From the NCBI RefSeq assembly GCF_900105125.1, contig NZ_LT629750.1:1922001-1986000 (forward strand): 64,000 nt of DNA, given 5' to 3'. Under the pieces are notes generated by a model. That model saw only the letters and a list, made by a program, of their open reading frames with translations, made no database searches and was not told where the DNA came from. This document shows positions 1 to 64,000 of this stretch, in pieces. How positions within the stretch are numbered: the stretch's first letter is position 1; each line of letters begins with the position of its first letter. Position numbers and translations under genes: made by a program. Origin of the DNA: Bradyrhizobium canariense (GTDB lineage Bacteria; Pseudomonadota; Alphaproteobacteria; Rhizobiales; Xanthobacteraceae).

Positions 1-927
1 CGTATCGGCCCCGGCGAGAGCGCGCTGCGTAATCGCATCGCCGCCCCCTACAAGGTTGGGCGCGAACCAAGCCAGCATTCCAACTGCTGCGCCGATAAGA
101 CCCGCACGCAGCTCGACAGGCCATCGGTCGAACCGATCGATCGTCGCAATGGTTCCAAGCAGCAAGCGATTATAGACGATCGCCACAAGTCCGGCGACCG
201 CCCCAAGGATAAAGTAGAGCGGCCTCGTTGCGGCACCAGCATAGGCCAACGCTTCAACATGGAAGTCTGCCGTGTCGCCGAGGAGCACACGGGACACGGA
301 GATGGCGGTCGCCGATGCGCCGAGCGCCGCTATCGCAACCCGTAGTTCGAATCGCCGCACCAACTCCTCCAGGACGAAAATGGCGCCGGCAATCGGCGCG
401 TTGAACGCAGTGGCTAGCCCTGCTCCCGCGCCGGCGGCAAGCAACACTCTGCAGTCAGGCCAGCTGCGTCGAAACTCCTTGCCGACAAGATGCCCGATGG
501 TCGCCGCCATCTGGACGCTCGGGCCTTCACGGCCGAGTGCGAGCCCCGAACCGATCGCCAGCACCCCGGCAACGAACTTCACCGGTATGATGCGAAACGG
601 CGCCTGCGGCAGCTCCTCGTTCAGCACCGCCTCGACGTGTGGGATGCCGCTGCCTGACGCGTGAGGCGAGTAGCGGCGAACCAGCCAGGCCGCTACCCCC
701 GCCCCGGCCGCACAAGCAACGCTAACGACCAAAAAGCCGGCGAAACCTTCCGAATGCGCCCAGACAATGACGGCATCGCGAAACCTGTCCGCCCGTTCAA
801 GCAAGAGCAGGAAGAGCGCTCCCACCAAACCTGAAACTGCGCCAACGATGAGCGCCAAAACAGCAAGCACCAGGAGGCTGCCATGGCCGCTATCTCGGTC
901 GCTCTCTCGTCTCTGCTCTGGGGTCAT
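1..927 (-). CDS. ClC-family chloride channel/antiporter (partial, C-terminus beyond window)
   Basis: Integral membrane protein of the ClC family, moving chloride across the inner membrane, often in exchange for protons. Reading the minus strand from an ATG at 927 gives an open frame to base 1 with the ClC signatures in order: GSGIPHVEA, then GREGP (the gating glutamate), then NAPIAGAIFVLEE, whose first glutamate matches the internal proton-glutamate site of antiporter-type ClCs. The first hydrophobic helix begins about 20 residues in. The 3' end lies outside the window, so a C-terminal CBS domain cannot be judged. It is the last visible gene of the minus-strand train that starts at 10.4 kb. 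The family call is secure; transporter rather than channel is an inference from the glutamates. Confidence 0.9.
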   Translation of the reverse strand, partial: MTPEQRRESDRDSGHGSLLVLAVLALIVGAVSGLVGALFLLLLERADRFRDAVIVWAHSEGFAGFLVVSVACAAGAGVAAWLVRRYSPHASGSGIPHVEAVLNEELPQAPFRIIPVKFVAGVLAIGSGLALGREGPSVQMAATIGHLVGKEFRRSWPDCRVLLAAGAGAGLATAFNAPIAGAIFVLEELVRRFELRVAIAALGASATAISVSRVLLGDTADFHVEALAYAGAATRPLYFILGAVAGLVAIVYNRLLLGTIATIDRFDRWPVELRAGLIGAAVGMLAWFAPNLVGGGDAITQRALAGADT

Positions 928-1032
928 TCGCGTTCCGAATTGGGGGGAACTAGAACTCGGAAATGGCTACCAACAATCCTTCCGTTGACAACCTTAAAAC
1001 TGGATATGAGGCGGTCGCGCAGTCTGGCGTAT

Positions 1033-2292
1033 TCATTGTGTCTCCTTCTCACGGTCCCGAAGCTTTGCGGCGGCGCGCGATGCGTCAAAGACCACTTGGT
1101 CGTATTGCCAAAGGCGCTCGAAGAACCTCAGGACTCGGCGCTCGCCGTCGCCGTCCTGCTCTGCAAATTGCAGAATTTCGGCCAGGGTTCGGTTCCCGTC
1201 GATGGTGCCGAGCAGCCGTTCCTCGAAAGAGTCGACCGTACAAACAAGATCGGTGAACTTGTGCCTCCGGTTTATCAACACCGCGGCGCTACCAGGAGGC
1301 AGACGTTCCCGAACGCACACCGTCCACGGCAGCGCAACGGGAACGTAGTCGCGCCATGCATCGCCGGCAAAGTTAATCGGCTGGCCCACATCGGAACGAT
1401 CGTCTCGGTACGCGATGAAGTTGTGCGAGACCATCGTTCCACGGAAGAGCTCGACGGCGGCGTGCTGCAGTCGCGAGGGCAACGAAGCCAGGCGCGCGGC
1501 GTGCGGGCTGCGCGCCACCATCCCGCATTGGGCCAGGTAGGGAGCCTGCTCGATCCAGCGACCGAAGGACATGCCGCACCGATCGAGCCATGCATACAGT
1601 TCCGGGACGGTGTAGGCGCGATCTTGGGGATGGAGGAGTGCGTCCGCCATCGCTTCCGGCCGCCGGAAATCCGCCGCCCGGCGCAGCAGGCCTGAAATCG
1701 GGTGGTCCGCCGGCAATGCTTCGATTGCGGCGCCGAGATCTCGTAGATCCTCTGCCGACGGGCTGATTCCGAGCAGGCCGCAGTACTCCTGCATCATGTA
1801 GATCCCGGCCCGGCCGTAGCGTGCGTAGACCATCAGGCGCATCGCGCCGCCCGGACGCAGCACATCGCGAAGGGCGCGAAGGCCGTGATCCGGGTCGGGC
1901 AAGTGATGCAGCACGCCTGTGCAGACCACGAGGTCGAAGCAGCGCCCAAGCTCCTGGACGCTCTCGATCGGCAGTTGATGGAGCTCGAGGTTCTCGAGAT
2001 TGTACTTGCGCTGAAGATCGCGCGTGTGACGCAGGCTCGTGTCGCTGATGTCGATCGCCGTGATTCGAGCATCGGGCTCGCGAAGCGCGTACCGCGCGGC
2101 CTGCGAAGTACCGCATCCGGCAATCAGGATTTCTTGTCCTCCCTGCGGTTGCTTGGCCGGCCACATCAGATGGAATTCGGCCCGGCGACGGTCCGGGTTC
2201 TTGTAGTGGTCGCGGTGCGCGTCCAGACTGGTGCGTGGGGCCGGATAGGGCATCCTTTCGTAGAAGTCGCGGACTTCTTCGCTGCGGTTCAC
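1033..2292 (-). CDS. class I SAM-dependent methyltransferase
   Basis: Predicted cytoplasmic methyltransferase of 419 residues. The Rossmann SAM-binding motif I is visible as LIAGCGTSQAARYA, followed by the acidic ITAIDIS, and then LVVCTGVLHHLPDPDHGLRA and LRPGGAMRLMVYA, as in Methyltransf_11/25-type enzymes. The C-terminal half (about 230 residues) is an extension I cannot place. The start chosen is a GTG at 2292, because AGGAGG sits six bases before it and the next residues (NRSEEVRDFYE) are where family similarity begins. An upstream GTG at 2355 has no ribosome site. It lies 106 bases downstream of a sulfatase gene on the same strand. The substrate is unknown. Confidence 0.8.
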   Translation of the reverse strand: MNRSEEVRDFYERMPYPAPRTSLDAHRDHYKNPDRRRAEFHLMWPAKQPQGGQEILIAGCGTSQAARYALREPDARITAIDISDTSLRHTRDLQRKYNLENLELHQLPIESVQELGRCFDLVVCTGVLHHLPDPDHGLRALRDVLRPGGAMRLMVYARYGRAGIYMMQEYCGLLGISPSAEDLRDLGAAIEALPADHPISGLLRRAADFRRPEAMADALLHPQDRAYTVPELYAWLDRCGMSFGRWIEQAPYLAQCGMVARSPHAARLASLPSRLQHAAVELFRGTMVSHNFIAYRDDRSDVGQPINFAGDAWRDYVPVALPWTVCVRERLPPGSAAVLINRRHKFTDLVCTVDSFEERLLGTIDGNRTLAEILQFAEQDGDGERRVLRFFERLWQYDQVVFDASRAAAKLRDREKETQ

Positions 2293-2398
2293 GTCGGACC
2301 TCCTCGGATTTCCGGCCTCAGCGCCCGCCCCTAGCCGCTCAACGTCGAGCGCCACAGGCGGCAGGCCAAAAGCCTGCCGCCCGAAGCCGAATGTGGGC

Positions 2399-3943
2399 TC
2401 AATGCATTCCGGAGGCGGTTTCGTGCATCATCCTCAACGCGTCGTCGAGGGTGAAGGTGTTGGGCTTCTGAACCGGCGGGAAGTCCTTGAAGGTCGCCGC
2501 CCATTGGGCGGCGGCCGCCTGCGCTCCGTACAACAGGTAAATGTGATGAATGTACCACTCCCAGTAGGTGTTGGACGTCTGATCCGCCCGCTCGTAAGGG
2601 TCGGTGCGAAGATTGAACATCTTCGGTATTCTGAGCCGGGTGAACGGCTCCGCCCAGACCTGTAGCGTGCCGTGGCACCGCTGCTCCATGAACGCCATCT
2701 TCCAATTGTCGTAGCGCAAGCCCAGCACGTCGCCGTCATCGCTCAAATACATGAAGAACTCGCGCGGGCTCTCCTTTGCCTCGCCGGTGAGGTAGGGCAC
2801 AAGATTGTAGCCGTCGATGTGGTTCTTGTAGGTGCGGCCGATCGCCTGATAACCGCTCTTCAGCTTCTCGACGACATCCGGATCGCCGGCCATGGCGAGG
2901 AAGGTCGGGAACCAGTCGTGATGCTGGACGATCCCGTTCGAGACTTGGCCCGGCTTGATCTTGCCCGGCCAGCGCACCACCATCGGGACCCGGAAGGCGC
3001 CCTCCCAGTTGGTGTTCTTCTCGCTGCGGAACGGCGTCATGCCGCCATCCGGCCACGAGTTCATGTGGGGGCCGTTGTCAGTCGAATACATGACGAAAGT
3101 GTTGTCGGCGATGCCGAGCTGGTCGAGATAATCGAGCACCTGGCCGATGTTCTTGTCGTGGTCAACCATCGTGTCGTGATAGGGGGACTGCCAGCGTCCC
3201 GCCTGTCCTTTGTTCTCGGGCTTTGGATGGGTGTAGAGATGCATGTGGGTCGTGTTCAGCCAGACGAAGAAGGGCTTCCCCTCGCCGTTCTGGCGCTTCA
3301 TGAAATCTTTGGCTGCCGCAATAAATTCGTCGTCGCAGGTTTCCATGCGCTTTTTGGTGAGCGGGCCGGTGTCGGTCACTCTCTGTTTTCCCACTTTGCC
3401 CCAACGCGGTTCGTCGGTCGGGTCGTCCTTGTCGGTCGCCCAGGAATGGATCACGCCGCGCGGTCCAAACCTATTACGGAAGTTCGGGAAATCTTTCTCG
3501 TTCGGGTAGTCCTCCATTTCCGGCTCTTCTTCGGCGTTGAGGTGATAGAGGTTGCCGAAGAACTCGTCGAACCCGTGGTTGGTCGGCAGCATGCGGTTGA
3601 GATCGCCGAGATGGTTCTTGCCGAACTGCGCGGTCGCGTAGCCCTGGTTCTTGAGGCAGGCGGCGATGGTCGCGAGCTTCTCCGACATGCCGATCGGCGC
3701 GCCGGGGATGCCGACCTTGGAGAGGCCGGTGCGATAGACGCTCTGCCCGGTGATGAAGGAGGAGCGTCCCGCCGTGCACGACTGCTCGCCGTAGCAATCG
3801 GTGAACATCATGCCTTCCTTGGCGATGCGGTCGATGTTGGGCGTCTTGTAACCCATGAGGCCGTGCGAATAGCAGCTCAGATTAGAGATGCCGATGTCGT
3901 CGCCCCAAATGACGAGGATGTTCGGCTTTTTCGTCTTGGCCAT
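2399..3943 (-). CDS. type I (formylglycine) sulfatase, no signal peptide
   Basis: Arylsulfatase-superfamily enzyme of 514 residues hydrolysing a sulfate ester, substrate unknown. The core is CTAGR with Cys56 as the residue to be oxidised to formylglycine, preceded by the metal-binding WGDDIG near the N-terminus. Later motifs are GKNHLGD, TTHMHL and STDNGPHMNSWPDGG, which carry the remaining metal and sulfate ligands. AGGAGG lies 8 bases before the ATG. There is no signal peptide, since the catalytic fold begins at residue 7, so a cytoplasmic location is likely. This contrasts with the Tat-exported paralogue at 46.4-48.2 kb. An FGE homologue at the head of the same gene train (9.4-10.4 kb) is the obvious maturation partner. 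Aryl versus alkyl sulfatase cannot be decided. Confidence 0.92.
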   Translation of the reverse strand: MAKTKKPNILVIWGDDIGISNLSCYSHGLMGYKTPNIDRIAKEGMMFTDCYGEQSCTAGRSSFITGQSVYRTGLSKVGIPGAPIGMSEKLATIAACLKNQGYATAQFGKNHLGDLNRMLPTNHGFDEFFGNLYHLNAEEEPEMEDYPNEKDFPNFRNRFGPRGVIHSWATDKDDPTDEPRWGKVGKQRVTDTGPLTKKRMETCDDEFIAAAKDFMKRQNGEGKPFFVWLNTTHMHLYTHPKPENKGQAGRWQSPYHDTMVDHDKNIGQVLDYLDQLGIADNTFVMYSTDNGPHMNSWPDGGMTPFRSEKNTNWEGAFRVPMVVRWPGKIKPGQVSNGIVQHHDWFPTFLAMAGDPDVVEKLKSGYQAIGRTYKNHIDGYNLVPYLTGEAKESPREFFMYLSDDGDVLGLRYDNWKMAFMEQRCHGTLQVWAEPFTRLRIPKMFNLRTDPYERADQTSNTYWEWYIHHIYLLYGAQAAAAQWAATFKDFPPVQKPNTFTLDDALRMMHETASGMH

Positions 3944-4004
3944 TTCAATCTCCTCCTGTTGGCATTGCAGTTGCAGGCGTAGTAGTGAGGTATGACTCCG
4001 TGCA

Positions 4005-5045
4005 TTACGATCGCTTTACGGTAGAGCGCGGCGCGCTTGTCGGGGTGTAGCCTTTGCGCTGCTTACCGCGAAACATCCAGTAGACGACCGCGGTGTAGGC
4101 GCTGATCACCGGCAGCACGAACAGTCCGGCGCCCCAAAACAGGAAAGATAAGGAAGCCTCAGGCGCTGCCGCCGCGGCCACCGTGACGCTGTAGGGGATC
4201 ATGTACGGCCAGAACATCACCGCGAGCGAGAGAAAGGCGGCGACGAAGAGCGCGACCGTCATGGCGAACGGCCATGAGTCGCGAAGCTGACGCGCACCCG
4301 AAAAAATGCCAACGATCGCGATGATGCCGATCAGCGGAAAGACAAAGCCCCAGGAACGGTCGAGGAAGAGGCTTCCAGTCATGCGGGCCCGATCGATGAA
4401 CGCCATCACGACGGCAACGCACAGGACCGCAACAACCGCACCGGCAAGCACCGGTATGCGACTGCGCGCCCAGCTGCGTAGCGGATCTTCGGACTTAAGG
4501 ACCAACCAGCCCGCGCCCAGCAGCGCATAAGCAAGCACGAGGCCGATCCCGCACAGGAACGGAAGCCCTGCGACCCAGTCGAACGAGCCTCCGGAAAACT
4601 GGCCATTCGCGACCGGTATTCCGCGGATCATGGCTCCGACCGCTGCGCCTTGGACAAAGGCCGCAACGAGCGAGCCGACAGCGAAGCTGCGATCCCAGAA
4701 TCCTTGTGCAGCGCCCCGAGCGCGGAATTCGAATGCGACGCCGCGGAATATCAGTCCCAAGAGGAGCAGCAGCACCGGGATGTAAAAGGCCCCCAGGAAC
4801 ACTGCGTAGACGGCGGGGAAGGCTGCGAACAACGTGGCGCCCACCACGATCAGCCAAGTCTCGTTGCCGTCCCAAAATGGAGAGATCGAGGCGATCATTT
4901 CGTCGCGCAGCGCCGCGTCCTTGGTGGCGCCAAAAAGGATCCCGACGCCCAGGTCAAAGCCGTCTAGGACGACATAGGCGAGAATCGCCACGCCGATCAC
5001 GGCGACCCAGAACAGGGCGAGCGCTGAGGGGTCCGTCGCACTCAT
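4005..5045 (-). CDS. cydB: cytochrome bd-type quinol oxidase subunit II
   Basis: Subunit II of a bd-family terminal oxidase, pairing with CydA in the inner membrane. The 346-residue frame starts MSATDPSALALFWVAVIGV and has the early FDLGVGILFG and SPFWDGNETWLIVVGA motifs typical of CydB, then about eight more hydrophobic helices. The start ATG (5043-5045) overlaps the cydA stop as ATGA, so translation is probably coupled. The open frame runs further upstream into cydA, but that part is antisense-like noise and was not used. The length and the CydA partner fit the cyanide-insensitive (CIO) branch. It is followed after 61 bases by the sulfatase gene. Confidence 0.93.
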   Translation of the reverse strand: MSATDPSALALFWVAVIGVAILAYVVLDGFDLGVGILFGATKDAALRDEMIASISPFWDGNETWLIVVGATLFAAFPAVYAVFLGAFYIPVLLLLLGLIFRGVAFEFRARGAAQGFWDRSFAVGSLVAAFVQGAAVGAMIRGIPVANGQFSGGSFDWVAGLPFLCGIGLVLAYALLGAGWLVLKSEDPLRSWARSRIPVLAGAVVAVLCVAVVMAFIDRARMTGSLFLDRSWGFVFPLIGIIAIVGIFSGARQLRDSWPFAMTVALFVAAFLSLAVMFWPYMIPYSVTVAAAAAPEASLSFLFWGAGLFVLPVISAYTAVVYWMFRGKQRKGYTPTSAPRSTVKRS

Positions 5046-6433
5046 CGCGGTTCCTCCGTGGAGGATTGCATTGCAACAGCGAGCGGCCGAGCCGGAGTCA
5101 TTTTCGCCCGGTCCGACGCATCGCGCCCGGGGCCATCCCGCAAAAGTCGGTGAATGAAAAATAGACCAAAGCCGAATATAGTCGCGTAGGCGATGACGTA
5201 GCACGCCAGCGAAAACAGCACGTCCCCCGTCGTCAACGACGGCGTTACAGCATCCTTCGTACGCAGAAGGCCGTAGACTACCCAGGGCTGGCGGCCGACT
5301 TCGGCGGTAAACCATCCTGCCAGCACGGCGATGAAGCCGCTCGGGAAGGATAGGAACGCCACCCACAGAAACCAGCGAGTGCTCTCCAGCCGGCCGCGCC
5401 AGCGCAGAAAGCTTCCAAACCAAGATACCGCGAGCATTATCAGGCCCATTCCCACCATGACGCGGAACGCGAAAAAGGGAATGATCACCGGTGGGCGGTC
5501 TTCGGGCGGGAAGGTCTCCAGCCCAATCTCGCGCGCGGTCCAATTGCCGGAGGCGATGAAGCTGCCGAGCCCTGGGATTTCGATCGCAAAGAGATTCCGC
5601 TCCTCGAATGGATCAGGCAGAGCGATCAGCACCTCGCTTGCCGGCTGCTGGGTCTTCCAGCGCGCCTCGATCGCAGCGAATTTAGCCGGCTGGTAGTTGA
5701 GCACGTAAATGCCGGTCAAATGACCGAACACCATTTGCACCGGAATCATAACGGCGACGAGCCCGAGCCCCCAGCGCAGCATGGCGCGCGACTCCGGCAC
5801 GTCCTTGCCACGCAGCAGGTACCAGGCGCCGGTGGCCGTGATGCCCATGCCGGTGGTCAAGAAGGCGGCCAGCAGCATGTGTGGCCATCGAATCCGCATG
5901 ATGGGCCCGGTGGTGATGGCCCACCAGTCGCCCGGCTCGATCCTGCCGTTGACCATGACATGGCCGAGCGGCACCTGCATCCAACTGTTGTTGGCGAGGA
6001 TCCAGAACGACGAGAACATGGTGCCGAGCGAGACCATGCAACAGGAGAGAAAGTAGAACCAGGGCGGCACGCGGTCGCGACCGAGGAGCACGACGCCAAA
6101 GAATGTTGCTTCCAACATGAAGGCCGTGAAGGTCTCATAGCCCAGCAACGGCCCCTGGATCGATCCGGTGCGCTCGGCCAGTACGCTCCAGTTGGTGCCG
6201 AACTGGAAGGCCATCACGATGCCGCTGACCACGCCCATGCCGAACGACAGAGCAAATATCTTGAGCCAGAAGTCGAAGATCCGCCGATAGAGCTGGTTGC
6301 CGGTCCACAACCGCACGCCTTCGAGAGTCGCAAGCCATGCGGCGAGCCCAATCGTGAAGGCCGGGAAGATGATATGGAAGCTGATGACGAAGGCGAACTG
6401 CACCCGCGACAGCAGAACGGGATCAAGCTCCAT
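5042..6433 (-). CDS. cydA: cytochrome bd-type quinol oxidase subunit I (CIO-like)
   Basis: Haem-bearing subunit I of a bd-family quinol oxidase, reducing oxygen with quinol electrons. The 463-residue protein begins MELDPVLLSRVQFA. It keeps an early histidine (SFHIIFP), a conserved acidic LEATFFG, WPHMLLAAF with the second haem-ligand histidine, and GRQPW near the end. The stretch between the helices that form the quinol loop looks short, as in CIO-type enzymes rather than E. coli CydA. The start at 6433 is supported by AGGAG seven bases upstream; an ATG 15 bases earlier overlaps that site. It lies 50 bases downstream of a PQQ dehydrogenase gene, a plausible electron donor via quinone. Confidence 0.94.
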   Translation of the reverse strand: MELDPVLLSRVQFAFVISFHIIFPAFTIGLAAWLATLEGVRLWTGNQLYRRIFDFWLKIFALSFGMGVVSGIVMAFQFGTNWSVLAERTGSIQGPLLGYETFTAFMLEATFFGVVLLGRDRVPPWFYFLSCCMVSLGTMFSSFWILANNSWMQVPLGHVMVNGRIEPGDWWAITTGPIMRIRWPHMLLAAFLTTGMGITATGAWYLLRGKDVPESRAMLRWGLGLVAVMIPVQMVFGHLTGIYVLNYQPAKFAAIEARWKTQQPASEVLIALPDPFEERNLFAIEIPGLGSFIASGNWTAREIGLETFPPEDRPPVIIPFFAFRVMVGMGLIMLAVSWFGSFLRWRGRLESTRWFLWVAFLSFPSGFIAVLAGWFTAEVGRQPWVVYGLLRTKDAVTPSLTTGDVLFSLACYVIAYATIFGFGLFFIHRLLRDGPGRDASDRAKMTPARPLAVAMQSSTEEPR

Positions 6434-6483
6434 GACCAGACTCCTCATTGGCTCGCGCGGCGGCGGCGGCGCCGTCGGCTGCT

Positions 6484-8268
6484 TCAGTAGCCCTCGAGAC
6501 CGAGGATCGCGATCTTTGCCCTCCTGATTTCGGCAGGAAAGGCGGGAGCTACGTAGCCGGTCGTCACCGCAACTTTTTGAGTGCCGTTCACCGTATAAGT
6601 GATCACCCCGCCACCGATCGCGCCGCCGATCTTCTTGCCCCACAGCTTCTGGCCGGTCGCCGCGTCAAGCGCATAGAAATTGCCGCCCAGGTCACCGAAG
6701 AACACAAGGCCCCCAGCGGTCGGCGTCACAGCACCCATGATCGGATAATTGGACTTCAGCCTCCACTTCCACACCCCTGTGTCGGCGTCGACCGCGTGAA
6801 GCCATCCCGCCCAGAAGCCGTCGGCACGCGAGAACTTTCCGAACACGTTGAACGGATTGAGATTTCTATCTCCCGTCCACACCTGCCCGAGCGGGACAGC
6901 CGCCATTTCTTCCCTGGTCTGCAGCTTCACCGTCACGCACCAGTCGACCTGGCCGGTGAAGATGAAATTGGTCACAGGGTCGTAGGCCGGGCTGTTCCAT
7001 TCCCCCCCGCCCGCCGCGCCCGGACAAAAATGGACGTCTTTGTCGACAGCGAAGGGCTCTTCCACATTCTCGATTCTCGTCACCGGCGTCCGGTACAAGA
7101 GCTTGTTGTCAGCAAGATCAAAGCCGTAAAGGTGCCCGTCCTTTGGCGCCACCGCCATGAGCCTTTTGCCCCCCCTCGTCTTGATCAAAGCCGGCGGGTT
7201 GGAGACGTCCCAGTCGTGCCAATCCCTGGGCACAAGCTGGAAATGGTTCTTGTACGCGCCGGTCTTGGCGTCGAGGACAACGACGGAGCCGGTGAAGAGA
7301 TTGTCCCCCTGGCGGACGCTGTTGTCGTAGTCAGGCGCGGGATTGCCAACCGGCACATACAAGAGCCCGGAAGCCGGGTCCAAGGTCGTAGAAGTCCAGG
7401 CTCCCCCGCCGCTGATCGGAGCGCCAGGCACGTTTTTCCAAGTCGAAGTGTCGAGCGGCGAAGTGCCCTCAGGCCCGCGAACCGTATCGCCCTCGGTCTT
7501 GGGCACGAGGAAGAATTGCCACACAATCTTGCCGGTCCTGGCGTCGAGCGCGTACATGTGCCCTTTGGCGCCCTTGAAGTCTCCGCCGGCGTTGCCGACG
7601 AAGACGAGGCCCTGCCAGGCGATCGGTGCCGCTGGCACGTCTTCGCCCTTTTTCACGTCCGCGATCGTCGTCTCCCAGAGACGCTTGCCGGTTTTGAAGT
7701 CGTAGGCCAGCACGCGCCCGTCGTCTGTCCCACGGAACAAACTCCCGTCGAGGTAAGCCGCGCCCCGATTGGTCGGGATAATGTAAGCCGGATATTCCTC
7801 GTGCCTGCGCCAGTTCTCGGCGCAGGTCGAGGGGTCGATCGAGAAAATATCGAATTCGGTCGTCCCGATGAGCGCGCCCTCCACCATGATCAGGCCGGTC
7901 TCGAAGCTGGTCAATCGCCAGGTGTCGTAGGTACATGAGACCTTGAGCTTGGCGACGTTCTTCGTGTTGATCTGGCTGAGGTCTGAGAAGCGCTCGGAAG
8001 TCAGCGTTTTGTTGTAGCTCGGCCAGTCCGCGGCGGCAGGCGAGGCAGGAGCCGCAGGCGCGGGCGCCGCAGCGCCCTTGTAATTTGGGTTCGTTTCCGT
8101 GGCTACGGCACCCGCAGGCGCAAGGAGCGACAGAATTTCGCCGCGCAACTCGCCGACGCGCGCCTCGACTCCGGCCTCGTCCGCAAGCGCGGAGGTGACT
8201 CCTCCGCCCACCACGACCGCGTTTAGCGCAAGGAACACGATGCTGAAGAGTTCGAGTCTGCGATTCAT
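6484..8268 (-). CDS. secreted PQQ-dependent quinoprotein dehydrogenase
   Basis: Exported eight-bladed propeller dehydrogenase of 594 residues, expected to oxidise an alcohol or related substrate in the periplasm with pyrroloquinoline quinone. After a signal peptide (MNRRLELFSIVFLALNAVVV) come DWPSYNKTLTSERFS, which resembles the start of PQQ alcohol dehydrogenases, and repeated tryptophan-docking blades such as ALDARTGKIVW, AVDADTGVWKW and ALDAATGQKLW. GGEWNSPAYDP and GGAWTSTTLDP also fit the family. No haem c motif CxxCH is seen, so electrons would need another carrier or quinone. GGAGG before the ATG supports the start at 8268. The downstream neighbours are cydA and cydB. The substrate is unknown, and no pqq biosynthesis genes lie in the window. 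Confidence 0.85.
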   Translation of the reverse strand: MNRRLELFSIVFLALNAVVVGGGVTSALADEAGVEARVGELRGEILSLLAPAGAVATETNPNYKGAAAPAPAAPASPAAADWPSYNKTLTSERFSDLSQINTKNVAKLKVSCTYDTWRLTSFETGLIMVEGALIGTTEFDIFSIDPSTCAENWRRHEEYPAYIIPTNRGAAYLDGSLFRGTDDGRVLAYDFKTGKRLWETTIADVKKGEDVPAAPIAWQGLVFVGNAGGDFKGAKGHMYALDARTGKIVWQFFLVPKTEGDTVRGPEGTSPLDTSTWKNVPGAPISGGGAWTSTTLDPASGLLYVPVGNPAPDYDNSVRQGDNLFTGSVVVLDAKTGAYKNHFQLVPRDWHDWDVSNPPALIKTRGGKRLMAVAPKDGHLYGFDLADNKLLYRTPVTRIENVEEPFAVDKDVHFCPGAAGGGEWNSPAYDPVTNFIFTGQVDWCVTVKLQTREEMAAVPLGQVWTGDRNLNPFNVFGKFSRADGFWAGWLHAVDADTGVWKWRLKSNYPIMGAVTPTAGGLVFFGDLGGNFYALDAATGQKLWGKKIGGAIGGGVITYTVNGTQKVAVTTGYVAPAFPAEIRRAKIAILGLEGY

Positions 8269-8435
8269 CTCCGCCTCCCTTGTTTGGTTACAAGCGGGTT
8301 TTCCACTGTCGAGGGGCAACCGCCCTTCGAAGGCAAGAGCTTCGCTTTTACGCTCATGCTGATGAACCTGTTTACGATGGTCGGGCTTGAGTCAGTCACT
8401 GCGGAACCCCTTTCACTCGCAATTTCCCCCGGCGG

Positions 8436-8906
8436 CTACACAAGGCGCAGCAGCACGGCAAAGAAGGCAAACAGGCCGATGCAGATGAGGAGGACGGCGA
8501 TCGCGAGAACCGGCGTCTCCACTCCTTCCCTTGTCGGTCCGGCAATTGGAGCGAACGATCCACCCCAAAGGTAACGAATGATCCACAAGTACTGCCAAAC
8601 CGCGATGAGTAGCGCCAGGACACCGCATGAGATCAGGGCCAGCCCGAGGTCGCGCGGTGCGCTTGGATAAGCAGCAGGTCGGGCTCCGGGCATCTGTTCC
8701 AGGCGTTCGAAGAACTGGACGATCGCGAAGCCGAAGCCGATCAGCGCGGTTGCAGTCCGTATCCACGACATCATCGTGCGCTCGATGCTCAGGCGAGTAC
8801 GGATCCAGCTAAAGTGGCTGTCTGAGGTTACTCTTACCTCGAACCTGCCCGCGCTTGGGGCGGAGTGTTGGTCTGCCGTGCCGGGTGCTTCATTGCTGGC
8901 GTTCAT
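8436..8906 (-). CDS. DUF202 (YidH-like) membrane protein
   Basis: Small inner-membrane protein of 156 residues. The DUF202 signature is visible as LSIERTMMSWIRTATALIGFG, split here over residues of the first membrane segment, followed by two further hydrophobic segments (LGLALISCGVLALLIAVWQY and a C-terminal LAIAVLLICIGLFAFF). The N-terminal 30 residues are polar and Ser/Ala-rich. GAGG eight bases before the ATG supports the start. It sits between the small membrane protein gene (42 bases away) and the quinoprotein gene in the sulfatase train. The molecular function of DUF202 proteins is not known. Confidence 0.8.
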   Translation of the reverse strand: MNASNEAPGTADQHSAPSAGRFEVRVTSDSHFSWIRTRLSIERTMMSWIRTATALIGFGFAIVQFFERLEQMPGARPAAYPSAPRDLGLALISCGVLALLIAVWQYLWIIRYLWGGSFAPIAGPTREGVETPVLAIAVLLICIGLFAFFAVLLRLV

Positions 8907-8948
8907 TTCGGTGTCCTCACCAGATTTGTGCGCGGATGTGCCATCGCG

Positions 8949-9422
8949 TCACCTGCGCGCGATGCGCGCGACAAGGCCTCGGACTAGCAAGTACGGTACA
9001 AATGCAAGCAACAACGCGACGACGAGCGCCTCATTCGGATAGAACGTCTTGAGCACGAGCAGCTGATAGATTAGGTCGATCACCAGCCCCAGAAGGATGA
9101 TTCTGGCGGTCGCATTCAACCCCTCGCGCAGCCGTCCAACGCGTTCCTGCGAATTGCGCAGCACCGTCATGAAATACGGAGAGCGGCCGGCCCGCGCGTC
9201 GGCGCGGCCATCGTGGATAGCTGCGATCACGGCCATCAACGGCTGCAGGACGAAGCGGAACCTCATCGGCTCGTCCGGCCGCTCGACCAGGTCGTGCCAG
9301 AATCGTTGGAAGGTTGCGACCGTAACGCCGTGCCACAGCACGCCGGCGACGAACAGCACGATGCCGAACACCACGACCAACTTGGCCAGAAGGCCCAGTT
9401 CCTGCGGATTGGCATCGGTCAT
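8949..9422 (-). CDS. small integral membrane protein, function unknown
   Basis: A 157-residue protein I do not recognise. It has an N-terminal hydrophobic segment (LLAKLVVVFGIVLFVAGVLW), a polar middle rich in Arg and Glu (FWHDLVERPDEPMRF) and two C-terminal hydrophobic segments (IILLGLVIDLIYQLLVL and ALVVALLLAFVPYLLVRGL), ending in ARIARR. The start ATG at 9422 overlaps the stop of the upstream FGE gene as ATGA, so the two are translationally coupled. The longer upstream reading frame lies inside the FGE gene and was rejected. The coupling implies a role with the FGE/sulfatase system, but that is inference. Confidence 0.7.
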   Translation of the reverse strand: MTDANPQELGLLAKLVVVFGIVLFVAGVLWHGVTVATFQRFWHDLVERPDEPMRFRFVLQPLMAVIAAIHDGRADARAGRSPYFMTVLRNSQERVGRLREGLNATARIILLGLVIDLIYQLLVLKTFYPNEALVVALLLAFVPYLLVRGLVARIARR

Positions 9423-10405
9423 GGCGCTGCTCCCGCCTGCCTGACGATGCATCGGAACCCCACATGACTTGTGGAGGTGTCGATTGGCTCTGCGTGACGT
9501 GCGGCCGGGCGGTAGCGGCGGCAATAGTTTGGTGCGCACAAATGCGAACCGCCCTTGATGACTTTGCGGGGAATCCTGATGTTGGACAGGCGCGGGTCGT
9601 AGCTCGCATCTTCACGAGCACCTCGCGGATTTTCGGGAATGCAGCAAGCTTTCGGTGCGTCCGCTTCGTGCCTGGGCGAGTACCAATCGGTAGTCCATTC
9701 CCAGACATTGCCGATCATGTCGTGCAAGCCGTGGCCATTCGGCGGAAACGCTCCGACCGGTGAGGTCCGTTCGAAGCCATCCGTATTGATCTTCCGATGC
9801 GGAAATTCCCCGTGCCAGGTGTTGGCCATGTGCTTGCCGCCGGGCTTGAACTCGTCACCCCAGGCATATTCAGCGCCGTCGAGCCCGCCGCGCGCGGCGA
9901 ATTCCCATTCCGCCTCGGTCGGCAATTCCTTGCCGGCCCACGCCGCATAGGCCATCGCGTCGGAGTACGCGATGTGTACGACCGGATGATCGTCGAGGCC
10001 GCGGATCGAACTGCCCTTGCCGTATGGGCGACGCCAATTGGCACCGAACGTGAAGCTCCACCAATTCGCGAAATTGCGCAGATCGACGGGATGATCCGGT
10101 GGACTGAAGACCAGAGAGCCAGCCTTCAGCATGTGCGGCAGAGCCCCCGGATAATCCTTCGGGTCGGGGGCAATCTCAGCGAAGGTAATGTGCCCAGTCG
10201 CCTCGACGAAGTGCCGAAATTGGCGGTTCGTCACAGGGGTTGGATCTATCCAAAAACCAGCAACCCTAACGCGATGCACGGGCGCTTCTTCCGGATAATG
10301 CTTGTCTGATCCCATCCGAAAAATGCCGCCCGGAATGAAGACCATCGGCGCCGATGAACGCTGCCGGTTTTCGGCCTTGACGAGAGTATCGGTCGAAATA
10401 CTCAT
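9419..10405 (-). CDS. formylglycine-generating enzyme (SUMF1/FGE-sulfatase) family
   Basis: Predicted sulfatase-maturing oxygenase of 328 residues, converting the Cys of CxAxR sulfatases to formylglycine. Seen in order: FIPGGIFRMGSDKHYPEE at the N-terminus, VTNRQFRHFVEATGH, LPTEAEWEFAARGG, MIGNVWEWTTDW and GGSHLCAPNYCRRYRPAARH, with Cys290 and Cys295 matching the copper-binding active-site pair of FGE. No signal peptide, so it would act before sulfatase export. The start at 10405 (MSISTD) was preferred because the upstream part of the open frame is occupied by a repeat shared with 13.9 kb. It heads the gene train that includes a CTAGR sulfatase at 2.4-3.9 kb. It is closely similar to the homologue at 48.2-49.2 kb. 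Confidence 0.93.
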   Translation of the reverse strand: MSISTDTLVKAENRQRSSAPMVFIPGGIFRMGSDKHYPEEAPVHRVRVAGFWIDPTPVTNRQFRHFVEATGHITFAEIAPDPKDYPGALPHMLKAGSLVFSPPDHPVDLRNFANWWSFTFGANWRRPYGKGSSIRGLDDHPVVHIAYSDAMAYAAWAGKELPTEAEWEFAARGGLDGAEYAWGDEFKPGGKHMANTWHGEFPHRKINTDGFERTSPVGAFPPNGHGLHDMIGNVWEWTTDWYSPRHEADAPKACCIPENPRGAREDASYDPRLSNIRIPRKVIKGGSHLCAPNYCRRYRPAARHAEPIDTSTSHVGFRCIVRQAGAAP

Positions 10406-10489
10406 GAGCCAAACGCTCGTTGGGCGGCCGCTATTAAATGAAGATACAAAAAAGCAACACGCCGAGGCAGGGTTGGGATCGCAACATGA

Positions 10490-10560
10490 CGCTAAAGTAG
10501 AGAATGGAATTGGACCATCACAGGGAATACGTGCTGGAATAGGTGGAAATACCTGTTGCC
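10490..10560 (-). repeat. diverged inverted-repeat copy A (pairs with 13925-13995)
   Basis: Read on the minus strand, 10549 down to 10514 matches 13936-13971 of the plus strand at 32 of 36 positions by hand count (shared blocks TTTCCACCTATTCC, CACGT and CTGTGATGGT). Weaker similarity continues on both sides for some tens of bases. The outer limits given are approximate. It lies in the 237-base region upstream of the FGE gene. Its nature (MITE-like relic, element end or conserved regulatory segment) is unknown. Confidence 0.6.
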
Positions 10561-10642
10561 GATTTGCATGAGAGCTACCGACTTCACGTGCTGGCGCTCG
10601 GAAGATACGCGCCATACTTGAATCGCACTGTAGTGAGTTCAG

Positions 10643-11011
10643 TCAGGCGCAGCCGCTGATTGCGCAGCGCACGACCGATCGCAGCCGGCGATCCGAGAAC
10701 GGGTGCTCAAGGAAGTCGAAAGCGCCGGAGCGCACTAACTCGATCGCAATCGCGAACTCCGAATCGCGTCCGATCACGACGACCGCGAGCGGAAGTTGCC
10801 TGCGATTAATCTCGTGGATCAGCGCTCGCAGTCCAATACCCGGAAGATCGAGGGGCACGAGAACGCATCCCGAGGCGGTTGCGGCAACTTCGTTGAGGAA
10901 TTGTACGGCTCCCTCGTAACTCTTTACTACGACAGGCTCGCCCGCGAGTGCGTCTACGATGCGACGGCGCTCATCCGGAAGCGGATCGACGATATAGACG
11001 GTTTCGGCCAT
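10643..11011 (-). CDS. stand-alone degenerate receiver-domain protein
   Basis: A 122-residue single-domain protein resembling FixJ-type receivers along its whole length (MAETVYIVDP..., then AFDFLEHPFSDRRL). Aligned by eye with the FixJ-like regulator 170 bases upstream, the phospho-acceptor Asp54 is replaced by Pro53. The conserved switch Lys104 is His103, and one of the paired N-terminal acidic residues is Pro10. Another Asp lies two positions after the acceptor site. It should therefore not be phosphorylated in the usual way and may act by binding, for example to the neighbouring kinase or regulator. GAGG precedes the ATG. It has no output domain and is on the same strand as the kinase/regulator pair. 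Confidence 0.8.
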   Translation of the reverse strand: MAETVYIVDPLPDERRRIVDALAGEPVVVKSYEGAVQFLNEVAATASGCVLVPLDLPGIGLRALIHEINRRQLPLAVVVIGRDSEFAIAIELVRSGAFDFLEHPFSDRRLRSVVRCAISGCA

Positions 11012-11184
11012 GAGCCCTCATCATCCGGGCATGCTAACGATGGTCGGGCGACGCGGTGACCGCCACGTCAGAACTGGCCGGAGCGTCAAAGGACATGCGG
11101 TGAGGATGATCGGTGTCGGGCCAACGAACAATATGAGGAAATACGTAGGACCCTTATAGTAGCCGCGCATCGGCCGCCGACCGC

Positions 11185-11793
11185 TCAACTATTGCGTCGC
11201 TCGATCACGAGCCGGATCAGTTCGGCGGCCGAACGGACCCGCAGCTTTTCCATGATGTGACCGCGGTGCAGTTCTACGGTCCGGTAGCTGATGTCGAGCA
11301 CCCTGGCGATCGATTTACTGGATAAACCCTTAGCGACCTGCTCCAGCACATCGCGCTCACGTTCGGTCAGTGTTGCCAGGCGTTCGGCGAAGCCCTCGCC
11401 AGTGCCGGTCACTAGTCGAGACTCGGCATCGAGGCGGAGCGCCTCGTTGATGCTATCCAGCAATTGCTGCTCACGATATGGTTTTTGAACGAAATCGACG
11501 GCGCCGGCTTTGATGGTCTTGATGGCAACCGCGATGTCTCCATGGCCGCTGATGAACACGATCGGAACGCGCGCACCAATCGTGTTTAACTTGTCCTGGA
11601 GCGCAGGCCCGCTGATATGTGACATGCGGACGTCAAGCACGAGACAACCCGGCTGCTCGGGATCGAACCCGTCAAGAAACTCCCGCGCGGAACGAAACGT
11701 AGCCGCTCGCAGTCCGACCGACATCACCAGTTCTGCAATCGAATCCAATACTGCGGCATCGTCGTCAACGATGAACACTGTGGGCTCACTCAT
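11185..11793 (-). CDS. FixJ/NodW-type response regulator (receiver + LuxR HTH)
   Basis: DNA-binding response regulator of 202 residues. The receiver domain (1-120) has the acidic pair D10/D11, phospho-acceptor Asp54 in CLVLDVRM and Lys104 in VQKPYRE. After a linker, a GerE/LuxR helix-turn-helix (about 140-200) reads LTERERDVLEQVAKGLSSKS and RTVELHRGHIMEKL. Its ATG overlaps the stop of the upstream sensor kinase gene as ATGA, so the two form a translationally coupled two-component pair. Likely targets are nearby promoters, perhaps the FGE-quinoprotein-oxidase train on the same strand; that is inference from position. Confidence 0.93.
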   Translation of the reverse strand: MSEPTVFIVDDDAAVLDSIAELVMSVGLRAATFRSAREFLDGFDPEQPGCLVLDVRMSHISGPALQDKLNTIGARVPIVFISGHGDIAVAIKTIKAGAVDFVQKPYREQQLLDSINEALRLDAESRLVTGTGEGFAERLATLTERERDVLEQVAKGLSSKSIARVLDISYRTVELHRGHIMEKLRVRSAAELIRLVIERRNS

Positions 11794-13691
11794 GCCGTCA
11801 GTTTCCCTTTATGAGGGATAGGCAGCGTGAATTGAAAAACGCATCCACCATCCAGGTTCGGGGCCAGCGATATCCGGCCGCCATGCGCTTCAATGATAGC
11901 GCGGGAGATCGAAAGCCCGACTCCCAATCCTGCTCCTTTCGTCGAATAGAACGGCTCAAAAATATGCGTGGCAGCGTCGGGGCTAATTCCCGGACCGTAA
12001 TCGGTGACGCTCACGGCGATTTCATTTTCCGCCGTGCCCGAAACTCCAACTTTGATGACATTGGTGGTGATTCCAGCTTCCTCTATCGCCTCAATGGCAT
12101 TGCGGATCAGGTTCAGGACCACCTGTTGAATCTGAACCCCATCGACGAAGATCGGTGGAAGATCCCTCGAGATCACGGACTCGAACCTGATATTCGCGCT
12201 GCGACTTTCCATTTCCACCAGCTTCAAGGTATCGGCGACCAGTTGCCCAACTTCAATTCTGGTGTTCTTCGGTTCATGCTTCTTCACCATGGTACGAAGC
12301 GACTGCAGCACATCGCCTGCGCGCGAGGCTTGCTCTCCGATTTTGTCCAGCAGGTCTTCAACCTTGGCTGCATCCACGGTGCCGGCTAGTCGCCGGCGCG
12401 CCGCGAGCGCGTAATTCTTTATTGCGACGAGCGGCTGATTAATCTCATGCGTAATCGCCGCAGACATGTCATTGACGGCATGGACACGCACCAGGTGCGC
12501 AAGATTTTCGCGATACTGTTCTGTTTCAACCTTAGCCCTTCCCATCTGCTCGGCGGCCAGCTTGCGACGTCGACGCTCGAACAGCATCCACGCGATCAGC
12601 GCGCCCTGAAACACTACAACGGCCAGCGCAGCGAAGACCTGCAGCGGATATTCGCGCCATAAAGGCCGCTCGGCGAAGCGGATTTCGCACCCGGGGGGCA
12701 AGCTGTGCTCGTCCAACGACCATTTGCGCAGAGCGAGAGCGTCCGCTACGCATCGAGCAGGAACTTCGGACACAGCTGGAATTGTGCCACCCGATCCCAA
12801 CCGGATCAGTCGCTCAGCTACCATACGCCCTTGGTCTTTGTAGGACTCCAGGACTCCTCCCGCAATGCCGCCGCCAAGATAGGTTTCAAATAGGCCATAT
12901 ATCGGCGCAGACGACACTGTACTGATAGCGCGGACCACCTCACCCGGCGTATACGGACGGCCGTCGCGATCGCGGAACTGCGCGAGATACAATACTATTG
13001 TGCTTGCCGGCTCGCGTCCTATCCGCTCTATGAGTTCCGTCTGCGGGAGCCCTAGTAGAAATTCCGTTTCTATTGTGTTGCGCCGCTCGGCCAACACTCT
13101 GCGGGTATCGTTCGTAATATTCTTGTCATAGTCGGATACCCCAGCGACAACGAGGAGGCGCCGCGCGTCGGGCTGCATTCGCTGGGCGAGATCGACGGTC
13201 TCCGTGATTTTCTGACTCTCCACGACGCCCTCCGTGCCCTCCGGAAGCGTCATACGTTCGAGCGATTTCGCCGGAATGCTATGAAAGAGTATCTTGGCAT
13301 CCGGCCAAAGCTCTTTCCTGTGCTGAACTACGAAATCGAGTGCAGGATGTGTGACAGCGACGATGATGTCGATCTGCAGTGCCTTGTATTTCTTGACGAG
13401 CAGAGCCATGAGTTCCGGCTCGAAATCTCTGAGGGCGAACCGTTGAGCATCGAGTGTCTCGGTGAAGTACTGAAATCGTGGCGTTGCATTTTTTGCCAGG
13501 ATCTCGCGCATGGCTGCGTCGATTGCCAAATACGCAGGTAAATAAGGGTCTGTGGCGTTGAGGAACAGGACCCGAGTTTCCGGTTTGACCGCCCGCAGCG
13601 GCGCCGTCATGAAACAAAGCGCCATAGCGGCAACGAGCAAGCGTGCGAGGCCACCCGCGAGCTTCACCGACGCCTTGCTGGCAAGGTTCAT
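11790..13691 (-). CDS. sensor histidine kinase with ABC-binding-protein-like sensor domain
   Basis: Membrane sensor kinase of 633 residues. The N-terminal signal/anchor (to about 34) leads into a periplasmic region (35-345) that reads like the ABC-type substrate-binding sensor fold (VLFLNATDPYLPAYL, DIIVAVTHPALDF, GGVLESYKDQGRM). One membrane helix spans about 351-371. The HisKA box ITHEINQPL has the phospho-accepting His415, and the HATPase region shows VLNLIRNAIEA, DYGPGI and GLGVGLSISR. The ATG at 13691 was chosen because it starts directly at the signal sequence; a GTG at 13733 is the alternative. Neither has a clear ribosome site. It couples to the FixJ-like gene. The ligand sensed is unknown. 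Confidence 0.9.
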   Translation of the reverse strand: MNLASKASVKLAGGLARLLVAAMALCFMTAPLRAVKPETRVLFLNATDPYLPAYLAIDAAMREILAKNATPRFQYFTETLDAQRFALRDFEPELMALLVKKYKALQIDIIVAVTHPALDFVVQHRKELWPDAKILFHSIPAKSLERMTLPEGTEGVVESQKITETVDLAQRMQPDARRLLVVAGVSDYDKNITNDTRRVLAERRNTIETEFLLGLPQTELIERIGREPASTIVLYLAQFRDRDGRPYTPGEVVRAISTVSSAPIYGLFETYLGGGIAGGVLESYKDQGRMVAERLIRLGSGGTIPAVSEVPARCVADALALRKWSLDEHSLPPGCEIRFAERPLWREYPLQVFAALAVVVFQGALIAWMLFERRRRKLAAEQMGRAKVETEQYRENLAHLVRVHAVNDMSAAITHEINQPLVAIKNYALAARRRLAGTVDAAKVEDLLDKIGEQASRAGDVLQSLRTMVKKHEPKNTRIEVGQLVADTLKLVEMESRSANIRFESVISRDLPPIFVDGVQIQQVVLNLIRNAIEAIEEAGITTNVIKVGVSGTAENEIAVSVTDYGPGISPDAATHIFEPFYSTKGAGLGVGLSISRAIIEAHGGRISLAPNLDGGCVFQFTLPIPHKGKLTA

Positions 13692-13924
13692 CGGATTCGT
13701 ATCGCTCAGGAAAGCGATCAAGGGCGGCCTCACGCGATACTAAAAAGGTCAGCAGTTCGAACCCAAATCCGAGGCGGTCCTACTACAGTACCCCCGCTAT
13801 CAGGCCGCGACTATGTAGAAACGGACCGAAGCTGTGATAAGTGCGATTGACCGGCGCTGCCTCTGATGCCGCCGTCGCAGCTTCTCGGCCGGGCCGCGGA
13901 AAGGAGGACCGAACTCCCCTTCGG

Positions 13925-13995
13925 CAGTGGCCAAGTTTCCACCTATTCCGACACGTGTTCACTGTGATGGTTCAACGCCCGCTTCCTCTACACTA
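13925..13995 (+). repeat. diverged inverted-repeat copy B (pairs with 10490-10560)
   Basis: Plus-strand partner of copy A: positions 13936-13971 match the minus strand of 10514-10549 at 32 of 36 bases, with weaker similarity continuing to about 14000. The two copies point in opposite directions and bracket the receiver/FixJ/kinase block. In the stretch 13734-14049 I see no convincing gene apart from this repeat; the short open frames there lack ribosome sites and family signatures. Confidence 0.6.
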
Positions 13996-14049
13996 TTCGT
14001 CACTCAGGAACTCAAAGCGTGCGCACGGATCCGACTGTCGACCGAGGTC

Positions 14050-14254
14050 ATGGATAATCTGACGCATTACCCTTGGTTGGTGTTCGGTGCATCAACCGCG
14101 AGGCCGATGGCGGGTTAGAACTGCCTGCAAAGGTCGTGCAGGAACGGCTTGGCCACTCCTCGATCACGGTCACCCTCGATACCTACGGGCACCTCTTTCC
14201 TCGGGTGATGACTCGGCCAAGCTTGCCGAGGCTGAGAGCAGACTTTGGGGTTAG
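14050..14254 (+). pseudogene. tyrosine recombinase (phage-type integrase) C-terminal remnant, frameshifted
   Basis: A broken fragment of a phage-type integrase. Readable pieces are CINREADGGLELPAKVVQE and RLGHSSITVTLDTYGHLFP, which contain the conserved histidine and the catalytic tyrosine region of tyrosine recombinases. After FPR the coding sense shifts frame and continues as SGDDSAKLAEAESRLWG to a stop at 14252-14254. That restores the usual C-terminus of this integrase type but needs a frameshift. Upstream, the expected LRHF-like box is only a degenerate LTHY in another phase, and the rest of the enzyme is missing. It marks an old integration boundary between the sulfatase block and the CoA cluster. 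Confidence 0.75.
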
Positions 14255-14503
14255 AAAAGCCAGCGGCGCAATCAACTGTGGACAGTTCGCTAAAAGCAAA
14301 AGGCGGATTGGCACAAAACTGACACAGCGGATTCGATCGGGCGCTCATTGACGCGCAACATCAAGATCTTGCCGGTGGCGCCATGTTCCCTACCAAGGAA
14401 AAGTGCCTCGAATCAAACCATTGACCGACCTATCCGATCATGGGCACATGAACTGTCCCCGTCCCCGATGGCTCTCATCTTCCTACAAATGGAGAGCCGC
14501 GCC

Positions 14504-14620
14504 ATGCGCAATCGACTGCACGTCAGCTTCTGGGGACTGCATCTCACCGCTGAAGGAATCGTTACGATAGTGGCAGCACTGGTGATCGTCATCGCCGTGC
14601 TGGTGGCGTCGAGGCTTTGA
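14504..14620 (+). CDS. 38-residue single-pass membrane protein, unknown
   Basis: A very short protein starting MRNRLHVSFWGLHLTAEG and continuing into one hydrophobic helix (IVTIVAALVIVIAVLVASRL). GGAGAG lies seven bases before the ATG at 14504. Upstream in-frame ATGs at 14469 and 14348 exist but have poorer ribosome sites. From memory, short proteins of this shape occur widely in Bradyrhizobium as hypothetical proteins, but no function is known. It stands alone between the recombinase remnant and the convergent enoyl-CoA hydratase gene. Confidence 0.55.
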   Translation: MRNRLHVSFWGLHLTAEGIVTIVAALVIVIAVLVASRL

Positions 14621-14729
14621 TAACTGTTGATGGCTCAGAGAAATTTGACCGTCGCATGACGCACAAACCCCAGCCTTTCCAGCGGGTCCGCGCTCGTGGG
14701 ACTAGCGCGGCTCCTTCCGCGACTGTCGT

Positions 14730-15515
14730 TCACCAATTGGGTTTTCGCCGCTCCACGAATGCCCTCAATCCTTCCTGCGCCGCATCGGTCACGGCAACAT
14801 TGCAGAAATCCTCCACCGCGTTCGCGATGCTGCGGCGGTAGTCCAGATCGATCTGGCGCATGAAGGCAGCGCGGCCCATGCGCACGACCGTCTCTGATTT
14901 TGCAGCAAACGTCCCGGCAAGGCCCATCGCGGCGTCATCGAGTTCGGCATCCCGGACAACCTTGTTTACAATTCCCAGTTCGAAGGCCTCGCGCGCATCA
15001 AAGGCGCGGCCGCTGAACAGAAGCTCGAAGGCGCGATGCCGTCCGATCAGCCGCGGCAGATGCGCGAAATGAATCGCCGGCAATACACCGACGTCGATTT
15101 CCGGATAGCCGAAGGTCGCGCTTTCACCGGCCAGCACCACGTCGCACGAGACCGCCATGGTCATGCCGCCGCCGCGCGCCGCACCACCCACCGCCGCGAT
15201 CGAAGGTTTTCCCAGATCATACTGCGCATCGTACAATCCGACATACAGCTCCTGAAGAAACTCCCGGATATGCTCTCCGGATTTTCCGAGCAGGATGTCG
15301 AGATCGAGACCGGCCGAAAAACGCTTCGCCAGCGCGCTCGACAGCACGACAGCGCGTGCCTGGCGATCCGACGCAGCGCGCCTGAACGCAGCGACAACCG
15401 CGCGGATCATTTCCAGACTCAGCGCATTCACCGGCGGACGCTCGAGCGTGATCCGGGCGATGTTGCCGGATAATTCGTACCGCACGCTCTCGTTGACGGG
15501 GTTGGTCTCGGACAC
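14730..15515 (-). CDS. enoyl-CoA hydratase/isomerase (crotonase) family protein
   Basis: Crotonase-fold protein of 261 residues acting on an acyl-CoA thioester. The substrate-pocket segment LSSALAKRFSAGLDLDIL and the oxyanion-hole segment GGAARGGGMTMAVSCDVVLA are visible, followed by SATFGYPEIDVGVLPA. One of the two catalytic acids of true hydratases is present (Glu in PEIDVG), but the first position has Met (GGGM), so isomerase or another crotonase reaction is possible. The GTG start at 15515 has a strong AAGGAG seven bases upstream; longer in-frame starts lie inside the preceding gene. Operon with the unknown 359-residue protein (11-base gap) and the TetR gene. Confidence 0.85.
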   Translation of the reverse strand: MSETNPVNESVRYELSGNIARITLERPPVNALSLEMIRAVVAAFRRAASDRQARAVVLSSALAKRFSAGLDLDILLGKSGEHIREFLQELYVGLYDAQYDLGKPSIAAVGGAARGGGMTMAVSCDVVLAGESATFGYPEIDVGVLPAIHFAHLPRLIGRHRAFELLFSGRAFDAREAFELGIVNKVVRDAELDDAAMGLAGTFAAKSETVVRMGRAAFMRQIDLDYRRSIANAVEDFCNVAVTDAAQEGLRAFVERRKPNW

Positions 15516-15526
15516 CAGCGCGCTCC

Positions 15527-16606
15527 TTAATTCGTCGGGCCGCGGGCTATCCGCCATTCCCAACATGGATCGTCGCGATCCCGTCTTTTGGTCATCTCGA
15601 TCTCGAGGAAGCGGTCGTGCGCAAGCGCCGCGCCAATCCACAATTCGTTCCAGGCGTCGAAGACCCGCGGCGAAAGCTGCGGCCGATCCTGCATCAGCCG
15701 CCATGTCGTTTGTCGCACCGTGGCTATTCCACCATCGATAGCACCGGCGGCATCGTCGCCCTGACCGGCCGACAACCGCGTGAGCATCTCGGCAAACCCC
15801 GCGACGCCCTCACCTACCCCTCCCAGCAGCTTGGAAACCTCGTCGAAAGTATGCATGCCGACGAGGCGAGCCGCGGCGCCCGCGAGGTGTCCGCCCTCCT
15901 CCGGGCCAAGAACAGCGATCGTCTCCGGCAGGATCGAGGTGATATATTCCATCGCGTAGTTGCGCAGCACTTTCTGCAACCGTTCGTTGGGCCAGCTGTT
16001 CTCAGGTAATTTCGGCGCAGCATCCACGTCGAACGGCGGACAGGTTTCTCCGGGAGAGAACTGAAGCCGCTCCTCCGGCGCAAGATCGTGATCCCATTCC
16101 TTGTAATAACCCTCAAGACCCGGCTGGCCGTCTACGGTCTGCCCGGTGCAGACAAAACCGAGCCGCGGGTTGCCAAGGACAACGCCGTTGTTGGCGTGCC
16201 ATCCGCGCAGCATTGCACGCGAAACTTCCGACGGGATGCCGCAAATGGCAGTGCCCGACCAGATCCATCGCGGCGGTGGGTAGCGGACCCAGGCTTTCCG
16301 GTCGCTTTCCAAGACGTATTCGACTTTCACGCCGCCGACCTGGTTCGAGAGGTAGTGATATTGCGCGCAGGCAACCGCATGCGGAAGCTTGTCGAGGCCG
16401 AGCTTCTTCAGGCCCGGCAAAAAGCGGGAGAGCTGCTGGCGGCGGAAGGTGCGAAACACCACCTCCGACGTGCGCGAGGCGCCGGCACGCGATGCCAGCA
16501 TCAAAATCAAACCCGTCAGATAGGAATGATAGATGAGTTCGATCGCCGCGTAGGCGGCGCCATCCACCGTTTTCTCGCGGGCCCCTACCTCTGCCTTTGC
16601 CATCAT
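15527..16606 (-). CDS. conserved-looking hypothetical protein in CoA-catabolism operon
   Basis: A 359-residue soluble protein I do not recognise. Features seen are an N-terminal helical region (AAIELIYHSYLTGLILMLAS), a motif-like WIWSGTAICGIPSEVSRAML, LGFVCTGQTVDGQPG and a C-terminal WELWIGAALAHDRFLE-like helix (written here approximately as NELWIGAALAHDRF). There is no signal peptide or clear cofactor motif. Its start overlaps the stop of the TetR gene (ATGA), and the crotonase gene follows after 11 bases, so it belongs to a three-gene operon. A role in handling the same CoA ester or its free acid is inference from context only. Confidence 0.7.
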   Translation of the reverse strand: MMAKAEVGAREKTVDGAAYAAIELIYHSYLTGLILMLASRAGASRTSEVVFRTFRRQQLSRFLPGLKKLGLDKLPHAVACAQYHYLSNQVGGVKVEYVLESDRKAWVRYPPPRWIWSGTAICGIPSEVSRAMLRGWHANNGVVLGNPRLGFVCTGQTVDGQPGLEGYYKEWDHDLAPEERLQFSPGETCPPFDVDAAPKLPENSWPNERLQKVLRNYAMEYITSILPETIAVLGPEEGGHLAGAAARLVGMHTFDEVSKLLGGVGEGVAGFAEMLTRLSAGQGDDAAGAIDGGIATVRQTTWRLMQDRPQLSPRVFDAWNELWIGAALAHDRFLEIEMTKRRDRDDPCWEWRIARGPTN

Positions 16607-17253
16607 GATTTCACCAGTCCTGCCACGACGAAATCCGCGATCGAGGTCGCCAGCCGCTTGCGTGCGGCCGCGGTCTCGCCCGGCCGCGGCTGATACCAGC
16701 GCGATGTCCAGTTTAATGCGCCCAAAACCGGCTTTGCGATGAGTTTTGCGTCGACCGGCCGCAATTCTCCCGACGACACGCCTTCCTTGATGGCGCGGAT
16801 GTAAAGATTTTCGTTGGCCTCACGCAGGGCTGCGACCTCGGCAAGGTTGGCTCTTTCGCTTTCATTGGTGCGTTCGAGCAAATGCAGTTCCAGTCCCTGC
16901 GCGATCACGCGCAGATAGGGAAGCTGGTCCATCACCAATAGCGTGTGGGCAAACGCCATCGCATGCAGCCGATCGCGCGCGCCGGCATGCTTTTCGAACG
17001 GCGGCCGGATCGCTGCCTCCGTCAGTTCCATGCCACGCCGGTGCACGCCGAAGAACAGATCCGATTTGCTGCGGTAATAGTAGTAGATCGCGCCCTTGGT
17101 CGATCCGATCTCGTCGCTGACGCGATCAAGCGAGGTCGCGGCGAAGCCCTGGCGCATGAACGCGCGTGCCGCGGCATCGAGAATTTCGATCCTTCGGTCA
17201 CCCGCCGGCGGCTGATCCGGCACATCGACCTGTTCCTTGTGACGCACGATCAT
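16603..17253 (-). CDS. TetR/AcrR-family transcriptional regulator
   Basis: Repressor-type regulator of 216 residues. The N-terminal helix-turn-helix is plain: RRIEILDAAARAFMRQGFAA, then TSLDRVSDEIGSTKGAIYYY followed by YRSKSDLFFGVH. The C-terminal ligand domain is unassigned; TetR proteins in such clusters often bind acyl-CoA. GAGGGAG directly abuts the ATG at 17253, so the GTG two codons later (17247), correctly spaced from that site, is an equally good start. It is divergent from the CaiB operon, with repeated operator-like sequences between them, and is expected to control both directions. Confidence 0.93.
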   Translation of the reverse strand: MIVRHKEQVDVPDQPPAGDRRIEILDAAARAFMRQGFAATSLDRVSDEIGSTKGAIYYYYRSKSDLFFGVHRRGMELTEAAIRPPFEKHAGARDRLHAMAFAHTLLVMDQLPYLRVIAQGLELHLLERTNESERANLAEVAALREANENLYIRAIKEGVSSGELRPVDAKLIAKPVLGALNWTSRWYQPRPGETAAARKRLATSIADFVVAGLVKS

Positions 17254-17267
17254 CTCCCTCCGGCCTG

Positions 17268-17321
17268 GTTGACGATCAACATACTACGCAGTAGCTTGAT
17301 CCTCAACATACTACCCGGTAT
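17268..17321. promoter_or_regulatory. divergent operator region, probable TetR sites
   Basis: Between the divergent TetR and CaiB genes three dyads follow one another: GTTGA-CGA-TCAAC (17268-17280), CTAC-GCA-GTAG (17284-17294) and ATAC-TACCCG-GTAT (17308-17321). A perfect 12-base direct repeat TCAACATACTAC occurs at 17276-17287 and 17303-17314, 27 bases apart. Such paired dyads on the intergenic side of a TetR gene are typical of autoregulated operators. Binding itself is not demonstrated. Confidence 0.6.
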
Positions 17322-17352
17322 CTAAAAACGGGTGGGAACGGGAGAGCGAAGC

Positions 17353-18546
17353 GTGACTACTGCGGACTATGCGGGGCTACGGGTGCTGGACGTTAGCCAA
17401 GGCTTCGCGGGACCGTATTGTGGGGCCATCCTTGCGCGTGGCGGCGCCACCGTCATCAAGGTCGAGCCGCCGGCCGGCGACTGGGCGCGCACCATCGGCG
17501 GCGCGATCGACGGACATACGGCGTTCAGTCTGGTCCCGAATATCGGCAAGCGCGCGATCTGCATCGACGGGACGAAGCCCGACGGGCGCGCCGTTCTGCT
17601 GCGCCTGGCACAGCAAGTCGATGTCGTGATCCAGAATTTCCGCCCGGGCGCCGTTGAGCGGCTTGGGATCGGCGATGCGCAGCTTCGCCTGGATAAGCCT
17701 GACCTGATTTACCTGTCGATCCTTGGTTTCGGCCCCGGCCCCTACGCGAAGCGGCCCGCGACGGACACGGTGATCCAGGGCTTTACCGGCATGATGGTGA
17801 TGAACCGCGACGCACGCGGTACACCGCGCCGGATCGGCATGTTGGCGGTCGATACCGCGGCCGGTGTCTATGCCGCGCAACAAGTCGGCGCGGCGCTGTA
17901 CTCCCGTCTCGCAGGGCGCGGCGGCCGTCACATCAGGATATCCCTGGTCGAAGTGGCAGCCGCATTCCAGTCGATGCCGATCATCGATCACGCGATGCAT
18001 CGAGGGCAGCCGGGTCCGCCGCTGAGCGTACCGATCGGGACATTTGCGACCTCGGACGGTCACATCAATCTGTCCTGCGTGTCGACGGCGATGTTTCATG
18101 GCCTGTGCCGTGCCATCGGCCGAACAGACTGGATCGATGATCCCCGCTTCGCGTCGGAAAGCAGCCGGCTTGCGCACGCCAGCGAGATCACATCTGCGGT
18201 CACGGCGATCCTGGCGACGCAACCCGGCCAGCATTGGATAGACGCCTTCGAAGCGCACGACGTGCTCTGCGGCCCGGTCCAGGACTACGACGCCTTCCTC
18301 GACGATGTTCACACGCGCCAGTCCGCGCATGTCGCGACGCTGACCGGCGGCGGCTTCGAAGGGATGCCGCTGATGCTGTTGCCCGGCACAGGGGAAGCGG
18401 GAACCAAGCTGCCTCAAGCTCCCGCGCTCGGCGCGCACACGCGGGAAATCCTCTCCGAATACGGTTACGGGGCCTCCGAGATCGAAAGTCTTGTTGGTTC
18501 CCGTGCAGTCATCAACGTAACAAAAGAAGAAAAGGGGAAATCATGA
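17353..18546 (+). CDS. CaiB/BaiF-family (class III) CoA-transferase 1
   Basis: Class III CoA-transferase of 397 residues, moving CoA between an acyl-CoA and a free acid. The N-terminal LRVLDVSQGFAGPYCGAILA, then GATVIKVEPPAGDWAR with the early acid-handling region, NIGKRAICID and LIYLSILGFGPGPYAKRPATD are characteristic; the Asp of the last motif matches the catalytic aspartate. The GTG at 17353 is chosen because GGAGAG is spaced seven bases before it; a GTG at 17332 lacks this. First gene of a five-gene plus-strand operon controlled from the TetR operator region. The stop overlaps the next ATG. The donor and acceptor acids are unknown. Confidence 0.92.
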   Translation: MTTADYAGLRVLDVSQGFAGPYCGAILARGGATVIKVEPPAGDWARTIGGAIDGHTAFSLVPNIGKRAICIDGTKPDGRAVLLRLAQQVDVVIQNFRPGAVERLGIGDAQLRLDKPDLIYLSILGFGPGPYAKRPATDTVIQGFTGMMVMNRDARGTPRRIGMLAVDTAAGVYAAQQVGAALYSRLAGRGGRHIRISLVEVAAAFQSMPIIDHAMHRGQPGPPLSVPIGTFATSDGHINLSCVSTAMFHGLCRAIGRTDWIDDPRFASESSRLAHASEITSAVTAILATQPGQHWIDAFEAHDVLCGPVQDYDAFLDDVHTRQSAHVATLTGGGFEGMPLMLLPGTGEAGTKLPQAPALGAHTREILSEYGYGASEIESLVGSRAVINVTKEEKGKS

Positions 18547-19751
18547 GAACAGTATTTTCGAGTGCCTTGATCCTTGCGGGCATGCTGGCATCGCCGGCGG
18601 CCGCGCAGGTATCCGACAACGTGGTTCGGATCGGCATCGTCAACGACATGGGCGGGATCTATGCCGACGCCGGCGGAAAAGGTTCGATCATCGCGGCAGA
18701 GCTCGCGGCCGAAGACTTCGGCGGCAAGGTATTGAACAGTCCGATCGAGATCGTCTCCGCCGATCACCAGAACAAGCCGGACATCGCGGCAAATCTGGCG
18801 CGTCAGGAATATGATTCACAAGGCGTCGACGTCATCGCAGATGGCGGGTCCTCGGCCGCGGCGCTCGCGATGCAGAACGTCTCGCGCGAGCGCAAGAAGG
18901 TCATCCTGTTGTCCGGACCCGCGACCGCGGAAGTCACCGGAAAATCATGTTCGCCTTACAGCTTCCACTGGATGTACGACACCTATGCGCTCGCCGCCGC
19001 ACCGCCCGAGGGCGTGCTGAAGAACGGCGGCGATACCTGGTTCTTCATCACCGCCGATTATGCCTTCGGTAAATCGATGGAGAGCGAAGCGACCAAGCGG
19101 ATCGTCGCCGCTGGCGGCAAGGTCGTCGGCGGCGTGCGCTCCCCGCTCGACACCCCGGACTTCTCCTCGTTCCTGCTGCAGGCGCAGGGGTCCGGCGCCA
19201 AAGTGCTGGCGCTGGCAACAGCCGGAAGCGATACCAGCAACGCCATCAAGCAGGCGCATGAGTTCAACATTATCGGCGGCAAGACCCAGGTCGTGACGTT
19301 CCTGATGTTCATCAACGACGTCGACGCCATGGGCCTTCAAAACGGCCAGGGCCTGGTTTCGTCGACAACATATTATCATGATCTCGACGACGGCAGCCGC
19401 GCCTTCGCCAAACGCTTCTGGGACAAGATGGGCCGGCCGCCCTCCATCGTGCAGGCTGGCGTCTACAGCTCCGTTGTGCACTATCTCAAGGCGGTGGCCG
19501 CGGCCGGTACCGATGACGGCACCAAGGTCGCGGCGAAAATGCACGAGATGCCGGTCAACGATGCGTTTACGCACAACGCGACCATCCGGGCCGACGGCCG
19601 TTTGCTGCGCGATCTCTACGTGACGCAAGTGAAGACGCCGGCGGAGTCCAAGGGACCGTGGGACTATTGGAAGATCATCGCGACCATCCCGGGCGACAAG
19701 GCCTGGCGGCCGGCACAGGAGAGCGAATGCCCGCTGCTGACGTCGAAATGA
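18543..19751 (+). CDS. LivJ-type ABC transporter substrate-binding protein
   Basis: Periplasmic binding protein of 402 residues in the branched-chain amino acid/aromatic acid family (Peripla_BP_6). A cleavable signal peptide (MRTVFSSALILAGMLASPAA) precedes VVRIGIVNDMGGIYADAGGK, then VDVIADGGSSAAALAMQNVS and WFFITADYAFGKSMESEATK as in LivJ-like proteins. AAGGGG precedes the ATG, which overlaps the CaiB stop. No permease or ATPase of the Liv type occurs in the window, so it is an orphan that would deliver its ligand, probably the acid degraded by this operon, to a transporter encoded elsewhere. Confidence 0.92.
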   Translation: MRTVFSSALILAGMLASPAAAQVSDNVVRIGIVNDMGGIYADAGGKGSIIAAELAAEDFGGKVLNSPIEIVSADHQNKPDIAANLARQEYDSQGVDVIADGGSSAAALAMQNVSRERKKVILLSGPATAEVTGKSCSPYSFHWMYDTYALAAAPPEGVLKNGGDTWFFITADYAFGKSMESEATKRIVAAGGKVVGGVRSPLDTPDFSSFLLQAQGSGAKVLALATAGSDTSNAIKQAHEFNIIGGKTQVVTFLMFINDVDAMGLQNGQGLVSSTTYYHDLDDGSRAFAKRFWDKMGRPPSIVQAGVYSSVVHYLKAVAAAGTDDGTKVAAKMHEMPVNDAFTHNATIRADGRLLRDLYVTQVKTPAESKGPWDYWKIIATIPGDKAWRPAQESECPLLTSK

Positions 19752-20524
19752 CAGGCACAGACCCGAAATTGCTGGTCGAAACCGACGGGCCGGTGACGGT
19801 GATCACCATCAACCGGCCCGCGGTCCGCAACGCACTGGACAATGAGACCGCCGCGTCGCTGACACAGGCGCTGCGCGCCTTCGATGCATCCCCGGACGCC
19901 AAAGTCGCGGTCCTGACCGGCGCCGGCGGCCATTTCTGTGCCGGCGCCGATTTGAAAGTGCTTGCGGCGGGACAGGACTACAAGCCCTGGGCCGGCGACG
20001 TCGATGGTCCCTGTCATGATATCCTCGGCAAGCCGGTGATCGCAGCCGTCGCCGGCTTCGCCTGCGCCGGAGGGCTCGGCATCGCGCTGCGTTGCGATTT
20101 GCGCGTTGCGGAACGCTCCGCAACGTTCGCCGTGCTGTCGCGACGATGGGGCGTCCCGATGAGCGACGGGACCACGGTTCGCCTGCCGCGGTTGGTGGGC
20201 ACCGGACGCGCACTGGATATGCTGCTGACCGCGCGCAAGATCGGCGGCGAAGAGGCTGTGGCCATCGGCCTTGCCGACCGGCTGGCGCCGGATGGCGAGG
20301 CGCTGAAGATGGCGATCGAGCTCGCCCACGAGATATCAGCCTTTCCGCAGATCGCCATGCGCTCGGACCGGCTCTCCGCCATCCGCCAGTGGGACCTGTC
20401 CGAGGCGGAAGCCATCGCGCAGGAGATGCTGCTTGCCGCCGAAGCGCGCCGCCTCGAAGCGCGCGCTGGCGCAGCCTCGTTCGCAGCCGGCGCCGGACGG
20501 CACGGCACGAAACGGGAGGCCTAG
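19727..20524 (+). CDS. crotonase-fold protein lacking both catalytic glutamates
   Basis: Enoyl-CoA hydratase/isomerase superfamily member of 265 residues. VTVITINRPAVRNALDNETA, GGHFCAGADLKVL and the oxyanion-loop AGFACAGGLGIALRCDLRV are clear. At the two positions where hydratases carry Glu it has Gly (AGGLG) and a non-acidic SRRWGVP, so simple hydratase activity is unlikely. The start at 19727 has AGGAG nearby; the ATG at 19748, which overlaps the previous stop as ATGA, is an alternative. Operon position is between the binding protein and the MDR reductase. The reaction is unknown; thioester hydrolysis or C-C bond chemistry is known elsewhere in the superfamily. Confidence 0.88.
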   Translation: MPAADVEMTGTDPKLLVETDGPVTVITINRPAVRNALDNETAASLTQALRAFDASPDAKVAVLTGAGGHFCAGADLKVLAAGQDYKPWAGDVDGPCHDILGKPVIAAVAGFACAGGLGIALRCDLRVAERSATFAVLSRRWGVPMSDGTTVRLPRLVGTGRALDMLLTARKIGGEEAVAIGLADRLAPDGEALKMAIELAHEISAFPQIAMRSDRLSAIRQWDLSEAEAIAQEMLLAAEARRLEARAGAASFAAGAGRHGTKREA

Positions 20525-20527
20525 CCC

Positions 20528-21535
20528 ATGCGCGCTGTCGTGGGCCGCACGTTCGGCGGCATCGACAATCTGAGGCTCGAGACGGTTCCCCCGCCGGCCA
20601 TGGTACCCGGCGGTGTGCGGATCGACGTCCGCGCCGCCGGCATCAGTTTTGCGAACCTGCTGTTCATCGAGGGCAAACATCAAAACAAGCCGGCGCTGCC
20701 GTTCATCCCGGGCACCGAGATTGCCGGCGTGGTCACCGAGATCGCTGCTGACGTGTCCACCGGGCTTCGGGTCGGAGACCGTGTCTGCGCCGGACAACCG
20801 TCCGGCAGCTTCGCCGAACAAGCTGTCATCGAAGCAGACAATGTCTTCAAGATCCCCGATAGCCTGGACTTCGATGCAGCGACACACTTCCCGACGATTT
20901 ATGCGACAGCCTATTCATCGCTGAAGTGGCGCGCCGCGCTTGAGCCCGGCGAGACGTTGCTGGTTCATGGCGCGTCCGGCGCAAGCGGACTTGCGGCCGT
21001 CGAGATCGGCCGCGCCTTGGGCGCCCGCGTCATCGCAACCGCGGGCGGCGATGCCAAGATTGCAATCGCGAGAGAGCATGGCGCGCACGACGCCATCGAC
21101 TATCGGCGCGATGATTTCCGGCAAGCGGTGCTTGACCTGACCGGTAGCCGCGGCGCCGATGTCGTATTCGATCCCGTGGGCGGCGAGGTATTCGACAAGT
21201 CACTGCGGTGCGTCGCGCCGCTCGCGCGATTGATTCCGATGGGTTTCGCGTCGGGCCAGATCCCGTCAATTCCCGCCAATCTGGTTCTCGTAAAGAACCT
21301 CACCGTGATCGGATTGTACTGGGGTTACTACATGGGCTGGGCAAAACAGCGGCCTGATAATGCCTTGCGGGCAAAGGTGCGCGGTCTTTTCGAGGAGCTG
21401 TTCTCGCTGTTCGATAAGGGCCTGCTGCACCCGCTCGTCGATGTGGCGCTGCCGCTTGCGGATTTCGCCGAAGGCCTGCGGCGCGTCGAACAGCGCGCGT
21501 CGATCGGCAAGGTCGTCCTGAGACCGGGAGAATAA
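20528..21535 (+). CDS. MDR-family NAD(P)H:quinone/enoyl reductase-like oxidoreductase
   Basis: Medium-chain dehydrogenase/reductase of 335 residues of the zinc-free quinone-reductase type. The N-terminal GroES-like part contains VRIDVRAAGISFANLLFIEG and PFIPGTEIAGVV; the nucleotide-binding motif is LLVHGASGASGLAAVEIGRA. The catalytic zinc cysteine/histidine set of alcohol dehydrogenases is missing. GGGAGG lies eight bases before the ATG. It is the fourth gene of the CoA-transferase operon, suggesting reduction of an unsaturated acyl-CoA or ketone intermediate; the substrate is not determinable. Confidence 0.9.
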   Translation: MRAVVGRTFGGIDNLRLETVPPPAMVPGGVRIDVRAAGISFANLLFIEGKHQNKPALPFIPGTEIAGVVTEIAADVSTGLRVGDRVCAGQPSGSFAEQAVIEADNVFKIPDSLDFDAATHFPTIYATAYSSLKWRAALEPGETLLVHGASGASGLAAVEIGRALGARVIATAGGDAKIAIAREHGAHDAIDYRRDDFRQAVLDLTGSRGADVVFDPVGGEVFDKSLRCVAPLARLIPMGFASGQIPSIPANLVLVKNLTVIGLYWGYYMGWAKQRPDNALRAKVRGLFEELFSLFDKGLLHPLVDVALPLADFAEGLRRVEQRASIGKVVLRPGE

Positions 21536-21536
21536 A

Positions 21537-22736
21537 ATGATTAAATCAAACACGCCGTCTCACAACGCGCCCTACGCCGGACTTAGGGTTCTTGATCTCG
21601 GCCAGGGCGTTGCGTCGCCCTATTGCGGTGAATTGCTCGCGAGCTACGGCGCGGATGTCATCAAGGTCGAGCCGCCTGAAGGCGATTGGGCGCGCCGGCT
21701 AGGGACGACCTATGGAAGGCATTCGGCGCTCTCGGCCGTCTATAATCGCGGCAAGCGCGGCCTTTGTCTCGATCTCAAGAACGCCAAGGGCCTCGAGATA
21801 GCGAAGCGGCTCGCCGGCAAATCCGACGTCTTTATCGAAGGGTTTCGGCCGGGTGTCGCGGCCAGATTGGGTCTGGGATACGAAACCTTATCGCGCGAAA
21901 ATCCGGGGCTGATTTATCTTTCGATCAGCGGCTTTGGCCAAACCGGACCCTATAACCAGCGCCCGTGCACGGACTCGGTGGCGCAAGCATTTTCCGGCCT
22001 GGTTTCGGTCAATCTCGGAAACGACAAGGTGCCGCATCGCGTGGGCACGACGGTCTCCGATATCTCCACCGGTGTCTACGCGTTTCAGGCCGTGCAGGCG
22101 GCACTGTTTGCGCGCGCGACCGTCGGCACCGGCCGATGGATCGACGTCAGCCTGACGCAATCGACGGCCGCGCTAGTCGGACACAAACTGGCCGAATACA
22201 TGCTTGAGGGAGGTACCCCGCGCGCGCTCAATGTGCCCGCGGGTTCGTACCGCACCAGCAACGGCTGGCTGATGGTGACGCTCGTGAGCGAGCCGCAATA
22301 CCAGCGCCTGTGCCGGGTGCTTGGGCGCGAAGATCTTGCGCAAGACCCGCGCTACAATGATTTTGCCAAGCGATCGGACGCCGCGGATCAACTGATCGCC
22401 GAAGTTGCCCAAGCCTTTCTGCAGGACACAACGGAGGCCTGGCTCCGCCGCCTGCAGGCAGCCGATATCATCGCAGACCGGATCCTGAGCAACGGCGATT
22501 GGCTTCAGGATACCCACGTCAAGGCGATTGGTGCTGCGATCGCCACCGACACGCCGGGTATGGGTATCGTTCACGTGGCGCGCACGCCGGGGCTGACGGG
22601 AGAACACGAGGATGGATTGACGGCGGCGCCGGATGTCGGACAGCACAGCCGGGCCGTGCTGCTCGAAAACGGATACGACGAGCGAACCGTAGATCAACTC
22701 GTCAGTTCCGGGGCGGTCCGCGAGGCAGCAAGCTAG
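21537..22736 (+). CDS. CaiB/BaiF-family (class III) CoA-transferase 2
   Basis: Second class III CoA-transferase of the operon, 399 residues, clearly paralogous to the one at 17.4 kb. The shared blocks are LRVLDLGQGVASPYCGELLA, GADVIKVEPPEGDWARRLG, YNRGKRGLCLD and LIYLSISGFGQTGPYNQRPC followed by the catalytic Asp (TDS). It starts one base after the preceding stop with GGAG before the ATG. Two CoA-transferases in one operon suggest entry of two different acids or a transferase plus a recycling step. It is convergent with tex 46 bases downstream; no clear hairpin terminator is seen between them. Confidence 0.92.
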   Translation: MIKSNTPSHNAPYAGLRVLDLGQGVASPYCGELLASYGADVIKVEPPEGDWARRLGTTYGRHSALSAVYNRGKRGLCLDLKNAKGLEIAKRLAGKSDVFIEGFRPGVAARLGLGYETLSRENPGLIYLSISGFGQTGPYNQRPCTDSVAQAFSGLVSVNLGNDKVPHRVGTTVSDISTGVYAFQAVQAALFARATVGTGRWIDVSLTQSTAALVGHKLAEYMLEGGTPRALNVPAGSYRTSNGWLMVTLVSEPQYQRLCRVLGREDLAQDPRYNDFAKRSDAADQLIAEVAQAFLQDTTEAWLRRLQAADIIADRILSNGDWLQDTHVKAIGAAIATDTPGMGIVHVARTPGLTGEHEDGLTAAPDVGQHSRAVLLENGYDERTVDQLVSSGAVREAAS

Positions 22737-22782
22737 GCTTTAGCCGAATCTATACGCACTCGATCTACCGGCTTCACTCCCA

Positions 22783-25119
22783 CTAGGTCCTCGGTTTGCC
22801 GTTCCCCGCCTTCTCGCTGGCGCGGCGCAAGGCTTCCGCGAGCGCCCCGCCGCCGGAGGGCTGTTGCGGCTTGCGCGCCGATGACGACATCGACGCGCGG
22901 GAATTGTCGCGCGGCATGCCTTGCGGGCGCTCGGTCTTTCCACCGAGTTCATCGTCGAGACGCAGCGTCAGCGCGATACGTTTGCGGGCGACATCGACCT
23001 CCAGCACCTTCACCTTGACGATGTCGCCCGACTTCACCACCTCGCGCGGATCCTTGATAAAGGACCTCGACATCGCCGAGATGTGCACCAGGCCATCCTG
23101 ATGCACGCCGATATCGACAAAGGCACCGAACGCCGCGACGTTGGTGACGGCGCCTTCGAGGACCATGCCGGGCTTGAGGTCCTTGAGCGTCTCGACACCT
23201 TCCTTGAACACCGCGGCCTTGAAGGCCGGACGCGGGTCGCGGCCGGGCTTTTCCAGCTCGCGCAGGATGTCGGTCACGGTCGGCAAACCAAAGGTGTCGT
23301 CGACAAAGCTTTGCGGCTTGACCTGGCGCAGGATCTCCGCGTTGCCGATCAGCGCCTTGATGTCGCTCTTGGTCGCCGCCAGAATCCGCCGCACCACCGG
23401 ATAGGATTCCGGATGAACGCCGGAAGCATCGAGCGGGTCGTCGCCATTGGTGATGCGCAGGAATCCGGCGCATTGTTCGAACGCCTTCGGCCCCAGCCGC
23501 GGGACCTGTTTCAGCGCCTTGCGTGATGTGAACGGGCCGTTGGCGTCGCGGTGCTGGACGATGCTCTGCGCCAGCCCGGAACCGATCCCCGACACGCGTG
23601 CCAGCAGCGGCGCAGAGGCGGTGTTGGCGTCGACACCAACGGCATTCACGCAGTCTTCAACAACGGCGTCGAGCGAGCGCGCAAGTTTGCTCTCGCCGAG
23701 GTCATGTTGATACTGCCCGACCCCGATCGCCTTCGGGTCGATCTTGACCAGCTCGGCCAATGGATCCTGCAGCCGCCGCGCGATCGATACCGCGCCGCGC
23801 AGGGTGACGTCGAGATCCGGCAGTTCCTCGGAAGCAAAGGCCGACGCCGAATAGACCGAAGCACCGGCCTCCGACACCACGATCTTCGACATCTTGAGTT
23901 CCGGCAGCAGTTTTACCAGATCGGTCGCGAGCTTGTCGGTCTCCCGCGACGCGGTGCCGTTGCCGATCGCGATCAGGTCGACGCGATGCTGTTGCGCGAG
24001 CTTGCCCAGCACCGCCAACGCTTCATCCCAGCGCCGCGCTGGCTCGTGCGGATAGATCGTGGCGGTCGCAACCACCTTGCCGGTTGCATCGACGACGGCA
24101 ACCTTGACGCCGGAACGGAAACCCGGATCGAGACCCATGGTGACGCGGGCGCCGGCGGGCGCTGCCAGCAATAGGTCGCGCAGGTTCGATGCGAACACAC
24201 GCACGGCTTCGGTTTCCGCCAACGTCCATAGCCGCATGCGCAGATCGATGTTGAGATGGAGCTGAATTTTTGTCCGCCACGCCCACCGCGCGGTCTCCGC
24301 CAGCCAGCGGTCGCCGGGACGGCTTTGATCGGAAATACCAAAGCGATGCATGATCTTCAGTTCATAGGGACTGACCGCGGCCGGCGTCGAGCTTGGCGGC
24401 TCTGGCTGCATCTGCAGGTCGAGAATCTCTTCCTTTTCGCCGCGGAACATCGCGAGGATCCGGTGCGACGGTAGTTTGGTGAGCGGCTCGCTGAAATCGA
24501 AATAATCCTTGAACTTCTCACCCTCGGTTTTCTTGCCGTCGCGCACGCTCGATGCCATCAGACCGCTTGACCACATCTGCTCGCGCAGCGCGCCGATCAG
24601 GTCGGCGTCTTCGGCGAAGCGCTCGACCAGAATGGCGCGGGCGCCGTCGAGCGCGGCCGCGGCATCGGCCACCTGCTTGTCGGCATTGATGAACGGCGCG
24701 GCGGCGGCCTGCGGATCGTTCTGCGGCTGCGTCAACAGCAACTCGGCCAGCGGCTCCAGTCCCGCCTCCTTGGCGATCTCGGCCTTGGTGCGGCGCTTCG
24801 GCTTGAACGGAAGATAAATGTCTTCGAGACGGCCCTTGCTGTCGGCCGCCAAAATGGCCGCTTCCAGCGCGGCATCGAGCTTGCCCTGGTCGCGGACCGA
24901 ATTGAGGATCGCGACGCGACGCTCTTCAAGTTCGCGCAGATAGTTCAGGCGCTCTTCCAGCGTGCGCAATTGCGCGTCGTCGAGCGCGCCGGTCATTTCC
25001 TTGCGGTAGCGCGCAACGAAGGGGACCGTAGCGCCGCCGTCGAGCAACGCGACCGTCGCCTCGACCTGCTGCTCGCGGATACCAAGTTCTTGGGCAATCT
25101 GTCGATGAATGTTAGCCAA
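22783..25119 (-). CDS. tex: Tex-type RNA-binding transcription accessory protein
   Basis: Cytoplasmic nucleic-acid-binding protein of 778 residues, matching Tex over its full length. It opens with [20 protein letters not shown] and [17 protein letters not shown]. The YqgF-like nuclease-fold region has [20 protein letters not shown]. The helix-hairpin-helix region is [20 protein letters not shown] and the C-terminal S1 domain is [20 protein letters not shown] followed by [13 protein letters not shown] basic, Ser/Pro/Gly-rich tail follows the S1 domain. It is transcribed divergently from the Hsp70-like gene across 239 bases that I could not parse into clear promoter boxes. Confidence 0.96.
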
Positions 25120-25358
25120 GCGAAATCTTTCTGAAGCAGTGGCGGCGCGTGAATCGTCGGCCGCGGGGAGACCGCTTATGAACCATCAGCGATCGAACTC
25201 TCAACCCACCACATCAAACAAATTGTTCTGTGGATGGAGGTCATTCAGTTGCTGCCTGATCCGGTTTGGGCGGGATGGCTCGCATGCATTTGCACGACAA
25301 GATAAAGGTGGATCGATGGCGCTTTAATGTGTAGACGGGCGTTCCTTCTGGAGCGCTC

Positions 25359-26615
25359 ATGTCAATCTGCGGACTAGATTTCGGAACATCCAACACGACG
25401 CTCGGCACCATCGAAGGCCATGCGCCGGTCTTGACGGCGCTGGAGACCGGCCAGACGACGATCCCGAGCGCGATCTTCTACGAGGTGGACGGCGCCGTCC
25501 TGATCGGCCGCAAAGCGATCGAAGCCTATGTCGACGGCGCACCCGGCCGCCTCATGCGCAGCCTCAAATCAGTGCTCGGTACGTCGCTCATCGACGAGAC
25601 CACCCGGCTCGGACGCGAACGGACCAGCTTTCGCGATGTGATCGCCTATTACCTGGGCGCGGTCAAACGGCGTGCCGAACAGGCCAGCGGTCGCGAGCTG
25701 CGTGACGTGGTCCACGGCCGGCCGGTGCACTTCGTCGACAACGCGCCCGACGCCGACCGCAAGGCGGAGCAAACCCTGCGGGAGATTGCGCGCGAGATCG
25801 GCTTCGATGACGTCACATTTCAGTTCGAGCCGATTGCCGCCGCGCTGGACTATGAGCGCGAGATCTCAAGCGAGGAAGTCGCATTGATCGCCGATATCGG
25901 TGGTGGCACGTCGGATTTTTCGATCGTGCGTCTTGGCCCCCAGCATCACGGCAAGGGTGATCGCTCTGCGGATATTCTCGCCAATGACGGCGTGCGCATC
26001 GGCGGCACCGATTTTGATCGGCAACTCAGTCTCGGTGTCGTCATGCCACTGTTTGGTTTTGGCAGCGCCATGAAGCGCCCTGGCCTCGATGTGCCATCGA
26101 GCTATTTCCACGACCTGGCGACCTGGTCGAACATCAACCGCATGTATGAGCCGGGCGTCATCGCGGATATCCGCCGGGTTCGGCACGAGGCCGCTGAGCC
26201 CGCCCTGCTCGACCGGCTGGTGCGTGTGGTCGACGAACAGCGCGGCCATACGCTGGCGATGGAGGTCGAGGAAGCCAAGATCGCGCTGTCCGACCAGCGT
26301 CGGGCGGATATTCCGCTGGAATGGGTCGCGCCGGGCCTCAGCGCCGCCATCGGTCGCCCCGATCTTGTGAGCCACACGAGGCAACTGGCCGATCGCATCG
26401 CCGCCCGCATCAAGATCTGCCTGGCGCAGGCGCGATTGTCCGCTGAAGACATCGACGCCGTGTTCCTGACCGGCGGTTCGGTGAGGCTCGCCCATGTCCG
26501 CAAGGCGATTACGAAGGCTGTGCCATCGGCGCGGATCGTCGAAGGTGACACTTTTGGTGCGGTCGGCAAGGGTCTTACCCTCGAGGCGCTGCGGCGATAT
26601 GGGCCGAGGAATTGA
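25359..26615 (+). CDS. Hsp70-family protein, YegD-like
   Basis: Actin/Hsp70-fold ATPase of 418 residues without the DnaK substrate-binding domain. The phosphate-1 motif CGLDFGTSNTTLG is at the N-terminus. The phosphate-2 motif ALIADIGGGTSDFSI and the adenosine motif AVFLTGGSVRLAHVRKAI follow. The length and the short C-terminus fit YegD-type chaperone-like proteins rather than DnaK. GGAG stands about six bases before the ATG. Its partner proteins are unknown, and neighbouring tex points the other way. Confidence 0.88.
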   Translation: MSICGLDFGTSNTTLGTIEGHAPVLTALETGQTTIPSAIFYEVDGAVLIGRKAIEAYVDGAPGRLMRSLKSVLGTSLIDETTRLGRERTSFRDVIAYYLGAVKRRAEQASGRELRDVVHGRPVHFVDNAPDADRKAEQTLREIAREIGFDDVTFQFEPIAAALDYEREISSEEVALIADIGGGTSDFSIVRLGPQHHGKGDRSADILANDGVRIGGTDFDRQLSLGVVMPLFGFGSAMKRPGLDVPSSYFHDLATWSNINRMYEPGVIADIRRVRHEAAEPALLDRLVRVVDEQRGHTLAMEVEEAKIALSDQRRADIPLEWVAPGLSAAIGRPDLVSHTRQLADRIAARIKICLAQARLSAEDIDAVFLTGGSVRLAHVRKAITKAVPSARIVEGDTFGAVGKGLTLEALRRYGPRN

Positions 26616-26792
26616 GATCGGCACGGAACGTTATTCGCCGCCGCGGCCAGCCAAAGATAAACTGAGCTCGTTCGATTCAGTTTTCCGCTTTGGGCCAGCC
26701 CCCTGCTCCCGGGTTCCCCGGAAGCGGCTCTTCATTTGCCGCCGCAGCATCCTATCTTTTGGTGATCAACCATTCGCCAAAGGAAGGCCGGC

Positions 26793-27362
26793 TTGTCTGA
26801 GCAGCTTGCCCTTTTTGCCAACAAGCCCGCTTCTCCGGAGGGCCTGCGCTACGCTGCCGACTTCGTTTCTCCCGAGGTTGAACGGGAGCTGATCGCGCGC
26901 ATCGCGGCGCTGCCGCTACAGCCGTTCCAGTTCGGCCAATACGAAGGCAAACGCCGGGTAGCCTCGTTCGGATTTCGCTACGATTATTCGCTGCGCCGTA
27001 TGCAGGAAGCTAACCCGATCCCGGAATGGCTCAACCCAACTATCACAGAGGTCGAGGCGTTCGGCGGTCCGGCAACCCGCATCCGGCAAATTCTCTGCAC
27101 CGAATACGACACCGGCGTCGGCATCGGCTGGCACCGGGACAAACCGCAATACGACAGGGTCTTCGGCCTGTCGCTGGGATCCGCCTGCAAATTTCGCTTT
27201 CGGCGGCCGGCTGGCGAAAAGTGGCAGCGCTTCACGCTCAACGCCGAGCCGCGCTCGATCTACATGATGTCGGGCCCATCCCGAAAAGAATGGGAACACA
27301 GCATTCCTTCCGTCGAGGCTCCGCGCTATTCGATCACGTTTCGGACGATGGTCGATCAATAG
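26793..27362 (+). CDS. AlkB-like 2-oxoglutarate/Fe(II) dioxygenase
   Basis: Putative oxidative demethylase of 189 residues (2OG-Fe(II) oxygenase). The iron facial triad is visible as GWHRDKP (His and Asp) and EHSIPSV (second His), followed by RYSITFRTM, where the first Arg binds 2-oxoglutarate and the second belongs to the AlkB-specific RxxxxxR. The start is a TTG at 26793 with AGGAAGG upstream; the next start in frame would cut conserved sequence. It may repair alkylated nucleic acid, as for the family. The following 288 bases (27363-27650) contain no gene I can support. Confidence 0.85.
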   Translation: MSEQLALFANKPASPEGLRYAADFVSPEVERELIARIAALPLQPFQFGQYEGKRRVASFGFRYDYSLRRMQEANPIPEWLNPTITEVEAFGGPATRIRQILCTEYDTGVGIGWHRDKPQYDRVFGLSLGSACKFRFRRPAGEKWQRFTLNAEPRSIYMMSGPSRKEWEHSIPSVEAPRYSITFRTMVDQ

Positions 27363-27650
27363 GCTCGCGCGTCAGCCTGGGATGAACAGGTCTTTCCACT
27401 GCGGGGCAAGATATCTCGTGAAGACGGAGGCCGGCACCGCGAGCCGGAAATCACCCAGCACATGCGGCAAATGTCCCGGTTCGAAACTTGAATGCCATCG
27501 TCGACCCCGACACGCCTATTCGAATCCCGGCGCGCCTGGTAGCCGCGCATTGGTCGAAGCGTGCAGGTATTCGGTTCGAAGCGACGTCCGGAAAATCCGA
27601 CGAGAAAGCGAAGGAAAAAGCGCCAGGGAATAAGTCAGCAAATAACGGGA

Positions 27651-28430
27651 TTAACCCGCCTTGCGCCCGTGATGGCTATGCAATTGCGATGACAGCAGGC
27701 GCCGCCACTCGTTGAACTCTGCGCTTGCAATATCGCGCGGCCTTGGCAGATCGATACTGTACTCGGTGTCGATCCGGCCGGGTCCGGGCGACATGACCAC
27801 AACCCGGTCGGCTAGAAAGATCGCTTCCTCGATCGCGTGCGTGACGAAAAGAACCGTGAGGCCGGTTCGTGACCAGATCTCGACCAGTTCATCCTGCAAC
27901 CGCTCCCGCGTCATGGCGTCGAGCGCGCCAAACGGCTCGTCCATCAGCACGATCTCGGCATCGTTGGCGAGGACGCGAGCGATGGCGACGCGCTGCTTCA
28001 TCCCCCCGGAAAGCTGGTGCGGGTAGACATCGGCGAAGTTCTGCAAACCCACGAGATTGATGAAATGATCGGATGTTTCGCGGATTTCGGCCTTGGTGCG
28101 CCCCCTCGATTTCGGCCCGAAGCCGATATTGTCGCGAACGTTGAGCCAGGGAAACAGCCCGTAGTCCTGAAACACCATGCCGCGGCTGGGACCTGGTCCT
28201 GATATCGGCACGCCCCACATCAGATTGTCGCCATGTGTTGCGGTCTCAAAACCGGCAGCCATGCGCAACAGCGTGGACTTGCCGCAGCCGGAGGCGCCGA
28301 TCAGGCAGATGAATTCGCCCTTTTTCACACGCAGATTGGCGCCGCGCAGCGCCTCGATCGGCCGCCCGTTCTGCGAATAGGTCTTGCCGACGTTCTTCAT
28401 TTCCAGAATCGGAATCGTGGCTTCAGCCAT
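27651..28430 (-). CDS. ABC transporter ATPase, SsuB/TauB (NMT1-associated) type
   Basis: Cytoplasmic ATPase of 259 residues for the adjacent importer. Walker A is GASGCGKSTLLRMAAGF, the signature motif HQLSGGMKQRVAIARVLAND, and Walker B EIVLMDEPFGALDAMTRERL followed by the switch histidine in VTHAIEEA. The Q-loop lies in FQDYGLFPWLNV, typical of nitrate/sulfonate/taurine-type ATPases. Its start overlaps the permease stop by eight bases. Third gene of a binding protein-permease-ATPase operon placed downstream of aromatic catabolism genes, so an aromatic acid substrate is inferred. Confidence 0.94.
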   Translation of the reverse strand: MAEATIPILEMKNVGKTYSQNGRPIEALRGANLRVKKGEFICLIGASGCGKSTLLRMAAGFETATHGDNLMWGVPISGPGPSRGMVFQDYGLFPWLNVRDNIGFGPKSRGRTKAEIRETSDHFINLVGLQNFADVYPHQLSGGMKQRVAIARVLANDAEIVLMDEPFGALDAMTRERLQDELVEIWSRTGLTVLFVTHAIEEAIFLADRVVVMSPGPGRIDTEYSIDLPRPRDIASAEFNEWRRLLSSQLHSHHGRKAG

Positions 28431-29274
28431 GCGACGGGCTCCAGGCCAAAAGCCGGCGCCCGATCAGCATGACAAGTTGGTCGGACAGGAAGCCGAAAAT
28501 ACCGATGACGATCATGCCGGAAATCACGATTTCGGTGCGCGAGAGCTGCCGTGCTTCCATGATGATGGCGCCGAGGCCGGTTTGCACGCCGGTCATTTCC
28601 CCGACAACGATCACAACCCACGCAAAGCCCAGTCCGAGCCGCATGCCGGTGAAGATGGACGGCAACGCGGCGGGCAGCACGACGCGGAAAAACTGTGCCG
28701 GGCCGCTGCAGCCAAGCATTGAAGCCGCTTCGAACAATCGCGGCTCGACCGAACGCACCCCGAATATCGTGTTCACCAGGATCGGATAGAACGCGCCGAG
28801 AAAGACCAGAAAGACGGCAGAGCGCGGCCCGAGCCCGAAGATGATCATCGCCAGCGGCAGCCACGCCGTAACCGGGACAGGGCGAAGAATCTGAATGGTG
28901 GGATCGACGAGTTGCCGGACCAGCGGCACGCGGCCGATCAGCATTCCCAGCGGCAGCGCGACGATCAAGGCCAGCGCAAAGCCGCCATAGACGCGGCTGA
29001 CCGAAGCCAGCAAATGGACGTGCAGGGTCCGGCTATAGGCATCGTCATTGATGCCGCCAAAGGCGAGATCCCGCAGCTCCAGCCAGACATCATAGGGCGG
29101 CGGGATGAGACTTCCCGGCCGCCCCGCGGTGGAAAAATGCCAGAAGGCGAGCAGCACCGCGGGAAATGTAATCGCCAGCAACACCGGCCGCAGGCGCGGC
29201 CACCACACCGCCGCCGCCGAAGGTTCGCGTGCGGCAGCAGCGTCGTCCTCGGTATGGGACGCGAGCGTGGTCAC
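28423..29274 (-). CDS. ABC transporter permease, SsuC/TauC type
   Basis: Inner-membrane permease of 283 residues (BPD_transp_1). About six hydrophobic segments follow a polar N-terminus. The EAA-type loop contacting the ATPase reads EAASMLGCSGPAQFFRVVLP followed by AALPSIFTGMRLGLG, as in the sulfonate/nitrate/taurine family. It lies two bases after the binding-protein stop and overlaps the ATPase start, so the three genes form one operon. Confidence 0.93.
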   Translation of the reverse strand: MTTLASHTEDDAAAAREPSAAAVWWPRLRPVLLAITFPAVLLAFWHFSTAGRPGSLIPPPYDVWLELRDLAFGGINDDAYSRTLHVHLLASVSRVYGGFALALIVALPLGMLIGRVPLVRQLVDPTIQILRPVPVTAWLPLAMIIFGLGPRSAVFLVFLGAFYPILVNTIFGVRSVEPRLFEAASMLGCSGPAQFFRVVLPAALPSIFTGMRLGLGFAWVVIVVGEMTGVQTGLGAIIMEARQLSRTEIVISGMIVIGIFGFLSDQLVMLIGRRLLAWSPSHG

Positions 29275-29276
29275 GA

Positions 29277-30236
29277 TCAGGTCGGCTTCATCGCATCGAC
29301 GAAACTGGTGTCGATGAAGGTGGCGAAGTCAGGCACGCGCTTGATCTGTTTCAGCGCCAGCATGTGGTCGGCATAGACTTTTGACTCCTCGATCTCCTTC
29401 GGCCCAAGCCGCCACGTCAATTCGACATTGGGTACCGACGCCTCGATCGCCTCCTTCTTCTGCCCGAGCTTGCTGGACGCCATCGCGACCATCGCGTCCT
29501 TGTTGGTCGCTGCGAAGTCAGTTGCGCGCTGGTGAATACCCATCATCACACGGACGAGGTCCGGCTTTTCGGTGATCAGGTCGCGATGTGTCCCGAACAC
29601 CATGTTGAGGGAGCCCATGGCCGTCGAATACGGATATTCAACCAGCGTGCCGACGCCGCTGGACAGCGACACGCCGGGACCGGGCTCGGCGCCGACATAG
29701 GCGTCGACGTCGCCACGCGACAACGCGATATGCATTTCGCTGAAGGAGACGCGGACCGGCTCGACGTCCTTGATGCTCATGCCTTCCATGCGCAACCGCT
29801 CCAGGAAGAAGACCTCCTGCGTGGTTCCCGGAAACACCGCAACGCGCTTACCTCTGAGATCCTTGATCGAGGTGATGCCCTCGCCTTTCTTGGCGATGAT
29901 CGCCATGCCGCGATTGCAGGTCGAGGCAATCACCACGACCGGCTCACCGGCGGCGGCGCCGAGGATCGCGGCCGCGATACCGAACGCGCCGAAATCGACC
30001 GACTTGGTCACGACGGCATTCTTGCATTCGGTCGGCGTTTCGAACGGCAGCACTTCGATCTTGTAACCCGCCGGCACGAACTGATCGTAGAAATAGGGAG
30101 CGATGGAATGGATCAGCTTCAGTGCGCCGGCGCGAATGACAATCGGCTCGCCCTCGGCCCGCACGATCGCGGGCGCCGCAAACAGCCCCACCCCGAGGCC
30201 GGCAATGAATTCACGACGGCGTATTCCAGATGTCAT
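29277..30236 (-). CDS. NMT1/SsuA-type ABC substrate-binding protein
   Basis: Exported binding protein of 319 residues for the adjacent permease/ATPase. A twin-arginine-like leader (SGIRRREFIAGLGVGLFAAP) ends at AIVRAEG; the mature part has VVTKSVDFGAFGIAAAILGA and LRGKRVAVFPGTTQEVFFLE, typical of NMT1/SsuA proteins. AAAGGAG lies eight bases before the ATG at 30236; a longer in-frame extension was rejected because it runs through the leader hairpins. It is separated by 226 bases from the dioxygenase gene, so it may have its own promoter or be regulated through that leader. The ligand is unknown. Confidence 0.92.
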   Translation of the reverse strand: MTSGIRRREFIAGLGVGLFAAPAIVRAEGEPIVIRAGALKLIHSIAPYFYDQFVPAGYKIEVLPFETPTECKNAVVTKSVDFGAFGIAAAILGAAAGEPVVVIASTCNRGMAIIAKKGEGITSIKDLRGKRVAVFPGTTQEVFFLERLRMEGMSIKDVEPVRVSFSEMHIALSRGDVDAYVGAEPGPGVSLSSGVGTLVEYPYSTAMGSLNMVFGTHRDLITEKPDLVRVMMGIHQRATDFAATNKDAMVAMASSKLGQKKEAIEASVPNVELTWRLGPKEIEESKVYADHMLALKQIKRVPDFATFIDTSFVDAMKPT

Positions 30237-30355
30237 CGACACAACTCCTTTGTTGCTCCGCAAAATGCAACAAACATGCCGATACACAGGATCTTGGCTG
30301 CCGAGCCGTTCACCTCGCTGTGACGCATAGACCGCGCGATGATGCAAACCAAGCC

Positions 30356-30403
30356 GGCCTTCGCGGGCACGGAAGGCCACGGGGGGAAACCTGTCTCCCC
30401 GTG
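30356..30403 (-). promoter_or_regulatory. two adjacent hairpins in the leader of the ABC importer operon
   Basis: Two abutting inverted repeats: GGCCTTC (30356-30362) pairs with GAAGGCC (30372-30378) around a 9-base loop, and CACGGGGGGA (30378-30387) pairs with TCTCCCCGTG (30394-30403) around a 6-base loop, with one G-U pair. They lie in the 226-base gap between the dioxygenase stop and the binding-protein start. No T-run follows on either strand, so a simple terminator is unlikely; mRNA stabilisation, processing or attenuation are options. Confidence 0.5.
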
Positions 30404-30462
30404 CTGCATCAAAATTGGGCTGTCGAGGTCCTAACTGATCAAGAAACAGCCGACATCGCGCC

Positions 30463-31419
30463 TCACCGCGTGACCGGCGGCGTCCCGTGGGTATGAAACG
30501 ACTCGATCGTCTTCAGGCCCCACGCCTGGCCCTTCTTGCGCTCTTCTTCGGTCCATACGATCGGCTTCCAGTCCGGCGCCAGAATGAGCCGCGCACCGGC
30601 ATTGGCGATTTCGACGCGGTTGCCGCCGGGCTCGTAGACATAGAGGAAGAACGTTTGCTGGATGGCGTGCTTGTGCGGGCCGGTCTCGATGTAGATGCCG
30701 TTCTCCAGGAAGATATCGGCAGCGCGCAAAATCTCTTCGCGGCTATCGAGCGCATAGGTCACGTGGTGGAATCGGCCGGGCGTATTGGAGTGATCGTGTG
30801 AATAGGCGAAGTCGTAGCTCTTGTTCGACATCGTCATCCACATCGCGGCTTCGGTGCCGTCGTTGAGGACGATCTGCTCGGTCAACCGGCAGCCCAGATA
30901 CGTCTCAAAGAAGATGCGGTTGGCCTTGATGTCGACCGCCAGGCAATTGAGGTGATCGAGGCGGCGGACATTGATGCCGCGGGCGGGAAAGCGCTGCGCC
31001 TGGTTCTTCAATGCAGGCTTGAGTTCGGCCGGCGCCTCGTACCATTCGGTCTCGTAATAGAGCTCGACGATATGGCCGTCGGGATCCCTGCAGCGAAACG
31101 CCGGCCCCTGCCCCATGTCGCCATCGACCCAGCCGATGTCGAAACCCGAGCCCTTGAGCGCGGCGACGCGCCGCTCCAGCGCCTGCGGGCTGCGGGCGCG
31201 CAGCGCCATGTGCTCCATGCCAGAGGTTTTCGAGGCGGTGAGCTTGAGCGAATAGCGCTCATAATCGTCCCAGCCGCGCAAATACACCGACTCGCCCTTG
31301 CGGCCGCTGATGGTCATGCCCATGACGTCGACGAAGAATTTCAGGCTCTCGTCCGGCTTCGGCGTCAGCAATTCCATGTGGCCGAGATGGGCGAGATCGA
31401 AAATCGGTTCTGGCTGCAT
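30463..31419 (-). CDS. extradiol ring-cleavage dioxygenase (VOC, catechol 2,3-dioxygenase type)
   Basis: Two-domain vicinal-oxygen-chelate dioxygenase of 318 residues, expected to cleave a catechol next to its hydroxyls with Fe(II) or Mn(II). The metal ligands are recognisable as His156 (RRLDHLNCL), a histidine of RFHHVTYALD at 218/219 and Glu270 (PGGNRVEIANAG), in the spacing of homoprotocatechuate and catechol 2,3-dioxygenases. The N-terminal VOC copy (HLGHMELLTP) lacks the full ligand set, as usual. GGGAG lies six bases before the ATG. It is part of the LysR-linked operon with a decarboxylase-like, a hydratase-like and an FAD monooxygenase gene. The substrate is not determinable. Confidence 0.9.
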   Translation of the reverse strand: MQPEPIFDLAHLGHMELLTPKPDESLKFFVDVMGMTISGRKGESVYLRGWDDYERYSLKLTASKTSGMEHMALRARSPQALERRVAALKGSGFDIGWVDGDMGQGPAFRCRDPDGHIVELYYETEWYEAPAELKPALKNQAQRFPARGINVRRLDHLNCLAVDIKANRIFFETYLGCRLTEQIVLNDGTEAAMWMTMSNKSYDFAYSHDHSNTPGRFHHVTYALDSREEILRAADIFLENGIYIETGPHKHAIQQTFFLYVYEPGGNRVEIANAGARLILAPDWKPIVWTEEERKKGQAWGLKTIESFHTHGTPPVTR

Positions 31420-31437
31420 GCGAAGCTCCCGTATGAC

Positions 31438-32292
31438 CTAGCGCAGCGACCGCGTCAGGTCGTCAAACAATTCATCGACGGAAAAGGCCCGGGGAATGAG
31501 CCCCTGCTGCGCGGTATAGAGGCTGATCATCGCCAGCGAGCGGCTCATTTCTTCGGTGCTGAACCGCGGCGACGCGGCCGGCGCACGGGCCGCGCGCTCC
31601 TGCAGCATCCTGAAAACTTCCCGTACCGCTTCGGGATGTTTATCGGATAGCGCTTCGCTGACCACAACCATATGGTTGATCGGTCGTACCTTGTGTTTTG
31701 CGAACCAGGCTTTTTCTTCCAAGCCCACGTCCGGAAACAGCGGCTTCAGGCCCGGGCGCTCGACTTTCTCGCCGAGCACCGCGTCGAGTTCGCCGTCGAG
31801 CAGCATCTGGATGATCTCTTTGCCCTGCGGCGCGCGCTTGGTCGTATCCCTGAATTCGGCGACATGCGCGTCTTCGAACGTGACCCAATCGATCGAACCG
31901 AGATTGACGCCGTAATCGTTGGCGAGAATACCACGCAGCCACGCGCCGGTCGTGGTCGTGAAGGAGCGGATGCCGACGCGCTTGCCTTCGAGATCGCGTG
32001 GCTTCAACTCACCGAGTTCAGCCCGGTAAAGCGCATAGGCATGCTGAAACCGCGCCACGACCACACTCGGCAGCAGCACCATCGGCTTGCCAAAACTCTT
32101 CGCCATCAGATAGGTGACGATCGCCATCTCCGAGACATCGAAGGCCGCATCGCGCACCATGGGCTTGAAGCCCTTATGGGCCGGCGAATACTCCGCAAAA
32201 TCAAGCGCCACTGAATCGGACTTGATCGACCCATCCTTGAGCGCCGCGGTGCAAGGATGGGTGCCAAGCAAGGTGCGCAGTCGCATCGTCAT
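31438..32292 (-). CDS. 4,5-dihydroxyphthalate decarboxylase-like protein (periplasmic-binding fold)
   Basis: A 284-residue leaderless protein with the NMT1/binding-protein fold that resembles the Pht5 group of 4,5-dihydroxyphthalate decarboxylases. Seen: an N-terminal GTHPCTAALKDGSIKSD, then FDVSEMAIVTYLMAKSFGKP, LEGKRVGIRSFTTTTGAWLR and LDGELDAVLGEK. The absence of a signal peptide argues for an intracellular enzyme rather than a transporter subunit. It lies 18 bases upstream of the dioxygenase gene and 49 bases after the hydratase gene. The decarboxylase call rests on family resemblance and context; a ligand-binding role is possible. Confidence 0.7.
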   Translation of the reverse strand: MTMRLRTLLGTHPCTAALKDGSIKSDSVALDFAEYSPAHKGFKPMVRDAAFDVSEMAIVTYLMAKSFGKPMVLLPSVVVARFQHAYALYRAELGELKPRDLEGKRVGIRSFTTTTGAWLRGILANDYGVNLGSIDWVTFEDAHVAEFRDTTKRAPQGKEIIQMLLDGELDAVLGEKVERPGLKPLFPDVGLEEKAWFAKHKVRPINHMVVVSEALSDKHPEAVREVFRMLQERAARAPAASPRFSTEEMSRSLAMISLYTAQQGLIPRAFSVDELFDDLTRSLR

Positions 32293-32341
32293 CTCACTCG
32301 CCCCGCGTCGGTCCTGACGATGTTGCGGACAACCACCGTGT

Positions 32342-33064
32342 TCACGCCAATTCCTCCAGCGCCATCGGAAATAGCCGCTGATAGGCCTCGCCGTAGGTCA
32401 TGGCCTTGCCGGAATTGCGGCCGCCCTGCATACCCCGCTGAAGCGCGACCCGCTCGTAATAGGCCCACAGGTGCTTTTGCGCCGCAAGAATCTCGAACGT
32501 CTTGCGCTTGATATCCCAGACCTCGTCGATATTGAGGATGACCTGCGGCTTGAAGTTGCACATCTCCGGCTGATGCGGCTCGAACAGGAAAACCGGCGGG
32601 GCGTTGTAGCTGTATTCGGCCTGCGGCTTGTGGCCCATCGCCTGCGCCACGATGCGCGCTTCCTGCGCATAGGCTGCCGCCGCCGGATGGTCGACGTTAT
32701 AAGGGTCTTCCAGCGAGTGCGTGAGCACAAAGCTTGGGTTGAGCTCGCGATAGATATCGATCAGCCGATCCATATGCGCCTCGGTGAGGCGCAGCGGGTA
32801 ATCGCCAGCATCGAAGAATTCGATTTCGGCACCGAGCGCCGCGGCGGCTCGTTCTGCCTCGTCCTTGCGGCCGGCCTTGACCTTCTCAAGCGTCATGCCC
32901 GGTTGTTTCCAGGCAAACTGGGATTCCCCTCGCTCGCCGAGCGCCAGGCAGACGATTTTGACGCGATAGCCTTTCTTGGCGTGAAGCGCGATCGCGCCGC
33001 CAGCCCGCCACACAAAATCCCCGGGGTGTGCCGAAACCACCAGACCCGTTTTGGGATTGGACAT
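32342..33064 (-). CDS. PIG-L-fold hydrolase, 4-oxalomesaconate hydratase (GalB)-like
   Basis: LmbE/PIG-L superfamily metal enzyme of 240 residues. The zinc motif is SAHPGDF (His13, Asp16), with the third ligand probably in YNVDHPAAAAYAQ. The opening MSNPKTGLVVSAHPGDF and the overall length fit GalB, which hydrates 4-oxalomesaconate in gallate degradation. That supports an aromatic-acid pathway for this operon, although no gallate dioxygenase or aldolase is present in the window. GAGGAAAG precedes the ATG. An amide deacetylase of the same fold cannot be excluded. Confidence 0.75.
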   Translation of the reverse strand: MSNPKTGLVVSAHPGDFVWRAGGAIALHAKKGYRVKIVCLALGERGESQFAWKQPGMTLEKVKAGRKDEAERAAAALGAEIEFFDAGDYPLRLTEAHMDRLIDIYRELNPSFVLTHSLEDPYNVDHPAAAAYAQEARIVAQAMGHKPQAEYSYNAPPVFLFEPHQPEMCNFKPQVILNIDEVWDIKRKTFEILAAQKHLWAYYERVALQRGMQGGRNSGKAMTYGEAYQRLFPMALEELA

Positions 33065-33134
33065 CAGATCTTTCCTCTCTGTATCAACTGTCGAACCCGA
33101 GCAATCACCGCATTCCCGATCGATATGTCTCGCG

Positions 33135-34388
33135 CTATCTGAGCGACTGGCTGGTCGGAGCGCTAGCTGCAGCGGCGGGTGTTTGCAGGTGTCGGCTGTC
33201 GCTTAGGTACGTCATGGCTGCCTTTTCGACATCGTAATCGTAAAGCGATTTGCGGAATGCGGCCGAGCTCGCTATTTCCCGATCGCGCTGCTCGAGACTG
33301 GCATATTTGGAATCGTAACGGAGCCCGTTTTGCCGCGCCTCAGCCTGAATCATATCGGTGCGCGCGCGGCGGAATTGTTCATATTGCTTCAGGATGTCGG
33401 GAACATCGGACGCAGAGCGCCCCTCGAGCAGGACCGCCAGAGCGACGCCGTCCTCGATGGCCTGGTTGGCGCCCTGGCCGAGATGCGGAAGCATCGCGTG
33501 GGCCGCGTCACCCAGCAGGGTCAGCCGTCCTTTGGTCCAGGTGGTCAACGGCCTGCGATCGTATAGCCCCCACCAAAAGCAACTCTCGATTTTTCCAAGC
33601 AGTTCGGTGACGCGCAGGTCCCATCCCTCGAAGGATGCCGCCAGTTCGTCGCGATCTCCGACCGCCGACCATGACTCAATCGTCTCGTTTTTGGTCGGAA
33701 CGAAGCCGACATAATTCAGAAGCTGGCCGCTCCGAACCGGAAACACCATGAAATGCTTGCCGTCGCCCATCCAGACCTGATGCGCCTCATTCCGCCAGTT
33801 GGGAAGTTTATCGCGCGCGATCAGACCGCGATAGGCACGCGAGCCCGAATATTCGGGGGGCTTTGGTTCGACGATATATTTCTGCAGGCCCGAGTGGATC
33901 CCATCGGCCGCGATCACCAAATCCGTCTCCGCGCTCTCGCCATTGGCGAATTTCAACTGCACTGTCGCGGCACTTTGTTCGATTCCGATACAGCGGTAGC
34001 CGGTCCGTATCGCGCTCTGCGGCAGAGCTGCCGCGAGCGCATTCAACAAGTCGGCCCGATGCATGCCATACAAGCCGTTCCAGCCGCTGGAGTCCGCGGT
34101 GAGGATCGGCCCGACCACCGTTCCATCCATCCGGTAATATTCCGAACCACGGCCAACCTTCGCCCCGACCGCGGCCAGCGCTTCGCCGAGGCCCATCCGC
34201 TCCAATTGCCGCAAACTGTTCGGATAGATGAAAACGCCGGCGCCAACCTCGCCCAACGCGTTAGCCTGCTCGAAAACAGTGACCTCGATCCCCCTTCGAT
34301 GCAGGGCGTTTGCGGCGGAAAGACCGCCAATGCCGCCTCCCACGATCGCGGCGCGAAGGGGTCTGGTCGATATGGTTCTCTCGTTCAT
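33135..34388 (-). CDS. FAD-dependent aromatic monooxygenase (salicylate/3-hydroxybenzoate hydroxylase type)
   Basis: Flavoprotein hydroxylase of 417 residues in the FAD_binding_3 group. The dinucleotide motif is AAIVGGGIGGLSAANALHRR, the middle motif VIAADGIHSGLQ, and the FAD-ribityl motif LLGDAAHAMLPHLGQGANQA. The closest recognisable types are salicylate and 3-hydroxybenzoate 6-hydroxylases, which add a ring hydroxyl using NAD(P)H and oxygen. In this operon it could make the catechol for the extradiol dioxygenase 1.7 kb downstream. The substrate is unknown. Confidence 0.88.
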   Translation of the reverse strand: MNERTISTRPLRAAIVGGGIGGLSAANALHRRGIEVTVFEQANALGEVGAGVFIYPNSLRQLERMGLGEALAAVGAKVGRGSEYYRMDGTVVGPILTADSSGWNGLYGMHRADLLNALAAALPQSAIRTGYRCIGIEQSAATVQLKFANGESAETDLVIAADGIHSGLQKYIVEPKPPEYSGSRAYRGLIARDKLPNWRNEAHQVWMGDGKHFMVFPVRSGQLLNYVGFVPTKNETIESWSAVGDRDELAASFEGWDLRVTELLGKIESCFWWGLYDRRPLTTWTKGRLTLLGDAAHAMLPHLGQGANQAIEDGVALAVLLEGRSASDVPDILKQYEQFRRARTDMIQAEARQNGLRYDSKYASLEQRDREIASSAAFRKSLYDYDVEKAAMTYLSDSRHLQTPAAAASAPTSQSLR

Positions 34389-34449
34389 CTCGTTCTCTCA
34401 TTCACTCCGGTCGGCGGGGTGTTGCGTGCAAAAAAGATCCCTCTCCGCG

Positions 34450-35694
34450 TCAGCGACTGCCTGGCGGATATCGGTATGGCCCCAACGTGAGGACGAGGAT
34501 GATCGCGACCAGGAGAGCAATCCCAAGTCCAATCAGTCCCGCCGAATAAATACGAAATGCATCGAACGCATGGGCCATGACCCAGGGACCGAGACCGGAA
34601 CCGAGCGTGAAGAAGCCGAGAACGCAGCCGTAGATGACACCATAATGCGCCATGCCGAAGTAGCGGCTGGTCAGATACGCCATGATGTCGCCTTCCGCTC
34701 CGATGCCGAGGCCAAGCAGGATCGCCGCGACGACAGCAAACGGTCCCACGGCGCCGAAGCCGAGCATCGCCATCCCGATCAGAGGGATGATGAAAAAGAA
34801 TGCCGCGACGGCGGGCCCGTAGAAGCGGTCGAGCGCCAAACCGGAAAGCATGCGCCCGACGATGAGAGACAGCCCCGCCGCTCCAACAGCGGTGGTTGCG
34901 GTATCGGCTGAGATACCGCGGTCCGAAAGTATCGGCACGATATGCGCGATCGTGCCGTTCACGGCGGCGGCAACCAGCATCATCGCGACAGCGGTGAACC
35001 AGAAACGATAGCCTCGAATGGCCTCTCTCAACGTCAGGCCTTCGAAGTGCCCGGGCTCCCTGCCGCTTTGCGGCGGACGATCCCTGACGAACAGCGCCAC
35101 GGAAGGGAAACCGACCAGGAAGAGCAGCGCGCCCAAAGCAAAATAGGCTTCGCGCCAGCCGTAATTGGCGACGAAATAATGCGTGTATTTCGGGATCAGC
35201 GCCGCGCCGATGCCGATGCCGGCGAGCGTCACGCCAAGCGCTAGACCGCGCCGTGCGTCGAACCAGGTCGAGACCGCGCGCCCATAGGTCAGCGTCGAAT
35301 GCCCGGCACCGACGACACCGAGAAACGCGTAAAGCAGAACGAACGCGGCCGGACTGGCGCCGAGCAATCCGCCGGAAGCGGTCGCCAGCGCGAACATGAC
35401 GATGGCCGGAAGCGCGATCCGTTCCACGCCGAAGCGATCCACCAGGATGCCGACAAATGGCATCATGACCGCTCCGGCGGTGTGCGATGCCACCAGCGCG
35501 GAAGCGAGGACGCTTCGCTGCCAGCCGAATTCGGCGCTGATCGGCTGCAGCAAAACGCCGAAGGTAAAGAGGATGATGGGACCGTTGCCCACGATGAGGG
35601 CGAGCGTGGAGCCCAGAACGACAAGCCAGCCGGAATTGACCTGCTCGAGGTAAACAGGCGCTGCGACACGCTCTCTTACGGCTGAATCGCTCAT
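34450..35694 (-). CDS. MFS transporter, monocarboxylate/aromatic-acid type
   Basis: Twelve-helix major-facilitator protein of 414 residues. The hydrophobic pattern is continuous, with GWLVVLGSTLALIVGNGPII in helix 1, the loop motif VDRFGVERIALP after helix 2 and YGRAVSTWFDARRGLALGVT in the fourth/fifth helix region, as in the OFA/monocarboxylate porter group. It is the first gene of the minus-strand catabolic operon and diverges from the LysR gene. It probably imports the aromatic or dicarboxylic substrate alongside the ABC system; specificity is not visible. Confidence 0.88.
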   Translation of the reverse strand: MSDSAVRERVAAPVYLEQVNSGWLVVLGSTLALIVGNGPIILFTFGVLLQPISAEFGWQRSVLASALVASHTAGAVMMPFVGILVDRFGVERIALPAIVMFALATASGGLLGASPAAFVLLYAFLGVVGAGHSTLTYGRAVSTWFDARRGLALGVTLAGIGIGAALIPKYTHYFVANYGWREAYFALGALLFLVGFPSVALFVRDRPPQSGREPGHFEGLTLREAIRGYRFWFTAVAMMLVAAAVNGTIAHIVPILSDRGISADTATTAVGAAGLSLIVGRMLSGLALDRFYGPAVAAFFFIIPLIGMAMLGFGAVGPFAVVAAILLGLGIGAEGDIMAYLTSRYFGMAHYGVIYGCVLGFFTLGSGLGPWVMAHAFDAFRIYSAGLIGLGIALLVAIILVLTLGPYRYPPGSR

Positions 35695-35780
35695 TAATCC
35701 CCCCAGTGCGCCGCTTGTTGGGAAATCTCACCGGGGCGACAACATTGCCCAAAGCATAGGATTTACCGATTTATTTGACA

Positions 35781-35802
35781 ACTTGGCTTTCATCGATCAA
35801 GT
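35781..35802. promoter_or_regulatory. inverted repeat in LysR/MFS divergent region, candidate LysR site
   Basis: ACTTG (35781-35785) and CAAGT (35798-35802) form a dyad with a 12-base centre inside the 151-base gap between the MFS and LysR genes. A TTGACA hexamer (35775-35780) abuts it. LysR proteins bind interrupted dyads around T-N11-A in such divergent promoters, so this is the best candidate site for autoregulation and operon control. Only position and symmetry support it. Confidence 0.45.
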
Positions 35803-35845
35803 AATATGGAATTCTTATAAATTGGCTTCGAAGGGAAAATTCCGC

Positions 35846-36814
35846 GTGAGCGTTACGTTCCGGCAGCTCGAGGCGCTGATCGCGGTGGCGGAGAGCCGCA
35901 ACTTTACCCGCGCCTCAGAGAAGCTGCGGATGGCGCAGCCGATGGTATCGGGCCTGATTCAGGATCTGGAGACCGAGCTTGGATTTCGCCTGTTCGATCG
36001 CACGACGCGTCGCGTGGAACTCACCGAGGCGGCAACAGAGTTTCTGCAGGATGCGCAGCGTCTCGCCGGCGATATCGAGGGCGCGGTTCGCCGGGCCCGC
36101 GATGTCGGCGCCCGCCGGCGCGGCCACATCAGGGTCGGCGCTCCGCCGCTTCTCGCCGCAGCGCTGCTGCCGCAGGTGATCAGCGCCTTTGCGCAATCAT
36201 CCCCCGGCGTTTCCGTGACGCTTGTCGATCGCGCCGTTTCAGCCATTTATGATTTACTGAGACAGGGTGAGATCAATCTCGCCGTCGGCACTTTCCGGCG
36301 AAGTGAAGACGGCATCGCGCGAATCCCGCTGGTCTCTTATCTGCTCGCATTGGTGTGCAGGGCAGACCACCCGCTCGCCGCAAACACGCGTCCGCGCTGG
36401 AGCGATCTCGCGGGCGTGCCGTTGATTGCGCTCCGCCGCGGAAACGGCATCCGCGAGCAGGTCGAGCGTGGCTATACGGCAGCGGGGCTGGACTCGGAGC
36501 CGGCATTCGAACTCGACCAGATGACGACGATCATATCCATGGTTGAGGCTGGCTTTGGCGTCACCGTGCTTCCTCTCTACGCACTGACCGTGATTCCGAA
36601 ACAATCGCTCGTTGCCCGGCCGCTCGTTGACCCGCCCGTCACGCGCGAGATCGACGTGGCCCATCGCGATGATCGTTCGCTGTCTCCAGCGGCTGCTGAT
36701 TTCGTTCGCCTTTTGAAGCTTGGCGCAACACAGCTGCAATCGCAGAACGAACGGCTGCTGGAGATCGAGAAGTCCCCTTCCGGCAAGCCCCCGGCGAGCG
36801 ATATGTTGACGTGA
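35846..36814 (+). CDS. LysR-family transcriptional regulator
   Basis: LysR regulator of 322 residues. The winged helix-turn-helix at the N-terminus reads FRQLEALIAVAESRNFTRAS and then EKLRMAQPMVSGLIQDLETE followed by LGFRLFDRTTRRVELT; the periplasmic-binding-type effector domain follows (IRVGAPPLLAAALLPQVISA). The GTG at 35846, preceded by AAGGGA, puts the start just before the HTH; an upstream TTG at 35783 lies inside the promoter-like region and was rejected. It diverges from the aromatic operon and probably activates it in response to a pathway intermediate. Confidence 0.92.
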   Translation: MSVTFRQLEALIAVAESRNFTRASEKLRMAQPMVSGLIQDLETELGFRLFDRTTRRVELTEAATEFLQDAQRLAGDIEGAVRRARDVGARRRGHIRVGAPPLLAAALLPQVISAFAQSSPGVSVTLVDRAVSAIYDLLRQGEINLAVGTFRRSEDGIARIPLVSYLLALVCRADHPLAANTRPRWSDLAGVPLIALRRGNGIREQVERGYTAAGLDSEPAFELDQMTTIISMVEAGFGVTVLPLYALTVIPKQSLVARPLVDPPVTREIDVAHRDDRSLSPAAADFVRLLKLGATQLQSQNERLLEIEKSPSGKPPASDMLT

Positions 36815-36842
36815 TACGGCAGCCTCGAACGCAAAGTTTGCC

Positions 36843-38132
36843 TTATTTGGCATTCGCCGGCGCATGGACATGCCATAGATCCGCACGCCAGTGCAGCGTA
36901 ATGGCCATCAACAGCGCAAGACCGGCGGCCACGTAGAGCGTCGCGGTTGCGATAAATCCGACCTCGTCGATCAGGCTGCCGGCCGCCATGAGGCCGAGCG
37001 GCAGGCTGTAGATGGCCAGCATCCGCACGCCCATCACCCGGCCGCGGAAGTGTTCGCCCGCGGTGCGCATCAGGACGACCGCGATCGTGATCATCGACAT
37101 GCTTTGCGAGACTCCCGCCAGCATCAGGCAAGCGACGGCAGCCGGAACGCTCTGAATCTGCGCAAACATCAGCAATGCGACGTACCACATGACCGTCGCG
37201 CCGATCATCAGCCGTCCCACCCTCACCCCGCCGATCAGGCTCAGGATCACCGAGCCGATCAGCGAGCCGATGGCAAAACTGGCCGAGAGATATCCGAGCG
37301 CTGCCTGGCTGGCGCCGTAAATCTCCCGCGCGATATAGGGCAGCAATCCGTTGGAAAATGGATAGGCCGTCAGGTTGGTGAGGAACGCGATCCAGACCGC
37401 CGCGCGCATGCGTGGCGAAGTCCAGACGTGTTCGACGCCTTCGCTGAGGTCGCGAAGCGGCGAGCGCCGCGGCATACCACCAGCCGCCTCATCGACGAGA
37501 TGGCGTTTCGCCGACATCACGATACAAAAGGTGAGCCACGTGCTGACCACGTAAAGGCTGACGATCACGATATAGGCCGGCCCCACGCCGGCAGCGGCGA
37601 GTAATCCCGCTCCGCTCAAGGCGCCGGCGATGCGCGCGATATCCATGGTCGTTCGCGAAACGCTGATCGAGCTGATCAACTGATCCGGTGGCATGATGTT
37701 GGCGACAAGTGCCCCGCGCACGCCGAGATCGGACGGACGAACCAGACCCATGATTGCCGAGATGATCAGAACATAAGAGGGCGTTAAATGGCCGGTCAGC
37801 GCCAATGTCATCAGTGTGCCGGCAAGCACGGCATAGGATGCCCGCATTATGCCGAGCAGATCGCGATGGCCGAGGCGGTCGCCGATCACGCCGAACAGCG
37901 GAGCAATCAGCGTGCCCGTATAGTTGAGCGAGGCAAATAATGTCAGGAGCAGAACCGATCCGGTCTCGGCCAGCACGTACCAGCCAAGAACGATTGTCTC
38001 CATCTCGAACGCCCACGACGTGAGCAGGTCGGATGGCCACTGGAAGCGATAATTCCGGATGCGGAAGGGGGCGAGCGCGGAAGGCCGCGCGCGACCGCTC
38101 ACAACTCGATGCCGCGGTTCATCGCGTTCCAC
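36843..38132 (-). CDS. MFS transporter, EntS/MFS_3-like exporter
   Basis: Major-facilitator protein of 429 residues resembling the MFS_3 group, which includes siderophore and drug exporters. Seen: APFRIRNYRFQWPSDLLTSW at the N-terminus, LIAPLFGVIGDRLGHRDLLG, VRGALVANIMPPDQLISSIS and FRGRVMGVRMLAIYSLPLGL. An upstream TTG at 38225 would add 31 residues, but that TTG is part of a TTGACA promoter hexamer, so the GTG at 38132 is preferred; its ribosome site is poor and the start stays uncertain. It is convergent with the LysR gene (28-base gap). The substrate is unknown. Confidence 0.85.
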   Translation of the reverse strand: MERDEPRHRVVSGRARPSALAPFRIRNYRFQWPSDLLTSWAFEMETIVLGWYVLAETGSVLLLTLFASLNYTGTLIAPLFGVIGDRLGHRDLLGIMRASYAVLAGTLMTLALTGHLTPSYVLIISAIMGLVRPSDLGVRGALVANIMPPDQLISSISVSRTTMDIARIAGALSGAGLLAAAGVGPAYIVIVSLYVVSTWLTFCIVMSAKRHLVDEAAGGMPRRSPLRDLSEGVEHVWTSPRMRAAVWIAFLTNLTAYPFSNGLLPYIAREIYGASQAALGYLSASFAIGSLIGSVILSLIGGVRVGRLMIGATVMWYVALLMFAQIQSVPAAVACLMLAGVSQSMSMITIAVVLMRTAGEHFRGRVMGVRMLAIYSLPLGLMAAGSLIDEVGFIATATLYVAAGLALLMAITLHWRADLWHVHAPANAK

Positions 38133-38196
38133 CCTGCCCGATTTTTTATTCCATGAGACGGACTTCTCCGCTCTGGAGCCGCTTTTTTCAAAGTGG

Positions 38197-38225
38197 ATTA
38201 CAGCGTCGATAACCGCGTGTGTCAA
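38197..38225 (-). promoter_or_regulatory. sigma70-type promoter of the MFS_3-like gene
   Basis: On the minus strand TTGACA (38225-38220) is followed after exactly 17 bases by TGTAAT (38202-38197), one mismatch from TATAAT. It lies 64 bases upstream of the chosen GTG. This is the best consensus-like promoter I noticed in the window and shows that the long N-terminal reading through it is not translated. Confidence 0.6.
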
Positions 38226-38300
38226 TCACGCGAATACCGTTAATGCGGATACGACGATCGCGGCGCTCGCCCCGACCGCATGACCTTTCGACTCCTGATC

Positions 38301-39221
38301 TTATTTCTGCGGCATCCCCTGCGGGATAATGGTCTGAACGATGGAGGTGTCCAGTGCTTCGTAATCGTGAAGCCCGATTGTTGCGTACAGTTCAGCGCGG
38401 GTCTGCATCCGGTCGATCATTCTCTGAGTGCCGCCGTCACGCTTGATGGCGTCGAACAATTGCTGCTGCGCCTTGTTGGCAACGCGAAGCGATGACACCG
38501 GCCAGATCACCATCCGGTACCCCATCGCCTCGAATTCGGATGCCGTGAAGAACGGCGTCTTGCCGAATTCGGTCATGTTGGCGAGCAGCGGCACATCAGG
38601 CACGCGTCTTGCGAACTCCTCAAACATCTCACGTGAGATCATCGCTTCCGGGAATATCGCGTCGGCGCCGGCCTCAAGATAAAGTTGGGCCCGCGCGACC
38701 GCGCCATCCATGCCTTCGCTGGCCGCGGCATCGGTCCTTGCGATGAGATAGAGATGCCGGCGCGCTTTCGCGGCGGCGGCGACCTTGGCCGCCATATCAT
38801 GCGCGTCGGCGAGCTTCTTGTCGTTGAGATGGCCGCATTTCTTCGGAAGCAGCTGGTCCTCGATGTGAACCGCCGCAGCGCCGGCGTCTTCGAACGTCCG
38901 GACCATGTTCATGACGTTGAGGGCTTCGCCGTAGCCGGTGTCGCCGTCGACCAGCACCGGCAGTCCGCTGGCCCGCGATACCTGGCGAGTGAAGAAAGCG
39001 ACTTCCTCCATCGTAATAATGCCGAGATCCGGCAGGCCCATTGACGCCGTCATGGCAGCGCCCGACAGGTACAGCGCGGAAAATCCCGCGTCCCGCGCCT
39101 GAAGCGCGGCCATGCCGTTATGCGTTCCCGGCATCTGCAGGATGCCGGGTTTACTCAAAAGATCGCGGAAACAGACACCGGCCGGGTGATCGGCCAGGGT
39201 GGCACCGACAAGATAGCTCAT
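38301..39221 (-). CDS. isocitrate lyase/PEP mutase superfamily, methylisocitrate lyase-like
   Basis: TIM-barrel C-C lyase of 306 residues. The superfamily marks are LPVLVDGDTGYGEALNV, EDQLLPKKCGHLNDKKL with the catalytic-loop KKCGH, and YLIARTDAAASEGMDGAVAR. The KKCGH form fits 2-methylisocitrate lyase (PrpB) and close relatives such as oxaloacetate decarboxylases or dimethylmalate lyases; no other prp genes are nearby. It stands alone between the MFS gene and the cyclase gene. The exact acid cleaved is uncertain. Confidence 0.85.
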   Translation of the reverse strand: MSYLVGATLADHPAGVCFRDLLSKPGILQMPGTHNGMAALQARDAGFSALYLSGAAMTASMGLPDLGIITMEEVAFFTRQVSRASGLPVLVDGDTGYGEALNVMNMVRTFEDAGAAAVHIEDQLLPKKCGHLNDKKLADAHDMAAKVAAAAKARRHLYLIARTDAAASEGMDGAVARAQLYLEAGADAIFPEAMISREMFEEFARRVPDVPLLANMTEFGKTPFFTASEFEAMGYRMVIWPVSSLRVANKAQQQLFDAIKRDGGTQRMIDRMQTRAELYATIGLHDYEALDTSIVQTIIPQGMPQK

Positions 39222-39399
39222 CGCGAATTCCCTCAGGCGGCGCGGGTCGATATCGCGACCTTACCACGCTCCTCCAGCGGGATGAATGCGGGCTTTTTCT
39301 CGGCAAGGCGGTTCGTCGTTCCGCGCCGGCTTCGCAATATCCGTAAAGACCGGCCGCAAAAAATAGCCGAAAAAGCAGCGTCTTGCGATAGCGGGGCGC

Positions 39400-41493
39400 T
39401 TAACTGGGAGTAGAGAGGGGCGCGGGCTCACAACACTGCAGATGGTAGCGAGCTACTTTGTCCTGCGGATATTTCGACAGAAACACCGCCAGCTCGGCTT
39501 CCGCTGTGACCAACGGCCCGTTGCGAAGCGCCGCGTACACGATCTCCCATTCGCGGCAGAGCTCCGTGTCATCTGCACTGCCATCACCTGATTCCGAAAG
39601 TAGTTCGTAGATCTCGAAGGCTTCGGCAAAGCCCTTGGGGCTGATGCGGTCGACACTGCGGAAGTGAAAACGGGATTCCGCGCGCTTCTTGAGAGCGGAG
39701 CTGACGAGGATCGACGTCCCGTAGTTCTTGTTGAGGCCTTCAAGCCGCGCGGCCAGATTCACCGTCGCGCCGAGCGCGGTATAATTCATGCGATCCTCCG
39801 ACCCGATATTGCCGACAACGGCATCTCCGGTATGCAGACCGCACCGCGTGCGGTAGATCGGCCAGCCCTCGCGCTCGAATTCGGCATTGAGGCGATTATT
39901 GGCGCGCTGAAACGCAAGCGCGGCGGCGCAGGCGTTGACGGCATGATCGGGATCATCGGCCGGCGCGTTCCAGATCGCCATGATGGCGTCGCCGATGAAT
40001 TTATCGACGGTGCCGGAATGACTCATGATCTCATGCGACATGGCCGCGAAGTAACGGGAAGTATACTGCATGACCTTGGTGGGGTCGGCCTTTTCGGTAA
40101 TCTCCGTGAAGTTCACGACGTCGGAAAACAGCAGCGTGACTTCCCGTCGCGTGCCGCCGAGCTGAAGCGGCGTCCCGGTTTCGATCAGCCGTTCGACCAG
40201 CCGCTTCGGCACGAAACGCGAGAACGTCTGCGTGACGGTGCGCATCGTGGAGACCGAGCGACCGAGGTCATCGATTTCGCGAATGATTGAGCGCACCGGC
40301 GGAGCGGCCGAGGGCTCGAACCTCTGAATCCTGTCGGTCTCCTCAGCCAGCCGTCGCAACGATCGAGACAACAGCGAGCCGATCAGAAAGACGATCGGAA
40401 CCATCAGTGCAACGAAGCCGAGCGTGAGCGCAAATAGCCGCCCGCGTTCGGAAAGAATGTTGGCGAAAAACTCATCGACCGGCGCCACAATCGCCATACG
40501 CAGATTAGCCGGGCCCGAATGAGGTATCGTCTGGAACGCAGCGGCATACAGTCGCCGTGCCGGATCGCGGAAGAACTGTTCGGAGATTCCGCTGGTGCGC
40601 CAGGCTCGGATCGCCTTGAGCACACCTGCCATATCTGTTTTGCGAAGGTGAGGAATACTGTCAATGCCCTGGCCCGACACTTCTCGCCCGAGCAACTCGG
40701 ACATGTTCGGATGGGCCAGGATGCGGTCGTCGTCGTCAAACAGAAACGCCACGCCTGAGGGTGTCAGCCGTTCCCTTTTCAGAAGTTCTTCCGTCACGTT
40801 CAGCAGCAGGTCGCCCGCCACCACGCCGCTCCTGCCATGCTCCAGTGTCGACTGAACGGTGTAGCCAAGCTTTCCCGTCGCGAAGAACACGTAAGGCCCG
40901 GTCAGCCAGCTGCCGTCGTGGCGGTCGGCATCCTTGTACCAGGGTCTTTCGCGCGGATCGTAATCAAGCGGACCGGCCAATTCCCTGATCGTCTCAAGCT
41001 GATCCGACAGAAAGAGCCTTCTTGATTTTATGTGGCCGGGGTCGGACCGCGAGATCACCACCAGGCGAAATGAGGCCCGCTCGGGCGCCTCAAGCCTCGC
41101 CCGCGCGTCGTTCCCTGCATTATCGATGGCGTCCATTTCGATGAACGAGCCATCGTTGTAACCGACATACAGATTGAACAACTGCCTGTTATCCCTCAGC
41201 ATGGCGGCAAGCAATTCGTTGAGCTGCCGATCGTCCTCGATGTCAGCCGACTGAATCGACGGCAGTTCCTTTAAGACTTCGACGCTGTCACGGACCTGCT
41301 TCAATTGCGATCCGATCCGGTCCGCCGATTCCTCGGCCACCTTGTTGATAAACTTGCTGGCCGCCGAATTGGTGATTTCGGTGATCCGCGAAAAACTCAG
41401 ATAGACGAGCGTCAGGCCGATCACGAGAACGATCGCGACAAAGAGCGCGATGATGGATGTCTTGAATCCGAACTGAACGCTTGCGTTCTTCAT
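39400..41493 (-). CDS. membrane adenylate/guanylate cyclase with Cache sensor and HAMP
   Basis: Class III nucleotide cyclase of 697 residues. Membrane helix 1 (about 12-35) is followed by a periplasmic dCache-like sensor (about 40-330; YDPRERPWYKDADRHDGSW is typical), a second helix (LFALTLGFVALMVPIVFLIG), a HAMP-like linker and the catalytic domain near 440-620. The latter shows LLFSDVVNFTEITEKADP and FIGDAIMAIW, carrying the two metal aspartates, then NYTALGATVNLAARLE. The ATG at 41493 was preferred over a GTG seven codons earlier. It would convert an extracellular small-ligand signal into cAMP or cGMP; the ligand is unknown. Confidence 0.9.
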   Translation of the reverse strand: MKNASVQFGFKTSIIALFVAIVLVIGLTLVYLSFSRITEITNSAASKFINKVAEESADRIGSQLKQVRDSVEVLKELPSIQSADIEDDRQLNELLAAMLRDNRQLFNLYVGYNDGSFIEMDAIDNAGNDARARLEAPERASFRLVVISRSDPGHIKSRRLFLSDQLETIRELAGPLDYDPRERPWYKDADRHDGSWLTGPYVFFATGKLGYTVQSTLEHGRSGVVAGDLLLNVTEELLKRERLTPSGVAFLFDDDDRILAHPNMSELLGREVSGQGIDSIPHLRKTDMAGVLKAIRAWRTSGISEQFFRDPARRLYAAAFQTIPHSGPANLRMAIVAPVDEFFANILSERGRLFALTLGFVALMVPIVFLIGSLLSRSLRRLAEETDRIQRFEPSAAPPVRSIIREIDDLGRSVSTMRTVTQTFSRFVPKRLVERLIETGTPLQLGGTRREVTLLFSDVVNFTEITEKADPTKVMQYTSRYFAAMSHEIMSHSGTVDKFIGDAIMAIWNAPADDPDHAVNACAAALAFQRANNRLNAEFEREGWPIYRTRCGLHTGDAVVGNIGSEDRMNYTALGATVNLAARLEGLNKNYGTSILVSSALKKRAESRFHFRSVDRISPKGFAEAFEIYELLSESGDGSADDTELCREWEIVYAALRNGPLVTAEAELAVFLSKYPQDKVARYHLQCCEPAPLSTPS

Positions 41494-41604
41494 TTTCGGT
41501 TCACCCGGTTGCACCCCCGCGATTGATGTCGATCATAAGCAGCGATACTTGATGCTCCGTCTATTTGCTCTTTGTTCCCCGACTCTCTTTGATCTCAGCC
41601 ACAA

Positions 41605-42546
41605 TCAAAATGGATTGACGTAGTTCAAGATCGCAATCTGGCGCAGCAGCACCTTGCGGATGACATGCGCCACCTTGACGTGATCGGTGTAGATCGCGGC
41701 ATCGCCGGTACTGCCGGCCGGCAATGCCTTCGCGATCTCGGCGTCGTCCAGGTGGAAGCGAACCACGAACGGCGGCGTAATATCGGCCTTGGGCGCCACG
41801 GCCACTCCCGATGTCTGCACCTGGCCGGTTGCGATCGCCTGCAGGATGCTCTCGACCTTCCCGCTGTAGATCTTTCCAGGCCGGAACTTGAACGTCACCT
41901 CGACGGGTTGGCCGGGCTCGATATAGCGGGCATCGTTCTGCGGGATTTCGACGCCGATGATGGTATCTGACGTGTCGATGAAGGCCATCACGGGCGAAAG
42001 CGGGAGATTTGCCGTTCGCGCACCCTTGCGCAGCCCAAGGTTGGTCACGTAACCATCGGCCGGCGCCCGAACGGTCGTCTTGTCGAGATTCCATTGCGCG
42101 CTTTCGAGCTGGCCTTTGAGCTGATCGACCTCCGACTGGCGCTGCTCCACGTCGAAGGCGCGGCCCGAATCGCGCTCGTACAATTGGGTCATCTGGGCGA
42201 GGCGCGTGGCCGATAGTTTTAGCTGCGCCTCGATCGCCGCGACCTGCGCCTGGTAAGGCACGGGGTCAATGCGGAACAAGATGTCACCCGCCTTAAGCTG
42301 CTTGTTCGCCTCAACGGGAACGTCGATCACTTCTCCTGCGACGTTAGGCACGATGGCGACCGAATTGCGCACGACCAGAGCCGTTCCCTGCGGCGCACCC
42401 CAGTTCATCGGGATGAATAGCCCGAACATCAGCAGCAGCAGCACGATCAGCGGCGACACCTTCCAGAACAGGTTGAAGCGCACGATTCCCAGCCGCACGA
42501 TCGCGAACAGCAGCACCAGATAGACGTTGAAAATGGCTGCGATCAT
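41605..42546 (-). CDS. HlyD-family membrane fusion protein, YiaV/EmrA-like
   Basis: Periplasmic adaptor of 313 residues anchored by N-terminal helices (IFNVYLVLLFAIVRLGIVRF and VSPLIVLLLLMFGLFIPM). The lipoyl/barrel-sandwich halves read NVAGEVIDVPVEANKQLKAG and LDKTTVRAPADGYVTNLGLR, separated by a coiled-coil hairpin (LKLSATRLAQMTQLYERDSG). Its ATG overlaps the stop of the DUF3302 gene, the same pairing as E. coli yiaW-yiaV. No transporter or outer-membrane factor is adjacent. Substrate and partner pump are unknown. Confidence 0.88.
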   Translation of the reverse strand: MIAAIFNVYLVLLFAIVRLGIVRFNLFWKVSPLIVLLLLMFGLFIPMNWGAPQGTALVVRNSVAIVPNVAGEVIDVPVEANKQLKAGDILFRIDPVPYQAQVAAIEAQLKLSATRLAQMTQLYERDSGRAFDVEQRQSEVDQLKGQLESAQWNLDKTTVRAPADGYVTNLGLRKGARTANLPLSPVMAFIDTSDTIIGVEIPQNDARYIEPGQPVEVTFKFRPGKIYSGKVESILQAIATGQVQTSGVAVAPKADITPPFVVRFHLDDAEIAKALPAGSTGDAAIYTDHVKVAHVIRKVLLRQIAILNYVNPF

Positions 42547-42788
42547 CGGCCACTCTCCGCGTTGCGGCGCGCTGGTACGTCGACATAGGCCCAGATCAGC
42601 GCGACCGGCCACAGCGCAAATCCGAAGATCAGTGTCACCCAGCCGGCCACCGTCACCGCTTCCGCATAGGGATGCCCGCGGGTCCTGGCGATATGGCCGG
42701 GCAGCCAGCCGGCGATGAAGAACATCGCCAGCGCGCTTGCGGCCAGAATGAGCAGGACGATCCAGGCGAAGATATCGAGACCAGACAT
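42543..42788 (-). CDS. DUF3302 (YiaW-like) small membrane protein
   Basis: An 81-residue inner-membrane protein with two hydrophobic segments (IFAWIVLLILAASALAMFFI and VAGWVTLIFGFALWPVALIW) and a conserved-looking loop GWLPGHIARTRGHPYAEAVT. AAGGGA precedes the ATG. It overlaps the HlyD-type gene by ATGA and follows the DUF1254 gene by ten bases, so it is translated in the same operon. The YiaW-YiaV pairing is known from E. coli; the function is not. Confidence 0.82.
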   Translation of the reverse strand: MSGLDIFAWIVLLILAASALAMFFIAGWLPGHIARTRGHPYAEAVTVAGWVTLIFGFALWPVALIWAYVDVPARRNAESGR

Positions 42789-42798
42789 GATCGATCCC

Positions 42799-43845
42799 TT
42801 AACCGGCCGGCTGTGGCTCCGGAAATTTCCAGCTGCCGTTCAGGATTTCGGGGCGCGGACGATAGAGCCGCACGGTGTAATTCCAGCCCTTGGTGATCGG
42901 AAGACAGTTGGGTATCTTGCCGTCGCAGCCACCGAACTGGATCGCAATCGAGCCGTCGCTGTTCTTCTTCGCGGTGAGGTCGTTGAGCGTGTAGGCGTCG
43001 TACGCATTCTTCTCGTAATAGCCGTCGGCGTTGTAGACGCTGACCGACCAGAACGCATCGACCGGCACATCCCTGACGCTGAGCTTGTAGATCGTGCCGC
43101 TGTCGTTGTTGGCTGGTGTGACGTTGAGATAGGTCGCGTCCTTGTCGGGGTTGCCACCCCAGGCCGCCGCGGTACCGATCAGGTGCCTGATCGGATCGAC
43201 CTGCTCCCTGGTGCCGAACGCTTTCTTGAAGTCAGCGATCGTTGACGCCAGTACGATAAGCGCGTCGCGGACCTTCTTCTGGCTTGCCTGATCCCATTTG
43301 GGCGCTTCAAAGCTGCCGGCGCTGCTCTGCGTGGCTTTGATCGCATCCTGCAGCGCATGGGCCTGTTCGATATCCCTCGGATCAGCCGGGTCGACCAACG
43401 TCCGGATCGCGACGGCGACATAGCGGGTGCCGGCGTTATCCTTGGTCAGGGTGTAATCGCCCTTGCCGTAGACGACTTCCGGTACGTAGTGGTCCTCGTT
43501 GATGACCTGCATCGACATGAAGCGCTTGCCCGCGTCAGGCAGCGCGATCGTGACCGGTCCGGCATCGAGATCGAACACCGCTGAAGAGTAAAGCGTGTCG
43601 CGGTTGAGACGGATCACGGTTTGATTGTCGATCCGCGCCGGCTCGCGCCGATGCAGAAATTTTCCGATCCCGCCGCTGTCCTTCAGTATCCCCCCAAAAT
43701 ACAAGTCGGACTCGGCGCGGGCAAAATTGTCGACGGTAACGGGCACGGCACCCCCGGCCTCTGAGTGGCCGGAAGACTGCGCCCGAATGGGGTTGATTGC
43801 CGCAAGCGTCGCGACGGCCACACCAATCACGAGCTTCGCCTTCAT
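42799..43845 (-). CDS. secreted DUF1254/DUF1214 protein (short form)
   Basis: Exported protein of 348 residues. A signal peptide (MKAKLVIGVAVATLAAINPI) ends near RAQSSG. The DUF1254-type segment shows VIRLNRDTLYSSAVFDLDAG and KRFMSMQVINEDHYVPEVVY; the C-terminal DUF1214 part shows VDAFWSVSVYNADGYYEKNA and NYTVRLYRPRPEILNGSWKF. GAGGGAG supports the start. It is 12 bases downstream of a longer relative in the same orientation. The pair lies between the YiaVW-like genes and the HAD/sulfatase/FGE genes. No reaction is established for the family. Confidence 0.85.
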   Translation of the reverse strand: MKAKLVIGVAVATLAAINPIRAQSSGHSEAGGAVPVTVDNFARAESDLYFGGILKDSGGIGKFLHRREPARIDNQTVIRLNRDTLYSSAVFDLDAGPVTIALPDAGKRFMSMQVINEDHYVPEVVYGKGDYTLTKDNAGTRYVAVAIRTLVDPADPRDIEQAHALQDAIKATQSSAGSFEAPKWDQASQKKVRDALIVLASTIADFKKAFGTREQVDPIRHLIGTAAAWGGNPDKDATYLNVTPANNDSGTIYKLSVRDVPVDAFWSVSVYNADGYYEKNAYDAYTLNDLTAKKNSDGSIAIQFGGCDGKIPNCLPITKGWNYTVRLYRPRPEILNGSWKFPEPQPAG

Positions 43846-43857
43846 GTCTTACTCCCT

Positions 43858-45264
43858 CTAGTTCATCTTCTCGATATCCGACAGCTTCCACGACTTGTCG
43901 AAGAACGCCTTGGTCGGCGCGTAGGCGCGGAACATGACCTCGAAGCCGCGCTTCGGATCAGTCGGCACCCAGTTCGAATCCTTGCCCGCCGGAGCCTGCG
44001 GGCCGAAGTAGACATCCACCGAATCGTCGGCGTTCTTCTGCATCTCTGGAATTTGCGAAGAGCGGCTGGCGCGCGGCAGGTCGCGGACCAAAGCGTGGGT
44101 CGCGCGATCATAGACCGTCGCCGACCAGTACTGCTCGACCGGCGCGTTCGCCGGCACGGTCAGGCGATAGCTCTTGCCGCCGTCAAATGCGTTGCCGTCC
44201 TTGTCCTTGATGCTGATCAGATAAAACTGGCCTGCGCCGAGGCGCTTGATGCCGATATAGGCGAAGGAGTAGGTGAGCCCGCGCGCGTCCACTGGATATT
44301 TGTCGGGATCGTTGAAGTCCTTCTGCACGGCGGCAAGGAGTTCAGGCAGAGCCGGCACCGTCCATTTGCTGTTCTCATAGAAAGGTGGCAGTCCGGCGTC
44401 GTATTTGGCTTCGAGCCAGGCTTGCGCCTCGCGCGCCCCGGCTTCGAGCGCGGCCTTGGTCTTGGCGTCCGGATTGAAAGGCTTGCCCTTCTCGATCCCG
44501 ATCGACCGCAGCGGATCGATCATCGCCCGGTCGCGCGGCAACCACGGCTCGCTCTGAACGATGCGGTCGAGCGAGGTAAAGAAGCTCGCATCGTAGCGGA
44601 TCGTGGAGTCAAACACCACGTCCGCGGCATCGGTAAACGTTGTCGCTGGCCGGTTGGCCGCCTGCGACAGAGGATAGACCTTGACCCGCTTGCCATAGGC
44701 GACCGATCTGGTGACATCGGCGCTACCATGGCTCGCGAGGTTCGAGCGCAGCAGCGCATAGCTGCCGAACGTCGCGGGCCGAAGCGCGGTATAGCCCGCG
44801 GGAACGGCATCGCTGTAACCCGGGGGCAGGATCAGGAATTTGATGCCCGCGCCCTTGTCGATCCCATAAAGGCCCGCGTCTTCGAGCGGAATTTGCCAGA
44901 CATCGACAAAATTGGCGTTGAGCGAGCCGCCCTCGGCAGGCGGCACCTCCACCACAATCGGCCCTTCCCTGGTGTTGAAGAACGCCATGAAGTAGATCGC
45001 ATCCGGATTGGGCGTGAGCGTCTGGTTATGCCAGTCGAGCGGACGCGACCAATAGATCACCTGATTGACCTTGCCGCTCGTCTTCTTGAGCATCTCCTGC
45101 AGCATCAGGTCATAGTTGACTGCCGACATGCCCCAGTTCACGGCCTCGACCGCGCGGCGCTCGAGGGTGCGCTGCGCGAGTTGGTCTGGTGTCGGCGTCT
45201 GCGCGAAGGAGCCTTGCGAGATTGCGGCGACGAGCGGGATGGCGAGGATCAGCAGCATCTTCAT
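43858..45264 (-). CDS. secreted DUF1254/DUF1214 protein (long form)
   Basis: Exported protein of 468 residues, signal peptide MKMLLILAIPLVAAISQGSF. The DUF1254 domain (about 35-190) contains NYDLMLQEMLKKTSGKVNQV and LTPNPDAIYFMAFFNTREGP; the DUF1214 domain (about 340-450) contains VEQYWSATVYDRATHALVRD and GFEVMFRAYAPTKAFFDKSW. It is longer and more complete than its neighbour at 42.8 kb. GGGAGAG stands before the ATG. It follows the HAD gene by 13 bases, so it is an operon member of the second sulfatase module. Function unknown. Confidence 0.88.
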   Translation of the reverse strand: MKMLLILAIPLVAAISQGSFAQTPTPDQLAQRTLERRAVEAVNWGMSAVNYDLMLQEMLKKTSGKVNQVIYWSRPLDWHNQTLTPNPDAIYFMAFFNTREGPIVVEVPPAEGGSLNANFVDVWQIPLEDAGLYGIDKGAGIKFLILPPGYSDAVPAGYTALRPATFGSYALLRSNLASHGSADVTRSVAYGKRVKVYPLSQAANRPATTFTDAADVVFDSTIRYDASFFTSLDRIVQSEPWLPRDRAMIDPLRSIGIEKGKPFNPDAKTKAALEAGAREAQAWLEAKYDAGLPPFYENSKWTVPALPELLAAVQKDFNDPDKYPVDARGLTYSFAYIGIKRLGAGQFYLISIKDKDGNAFDGGKSYRLTVPANAPVEQYWSATVYDRATHALVRDLPRASRSSQIPEMQKNADDSVDVYFGPQAPAGKDSNWVPTDPKRGFEVMFRAYAPTKAFFDKSWKLSDIEKMN

Positions 45265-45277
45265 GCTTGTCTCTCCC

Positions 45278-46294
45278 TTACTTCTCGAACGGAAAAACCG
45301 TCTTCCAGTCCTGCTTCATGTCGACGACCAGCCAGCCGCGCTTGACGGCTTCATCCCAGGCCTTGTCGAGCTTGCCGAACTTGGATGACCGGTCGTAGGC
45401 GTATTCGCGCTCCGCATCGGTATGGTGGACAAGGCCGGCGAAGCGTGCGCCCTCGCCCGCCGCAGTCCATTGCAGCATCTGCAGGTCGCCGTCGGAATTT
45501 CCGAATGCGAAAATGGGACGTCGCCCGATGAAGCGGTTGATGCCGACCGGCTTGCCCGAACCGTCATCGACGAACTCGATCTTGGGAAGCTTCATCAGCT
45601 CGGGCTTGCCGCTGGCGCCGATCTGAAATTTCACAACGCCGGACGAACCGACCACCTGTTCGGGCGGAATGCCGTAGACCTTCTCCATCCAGGGCCGCAT
45701 GAATTCGACGCCGCCGCCGGATACGACAAAGGTCTTGAAGCCGTTTGCCCGCAGGTAAGTCAGCAGTTCCAGCATCGGCTGGTAGACGAGCTCGGTATAA
45801 GGACGGTGGAAGCGCGGATGGCGCGCGGTCGACGTCCAGTCGAGGACTGTCCTGGCGAACTCCTCCGTAGTCATCCCGGCATGCGTCACCGCCACGATCT
45901 GCAGCAGCCCCTTCTCGCCGGCCGCCGCAAGCCCCTTCATGTCGTTGTCGAGCAGCGCCTTGAACGGCTGTGTCGTTTTCCATTCGGGGTGCCGCGGCGC
46001 CGTCGCCTTGACCCGGTCGAATGCAAACGCGAGCTGGAAATAGAACGGTTGTTCGGTCCAGAGCGTGCCATCATTATCGAATGTGGCGATACGTTCGGGC
46101 ACCGGCACGAAGTCCGTGCCGCCTTGCGTCGTCACCCGCGCGACGAAATCGGTGATGGATTTCTTTGCCGCGCCCTCGTTCCAGGACGGCAAGGGATCGG
46201 TCTGAGCGTTGGCGTGCGGAAGGGCGACCAGGCTGAAGGCAAGAAAAATAACGACGGAAGTGAACCGCAAGGCGAACGCAACCAACGCGAACAT
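45278..46294 (-). CDS. secreted HAD-superfamily phosphatase-like hydrolase
   Basis: HAD hydrolase of 338 residues with an N-terminal signal peptide (FTSVVIFLAFSLVALPHANA). Motif I is RIATFDNDGTLWTEQPF with the nucleophilic and acid/base aspartates, motif II FKTFVVSGGGVEFM, and the late motif PIFAFGNSDGDLQMLQW, giving the canonical set. Export to the periplasm is unusual for HAD enzymes and suggests action on an external phosphate ester. It lies between the sulfatase gene (79 bases) and the DUF1254 genes; a joint role in stripping sulfate and phosphate groups is inference. Confidence 0.88.
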   Translation of the reverse strand: MFALVAFALRFTSVVIFLAFSLVALPHANAQTDPLPSWNEGAAKKSITDFVARVTTQGGTDFVPVPERIATFDNDGTLWTEQPFYFQLAFAFDRVKATAPRHPEWKTTQPFKALLDNDMKGLAAAGEKGLLQIVAVTHAGMTTEEFARTVLDWTSTARHPRFHRPYTELVYQPMLELLTYLRANGFKTFVVSGGGVEFMRPWMEKVYGIPPEQVVGSSGVVKFQIGASGKPELMKLPKIEFVDDGSGKPVGINRFIGRRPIFAFGNSDGDLQMLQWTAAGEGARFAGLVHHTDAEREYAYDRSSKFGKLDKAWDEAVKRGWLVVDMKQDWKTVFPFEK

Positions 46295-46373
46295 ATCAAC
46301 CCTCGTAGATTTGAGGTCGAAAGCGGAGTCCTACCCGGCCGCCACAGGCGGACCGGTATGTGCGCGACATCAG

Positions 46374-48203
46374 CTATTTGACGCCGCGCTGCTGGAGTTG
46401 CTGGTCGATCATCTGATTTATGCCGGAGCGGATTCGATCGACGCTCTTGGCCCTTTCGCCTGCCTTCTGCCTGTTGTCCTTGATGTCGTCCAACGTCTCT
46501 TCAAGGATGGTGGCCGGCACGAAGCTTGGCGGGAATGAACGCGGCGGGAAGTCCCTGAATGTCAGCACGAACGCGCCGACATCGTCCATCGCGCCGTAGA
46601 CCTGCCCGACATGGTTAAGCTGCCAGTCCCAGAAGGTGTTGGACGTGATATCAGCCCGTTCGAACGGGTCCTGCAGCAGATTGAAGATCTTCTGGAGGCG
46701 AAGCTTGGTGAAGGGCTCGGCCCACACTCCCAACGTGCCGGGCAGCCGCTGCTCCGCGTAGACGTACTTGCAGTCACCCTTGCGCAGGCCCACCAGCAAG
46801 CCGTCATCATCGGAATAGAAGAACTTGTCGCGGGCGCTCTTCGTCCCGTTGTTATTCCCTGCGGTGCCGCTCACGTTACGCAAAAATCCGGTCTGGTCGA
46901 ACCCGTCCAGATGTACCTTGTAGTTGATGCCGTTGGCCGTGTAGCCGGCCTTGAGCTTGTTGATGATATCGGGTTCGCCGGCGGCCGCGCAAAGCGTTGG
47001 AATCCAGTCGTTGTGGCTCATGATTTCGTTGGTGACCGTGCCGGGCTTGATGACGCCAGGCCAACGGACCAGGCACGGCACGCGGAAGGCGCCTTCCCAG
47101 TTGGTGTTCTTCTCGCTGCGGAACCAGGTCATGGCGCCGTCAGGCCACGAGTTCATGTGAGGGCCATTGTCGCTGGAGTAGACGACGATGGTGTCGTTCG
47201 TGACGCCCATATCATCCAGGGCTTTAAGCAAGAGGCCCACGGTATCGTCATGCTCCATCATGCCGTCGACATATTCGCTGTCGCCATGCGTGTAGCGACC
47301 ACGATGCTCAGCGCGGACATGAGTGCGCAGGTGCATGCGGGTCGAGTTGAACCAGACGAAGAACGGTTTGTTGGCGGCTCTTTGCCGCTGCATGAAATCG
47401 ACGGCGGCGGCCGAAGTTTCGTCGTCGACCGTCTCCATGCGCTTCTTGGTGAGCGCGCCGGTGTCCTCGATGGTCTGCTTGCCGATCTTGCCGAAGCGCG
47501 GATCGACGGTGGGGTCATCGCGGTCGGTCGCCTTGCACTTCAGGACACCGCGCGGGCCAAACTTGGCGAGATAGGCGGGATCCTTTGGATAGTCCGGCAG
47601 TTCCGGCTCCTCCTCGGCGTTGAGATGGTAGAGGTTGCCAAAGAATTCGTCGAAGCCATTCACGGTCGGCAGCGATTCATTGCGATCACCGACGTGGTTC
47701 TTGCCGAACTGTCCTGTGGCGTAGCCGAGGTTCTTGAGCAGACCACCGATCGAGGGATCCAACTGGCTCATGCCCATCGGCGCGCCGGGGAAGCCGACCT
47801 TAGTGAGGCCGGAACGAATGCCATGCTGGCCAGTGAGGAATGCCGCGCGGCCGGCGGTGCACGACTGCTCGCCGTAATAATGAAGAAACTTGATGCCCTC
47901 GCGGCCGATGCGGTCGATATTCGGAGTTTCGTAACCCATCAGGCCATTGGAGTAGGCGCTGATATTCGCAACCCCGATGTCATCGCCCCAGATAACGAGG
48001 ATGTTGGGTTTGCGTCCCGATGGGGTTGTTGTCTGCGGCGTTTGCTGGGCCTGTGCGACCTGGGTGCGATCGACGGCGTTGATCGCGGTCGCGGCTGCGA
48101 GAGTCGTTCCCGCCAGCAGAATGTTGCGGCGGCTCATGATGCCATTGTCGAGTTGCTTTGCGCTTTCTTTGACTTGTCCTTTGTCTTTAGTGTCGCCGGG
48201 CAT
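46374..48203 (-). CDS. Tat-exported type I (formylglycine) sulfatase
   Basis: Sulfatase of 609 residues closely related to the one at 2.4-3.9 kb but with an N-terminal extension. SRRNILLAGTTLAAATAINA (residues 24-43) is a twin-arginine signal. The catalytic fold begins at KPNILVIWGDDIG, with CTAGR at 115-119 (Cys115 to become formylglycine), GKNHVGD and SSDNGPHMNSWPDGA. AAGGAG seven bases before the ATG at 48203 sets the start. Tat export of a folded protein fits conversion by a cytoplasmic FGE first; an FGE homologue lies 33 bases upstream. The substrate is unknown. Confidence 0.93.
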   Translation of the reverse strand: MPGDTKDKGQVKESAKQLDNGIMSRRNILLAGTTLAAATAINAVDRTQVAQAQQTPQTTTPSGRKPNILVIWGDDIGVANISAYSNGLMGYETPNIDRIGREGIKFLHYYGEQSCTAGRAAFLTGQHGIRSGLTKVGFPGAPMGMSQLDPSIGGLLKNLGYATGQFGKNHVGDRNESLPTVNGFDEFFGNLYHLNAEEEPELPDYPKDPAYLAKFGPRGVLKCKATDRDDPTVDPRFGKIGKQTIEDTGALTKKRMETVDDETSAAAVDFMQRQRAANKPFFVWFNSTRMHLRTHVRAEHRGRYTHGDSEYVDGMMEHDDTVGLLLKALDDMGVTNDTIVVYSSDNGPHMNSWPDGAMTWFRSEKNTNWEGAFRVPCLVRWPGVIKPGTVTNEIMSHNDWIPTLCAAAGEPDIINKLKAGYTANGINYKVHLDGFDQTGFLRNVSGTAGNNNGTKSARDKFFYSDDDGLLVGLRKGDCKYVYAEQRLPGTLGVWAEPFTKLRLQKIFNLLQDPFERADITSNTFWDWQLNHVGQVYGAMDDVGAFVLTFRDFPPRSFPPSFVPATILEETLDDIKDNRQKAGERAKSVDRIRSGINQMIDQQLQQRGVK

Positions 48204-48236
48204 TTGACGCTCCTTCTTCACTATGAGGACTGACAA

Positions 48237-49226
48237 TTATTCCGCGGCCGGTGTCCTCCTCACGCATCGGAATCCGAGGTGACTGGTCGACGTATCGATG
48301 GCCTCCGCATGTCGCGCCGCCGGGCGATAGCGGCGGCAGTAGTTCGGCGCGCACAAATGCGAGCCGCCCTTGATCACCTTGCGTGGAATTTTGATGTTCG
48401 GCTGACAGGGATCGTAACTGCCCTCCTCGCGCCCGCCGCGCGGGTTCTCGGGAATGCAGCACGCCTTCGGCGCATCGGCCTCATGCTTCTGCGCGTACCA
48501 GTCTGTCGTCCACTCCCAGACATTGCCGATCATGTCGTGGAGGCCGTAGCCGTTGGCAGGGAAGGCGCTTACGGGTGACGTGCGCTCATATCCATCCTGG
48601 TTGAGATTCTGCAGCGGAAATTCGCCTTGCCAGGTGTTGGCCACATGCACGCCGCCGGGTGTGAATTCATCACCCCACGCGAATTCCGCGCCGTCGAGTC
48701 CGCCGCGCGCAGCAAATTCCCATTCAGCTTCGGTTGGAAGCTCCTTTCCCGCCCACCGCGCATAGGCCAGCGCATCGGAAAAGGAGACGTGCACCACCGG
48801 ATGATTGTCTGATGTATTGATGCTGCTCTTGGGACCATAAGGATGGCGCCAGTCGGCCTCCTTCATGAATTGCCACCATTGGCTCCAGTCATGCAGATCG
48901 CGGGTCGCTCGTGGCGGCACGAACACGAGAGAGCCTGCATAGAGCATGTGCGGCAATGCACCGGGATAGTTGCGGGGGTCGGGAGGAATTTCCGCCGTCG
49001 TGACATGGCCGGTCGCCTTGACGAACTGCTTGAACTGACGGTTCGTGACCGGCGTCCGATCCAACCAGAAGCCATCGACCGTCACTTGATGGACCGGCGC
49101 CTCTTCCGGATAATGCTTGTCGGAGCCCATGCGGAACGTACCGCCGGGAATCCAGACCATGCCAGTGGTCCGGCTATCTTCCGATTGCCGATCGCCCCGC
49201 TTGATATCGGTCCGCAGCACCGTCAT
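48237..49226 (-). CDS. formylglycine-generating enzyme family protein, second copy
   Basis: FGE-sulfatase family protein of 329 residues, near-collinear with the homologue at 9.4-10.4 kb. WIPGGTFRMGSDKHYPEEAP, LPTEAEWEFAARGG, MIGNVWEWTTDWYAQKHEAD and GGSHLCAPNYCRRYRPAARH are present, including the CxxxxC copper site. No signal peptide. The ATG at 49226 is preferred over one six codons earlier because GGAG is well spaced before it. It is directly upstream of the Tat sulfatase in the same operon, a maturation pair by genomic context and family knowledge. Confidence 0.93.
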   Translation of the reverse strand: MTVLRTDIKRGDRQSEDSRTTGMVWIPGGTFRMGSDKHYPEEAPVHQVTVDGFWLDRTPVTNRQFKQFVKATGHVTTAEIPPDPRNYPGALPHMLYAGSLVFVPPRATRDLHDWSQWWQFMKEADWRHPYGPKSSINTSDNHPVVHVSFSDALAYARWAGKELPTEAEWEFAARGGLDGAEFAWGDEFTPGGVHVANTWQGEFPLQNLNQDGYERTSPVSAFPANGYGLHDMIGNVWEWTTDWYAQKHEADAPKACCIPENPRGGREEGSYDPCQPNIKIPRKVIKGGSHLCAPNYCRRYRPAARHAEAIDTSTSHLGFRCVRRTPAAE

Positions 49227-49247
49227 GACGCCAACTCCAGACATGCA

Positions 49248-49757
49248 CTACTGCGGACAGGCGTCCCAAAATCCTTGCGTGCGGCTCGCGTCGGTGTAGT
49301 ACCAGCAGTAACCGGCAACGGGTGGCGCGCCCGCCCACGCCGCCGCGGTCGCGGCCGTGACGAAGCCAATCGCGGCACCGGCGGCGATCGCACCGCCCGG
49401 CCTCCAGGTGTAACGCGCCGGACGTACCCAGCGGCCTGGACGCACGACACCCGCGCGTGCGACACCCGGACGGACAACGGCGCCCCGGCGCACCACGGTA
49501 CGGCTCGCCGCGCCACCGCGCGGACCGACAACGGTGGTTCGGCGCGCCGCACCTCCGCGCCGCACGACGACCTCGGTGATCGGACGATCTTGCTTGAGTT
49601 GCTGTTGAAGAGAGCTCGCTTGGGAAACAAACGCCGACGCCGACGAAAACATCACGGTTAAGCTGGCCAAACTCAGGATGACCGCGCCGGTTATGCCGTA
49701 GAAGGTCTTCGGTGCGCAGCCAGTTTGACGAACGAAAGTCACCACTGCCGATTGCAT
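49248..49757 (-). CDS. secreted Arg/Val/Gly-rich low-complexity protein
   Basis: A 169-residue protein I do not recognise. A signal/anchor (GITGAVILSLASLTVMFSSA) precedes a repetitive basic region with alternating VVRRG, RTTVVGPRGG and VVRPGVARAG units, then an Ala/Gly-rich hydrophobic stretch (AAGAAIGFVTAATAAAWA) and the ending GYCWYYTDASRTQGFWDACP with two cysteines. From memory this type of tail recurs in Bradyrhizobium hypothetical proteins. The ATG at 49757 is preferred to the upstream TTG. It is the first gene of the second sulfatase operon, 21 bases before the FGE gene. Function unknown. Confidence 0.65.
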   Translation of the reverse strand: MQSAVVTFVRQTGCAPKTFYGITGAVILSLASLTVMFSSASAFVSQASSLQQQLKQDRPITEVVVRRGGAARRTTVVGPRGGAASRTVVRRGAVVRPGVARAGVVRPGRWVRPARYTWRPGGAIAAGAAIGFVTAATAAAWAGAPPVAGYCWYYTDASRTQGFWDACPQ

Positions 49758-50390
49758 TTCCAAGCCCTTTCTGTTTAGACGCCGCGTCGTTGATCCCAGC
49801 GGCGATTAGTCAGCACCTCTTCCCTGTTTAATTTCTGCCTTCGAACAAAGTCGTCCAGCCAACTCAGCGCGTCAACCCAAGATTGACCGAAAAGCGAATT
49901 TTAGGCTGGCGCAACGAACAGGTAGTGCGAACACAGAGGTTGTCCTCACCTCGTCGATGAAATGATGCGGCGGATTCATCAATCATTCCCATCCGGCACG
50001 CGCGGTTTTATCGGAGAGTTTAGCTAAATTATTTTGGATGTGTCGACGGCGATCGCCGCAAGGTAGCAGCCGCGTGCGCTTTGGTCGCACCCGAGAATTC
50101 GATTGTCGGCGCGTCAGGATCGCGTGGTCAGATCTGACTCCGATTTGCGGTCGCTCGCATTCTTTCAGCTGATGTCGACGCGATGCATGCAGTTTCACGA
50201 CAGCTCTCGTTGTCGGCGATATGGTTCGGCCGCGCCGCAGGGAAGGCCTGCGAAAATGCAATCCTGTGTTGGCTGGCCTTCAGGCGGCCCGTTGGGCATC
50301 GCGCGGTATTGCCCTGACGATCTCGGCCTGACTTCGGTCACCCGCGCAGATTGGCCCCTGAACGGGCCGAAACGCGAATAACGCCCCTCC

Positions 50391-50413
50391 ACGTTTGGTT
50401 AACCAAACGTTAA
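50391..50413 (+). promoter_or_regulatory. 20-bp palindrome overlapping a CtrA-type box
   Basis: ACGTTTGGTTAACCAAACGT (50391-50410) is a perfect palindrome. Overlapping it, TTAA (50399-50402), seven bases and TTAA (50410-50413) match the full CtrA consensus of alphaproteobacteria. A further TTAA pair with non-consensus spacing follows at about 50434-50450. The box is about 235 bases upstream of the HerA-like ATPase start, so cell-cycle control of that transcript is a reasonable inference. Confidence 0.6.
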
Positions 50414-50525
50414 GCGGAACCACGCCGCCTGCATTAAGCGGGAAACGTTAAAAGCTGCGGTTTTTCAGCAATATTCAGCGACATGCACCGTCGGTACGTC
50501 TGACCGGGAGGAATCCTGGGCAAAG

Positions 50526-50627
50526 ATGTCGCAGATTTTACGAAGCGGTCGCTTCGCCAGTTTAACCGTTTGTGCAGCCACGGGCTGCATAGTTCAGGGT
50601 AGCGCGCCCATCAGTGCGCATTCATAA
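50526..50627 (+). CDS. possible 33-residue secreted peptide (doubtful)
   Basis: Short frame starting MSQILRSGRFASLTVCAATG and ending in a TAA 18 bases before the ATPase gene. The sequence looks like a signal peptide followed by a few residues, so it may be a truncated exported protein or a leader. GGGAGG upstream is 14 bases from the ATG, too far for a good start. Its position between the CtrA-type box and the ATPase gene is the main reason to list it. Confidence 0.25.
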   Translation: MSQILRSGRFASLTVCAATGCIVQGSAPISAHS

Positions 50628-50645
50628 ACGGCGGGCTTAACTACT

Positions 50646-52379
50646 GTGACATCCTTCGGACGCGTGATTTCGGTGCGTGGATCCCTCGCCCGGGTCGGTC
50701 TTCTGGCGACAAACCGGATGGCCACCTCGGAAGTAAGGGCGACCGTCGGCCGCTTCATCAGCATCCGCTGCGCAAACTCGACCATCGTCGCCATGATCAC
50801 GGAAGTATCGTGCGAGGATTTGAAGAATTCCGATGTTTATATCGCCAGCGCCTCGGTTGACTTGCTCGGCGAAATCCTCGGCGGACCAGATCGCCCCAAA
50901 TTTCAGCGCGGCGTCACCAACTACCCGACGATTGGCGACGCCGTTGAACTGATCACCAATCAGGAACTGCGTACGGTTTATGCGCCGAGTGGATCGGATC
51001 AGATCAATGTCGGAACCTTGCAGCAGGACCCTTCCGTCATCGCCTATGTCGACATCGAGGAAATGCTCTCCAAGCACTTCGCGGTGCTTGGTTCAACCGG
51101 CGTCGGCAAATCGACCGGCGTATCGCTGCTGCTCAACGAGATTCTGAAGTCGCGGCCAAACCTGCGCATTTTCCTGCTCGACGTGCACAACGAGTATGGC
51201 CGCTGCTTCGGCGAGCGCTCGCTCGTTCTCAATCCACGCAACCTGAAACTGCCGTTCTGGCTGTTCAACTTTGAAGAGATCGTCGACGTATTATTCGGCG
51301 GCCGGCCCGGCGTTCCCGAAGAACTCGACATTCTCGCCGAAGTCATCCCGATGGCGAAGGGCCTCTATACCCAATACCAGAACGCCGACCGGCTTGGGCT
51401 GAAGCGTCTCGATCCCAAGATGGTCGGCTATACCGTCGACACGCCGGTGCCTTATCGGCTGGTCGATCTGATTTCGCTGATCGACGAACGCATGGGCAAG
51501 CTCGAGAACCGTTCGTCGCGCATCATCTATCACAAGCTGATTTCCCGCATTGAGACCGTGCGCAACGATCCGCGCTACGCGTTCATGTTCGACAACGCCA
51601 ATGTCGGCGGCGACACCATGGCGGAAGTGATCAGCCATCTGTTCCGGCTGCCGGCCAATGGCAAACCGATGACCGTGATGCAGCTTGCAGGCTTTCCGGC
51701 CGAAGTCATCGATTCCGTGGTGTCGGTGCTGTGCCGCATGGCGTTCGATTTCGGGCTGTGGAGCGATGGCGTCTCGCCGCTTCTGTTCGTCTGCGAAGAA
51801 GCCCATCGCTATGCTTCCGCTGACCGCAACATCGGTTTCGGGCCGACGCGCAAGGCCGTTTCGCGGATCGCCAAGGAAGGCCGCAAATACGGCGTTTATC
51901 TCGGGCTGGTCACGCAGCGCCCGGCTGAGCTCGATGCCACCATCATTTCCCAGTGCAACACCCTCTTCGCCATGCGCCTTGCCAACGACCGCGATCAGGC
52001 GCTGTTGCGCTCGGCGGTCTCCGACGCCGCGGCCAATCTGCTGTCGTTCGTGCCTTCGCTCGGCACCCGCGAGGTGCTTGCCTTCGGCGAGGGTGTGGCA
52101 CTGCCGACCCGGTTGCGCTTCAAGGAAGTGCCGGTGCATCAATTGCCGCGCAGCGAAGCCACCATTTCGACGGCTCCCTCGGTCGCCGCCGGCCACGATA
52201 TGCATTTCGTCAGCGCCGTGCTCGAGCGCTGGCGCGGAGCAACCTCGCATCGCGACGTTCCCAACGACCCCGGCTTCAACGAACGGCCAGCCGTGCGCGC
52301 GGTGGAGGCGCCGATGCTGCAGCCATCGATGGGCCTCGATCCCGACCGCTTTTCGCTGCTGAAAAAGCCGCTGCGCTGA
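50646..52379 (+). CDS. HerA-like DUF87 ATPase
   Basis: FtsK/HerA-superfamily ATPase of 577 residues. The N-terminal HAS-barrel begins at the GTG start (MTSFGRVISVRGSLARVGLL). Walker A is FAVLGSTGVGKSTGVSLLLN, followed by LRIFLLDVHNEYGRCFG; Walker B is LLFVCEEAHRYASAD, and the late motif GLVTQRPAELDATIISQCNT completes the HerA set. No NurA nuclease gene is adjacent. HerA proteins move DNA during repair or act in defence; chromosomal copies preceded by a CtrA box suggest a cell-cycle role here. It is followed by an AhpD-like gene on the same strand. Confidence 0.9.
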   Translation: MTSFGRVISVRGSLARVGLLATNRMATSEVRATVGRFISIRCANSTIVAMITEVSCEDLKNSDVYIASASVDLLGEILGGPDRPKFQRGVTNYPTIGDAVELITNQELRTVYAPSGSDQINVGTLQQDPSVIAYVDIEEMLSKHFAVLGSTGVGKSTGVSLLLNEILKSRPNLRIFLLDVHNEYGRCFGERSLVLNPRNLKLPFWLFNFEEIVDVLFGGRPGVPEELDILAEVIPMAKGLYTQYQNADRLGLKRLDPKMVGYTVDTPVPYRLVDLISLIDERMGKLENRSSRIIYHKLISRIETVRNDPRYAFMFDNANVGGDTMAEVISHLFRLPANGKPMTVMQLAGFPAEVIDSVVSVLCRMAFDFGLWSDGVSPLLFVCEEAHRYASADRNIGFGPTRKAVSRIAKEGRKYGVYLGLVTQRPAELDATIISQCNTLFAMRLANDRDQALLRSAVSDAAANLLSFVPSLGTREVLAFGEGVALPTRLRFKEVPVHQLPRSEATISTAPSVAAGHDMHFVSAVLERWRGATSHRDVPNDPGFNERPAVRAVEAPMLQPSMGLDPDRFSLLKKPLR

Positions 52380-52497
52380 GAAGTTCAAAGCCGCGATTGC
52401 AGAGCGAGCGGACCGCTCAGGTCCGCTTTGCGGACGCGCCGCCATCGACTATGGTCCAGGCCCAGCCGCATCATGCGGTATGAGCCGGAACCTTCTC

Positions 52498-53073
52498 ATG
52501 ACGCACTCCGCCAAGCGTTTCCCTGTACCCGCGATCGACAAGCTGCCGGAGGATATCCGCACCCGCATCCTTGCCGTGCAGGAAAAATCCGGCTTCGTGC
52601 CCAACGTCTTTCTGACGCTCGCCTATCGCCCCGACGAGTTCCGCGCGTTCTTTGCCTATCATGATGCCCTGATGGAGAAGGACGGCGGCTTGACCAAGGC
52701 CGAGCGCGAGATGATCGTGGTGGCCACCAGCAGCGCCAACCAATGCCACTATTGCGTGATCGCGCATGGCGCGATCCTGCGCATCCGGGCGAAAAATCCG
52801 CAGATCGCCGATCAGATCGCCGTCAACTACCGCAAGGCGGATATCACGCCGCGCCAGCGCGCCATGCTCGACTTCGCCATGAAGGTCAGCGCAGAGGCGA
52901 ACAAGATCTCCGAACAGGATTTTGCCGATGTCGCCAGTCACGGCTTCAGTGATGACGATGTTTGGGACATCGCCGCGATTTCGGCATTCTTTGCATTGTC
53001 GAACCGGATGGCCAACGTCACCGCCATGCGCCCGAACGACGAATTCTACATGATGGGCCGCTTGCCGAAATAA
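52498..53073 (+). CDS. AhpD-like peroxidase-related protein (carboxymuconolactone decarboxylase fold)
   Basis: All-helical CMD/AhpD-family protein of 191 residues. The redox motif is SSANQCHYCVIAHGAILR with CxxC and the following histidine; LTKAEREMIVVATSSANQ precedes it, as in peroxidase-related (uncharacterised type) proteins. It probably acts as a thiol peroxidase or reductant-linked antioxidant in the cytoplasm. The ATG at 52498 is preferred over one at 52480, though ribosome sites are weak for both. It follows the HerA-like gene by 118 bases. Confidence 0.85.
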   Translation: MTHSAKRFPVPAIDKLPEDIRTRILAVQEKSGFVPNVFLTLAYRPDEFRAFFAYHDALMEKDGGLTKAEREMIVVATSSANQCHYCVIAHGAILRIRAKNPQIADQIAVNYRKADITPRQRAMLDFAMKVSAEANKISEQDFADVASHGFSDDDVWDIAAISAFFALSNRMANVTAMRPNDEFYMMGRLPK

Positions 53074-53097
53074 CTCTCCCGTTTCGGATCCGCGGAT

Positions 53098-53724
53098 CTA
53101 ATCGTCCGACGCTGGTCCGCACCAGCCGGGCAGATAGATCGCGTCCTTGCTTTTCCCGAAAGCCATCGCCTTCTCGATCGCCTTTTCGAAATTGTCTTCC
53201 ACGCCTTTGCGGGACATTTTCCGGCGCAGGAAATCCGCCCACAGGAATTCGCTGAACGGGGTGGTGTCCTTGGCAAAGCCGCCGACACGTCGCAATTCGC
53301 CGGCAAGGCTGCGGAAGGGGTCGTCCTTGAGGTCCTTTACCGATTTGGGAAGGTCGCGGAAATGCCGCCGCTCGCCCTTGGCGTCGTATGGATAGACCCA
53401 TCTTTTGTTATCCATCACGCCCCAGAACGCATCACGCGCGACCACGGTAAGGTCGCCGATCACCGTGACAAGAATATCCTTCACGCCCTCCTCATGAAGC
53501 GCACGCGCCAGATGATGATGGTCGACCACATAGTAATTCTTGTCCGGTCCGAGAACGACCGGGATCATGTGTTTGCCCAGAAGCTCTCCCTGCTTTTTCT
53601 CTGATTTGTGCTCGCGCCAGCGCTTGCGCTTTTCCTTGACCTCTCTCATTCCGACGGTCATCTGGGTCGGACGCAGCGAGAGGATCGGTACCGGCTGCAG
53701 GATCGGTTCACGCGTATTCGCCAT
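53098..53724 (-). CDS. ParB-like (ParBc_2) domain protein
   Basis: A 208-residue protein with the ParB/Srx-like fold of the ParBc_2 group. VPILSLRPTQMTVGMREVKE opens the domain, HMIPVVLGPDKNYYVVDHHH followed by LARALHEEG is the most characteristic part, and the rest (WVYPYDAKGERRHFRDLP) is shared among such proteins. It lacks the helix-turn-helix of chromosomal ParB, so partitioning is unlikely. It is convergent with the AhpD-like gene and divergent from the Kir channel. The biological role is not known. Confidence 0.8.
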   Translation of the reverse strand: MANTREPILQPVPILSLRPTQMTVGMREVKEKRKRWREHKSEKKQGELLGKHMIPVVLGPDKNYYVVDHHHLARALHEEGVKDILVTVIGDLTVVARDAFWGVMDNKRWVYPYDAKGERRHFRDLPKSVKDLKDDPFRSLAGELRRVGGFAKDTTPFSEFLWADFLRRKMSRKGVEDNFEKAIEKAMAFGKSKDAIYLPGWCGPASDD

Positions 53725-53802
53725 GGCTTGAATCCCTGTATTTGACTGGCAAAAAATCCTCTTAAATCGGTACGATTATGCCATGATGGCAACGTCGATC
53801 AA

Positions 53803-54723
53803 ATGCCTTTAACCCATGGATGCATCCAGATTCTGAACATGTTCAAGAGCCAGAGCGAGCACAAATCGAGAGCGCGGGTGGTTCAATTTGGCCGCCATGA
53901 GATCGTTACGGAGGGTCTCAATCTGAGTTTTTGGGCCGACATCAGCCATCGCTGCATGACCGCTAGATGGCCTTCTTTCATCGGCGGCGCCGCGCTGGTG
54001 TTTATCGTCTTCAATGCGGCTTTCGCGGTGCTGTACTGGATCGGAGATCAGCCGATCGCAAACGTGCCCGGCGGCGCCTATATCGACTATCTCTATTTCA
54101 GCATCGAGACGCTTTCGACCGCCGGCTACGGCGACATGCATCCGCAGACCCATTACGGGCACTTTATTGCGGCGGTGGAGCTGTTCACGGGCATCTTCTC
54201 AATGTCACTGATGACCGGTCTGATCTTTGCCCGGTTCTCGCGGCCCAGTGCGCGGCTGCTGTTCGCGGACAACCCGGTGATTTCGAACCATGAAGGCAAG
54301 CTGACCTTGATGGTGCGTTTTGCCAATGAGCGTCACAACATCATCGGCAATGCGACTGCCAAATTGTGGTTGCTCAAGAACGTCGTCAGCGAGGAAGGAA
54401 GGTCGTTTCGAAGATTTTACGAACTGCCGCTGGTCCGCAACGAGCACCCCGCCCTCGCGCTGAGCTGGACGCTCTACCATGTTATCGATGAGCAGAGCCC
54501 GCTCTACGGACAGACGGCCGATGACCTCGATGCATCCGGCGTCTCGCTGATGCTGGTGGTGTCCGGGTATGATGTTGTTGCAGCGCAAACGGTCGACGCA
54601 CGAAAGTCGTACGACCATCCCGACATTCTGTTCGGGCACAGCTATGCGGACATCCTCGGCACCCTGGAAGACGGCCGCCTCAGAATCGACTACGGCAGGT
54701 TCCACGACACTGTGCCGGTATAG
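53803..54723 (+). CDS. KirBac-type inward-rectifier potassium channel
   Basis: Prokaryotic Kir channel of up to 306 residues. Two membrane helices (WPSFIGGAALVFIVFNAAFA and FIAAVELFTGIFSMSLMTGL) flank the pore loop IETLSTAGYGDMHPQ with the K+ filter GYGD. The cytoplasmic immunoglobulin-like C-terminal domain is complete (LTLMVRFANERHNIIGNATA, and YDVVAAQTVDARKSYDHPDI). The N-terminal slide helix region GRHEIVTEGLNLSFWADISH is typical of KirBac. The ATG at 53839 is a possible alternative start; neither has a good ribosome site. It should pass potassium, possibly gated by lipid or pH. Confidence 0.92.
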   Translation: MPLTHGCIQILNMFKSQSEHKSRARVVQFGRHEIVTEGLNLSFWADISHRCMTARWPSFIGGAALVFIVFNAAFAVLYWIGDQPIANVPGGAYIDYLYFSIETLSTAGYGDMHPQTHYGHFIAAVELFTGIFSMSLMTGLIFARFSRPSARLLFADNPVISNHEGKLTLMVRFANERHNIIGNATAKLWLLKNVVSEEGRSFRRFYELPLVRNEHPALALSWTLYHVIDEQSPLYGQTADDLDASGVSLMLVVSGYDVVAAQTVDARKSYDHPDILFGHSYADILGTLEDGRLRIDYGRFHDTVPV

Positions 54724-54811
54724 GTTGCGGCATCGGTGTCATCGCAACATTTTCTGGGACACGCATGACGGTCGTGCTAAATAAGCTGCGGATGTCGCGG
54801 AGCTGGCACCA

Positions 54812-55162
54812 GTGAAGACCCAGCGGCCCATTGTGGCGGAGGAAGAAGAGCATCGCGTGCTCCAATTCCGGCCGCGTAACCCGGCCCTCGTACCGGGCTG
54901 GCGTAGAGATCTGAACGGATCGGCGCAGCGGGCAGATGCCCAGCCGGAGCCGAACGATCTTTCCCGCTATGAGCGTCCCCGCGAAGCGCCGGACGATTTT
55001 CGTCACCGCATGCTGGCCAACATCGCAGCCTTCGCATTTACCGTGGCATTGACGGCGATCGGAATATGGCTCGCCATGAGCATCGCCGATCTAAGGCGGA
55101 CCCAGGATTGCGTGCTTTTGGGCCGGCGCGACTGCGTTCGCATTACCGCGCCATCCATTTAA
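54812..55162 (+). CDS. hypothetical single-pass membrane protein
   Basis: A 116-residue protein I do not recognise. A charged N-terminal half (IVAEEEEHRVLQFRPRNPAL, then SRYERPREAPDDFRHRML) is followed by one membrane helix (IAAFAFTVALTAIGIWLAMS) and a short Cys-containing tail (TQDCVLLGRRDCVRITA). The GTG start has GGAG about nine bases upstream. It lies between the Kir channel and the acpXL operon. Topology predicts a cytoplasmic N-terminus and periplasmic cysteines that could pair; this is inference. Confidence 0.6.
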   Translation: MKTQRPIVAEEEEHRVLQFRPRNPALVPGWRRDLNGSAQRADAQPEPNDLSRYERPREAPDDFRHRMLANIAAFAFTVALTAIGIWLAMSIADLRRTQDCVLLGRRDCVRITAPSI

Positions 55163-55358
55163 CGCCGGTAAGGCTGGGCGGGGCTTCACTCCCTTAAATC
55201 CATTCCGGCCGGGACCGCCCGTCCGCCTCCATTGAACTCAGGGCGGCGCTCCGTTATACGGGCAGTCGACTCCGGGCGGCGGATCGGGCATTCCGGGGCG
55301 CGATGCCCGCTCGCATGCCGTCGCCGAAAATTATCTCCAATATATCAAAGGCTTAGTG

Positions 55359-55646
55359 ATGTCATCCACATTCGATCAAGTCGCCACGATTATCGCTGAA
55401 ACCTGCGACATCCCGCGCGACACGATCACGCCGGAGAGCCATGCCATCGACGATCTGGGGATCGACAGCCTCGATTTTCTCGACATCGCGTTTGCCATCG
55501 ACAAGGCGTTCGGGATCAAATTGCCGCTAGAAAAGTGGACCCAGGAGGTCAACGACGGCAAGGCCACCACCGAGCAGTATTTCGTCCTGAAAAACCTCTG
55601 CGCTCGCATCGACGAATTGGTTGCGGCCAAGACTGCGGGCGCCTAA
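55359..55646 (+). CDS. acpXL: specialised acyl carrier protein for very-long-chain lipid A fatty acids
   Basis: Acyl carrier protein of 95 residues, of the AcpXL type that carries 27-hydroxyoctacosanoate for lipid A. The phosphopantetheine site is Ser37 in [20 protein letters not shown]; length and sequence differ from housekeeping AcpP, and the downstream gene order is that of rhizobial VLCFA clusters. AAAGG precedes the ATG at 55359; the preceding GTG is too close to it. First gene of the operon acpXL-fabZ-fabF2-fabF1-(short frame)-lpxXL. Confidence 0.93.
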
Positions 55647-55655
55647 TCGCGCGCC

Positions 55656-56129
55656 ATGCAGCTTGAATATTTCCAGCTCATCGACCGGATCGTCGACCTC
55701 AACATCGGCGAGCGGACCATTACGGTCGAGGCGCAGGTTCCACAGCACAACACCATCTTCGAGGGGCATTTCCCGGGCTATCCCATCATGCCCGGCGTAT
55801 TGCTGATTGAATCGATGGCGCAAACCTCGGGTTGGCTATTGCTCGCACTGATGAAGTTCGAACGCATGCCGTTCCTGGCCGCGGTCAAGGAAGCCAAGAT
55901 GCGCGGCTTCGTCTCCCCAGGCGAATTGCTGACGATCAATGCCAGCGTGGTTCACGAGGGCTCGGGTTATTCGATCACCGAAGCCAAGATCAGGGTCGGC
56001 AGCAAGTTGAGGAGCAACTCGACCCTCACCTTCAGCCACATCCCCTTCCCCAACCCGGATTTGCGCGGACACATGGATGCCGTGGCCAAGCGCGTCGGCT
56101 TTCCGCAACAGGCCATACCCCATGACTGA
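55656..56129 (+). CDS. fabZXL: FabZ/FabA-like 3-hydroxyacyl-ACP dehydratase of the VLCFA operon
   Basis: Hot-dog-fold dehydratase of 157 residues. The catalytic histidine motif is IFEGHFPGYPIMPGVLLIES, then MAQTSGWLLLALMKFER with the acidic residue replaced, as common in AcpXL-linked members; FLAAVKEAKMRGFVSPGELL follows. It begins nine bases after acpXL without its own ribosome site, so it depends on coupling. It overlaps the fabF2-like gene by eight bases. Expected role: dehydration during elongation of the AcpXL-bound chain. Confidence 0.9.
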   Translation: MQLEYFQLIDRIVDLNIGERTITVEAQVPQHNTIFEGHFPGYPIMPGVLLIESMAQTSGWLLLALMKFERMPFLAAVKEAKMRGFVSPGELLTINASVVHEGSGYSITEAKIRVGSKLRSNSTLTFSHIPFPNPDLRGHMDAVAKRVGFPQQAIPHD

Positions 56130-57330
56130 AACTGCATCTACGACGTCGGAACCGGCGGAAGTCTGGATCACCGGCATTGGCCTTGCCACCTCGCTCGGCG
56201 AAGGGCTGGACGCGAACTGGGACGCACTCAATCAGCGGCGCATCAATGTCGATGAGAAGGGCTTTGCGCCCTACATCGTTCATCCCTGGACGCAGGTGAG
56301 CCTCGACACGCAGATCCCCAAGAAAGGCGATCAGCGTCAGATGGAGGCCTGGCAGCGCATCGGAACCTATGCCGCCGGGCTCGCGCTGGATTCAGCCGGC
56401 GTCAAGGGCAACAAGGAAATCCTCGGACGGATGGACATGATCGTCGCCGCCGGCGGCGGCGAACGTGACCTCGCGGTCGATTCGGGCGTTCTTACGGCGG
56501 AAGCGAACGGCAATTCCGCGCCCGGCTTTCTCAACGAACGCCTGATGAGCGATCTGCGTCCAACCCTGTTCCTGGCGCAGCTTTCGAACCTTCTGGCCGG
56601 CAACATCGCTATCGTGCACGGCGTGTCCGGAACATCGCGCACCTTCATGGGCGAGGAAGTCGCGGGCGTTGATGCGGCGCGGATCGCGCTGGCGCGCATC
56701 GCCGCCGGCCAAAGCGACATCGCGCTGATCGGCGGCTCGCATAATGGCGAGCGCAAGGACCTTTTGGTGCTCTACGAATTTGGCGATTACAACCTCAAGG
56801 ACAAATTCGAGCCGGTGTGGGCGCGCCAGCAGCAGCCAGGCTTCGCGCTTGGCTCGGCCGGAGCCTTCCTTGTCATCGAGTCCCGGGCGCATGCGGAAGC
56901 GCGCGGTGCAAAGCCCTATGCGCGCCTGACCAACGTCGTGGCCGATCTGTCGCATCGCAAACACCCCGGCGACGTCAAGACGACGCTTGAAAAGCTGTGG
57001 TCGAAGCTCGGCAAACTGGACGACGGCGGAGCCATCATCACCGGCGCGACGGGCGCCGAGCCTGCCACGTCGGAAGAACAGGCGTTCCTGACGGAGCATC
57101 CGGATTTTCCGGTGCGCGCGACCGGCACCATGTTCGGCCACACCATGGAAACCCAGTTTCCGCTGGGACTTGCTCTGGCAGCCCTGTCGATTTCGCGCGG
57201 CGCATTGTTTCCGCCGAACGATTCAGTTGGCGTAGAGATTGAAATGTCCAAGCCGCCTGCCCAGATTGTCGTCATCGGGGCCGGTCACTGGCGGGGCGAA
57301 GGCATGGCCCTGATCGAGGCGATCAAGTGA
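56122..57330 (+). CDS. fabF2XL: beta-ketoacyl-ACP synthase homologue lacking catalytic residues (FabF2 type)
   Basis: Thiolase-fold KS homologue of 402 residues in the VLCFA operon. Aligned by eye with the next gene, the nucleophile Cys is Ser169 (HGVSGTSRTF), the first catalytic His is replaced by Gly (IITGATGAEP) and the Lys before the second His is missing, while that His is kept (TMFGHTMETQ). It is therefore probably not a condensing enzyme by itself and may be the partner subunit of FabF1, like chain-length factors. The start ATG overlaps the fabZ stop region. FabF2/FabF1 pairs are a known feature of these clusters. Confidence 0.9.
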   Translation: MTETASTTSEPAEVWITGIGLATSLGEGLDANWDALNQRRINVDEKGFAPYIVHPWTQVSLDTQIPKKGDQRQMEAWQRIGTYAAGLALDSAGVKGNKEILGRMDMIVAAGGGERDLAVDSGVLTAEANGNSAPGFLNERLMSDLRPTLFLAQLSNLLAGNIAIVHGVSGTSRTFMGEEVAGVDAARIALARIAAGQSDIALIGGSHNGERKDLLVLYEFGDYNLKDKFEPVWARQQQPGFALGSAGAFLVIESRAHAEARGAKPYARLTNVVADLSHRKHPGDVKTTLEKLWSKLGKLDDGGAIITGATGAEPATSEEQAFLTEHPDFPVRATGTMFGHTMETQFPLGLALAALSISRGALFPPNDSVGVEIEMSKPPAQIVVIGAGHWRGEGMALIEAIK

Positions 57331-57359
57331 GCACAGCGGCCTAACCGGCGGGGGGAACC

Positions 57360-58637
57360 ATGACAGCATCACGCGACAAATTCGGAAGGCCGATCGTCGT
57401 CGTCACCGGCATGGGTATTGTGACGTCGCTCGGTGCCGGCAAGGCCGATAACTGGGCGAAGCTGACCGCGGGCGAATCCGGCATCCGGACCATCACGCGC
57501 TTTCCGATCGACGGTTTGAAGACCACGATGGCCGGAGCAGTCGATTTCGTCACGGTCGATCCGTTCTCGTCGACCGAACTCTCCGAGCGCCTTGCCGAAA
57601 TGGCTGCTGAGGAAGCGCTTGAGCAGTCGGGCATCGGCCGCAAGGGCGATTTCCCGGGACCGCTGTTTCTGGCCGTTGCGCCGGTTGAGGTCGAGTGGCC
57701 GCAACGGCGGGAATTGGGGCGCGCCGTCGGGCAGCAGGAAATAAACTATGACGATCTGCTCCGCGTCAGCGGCGGTGGAAAGTACACCCCCTATCATCGC
57801 CGATTCATGTTCGGTTCGGTGGCGACTTATCTCGCCGAGACTTTCGGCACCAAGGGATCGCCGATTTCACTGTCGACCGCCTGTGCGTCGGGTGCGACGT
57901 CGATCCAGCTCGGCGTCGAGGCGATCCGTCGCGGCGAAACTGACGCCGCGTTGTGCGTGGCAACCGATGGTTCGGTCAACCCGGAAGCGCTGGTCCGGTT
58001 TTCTCTTTTATCCGCGCTGTCCACCCAGAATAATCCGCCGCAGGCTGCGTCAAAACCGTTCTCGAAAAACCGCGATGGGTTCGTCATGGCGGAAGGCGCC
58101 GGCGCGCTGGTGCTCGAGAGCTATGATGCCGCTGTGGCGCGCGGCGCGCCTATCCTTGGCGTGCTGGCCGGCTGCGGCGAACTCACTGACTCCTTTCATC
58201 GCACCCGATCCAGCCCCGATGGCAAGCCGATCATTGGCTGCGTGCGGAAGGCATTGGCGGACGCCGGTATGGTGCCGGAGCAGATCGATCACATCAATGC
58301 GCACGGCACCGCGACACCGGAAAACGACAAGATGGAGTATCTGGGGATTTCGGCGGTGTTCGGCGAGCACGCCAAGCAAATCCCGGTGTCATCGAACAAG
58401 TCGATGGTCGGCCACACCATCTCGGCGGCGGGCGCCGTCGAGGCGGTGTTTTCGCTGCTGACACTTGAACACCAGCGGATTCCGCCGACGATCAACTATG
58501 AAACGCCCGATCCGGCAATTCTGTTCGATGTCGTCGGCAACAAGGCGCGCGACGCGCGCGTCACCGCCGTGATGTCGAATTCATTCGGCTTCGGCGGCCA
58601 GAACGCCTCGCTGATCCTGACGCGTGAACCGATCTGA
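57360..58637 (+). CDS. fabF1XL: beta-ketoacyl-ACP synthase II of the VLCFA operon (FabF1 type)
   Basis: Condensing enzyme of 425 residues elongating the AcpXL-bound acyl chain. The catalytic set is complete: Cys175 in SLSTACASGATS, His315 in INAHGTATPENDK, Lys347 and His352 in SNKSMVGHTISAAG. GGGGGGAACC before the ATG at 57360 gives a good start. It lies 29 bases after the FabF2-type gene, with which it may form a heterodimer. The next gene is lpxXL after a 121-base interval; the adh-type gene that stands here in Rhizobium clusters is absent. Confidence 0.94.
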   Translation: MTASRDKFGRPIVVVTGMGIVTSLGAGKADNWAKLTAGESGIRTITRFPIDGLKTTMAGAVDFVTVDPFSSTELSERLAEMAAEEALEQSGIGRKGDFPGPLFLAVAPVEVEWPQRRELGRAVGQQEINYDDLLRVSGGGKYTPYHRRFMFGSVATYLAETFGTKGSPISLSTACASGATSIQLGVEAIRRGETDAALCVATDGSVNPEALVRFSLLSALSTQNNPPQAASKPFSKNRDGFVMAEGAGALVLESYDAAVARGAPILGVLAGCGELTDSFHRTRSSPDGKPIIGCVRKALADAGMVPEQIDHINAHGTATPENDKMEYLGISAVFGEHAKQIPVSSNKSMVGHTISAAGAVEAVFSLLTLEHQRIPPTINYETPDPAILFDVVGNKARDARVTAVMSNSFGFGGQNASLILTREPI

Positions 58638-58654
58638 CCGGCGCAGCCTTCCCG

Positions 58655-58759
58655 ATGCCGGCGATTGATGTCATTGCACGAGGCGGCGATGCGCATGCCA
58701 GCGTGTTGAAGCGCGCGGTCAGCCTGAATCTATCCGGCAAAGTCAGCGTTGGTTTCTGA
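58655..58759 (+). CDS. possible 34-residue coupling ORF upstream of lpxXL (doubtful)
   Basis: Short frame MPAIDVIARGGDAHASVLKR onward, ending in a TGA (58757-58759) that overlaps the lpxXL ATG as TGATG. lpxXL has no Shine-Dalgarno of its own, so translation of this frame could deliver ribosomes to it. The ATG here also lacks a good ribosome site, and no family is recognised. It might be the tail of a lost gene. Listed because of the exact overlap. Confidence 0.3.
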   Translation: MPAIDVIARGGDAHASVLKRAVSLNLSGKVSVGF

Positions 58760-59691
58760 TGCATCCCCTGCTCCGCCGCACCAAGGCCCGTATCCGCGAG
58801 GCCACCAAGCCGCTCGGCGAAGCCGCGGTGGGTGCATTGACCATCGGCATGCTGCGGGCCACGCGTTATTTCGATCCGACCAAGACGGCTAACCTGTTCG
58901 GCCGCGTTACCCGCCTGATCGGCCCTGCACTGCGCGAGCAGCGCATCGGCCGCGCCAATCTGACGGCCGCCTTCCCGGAAAAATCGCCCGAGGAGATCGA
59001 GGCCATCCTGGCGGGCGTCTGGGATAATCTCGGCCGCGTCGGCGCCGAATTCGCCCATCTCGATCACATCTGGGACCATGATGAGGCGCATCCCGAGCTT
59101 GGCCGCATCGAAATTCCGCCACGCACGCACGAGCTGTTCCATCAGTTGCGGCTCGACGGCAAGCCGGCGCTGATTTTTGCCAGTCACCTCGGCAACTGGG
59201 AAATGCCGGCGCTGGCCGCCGTGGCGCACGGACTCGATGCCGCGATTCTGTTTCGCCGGCCCAATATCCCCTCCGCCGATCGCATCATCCAGGAGATGCG
59301 CTCGGTGAAGATGGGAACCTTGATTCCGGCCGGTCGTGACGCGCCGTTCAGGCTCGCGGAAGCCCTGCAAAAAGGTCAGCACGTCGCCATGCTGGTCGAC
59401 CAATATTTGACCGGTGGCGTCGAGGTGACTTTCTTCGGGCGCAAGACCAGAGCCAATCCGATGCTGGCCCGGCTGCTGCGGCAGGTGGAGTGCCCGATCC
59501 ACGGCGTCCGGATTATCCGCCTGCCCGGTCACCGCTTTCGTGCCGAACTATCCGAGGAAGTACAACCGGTACGCGACGCTTCGGGGAAGATCGATATTCA
59601 GGGCACGACGCAGGCGGTCACTTCGGTGGTCGAAGGCTGGATCCGCGAATATCCGGACCAGTGGTTGTGGCTGCATCGCCGCTGGCGGTAG
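58759..59691 (+). CDS. lpxXL: lipid A very-long-chain acyltransferase (LpxXL)
   Basis: HtrB/LpxL-family acyltransferase of 310 residues, expected to move the AcpXL-bound very-long-chain acyl group to lipid A at the inner membrane. The catalytic HxxxxE is in FASHLGNWEMPALAAV; later motifs include MLVDQYLTGGVEVTFFG and PDQWLWLHRRWR. Operon position after acpXL-fabZ-fabF2-fabF1 makes the specific assignment strong. No ribosome site stands before the ATG, which overlaps the stop of a short upstream frame. Confidence 0.93.
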   Translation: MHPLLRRTKARIREATKPLGEAAVGALTIGMLRATRYFDPTKTANLFGRVTRLIGPALREQRIGRANLTAAFPEKSPEEIEAILAGVWDNLGRVGAEFAHLDHIWDHDEAHPELGRIEIPPRTHELFHQLRLDGKPALIFASHLGNWEMPALAAVAHGLDAAILFRRPNIPSADRIIQEMRSVKMGTLIPAGRDAPFRLAEALQKGQHVAMLVDQYLTGGVEVTFFGRKTRANPMLARLLRQVECPIHGVRIIRLPGHRFRAELSEEVQPVRDASGKIDIQGTTQAVTSVVEGWIREYPDQWLWLHRRWR

Positions 59692-59740
59692 TGGTTACAC
59701 TTACGGTTTTTCGTTGCGTCCTTGCGAGGAGCCAAGGGAG

Positions 59741-60853
59741 CTACCGCCCGGTCTTCACCCTGGTCCAGAGCCGATTGATGATACGCTGGGTCGCCGGATC
59801 GCGTGCGGTGATGACGAACAGCTTCTTCAGCGTCGCCTCATCCGGATAGATGTTCTTGTCGTTCAGAATTTTGGGATCGATCAGTTTCTGGCTCGCCAAA
59901 TTGCCATTGGCGTAGGACAGGAAATCGGAATTCCTGGCCGCAATGTCGGGCCGATAGAGATAGTTGATCAGCTCATAGGCCTCCGCGACATTCTTTGCGT
60001 CGGCCGGGATCGCCAGATTGTCGAAAAACATCTGCGCGCCTTCTTTCGGGATCGCATAACCGATCTCGACATCGCTGTTGGCTTCAGCGGCGCGGCTGCG
60101 CGCCTGCATGATATCGCCGGACCAGCCCACCACCAGGCAGATCTCGCCGGTGGCCAGCGCACTCAGATATTCCGACGAATGAAACTTGCGGACGTAAGGC
60201 CTGATCTTGAGGACGAGATCGGCGGCCTTCTCCAGGTCTGCCTGCTTGGTCGAATTGGGATCGAGCCCGAGATAGCCCAGCGCAGCCGGAAAAATATCGT
60301 CGGCGGAATCCAGCATATGGACGCCGCAGTCTTTGAACTTCGCCAGATTCTCCGGCTTGAAAATGATGTCCCAGCTGTCGATCCTGGCGTCGGGACCGAG
60401 AATTTTCTGCACGGCCTTGACGTTGTAGCCGATGCCTGTGGTGCCCCACATATAATTGGCGGCATAGGTGTTGCCGGGATCATAGGTGGCAAGCCGTTCC
60501 GTCACCACCGGCCAGGCATTGGTCAGGTTCGGCAGCTTCGATTTGTCGAGCTTCTGAAAGACATGCGCCGTGATCTGGCGCTGCAGGAAATAAGCGGTGG
60601 GTACGACGAGGTCATAGCCCGATTTTCCCGCCAGCAACCTTGTTTCCAGGGTCTCGTTGGCGTCGAACGTATCGTAGACGACCTTGATGCCGGTTTCCTT
60701 GGTGAAATCCTCAAGCACCCCCGGCGCCATGTAGTTCGACCAGTTGTAGAAGTTGACGGTGCGCTCCTGCGCCCTCGCGGGCAACGCGAGCACCGCCAGC
60801 GTCGCGGCTACAGCGGCAACAAGCCGAAAGTGAGCGTTGCTCCAGCGGCGCAT
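59741..60853 (-). CDS. PotF/PotD-type polyamine-binding periplasmic protein
   Basis: Spermidine/putrescine-type binding protein of 370 residues. A signal peptide (LVAAVAATLAVLALPARAQE) precedes VNFYNWSNYMAPGVLEDFTK and GIKVVYDTFDANETLETRLL, the usual start of PotF-like proteins; YMWGTTGIGYNVKAV and CLVVGWSGDIMQARSRAAEA also fit. AGAGG stands before the ATG. No Pot permease or ATPase is in the window, so it is an orphan here. It is 13 bases downstream of the aminotransferase gene. Confidence 0.92.
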   Translation of the reverse strand: MRRWSNAHFRLVAAVAATLAVLALPARAQERTVNFYNWSNYMAPGVLEDFTKETGIKVVYDTFDANETLETRLLAGKSGYDLVVPTAYFLQRQITAHVFQKLDKSKLPNLTNAWPVVTERLATYDPGNTYAANYMWGTTGIGYNVKAVQKILGPDARIDSWDIIFKPENLAKFKDCGVHMLDSADDIFPAALGYLGLDPNSTKQADLEKAADLVLKIRPYVRKFHSSEYLSALATGEICLVVGWSGDIMQARSRAAEANSDVEIGYAIPKEGAQMFFDNLAIPADAKNVAEAYELINYLYRPDIAARNSDFLSYANGNLASQKLIDPKILNDKNIYPDEATLKKLFVITARDPATQRIINRLWTRVKTGR

Positions 60854-60866
60854 CGTCGTCTACCTC

Positions 60867-62030
60867 TTACCGGCGGTGGATGGCATCCGACAAACGCTCC
60901 AGCGCGGTGTCGAGCGTGGCATCCTTCTTGGCAAAGCAAAACCGCACCACCGAGGTCACGGCATCCTGTTCATAAAAAGCAGATACCGGGATCGCCGCAA
61001 CCTTGTAATCGGTGACGATGCGCTTGCAGAAGGCTTCATCGGTCTCGTTGAGACCAAGCGGCGACAAATCGACGGTGAGGAAGTAAGTGCCCTGCGACCG
61101 CAGCACCGGAAAGCCGAGGCTCTCCAGCCCCTTGGTGAGACGGTCGCGGCTGCGCGCCAGATCCTTGCGCATGTCGTGGAAATATTCCGCCGGCTTGCCG
61201 AGCCCGTAGGCGACCGCGGCCTGCAGGTTTGGCGCGGTCGTGAAGGTGAGAAACTGGTGCACCTTCGCGGCCACGCGCAACAGCGGCGGGGCGGCACAGA
61301 CAAAACCGATTTTCCATCCCGTCAGCGAGAAAATCTTGCCCGCGGAGCCTACCTTGATGGTGCGATCGCGCATGCCCGGAATCGTAATCAGCGGAATGTG
61401 CTCGCGGCCGTCAAAGATCACGTGCTCCCAGACCTCGTCGCAGATCGCGATCGCATCGAACTCCTGGCAAAACCGGGCCAGCAGTTCGAGGTCCTCGCGC
61501 GGATAAACCACCGCGGCGGGATTGAGCGGATTGTTGAAGAGAACTGCCTTGGTCTTGTGGTTGAAAGCACTTCGCAGCATCTCCTCGGAGAGCCGCCAAT
61601 GCGGCGGTTCGAGGCGCAGCAGCCGCGGGATACCGCCGGCCTGACGGATGATCGGGAGATAGGAATCATATACCGGCTGGAAGACGATCACCTCGTCACC
61701 GGGTTCGACGACGGCAAGGATCGCCGACGTCAGCGCTTCGGTGCCGCCCGACGTCACCATCACCTCGGTCATCGGATCGAGGGTGAGCTGGTGCCAGCGC
61801 CCGTAATGCGCGGCGATCGCCTGCCGCAGTTCGGGAATGCCCATCATCGATGGATACTGGTTGTAGCCGTCCATCACCGCATCCGACGCAGCGCGGCGAA
61901 TGTCCTCCGGACCGGGATCATCCGGGAAACCCTGACCGAGATTGATGGCGTTGTTGTCGCGCGCGAGCTGCGACATGGCCTCGAAGATCGTGACGGGAAG
62001 GTCGGCAAAGACCTTGTTCATGGACGTCAT
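60867..62030 (-). CDS. class I/II PLP-dependent aminotransferase
   Basis: Fold-type I aminotransferase of 387 residues, related to the YbdL/kynurenine-methionine group. Seen: NNAINLGQGFPDDPGPEDIR, MVTSGGTEALTSAILAVVEP, AIAICDEVWEHVIFDG, and the PLP-lysine region VGSAGKIFSLTGWKIGFVCA. The start at 62030 is placed just after the rhodanese stop; an ATG three codons later is as likely. Possible links are to methionine or sulfur-compound transamination because a rhodanese gene is next to it, but that is inference. Confidence 0.9.
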   Translation of the reverse strand: MTSMNKVFADLPVTIFEAMSQLARDNNAINLGQGFPDDPGPEDIRRAASDAVMDGYNQYPSMMGIPELRQAIAAHYGRWHQLTLDPMTEVMVTSGGTEALTSAILAVVEPGDEVIVFQPVYDSYLPIIRQAGGIPRLLRLEPPHWRLSEEMLRSAFNHKTKAVLFNNPLNPAAVVYPREDLELLARFCQEFDAIAICDEVWEHVIFDGREHIPLITIPGMRDRTIKVGSAGKIFSLTGWKIGFVCAAPPLLRVAAKVHQFLTFTTAPNLQAAVAYGLGKPAEYFHDMRKDLARSRDRLTKGLESLGFPVLRSQGTYFLTVDLSPLGLNETDEAFCKRIVTDYKVAAIPVSAFYEQDAVTSVVRFCFAKKDATLDTALERLSDAIHRR

Positions 62031-62037
62031 GGAACGA

Positions 62038-62367
62038 TCAGCCGCCGGTGTTGGTCGGCAACCCAGCCGCCTTCCAGCCCAATATGCCCCCCGCAAGATG
62101 CTTGTCGTAAGGCAGGCCCGCGGCCTGCGCCGCCAGCGACGCCGTCACCGAGCGTTTGCCGGAGCGGCAGGCGAAAACCACCTGCTTGCCTTGCGGATCA
62201 GGAATATTTTTCGGCTCGAAGCTCGAAAGCGGAACAACCACGCCGCCCGGATAGGCTTCCGCAGCAACTTCATTCGGCTCGCGAACGTCGACCAGCAGAT
62301 AGCGTCCTTCCGCCATGCCCTTCGATACGTCGTCCGGCGTTAAATCGTGCACCTGATGATCCGCCAC
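62038..62367 (-). CDS. single-domain rhodanese-like protein
   Basis: Rhodanese-fold sulfurtransferase of 109 residues. The active-site loop is VVFACRSGKRSVTASL with the catalytic cysteine; LLVDVREPNEVAAEAYPGG is the usual first strand pattern, and AGGILGWKAAGLP closes the domain. The GTG at 62367 has GGGAGG five bases upstream, better than an ATG at 62388 with none. It lies just upstream of the aminotransferase gene and 130 bases downstream of kup. The sulfur donor and acceptor are unknown. Confidence 0.88.
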   Translation of the reverse strand: MADHQVHDLTPDDVSKGMAEGRYLLVDVREPNEVAAEAYPGGVVVPLSSFEPKNIPDPQGKQVVFACRSGKRSVTASLAAQAAGLPYDKHLAGGILGWKAAGLPTNTGG

Positions 62368-62477
62368 GTAATCCTCCCAACGATCCATTTCTGACGGGCG
62401 AATTGGCAGTGCCGACGGCCCGTATTTCGGTAGCCAAAGTCGCCTCTCGCGCAGCGAAAATCAAGCGCCGTGAAAGG

Positions 62478-62495
62478 TTTAAGACGCGACTTAAA
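62478..62495. repeat. small inverted repeat just after kup
   Basis: TTTAAG (62478-62483) and CTTAAA (62490-62495) form a perfect dyad around six bases, starting two bases after the kup stop codon. The arms are AT-only apart from one G-C pair, too weak for a typical terminator; an operator or chance are equally possible. Confidence 0.3.
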
Positions 62496-62496
62496 T

Positions 62497-64000
62497 CTAT
62501 ACGGTGACCTGTGTTCCCACCTCGACCACCCGGCCGGTCGGAATCTGGAAATAATCGGTCGCGTCATTGGCGGTGCGGCTCAGCGCAATGAAAAGATGAT
62601 CCTGCCAGCGCGGCATTCCCGAATGCGCCGCGGGCTTCAGCGCGCGCCGCGACAGGAAGAACGAGGTCGACATGATGTCGAAATGCCAGCCGAGTTTACG
62701 GGCGATCGCCAGTGTTTTCGGGACGTTGGGCGATTCCATAAATCCAAATCGCAATGTCACCCGGGAGAAGGTCGCGCTGATCTCCTCCAGCCGCACCCGC
62801 TCGGAAGGATCGATCCGCGGCGTCGGCGCAGTCTCGATGGTGAGAATGACGTTCTTCTCATGCAGCACCTTGTAGTGCTTCAGACTATGCATCAAGGCGG
62901 TCGGTGCGCTGACGGGATCGCTGGTCAGGAATACCGCGGTGCCGGAAACCCGCTGCGGCGGCCGCTTCTCCAGCATGGCCACCAGATCAGCCAGCGGAAA
63001 TTCCAGCTTGCGCGATTTCTCGAACAGCAACCGGCTGCCTCGCCGCCAGGTGTACATCAGCAAGATCACGACGGAGCCCAGAGCCAGCGGCACCCAACCG
63101 CCTTCGAACACTTTCAAAAGATTCGCCGCCAGAAAAGTGAGATCGAGGAACAGGAATGGCGCAATCAGCGCCGCGGCCGCGAAGGGCGACCATCTCCAGA
63201 CTCGCCATATCACGACAAAACCCATCATCGCCGTCACCACCATCGTGCCGGTCACGGAAATGCCGTAGGCCGACGCCAACGCGCTTGACGAGCGGAACAT
63301 CAGGACCAGCAGCGTCACGGCGACGAGCAGCAGCATGTTGACGCGCGGAATATAGATCTGGCCGGAATGGGATTCCGAGGTGTGGCGGATTTCAAACCGC
63401 GGCAACAGCCCGAGCTGAATGGCCTGACGGGTCAGCGAATAGGCGCCGGTAATCACTGCCTGGCTTGCGATCACCGTCGCCACGGTGGCGAGGGAGACCA
63501 TCGGCAACAACGCCCAATCCGGAAACATCAGGAAGAACGGGTTTTCGACGGCATGCGGATTGGCAATCAACAATGCGCCCTGCCCGAGATAATTCAGCGC
63601 CAGCGACGGCAATACAATGAACAGCCAGGCGGTCTGGATCGGACGTTTACCGAAATGCCCGAGGTCGGCATAAAGCGCCTCGGCGCCGGTGACCGCGAGA
63701 AACACCGCGCCCAGCGTCACGAACCCGATGATGCCGTGATGGAGCATGAATGAGACGGCGTGCAGCGGATTGAGCGCAAAGAGCACCTCGGGATGCCGCA
63801 TGATCGGAGTAATCGCCGCGATCGCAATGACGGCGAACCAGACCGTCATGATCGGCCCGAAGAATGCGGCAACGCGCGCCGTGCCGCGCGACTGAACCGC
63901 AAACAGTGCGAACAGGATAACCACGGTGAGCGGCACGACATAGGGATCGAACGCCGCGGTGACGAGCTTGATGCCTTCGATCGCGGAAAGCACCGAGAGC
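62497..64000 (-). CDS. kup: Kup-family potassium uptake protein (partial, N-terminus beyond window)
   Basis: Low-affinity potassium-proton symporter of the KUP/HAK family; 501 residues of C-terminal sequence are visible before the right edge. Family motifs: [50 protein letters not shown] and [20 protein letters not shown], then the cytoplasmic tail with [20 protein letters not shown]. The start lies outside the window. It is on the same strand as the rhodanese gene, with a small inverted repeat between. Confidence 0.94.

What the first reader, a model, noticed from the sequence alone, without database searches (positions are those of the whole stretch)
1033..10405. FGE-led gene train joining a leaderless sulfatase to a PQQ quinoprotein and a bd-type oxidase
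Eight complete genes on one strand, with overlaps (FGE/membrane protein, cydA/cydB) and short gaps, link a sulfatase-maturing enzyme, a sulfatase without a signal peptide, an exported quinoprotein, a quinol oxidase, a DUF202 protein, an unknown membrane protein and a methyltransferase. I know of no described pathway with this set. One reading is desulfation of a sulfated alcohol coupled to its oxidation, with electrons going through quinone to a cyanide-insensitive oxidase. The kinase/FixJ pair upstream may control it.
Basis: partly seen in the sequence, partly recalled or inferred. Interest (0 to 1): 0.72.

Follow-up and report, generated by a model that had tools for sequence, protein, structure and literature searches.

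The report
Sulfatase operon carrying a respiratory cassette
A soil bacterium, probably Bradyrhizobium, carries a gene row that joins a sulfate-ester-cleaving enzyme and its activator to a dehydrogenase and its own oxygen-consuming oxidase, a pairing of two modules that also exist separately in other genomes.

Summary
The eight-gene train is real: FGE, MEM, DUF202, quinoprotein (QP), cydA, cydB, leaderless sulfatase, methyltransferase. A ninth gene, a ClC channel, follows across the window's left edge. The train is composite. Four Bradyrhizobium genomes hold FGE-MEM-DUF202-sulfatase without QP/cydAB; QP-cydAB occurs without a sulfatase in another Bradyrhizobium and two Variovorax. In the window QP-cydAB sits between DUF202 and the sulfatase. 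QP orthologues (>=84%) are in 7 of 265 genomes; cydAB is beside them in 6 of 7, a sulfatase in 5 of 7. Reciprocally, CydA of >=76% is in 6 of 257 genomes, always beside that QP. QP keeps PQQ-site residues and a lanthanide-type Asp-x-Asp, but has Asp for Glu at a metal ligand and no vicinal cysteine pair. Related cydAB pairs follow malate:quinone oxidoreductase in 13 of 24 fetched loci, so QP sits where a quinone-reducing dehydrogenase is expected. Best reading: two modules joined in an accessory island.

The parts
9419..10405 (-). FGE, aerobic formylglycine-generating enzyme, 328 aa, no leader
   Evidence: PF03781 284.5 bits; GGSHLCAPNYC with Cys290 and Cys295
8949..9422 (-). MEM, small membrane protein of no named family, 157 aa
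   Evidence: no Pfam/NCBIfam hit; matches in 10 of 257 Bradyrhizobium genomes at 1e-10 and in 1 of 385 Alphaproteobacteria, the own genome, at 1e-8; 1985 database proteins at 1e-5
8436..8906 (-). DUF202 membrane protein, 156 aa
   Evidence: PF02656 57.9 bits
6484..8268 (-). QP, exported PQQ-type quinoprotein, 594 aa, no CXXCH motif
5042..6448 (-). cydA, bd-type quinol oxidase subunit I, short Q-loop
   Evidence: PF01654 486 bits; equivalents of E. coli H19, E99, E107, H186, K252, E257, M393 present
4005..5045 (-). cydB, bd-type oxidase subunit II
   Evidence: PF02322 274.8 bits; TIGR00203 149 bits, cut-off 117.3
2399..3943 (-). type I sulfatase, leaderless, 514 aa, formylglycine motif C56-T-A-G-R
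   Evidence: PF00884 186 bits; motif; best PDB sequence match arylsulfatase 7aj0, 1.9e-53
2357..2381 (-). 11-pair GC-rich hairpin between sulfatase and methyltransferase
   Evidence: 58-base stretch folds at -36.8 kcal/mol, z -4.44, 0 of 200 shuffles as good; not in the terminator scan
1033..2355 (-). class I SAM methyltransferase, 440 aa
   Evidence: PF08242 68.3 bits and related models
1..927 (-). ClC chloride channel/antiporter, 5' part; the gene runs left out of the window
   Evidence: PF00654 326.9 bits on L135:16606-17931; neighbour of the row in G107 and G109 too
10643..11011 (-). lone receiver domain
   Evidence: PF00072 40.8 bits
11185..11793 (-). FixJ-like response regulator
   Evidence: NF006900 192.8 bits, below its cut-off 255
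11790..13733 (-). histidine kinase with a large N-terminal sensor region
   Evidence: HisKA, HATPase_c; other kinases of the genome match from residue 367 on only

Best explanation
The row is a composite accessory island of Bradyrhizobium. Module 1, FGE-MEM-DUF202-sulfatase, matures and runs a cytosolic type I sulfatase, probably to release sulfate from imported sulfate esters (function inferred from the families). Module 2, QP-cydA-cydB, is a short dedicated respiratory chain: an exported quinoprotein dehydrogenase oxidises an alcohol- or sugar-type substrate with PQQ and a metal (probably Ca or a lanthanide) and passes electrons, directly or through a carrier encoded elsewhere, to the quinone pool, from which its own bd oxidase takes them to O2. 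In this lineage module 2 lies inside module 1, between DUF202 and the sulfatase, so both are likely to be transcribed together. Shown: gene order, separate occurrence of the modules, reciprocal linkage of QP and CydA, retained active-site residues. Inferred: co-transcription, substrate, cofactor metal, the route to quinone, and why the two are joined.
For: Module 1 without QP/cydAB in G018, G193, G207, G208, with sulfatases 72% and 78% identical to the window's in G207 and G208. Module 2 without a sulfatase in the fetched stretch in G232 (L177) and in two Variovorax (L073, L080). Joint set in the window's order in G107 (no methyltransferase) and G109 (no FGE, one extra sulfatase), rearranged in G166. 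CydA >=76% in 6 of 257 genomes, all six beside this QP; next best 62%. In G232 a QP of 90% sits beside CydA of 76% and CydB of 59%. Related cydAB pairs are preceded by Mqo in 13 of 24 fetched loci and by an NDH-2-like gene in 3 of 24, one of them tested. QP Asn, two Asp, Lys and Trp present in 38 of 38 subfamily rows, aligned to XoxF 4mae; nearest folds PedH and XoxF. pqqC in the genome. Heme ligands in CydA.
Against: No cytochrome c or membrane redox subunit accompanies QP, and the window's QP looks like a cleaved, soluble periplasmic protein, so its route to quinone is open. QP misses the cut-offs of both quinoprotein models (334.4 of 480.05; 246 of 650) and has Asp for Glu at a metal ligand. 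G163 has QP and two sulfatases with no cydAB in 20 kb. In 11 of the 24 related cydAB loci no Mqo is upstream; eight of these have other genes, FdhD in several. WHDWD was in one of the two scan patterns, and 34 of the 38 subfamily rows come from that scan, so its conservation is partly circular. The seven QP loci share ancestry.
Confidence: 0.6

Rival explanations
1. One pathway: a sulfated alcohol is imported, desulfated in the cytosol, the freed alcohol leaves and is oxidised by QP in the periplasm, electrons going through quinone to CydAB.
For: Sulfatase and QP share loci in the window, G107, G109, G166 and G163 and in MAG locus L074; in G163 both neighbouring sulfatases carry export-type N-termini, so there they could share QP's compartment.
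Against: Six of the eight QP-linked sulfatases, the window's among them, are leaderless while QP is exported; each module occurs without the other; the QP-linked sulfatases vary from 37% to 95% identity to the window's; no importer is in the row.
Confidence: 0.15
2. Neighbours without a common function: a mobile accessory island collects sulfur scavenging, a stress-tolerant oxidase, ClC and oxalate-decarboxylase-like genes.
For: Sporadic distribution (7 of 265 genomes); recombinase- and transposase-like genes beside L070 and L178, recognised by eye (the one tested has an IS630 model match below its cut-off); ClC in 4 of 7 and a bicupin in 3 of 7 QP loci.
Against: QP and this CydA type are reciprocally linked and stay together through rearrangement; DUF202, MEM, FGE and sulfatase recur as a set.
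Confidence: 0.2
3. QP is a non-enzymatic propeller (an empty quinoprotein), for instance an assembly or sensing part of the oxidase.
For: It scores below the cut-offs of the enzyme and the empty-quinoprotein model; no vicinal Cys pair in any of the 46 of 48 rows that cover the place.
Against: Metal and PQQ residues Asn, Asp, Asp, Lys, Trp are invariant in 38 of 38 rows and the fold is closest to active Ln-dependent dehydrogenases; it scores higher with the enzyme model than with the empty one (334.4 and 246 bits).
Confidence: 0.05

Closest known systems
Lanthanide-dependent PQQ alcohol dehydrogenases (PedH, XoxF)
   Different: No vicinal Cys pair, Asp for Glu at the metal ligand, conserved Cys129 and Cys166; 25-28% identity; Ln use untested
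Cytochrome bd / CIO gene clusters of proteobacteria (Degli Esposti 2015, PMC5322542, passages seen)
   Same: cydA-cydB overlapping pair with heme ligands and short Q-loop
   Different: In the main text of that survey of over 200 clusters the words sulfatase, PQQ, malate and dehydrogenase do not occur (figures and supplements not seen); here QP is the upstream partner
Mqo-cydA-cydB(-bicupin) loci of Bradyrhizobium (seen here)
   Same: A quinone-reducing dehydrogenase directly upstream of a cydAB pair, CydA about 60% identical
   Different: Mqo in place of QP; no sulfatase match in the short fetched flanks
Sulfatase-FGE pairs of Bradyrhizobium and kin
   Same: FGE next to a sulfatase of the same family; FGE match in 26 of 38 fetched sulfatase loci, one of them weak
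   Different: MEM and DUF202 in 1 of those 38, QP or cydAB in 0 of 38
E. coli K-12 yidG-yidH-yidI-yidJ
   Same: A DUF202 protein and further inner membrane proteins beside a putative sulfatase (annotation)
   Different: No FGE, QP or oxidase there; homology of MEM and YidI not tested

Membership tests
PQQ-dependent dehydrogenase, methanol/ethanol family (TIGR03075) | score above curated cut-off | tested here: not met
   334.4 bits against 480.05
Acido-empty-quinoprotein group A (TIGR04528) | score above curated cut-off | tested here: not met
   246 bits against 650
PQQ/metal alcohol dehydrogenase superfamily | propeller fold and PQQ/metal residues | tested here: met
   fold; Asn, Asp, Asp, Lys, Trp 38 of 38; the Glu ligand is Asp in 38 of 38
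PQQ/metal alcohol dehydrogenase superfamily | vicinal disulfide Cys pair | tested here: not met
   absent in the window QP and in the 46 of 48 rows that cover the place; some Bradyrhizobium paralogues lack it too
Lanthanide-dependent dehydrogenase | D-x-D motif | tested here: met
   D369-W-D371 (611-aa numbering) opposite the two Asp of XoxF 4mae in an ungapped stretch
Lanthanide-dependent dehydrogenase | activity with Ln | not testable with these tools
   needs an enzyme assay
Cytochrome bd oxidase | CydA and CydB domains, heme ligands in CydA | tested here: met
Cyanide-insensitive oxidase | insensitivity to cyanide | not testable with these tools
   only the short Q-loop was seen
Type I formylglycine sulfatase | Sulfatase domain and C-x-A-x-R motif | tested here: met
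Aerobic FGE | FGE domain with C-x4-C pair | tested here: met
   the catalytic role of the pair is recalled
FixLJ | FixJ model above cut-off; PAS domain in the kinase | tested here: not met
   192.8 against 255 bits; no PAS hit in the kinase at 1e-3
One co-transcribed operon | single transcript | not testable with these tools
   only gaps and the hairpin are known

The most novel reading that the evidence does not exclude
The island is a sulfate-ester-fed respiratory pathway: a formylglycine sulfatase frees an alcohol that a new, lanthanide-type quinoprotein with an Asp-Asn-Asp-Asp metal site oxidises, handing electrons at the membrane straight to a dedicated bd oxidase with which it forms one complex.
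Probability: 0.1. Interest if true: 0.8.

Novelty: new variant of a known kind. Interest (0 to 1): 0.5.

Why it matters
It defines a testable quinoprotein-bd oxidase cassette and, with the Mqo-cydAB and NDH-2-like-cydAB loci seen beside it, suggests that Bradyrhizobium pairs single quinone-reducing dehydrogenases with their own bd oxidase. It gives a genomic handle on a quinoprotein subfamily with an altered metal site and on two uncharacterised membrane proteins (MEM, DUF202) that travel with sulfatases.

Tried and rejected
A first structure job for QP with 18 close sequences gave pLDDT 41 and was not used; a second with 58 sequences gave 87. In one search I labelled D371 as the catalytic Asp; the alignments put D369 at the catalytic Asp and D371 at the lanthanide Asp, so the labels printed are out of date. 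A note places the hairpin at 2360-2395; recounted it is 2357-2381. In the tree I labelled P0004 as cyd-linked without having seen its neighbours and left P0115, identical to the G109 protein, unlabelled, and L070, L083 and L100 were not in it; its change count is not used. I take from it only that the seven rows with cydAB seen beside them lie in one clade of 13 rows (99/97) and none in its sister clade of 22. The promoter and terminator scan found no more than shuffles do. The kinase match is common in the own genome through its kinase domain (34 matches), so only matches over most of the length were counted. Literature searches for the gene set list no paper that I recognise as describing it; of the listed or looked-up papers I opened only PMC5322542, PMC4013037, PMC8546591 and PMC11996626, and saw passages only. 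The library lacks most subscription journals.
Full report
WHAT IS THERE. The window lies in a 7.84 Mb genome at C1:1922001-1986000. Its genus is Bradyrhizobium by inference: contigs of same-genus handles have the lengths of named Bradyrhizobium records (L070 and G107, 1305832; L069 and G163, 332343; L068 and G166, 24590). The row does not end at 1033: a ClC channel gene begins at 927 and leaves the window; a ClC gene also follows the methyltransferase in G109 and the sulfatase in G107. An 11-pair hairpin lies between sulfatase and methyltransferase (58-base stretch, -36.8 kcal/mol, z -4.4).

THE PROTEINS. FGE has Cys290 and Cys295 in GGSHLCAPNYC, and the sulfatase has C56-T-A-G-R, so an aerobic formylglycine pair is likely. 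The sulfatase has no leader. Of eight QP-linked sulfatases (window, L068, L070, L074, two in L178, two in L069) only the two of L069 (G163) begin with an export-type N-terminus (by eye). CydA keeps the equivalents of E. coli H19, E99, E107, H186, K252, E257 and M393 and has a short Q-loop; it is 44% and 46% identical to the genome's two other CydA and 72-95% to the other QP-linked ones. MEM has no family in Pfam or NCBIfam.

NEIGHBOURHOODS. In 265 Bradyrhizobium genomes QP of >=84% identity is in 7: own, G107, G109, G163, G166, G189 (in two contigs), G232. Beside it: cydAB in 6 of 7 (not G163); a sulfatase in 5 of 7 (not in the 20 kb of G232; G189 is cut by contig ends and shows none); MEM and DUF202 in 5 of 7; methyltransferase in 3 of 7; ClC in 4 of 7 (in two pieces in G166); a bicupin in 3 of 7 (in two frames beside the window). 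FGE is whole in the window and G107, cut by the contig end in G166, a fragment in G189, and not matched in the fetched stretch of the other three. G107 (no methyltransferase) and G109 (no FGE, one extra sulfatase) keep the window's order; G166 has the set rearranged, with cydA-cydB-QP instead of QP-cydA-cydB. More distant QP loci with such neighbours are L071 (cydB-QP), L074 (sulfatase, QP, part of MEM, kinase) and two Variovorax, L073 and L080 (QP-cydA-cydB). Among all 48 loci, five of which are from four of these seven genomes, cyd matches occur in 6 and sulfatase matches in 4; the six lower-identity QP loci L179-L184 of the genus show none of the row's other genes.

RECIPROCAL TEST. CydA of >=76% identity is in 6 of 257 Bradyrhizobium genomes, all beside this QP; the next is 62%. 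In 372 Alphaproteobacteria genomes drawn evenly only the own genome and one same-genus match of 61% passed 1e-160. I then looked at the 24 fetched loci of the next-best CydA matches (fetching was capped at 30 loci; many more matches are listed). An Mqo gene (family checked on one, 880.6 bits against 733) lies directly upstream in 13 of 24, and a bicupin match is near in 11 of 24. Three of the others have an NDH-2-like gene upstream, with a small ORF between in two; one was tested. The remaining eight have other genes, FdhD among them (tested on one). QP therefore occupies a place where a quinone-reducing dehydrogenase is often found.

THE SULFATASE MODULE ALONE. MEM has 11 matches in 10 of 257 genomes. 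Besides the five QP-linked ones, G018, G193, G207 and G208 show FGE-MEM-DUF202-sulfatase with no QP or cydAB match in the fetched 20 kb, and two matches (G007, second copy of G166) lie elsewhere, the latter behind a SulP permease-family gene. In G207 and G208 a sulfatase is 72% and 78% identical to the window's. Among 38 other sulfatase loci (taken from the matches listed, two of 40 fetched stretches being the own genome's and left out) FGE is near in 26 (one weak), MEM-DUF202 in 1, QP or cydAB in 0. The window's row is thus module 1 with module 2 between DUF202 and the sulfatase.

MECHANISM. Inferred: the sulfatase frees sulfate from imported esters; QP oxidises a periplasmic alcohol- or sugar-type compound; electrons reach quinone and CydAB. 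Direct hand-over of the desulfated alcohol is possible but unsupported, because the two enzymes lie on different sides of the membrane and the modules separate. The N-termini of QP in L071 and L074 look like uncleaved anchors, the window's like a cleaved signal (by eye); this could place QP near the quinone pool in some relatives.

PRINT. In the listings I recognise no paper on the set. In the main text of a survey of over 200 bd clusters (PMC5322542) the words sulfatase, PQQ, malate and dehydrogenase do not occur (figures and supplements not seen). PMC4013037 (passages) notes PQQ dehydrogenases in COX operons of type a-II, a different oxidase.

Noticed in passing
window 39400-49244, minus strand: A second FGE-sulfatase cluster: FGE, sulfatase with an export-type leader (60% to the first), HAD hydrolase, two DUF1254/DUF1214 proteins, HlyD, guanylate cyclase with a Cache-like stretch.
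   Followed up: partly
L213-L236: Mqo-cydA-cydB in 13 of 24 loci and a bicupin match near in 11 of 24; NDH-2-like or FdhD genes upstream in others.
   Followed up: partly
L135:14921-15950 (left of the window): A bicupin gene of the oxalate decarboxylase family matches in two pieces in different frames, so looks broken; whole ones lie near the QP loci of G107 and G166.
   Followed up: no
L203:11415-13635: A MEM paralogue directly behind a SulP sulfate permease-family gene.
   Followed up: no
L178:12441-13682, L068, L069: An epimerase-like protein of 413-441 aa recurs near three QP loci (G109, G166, G163); no match in L135 beside the window, the window itself was not searched for it.
   Followed up: no
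L089, L090, L092, L094, L097, L099, L110: A patatin-like protein (named by eye) recurs near more distant QPs in 7 of 48 loci.
   Followed up: no
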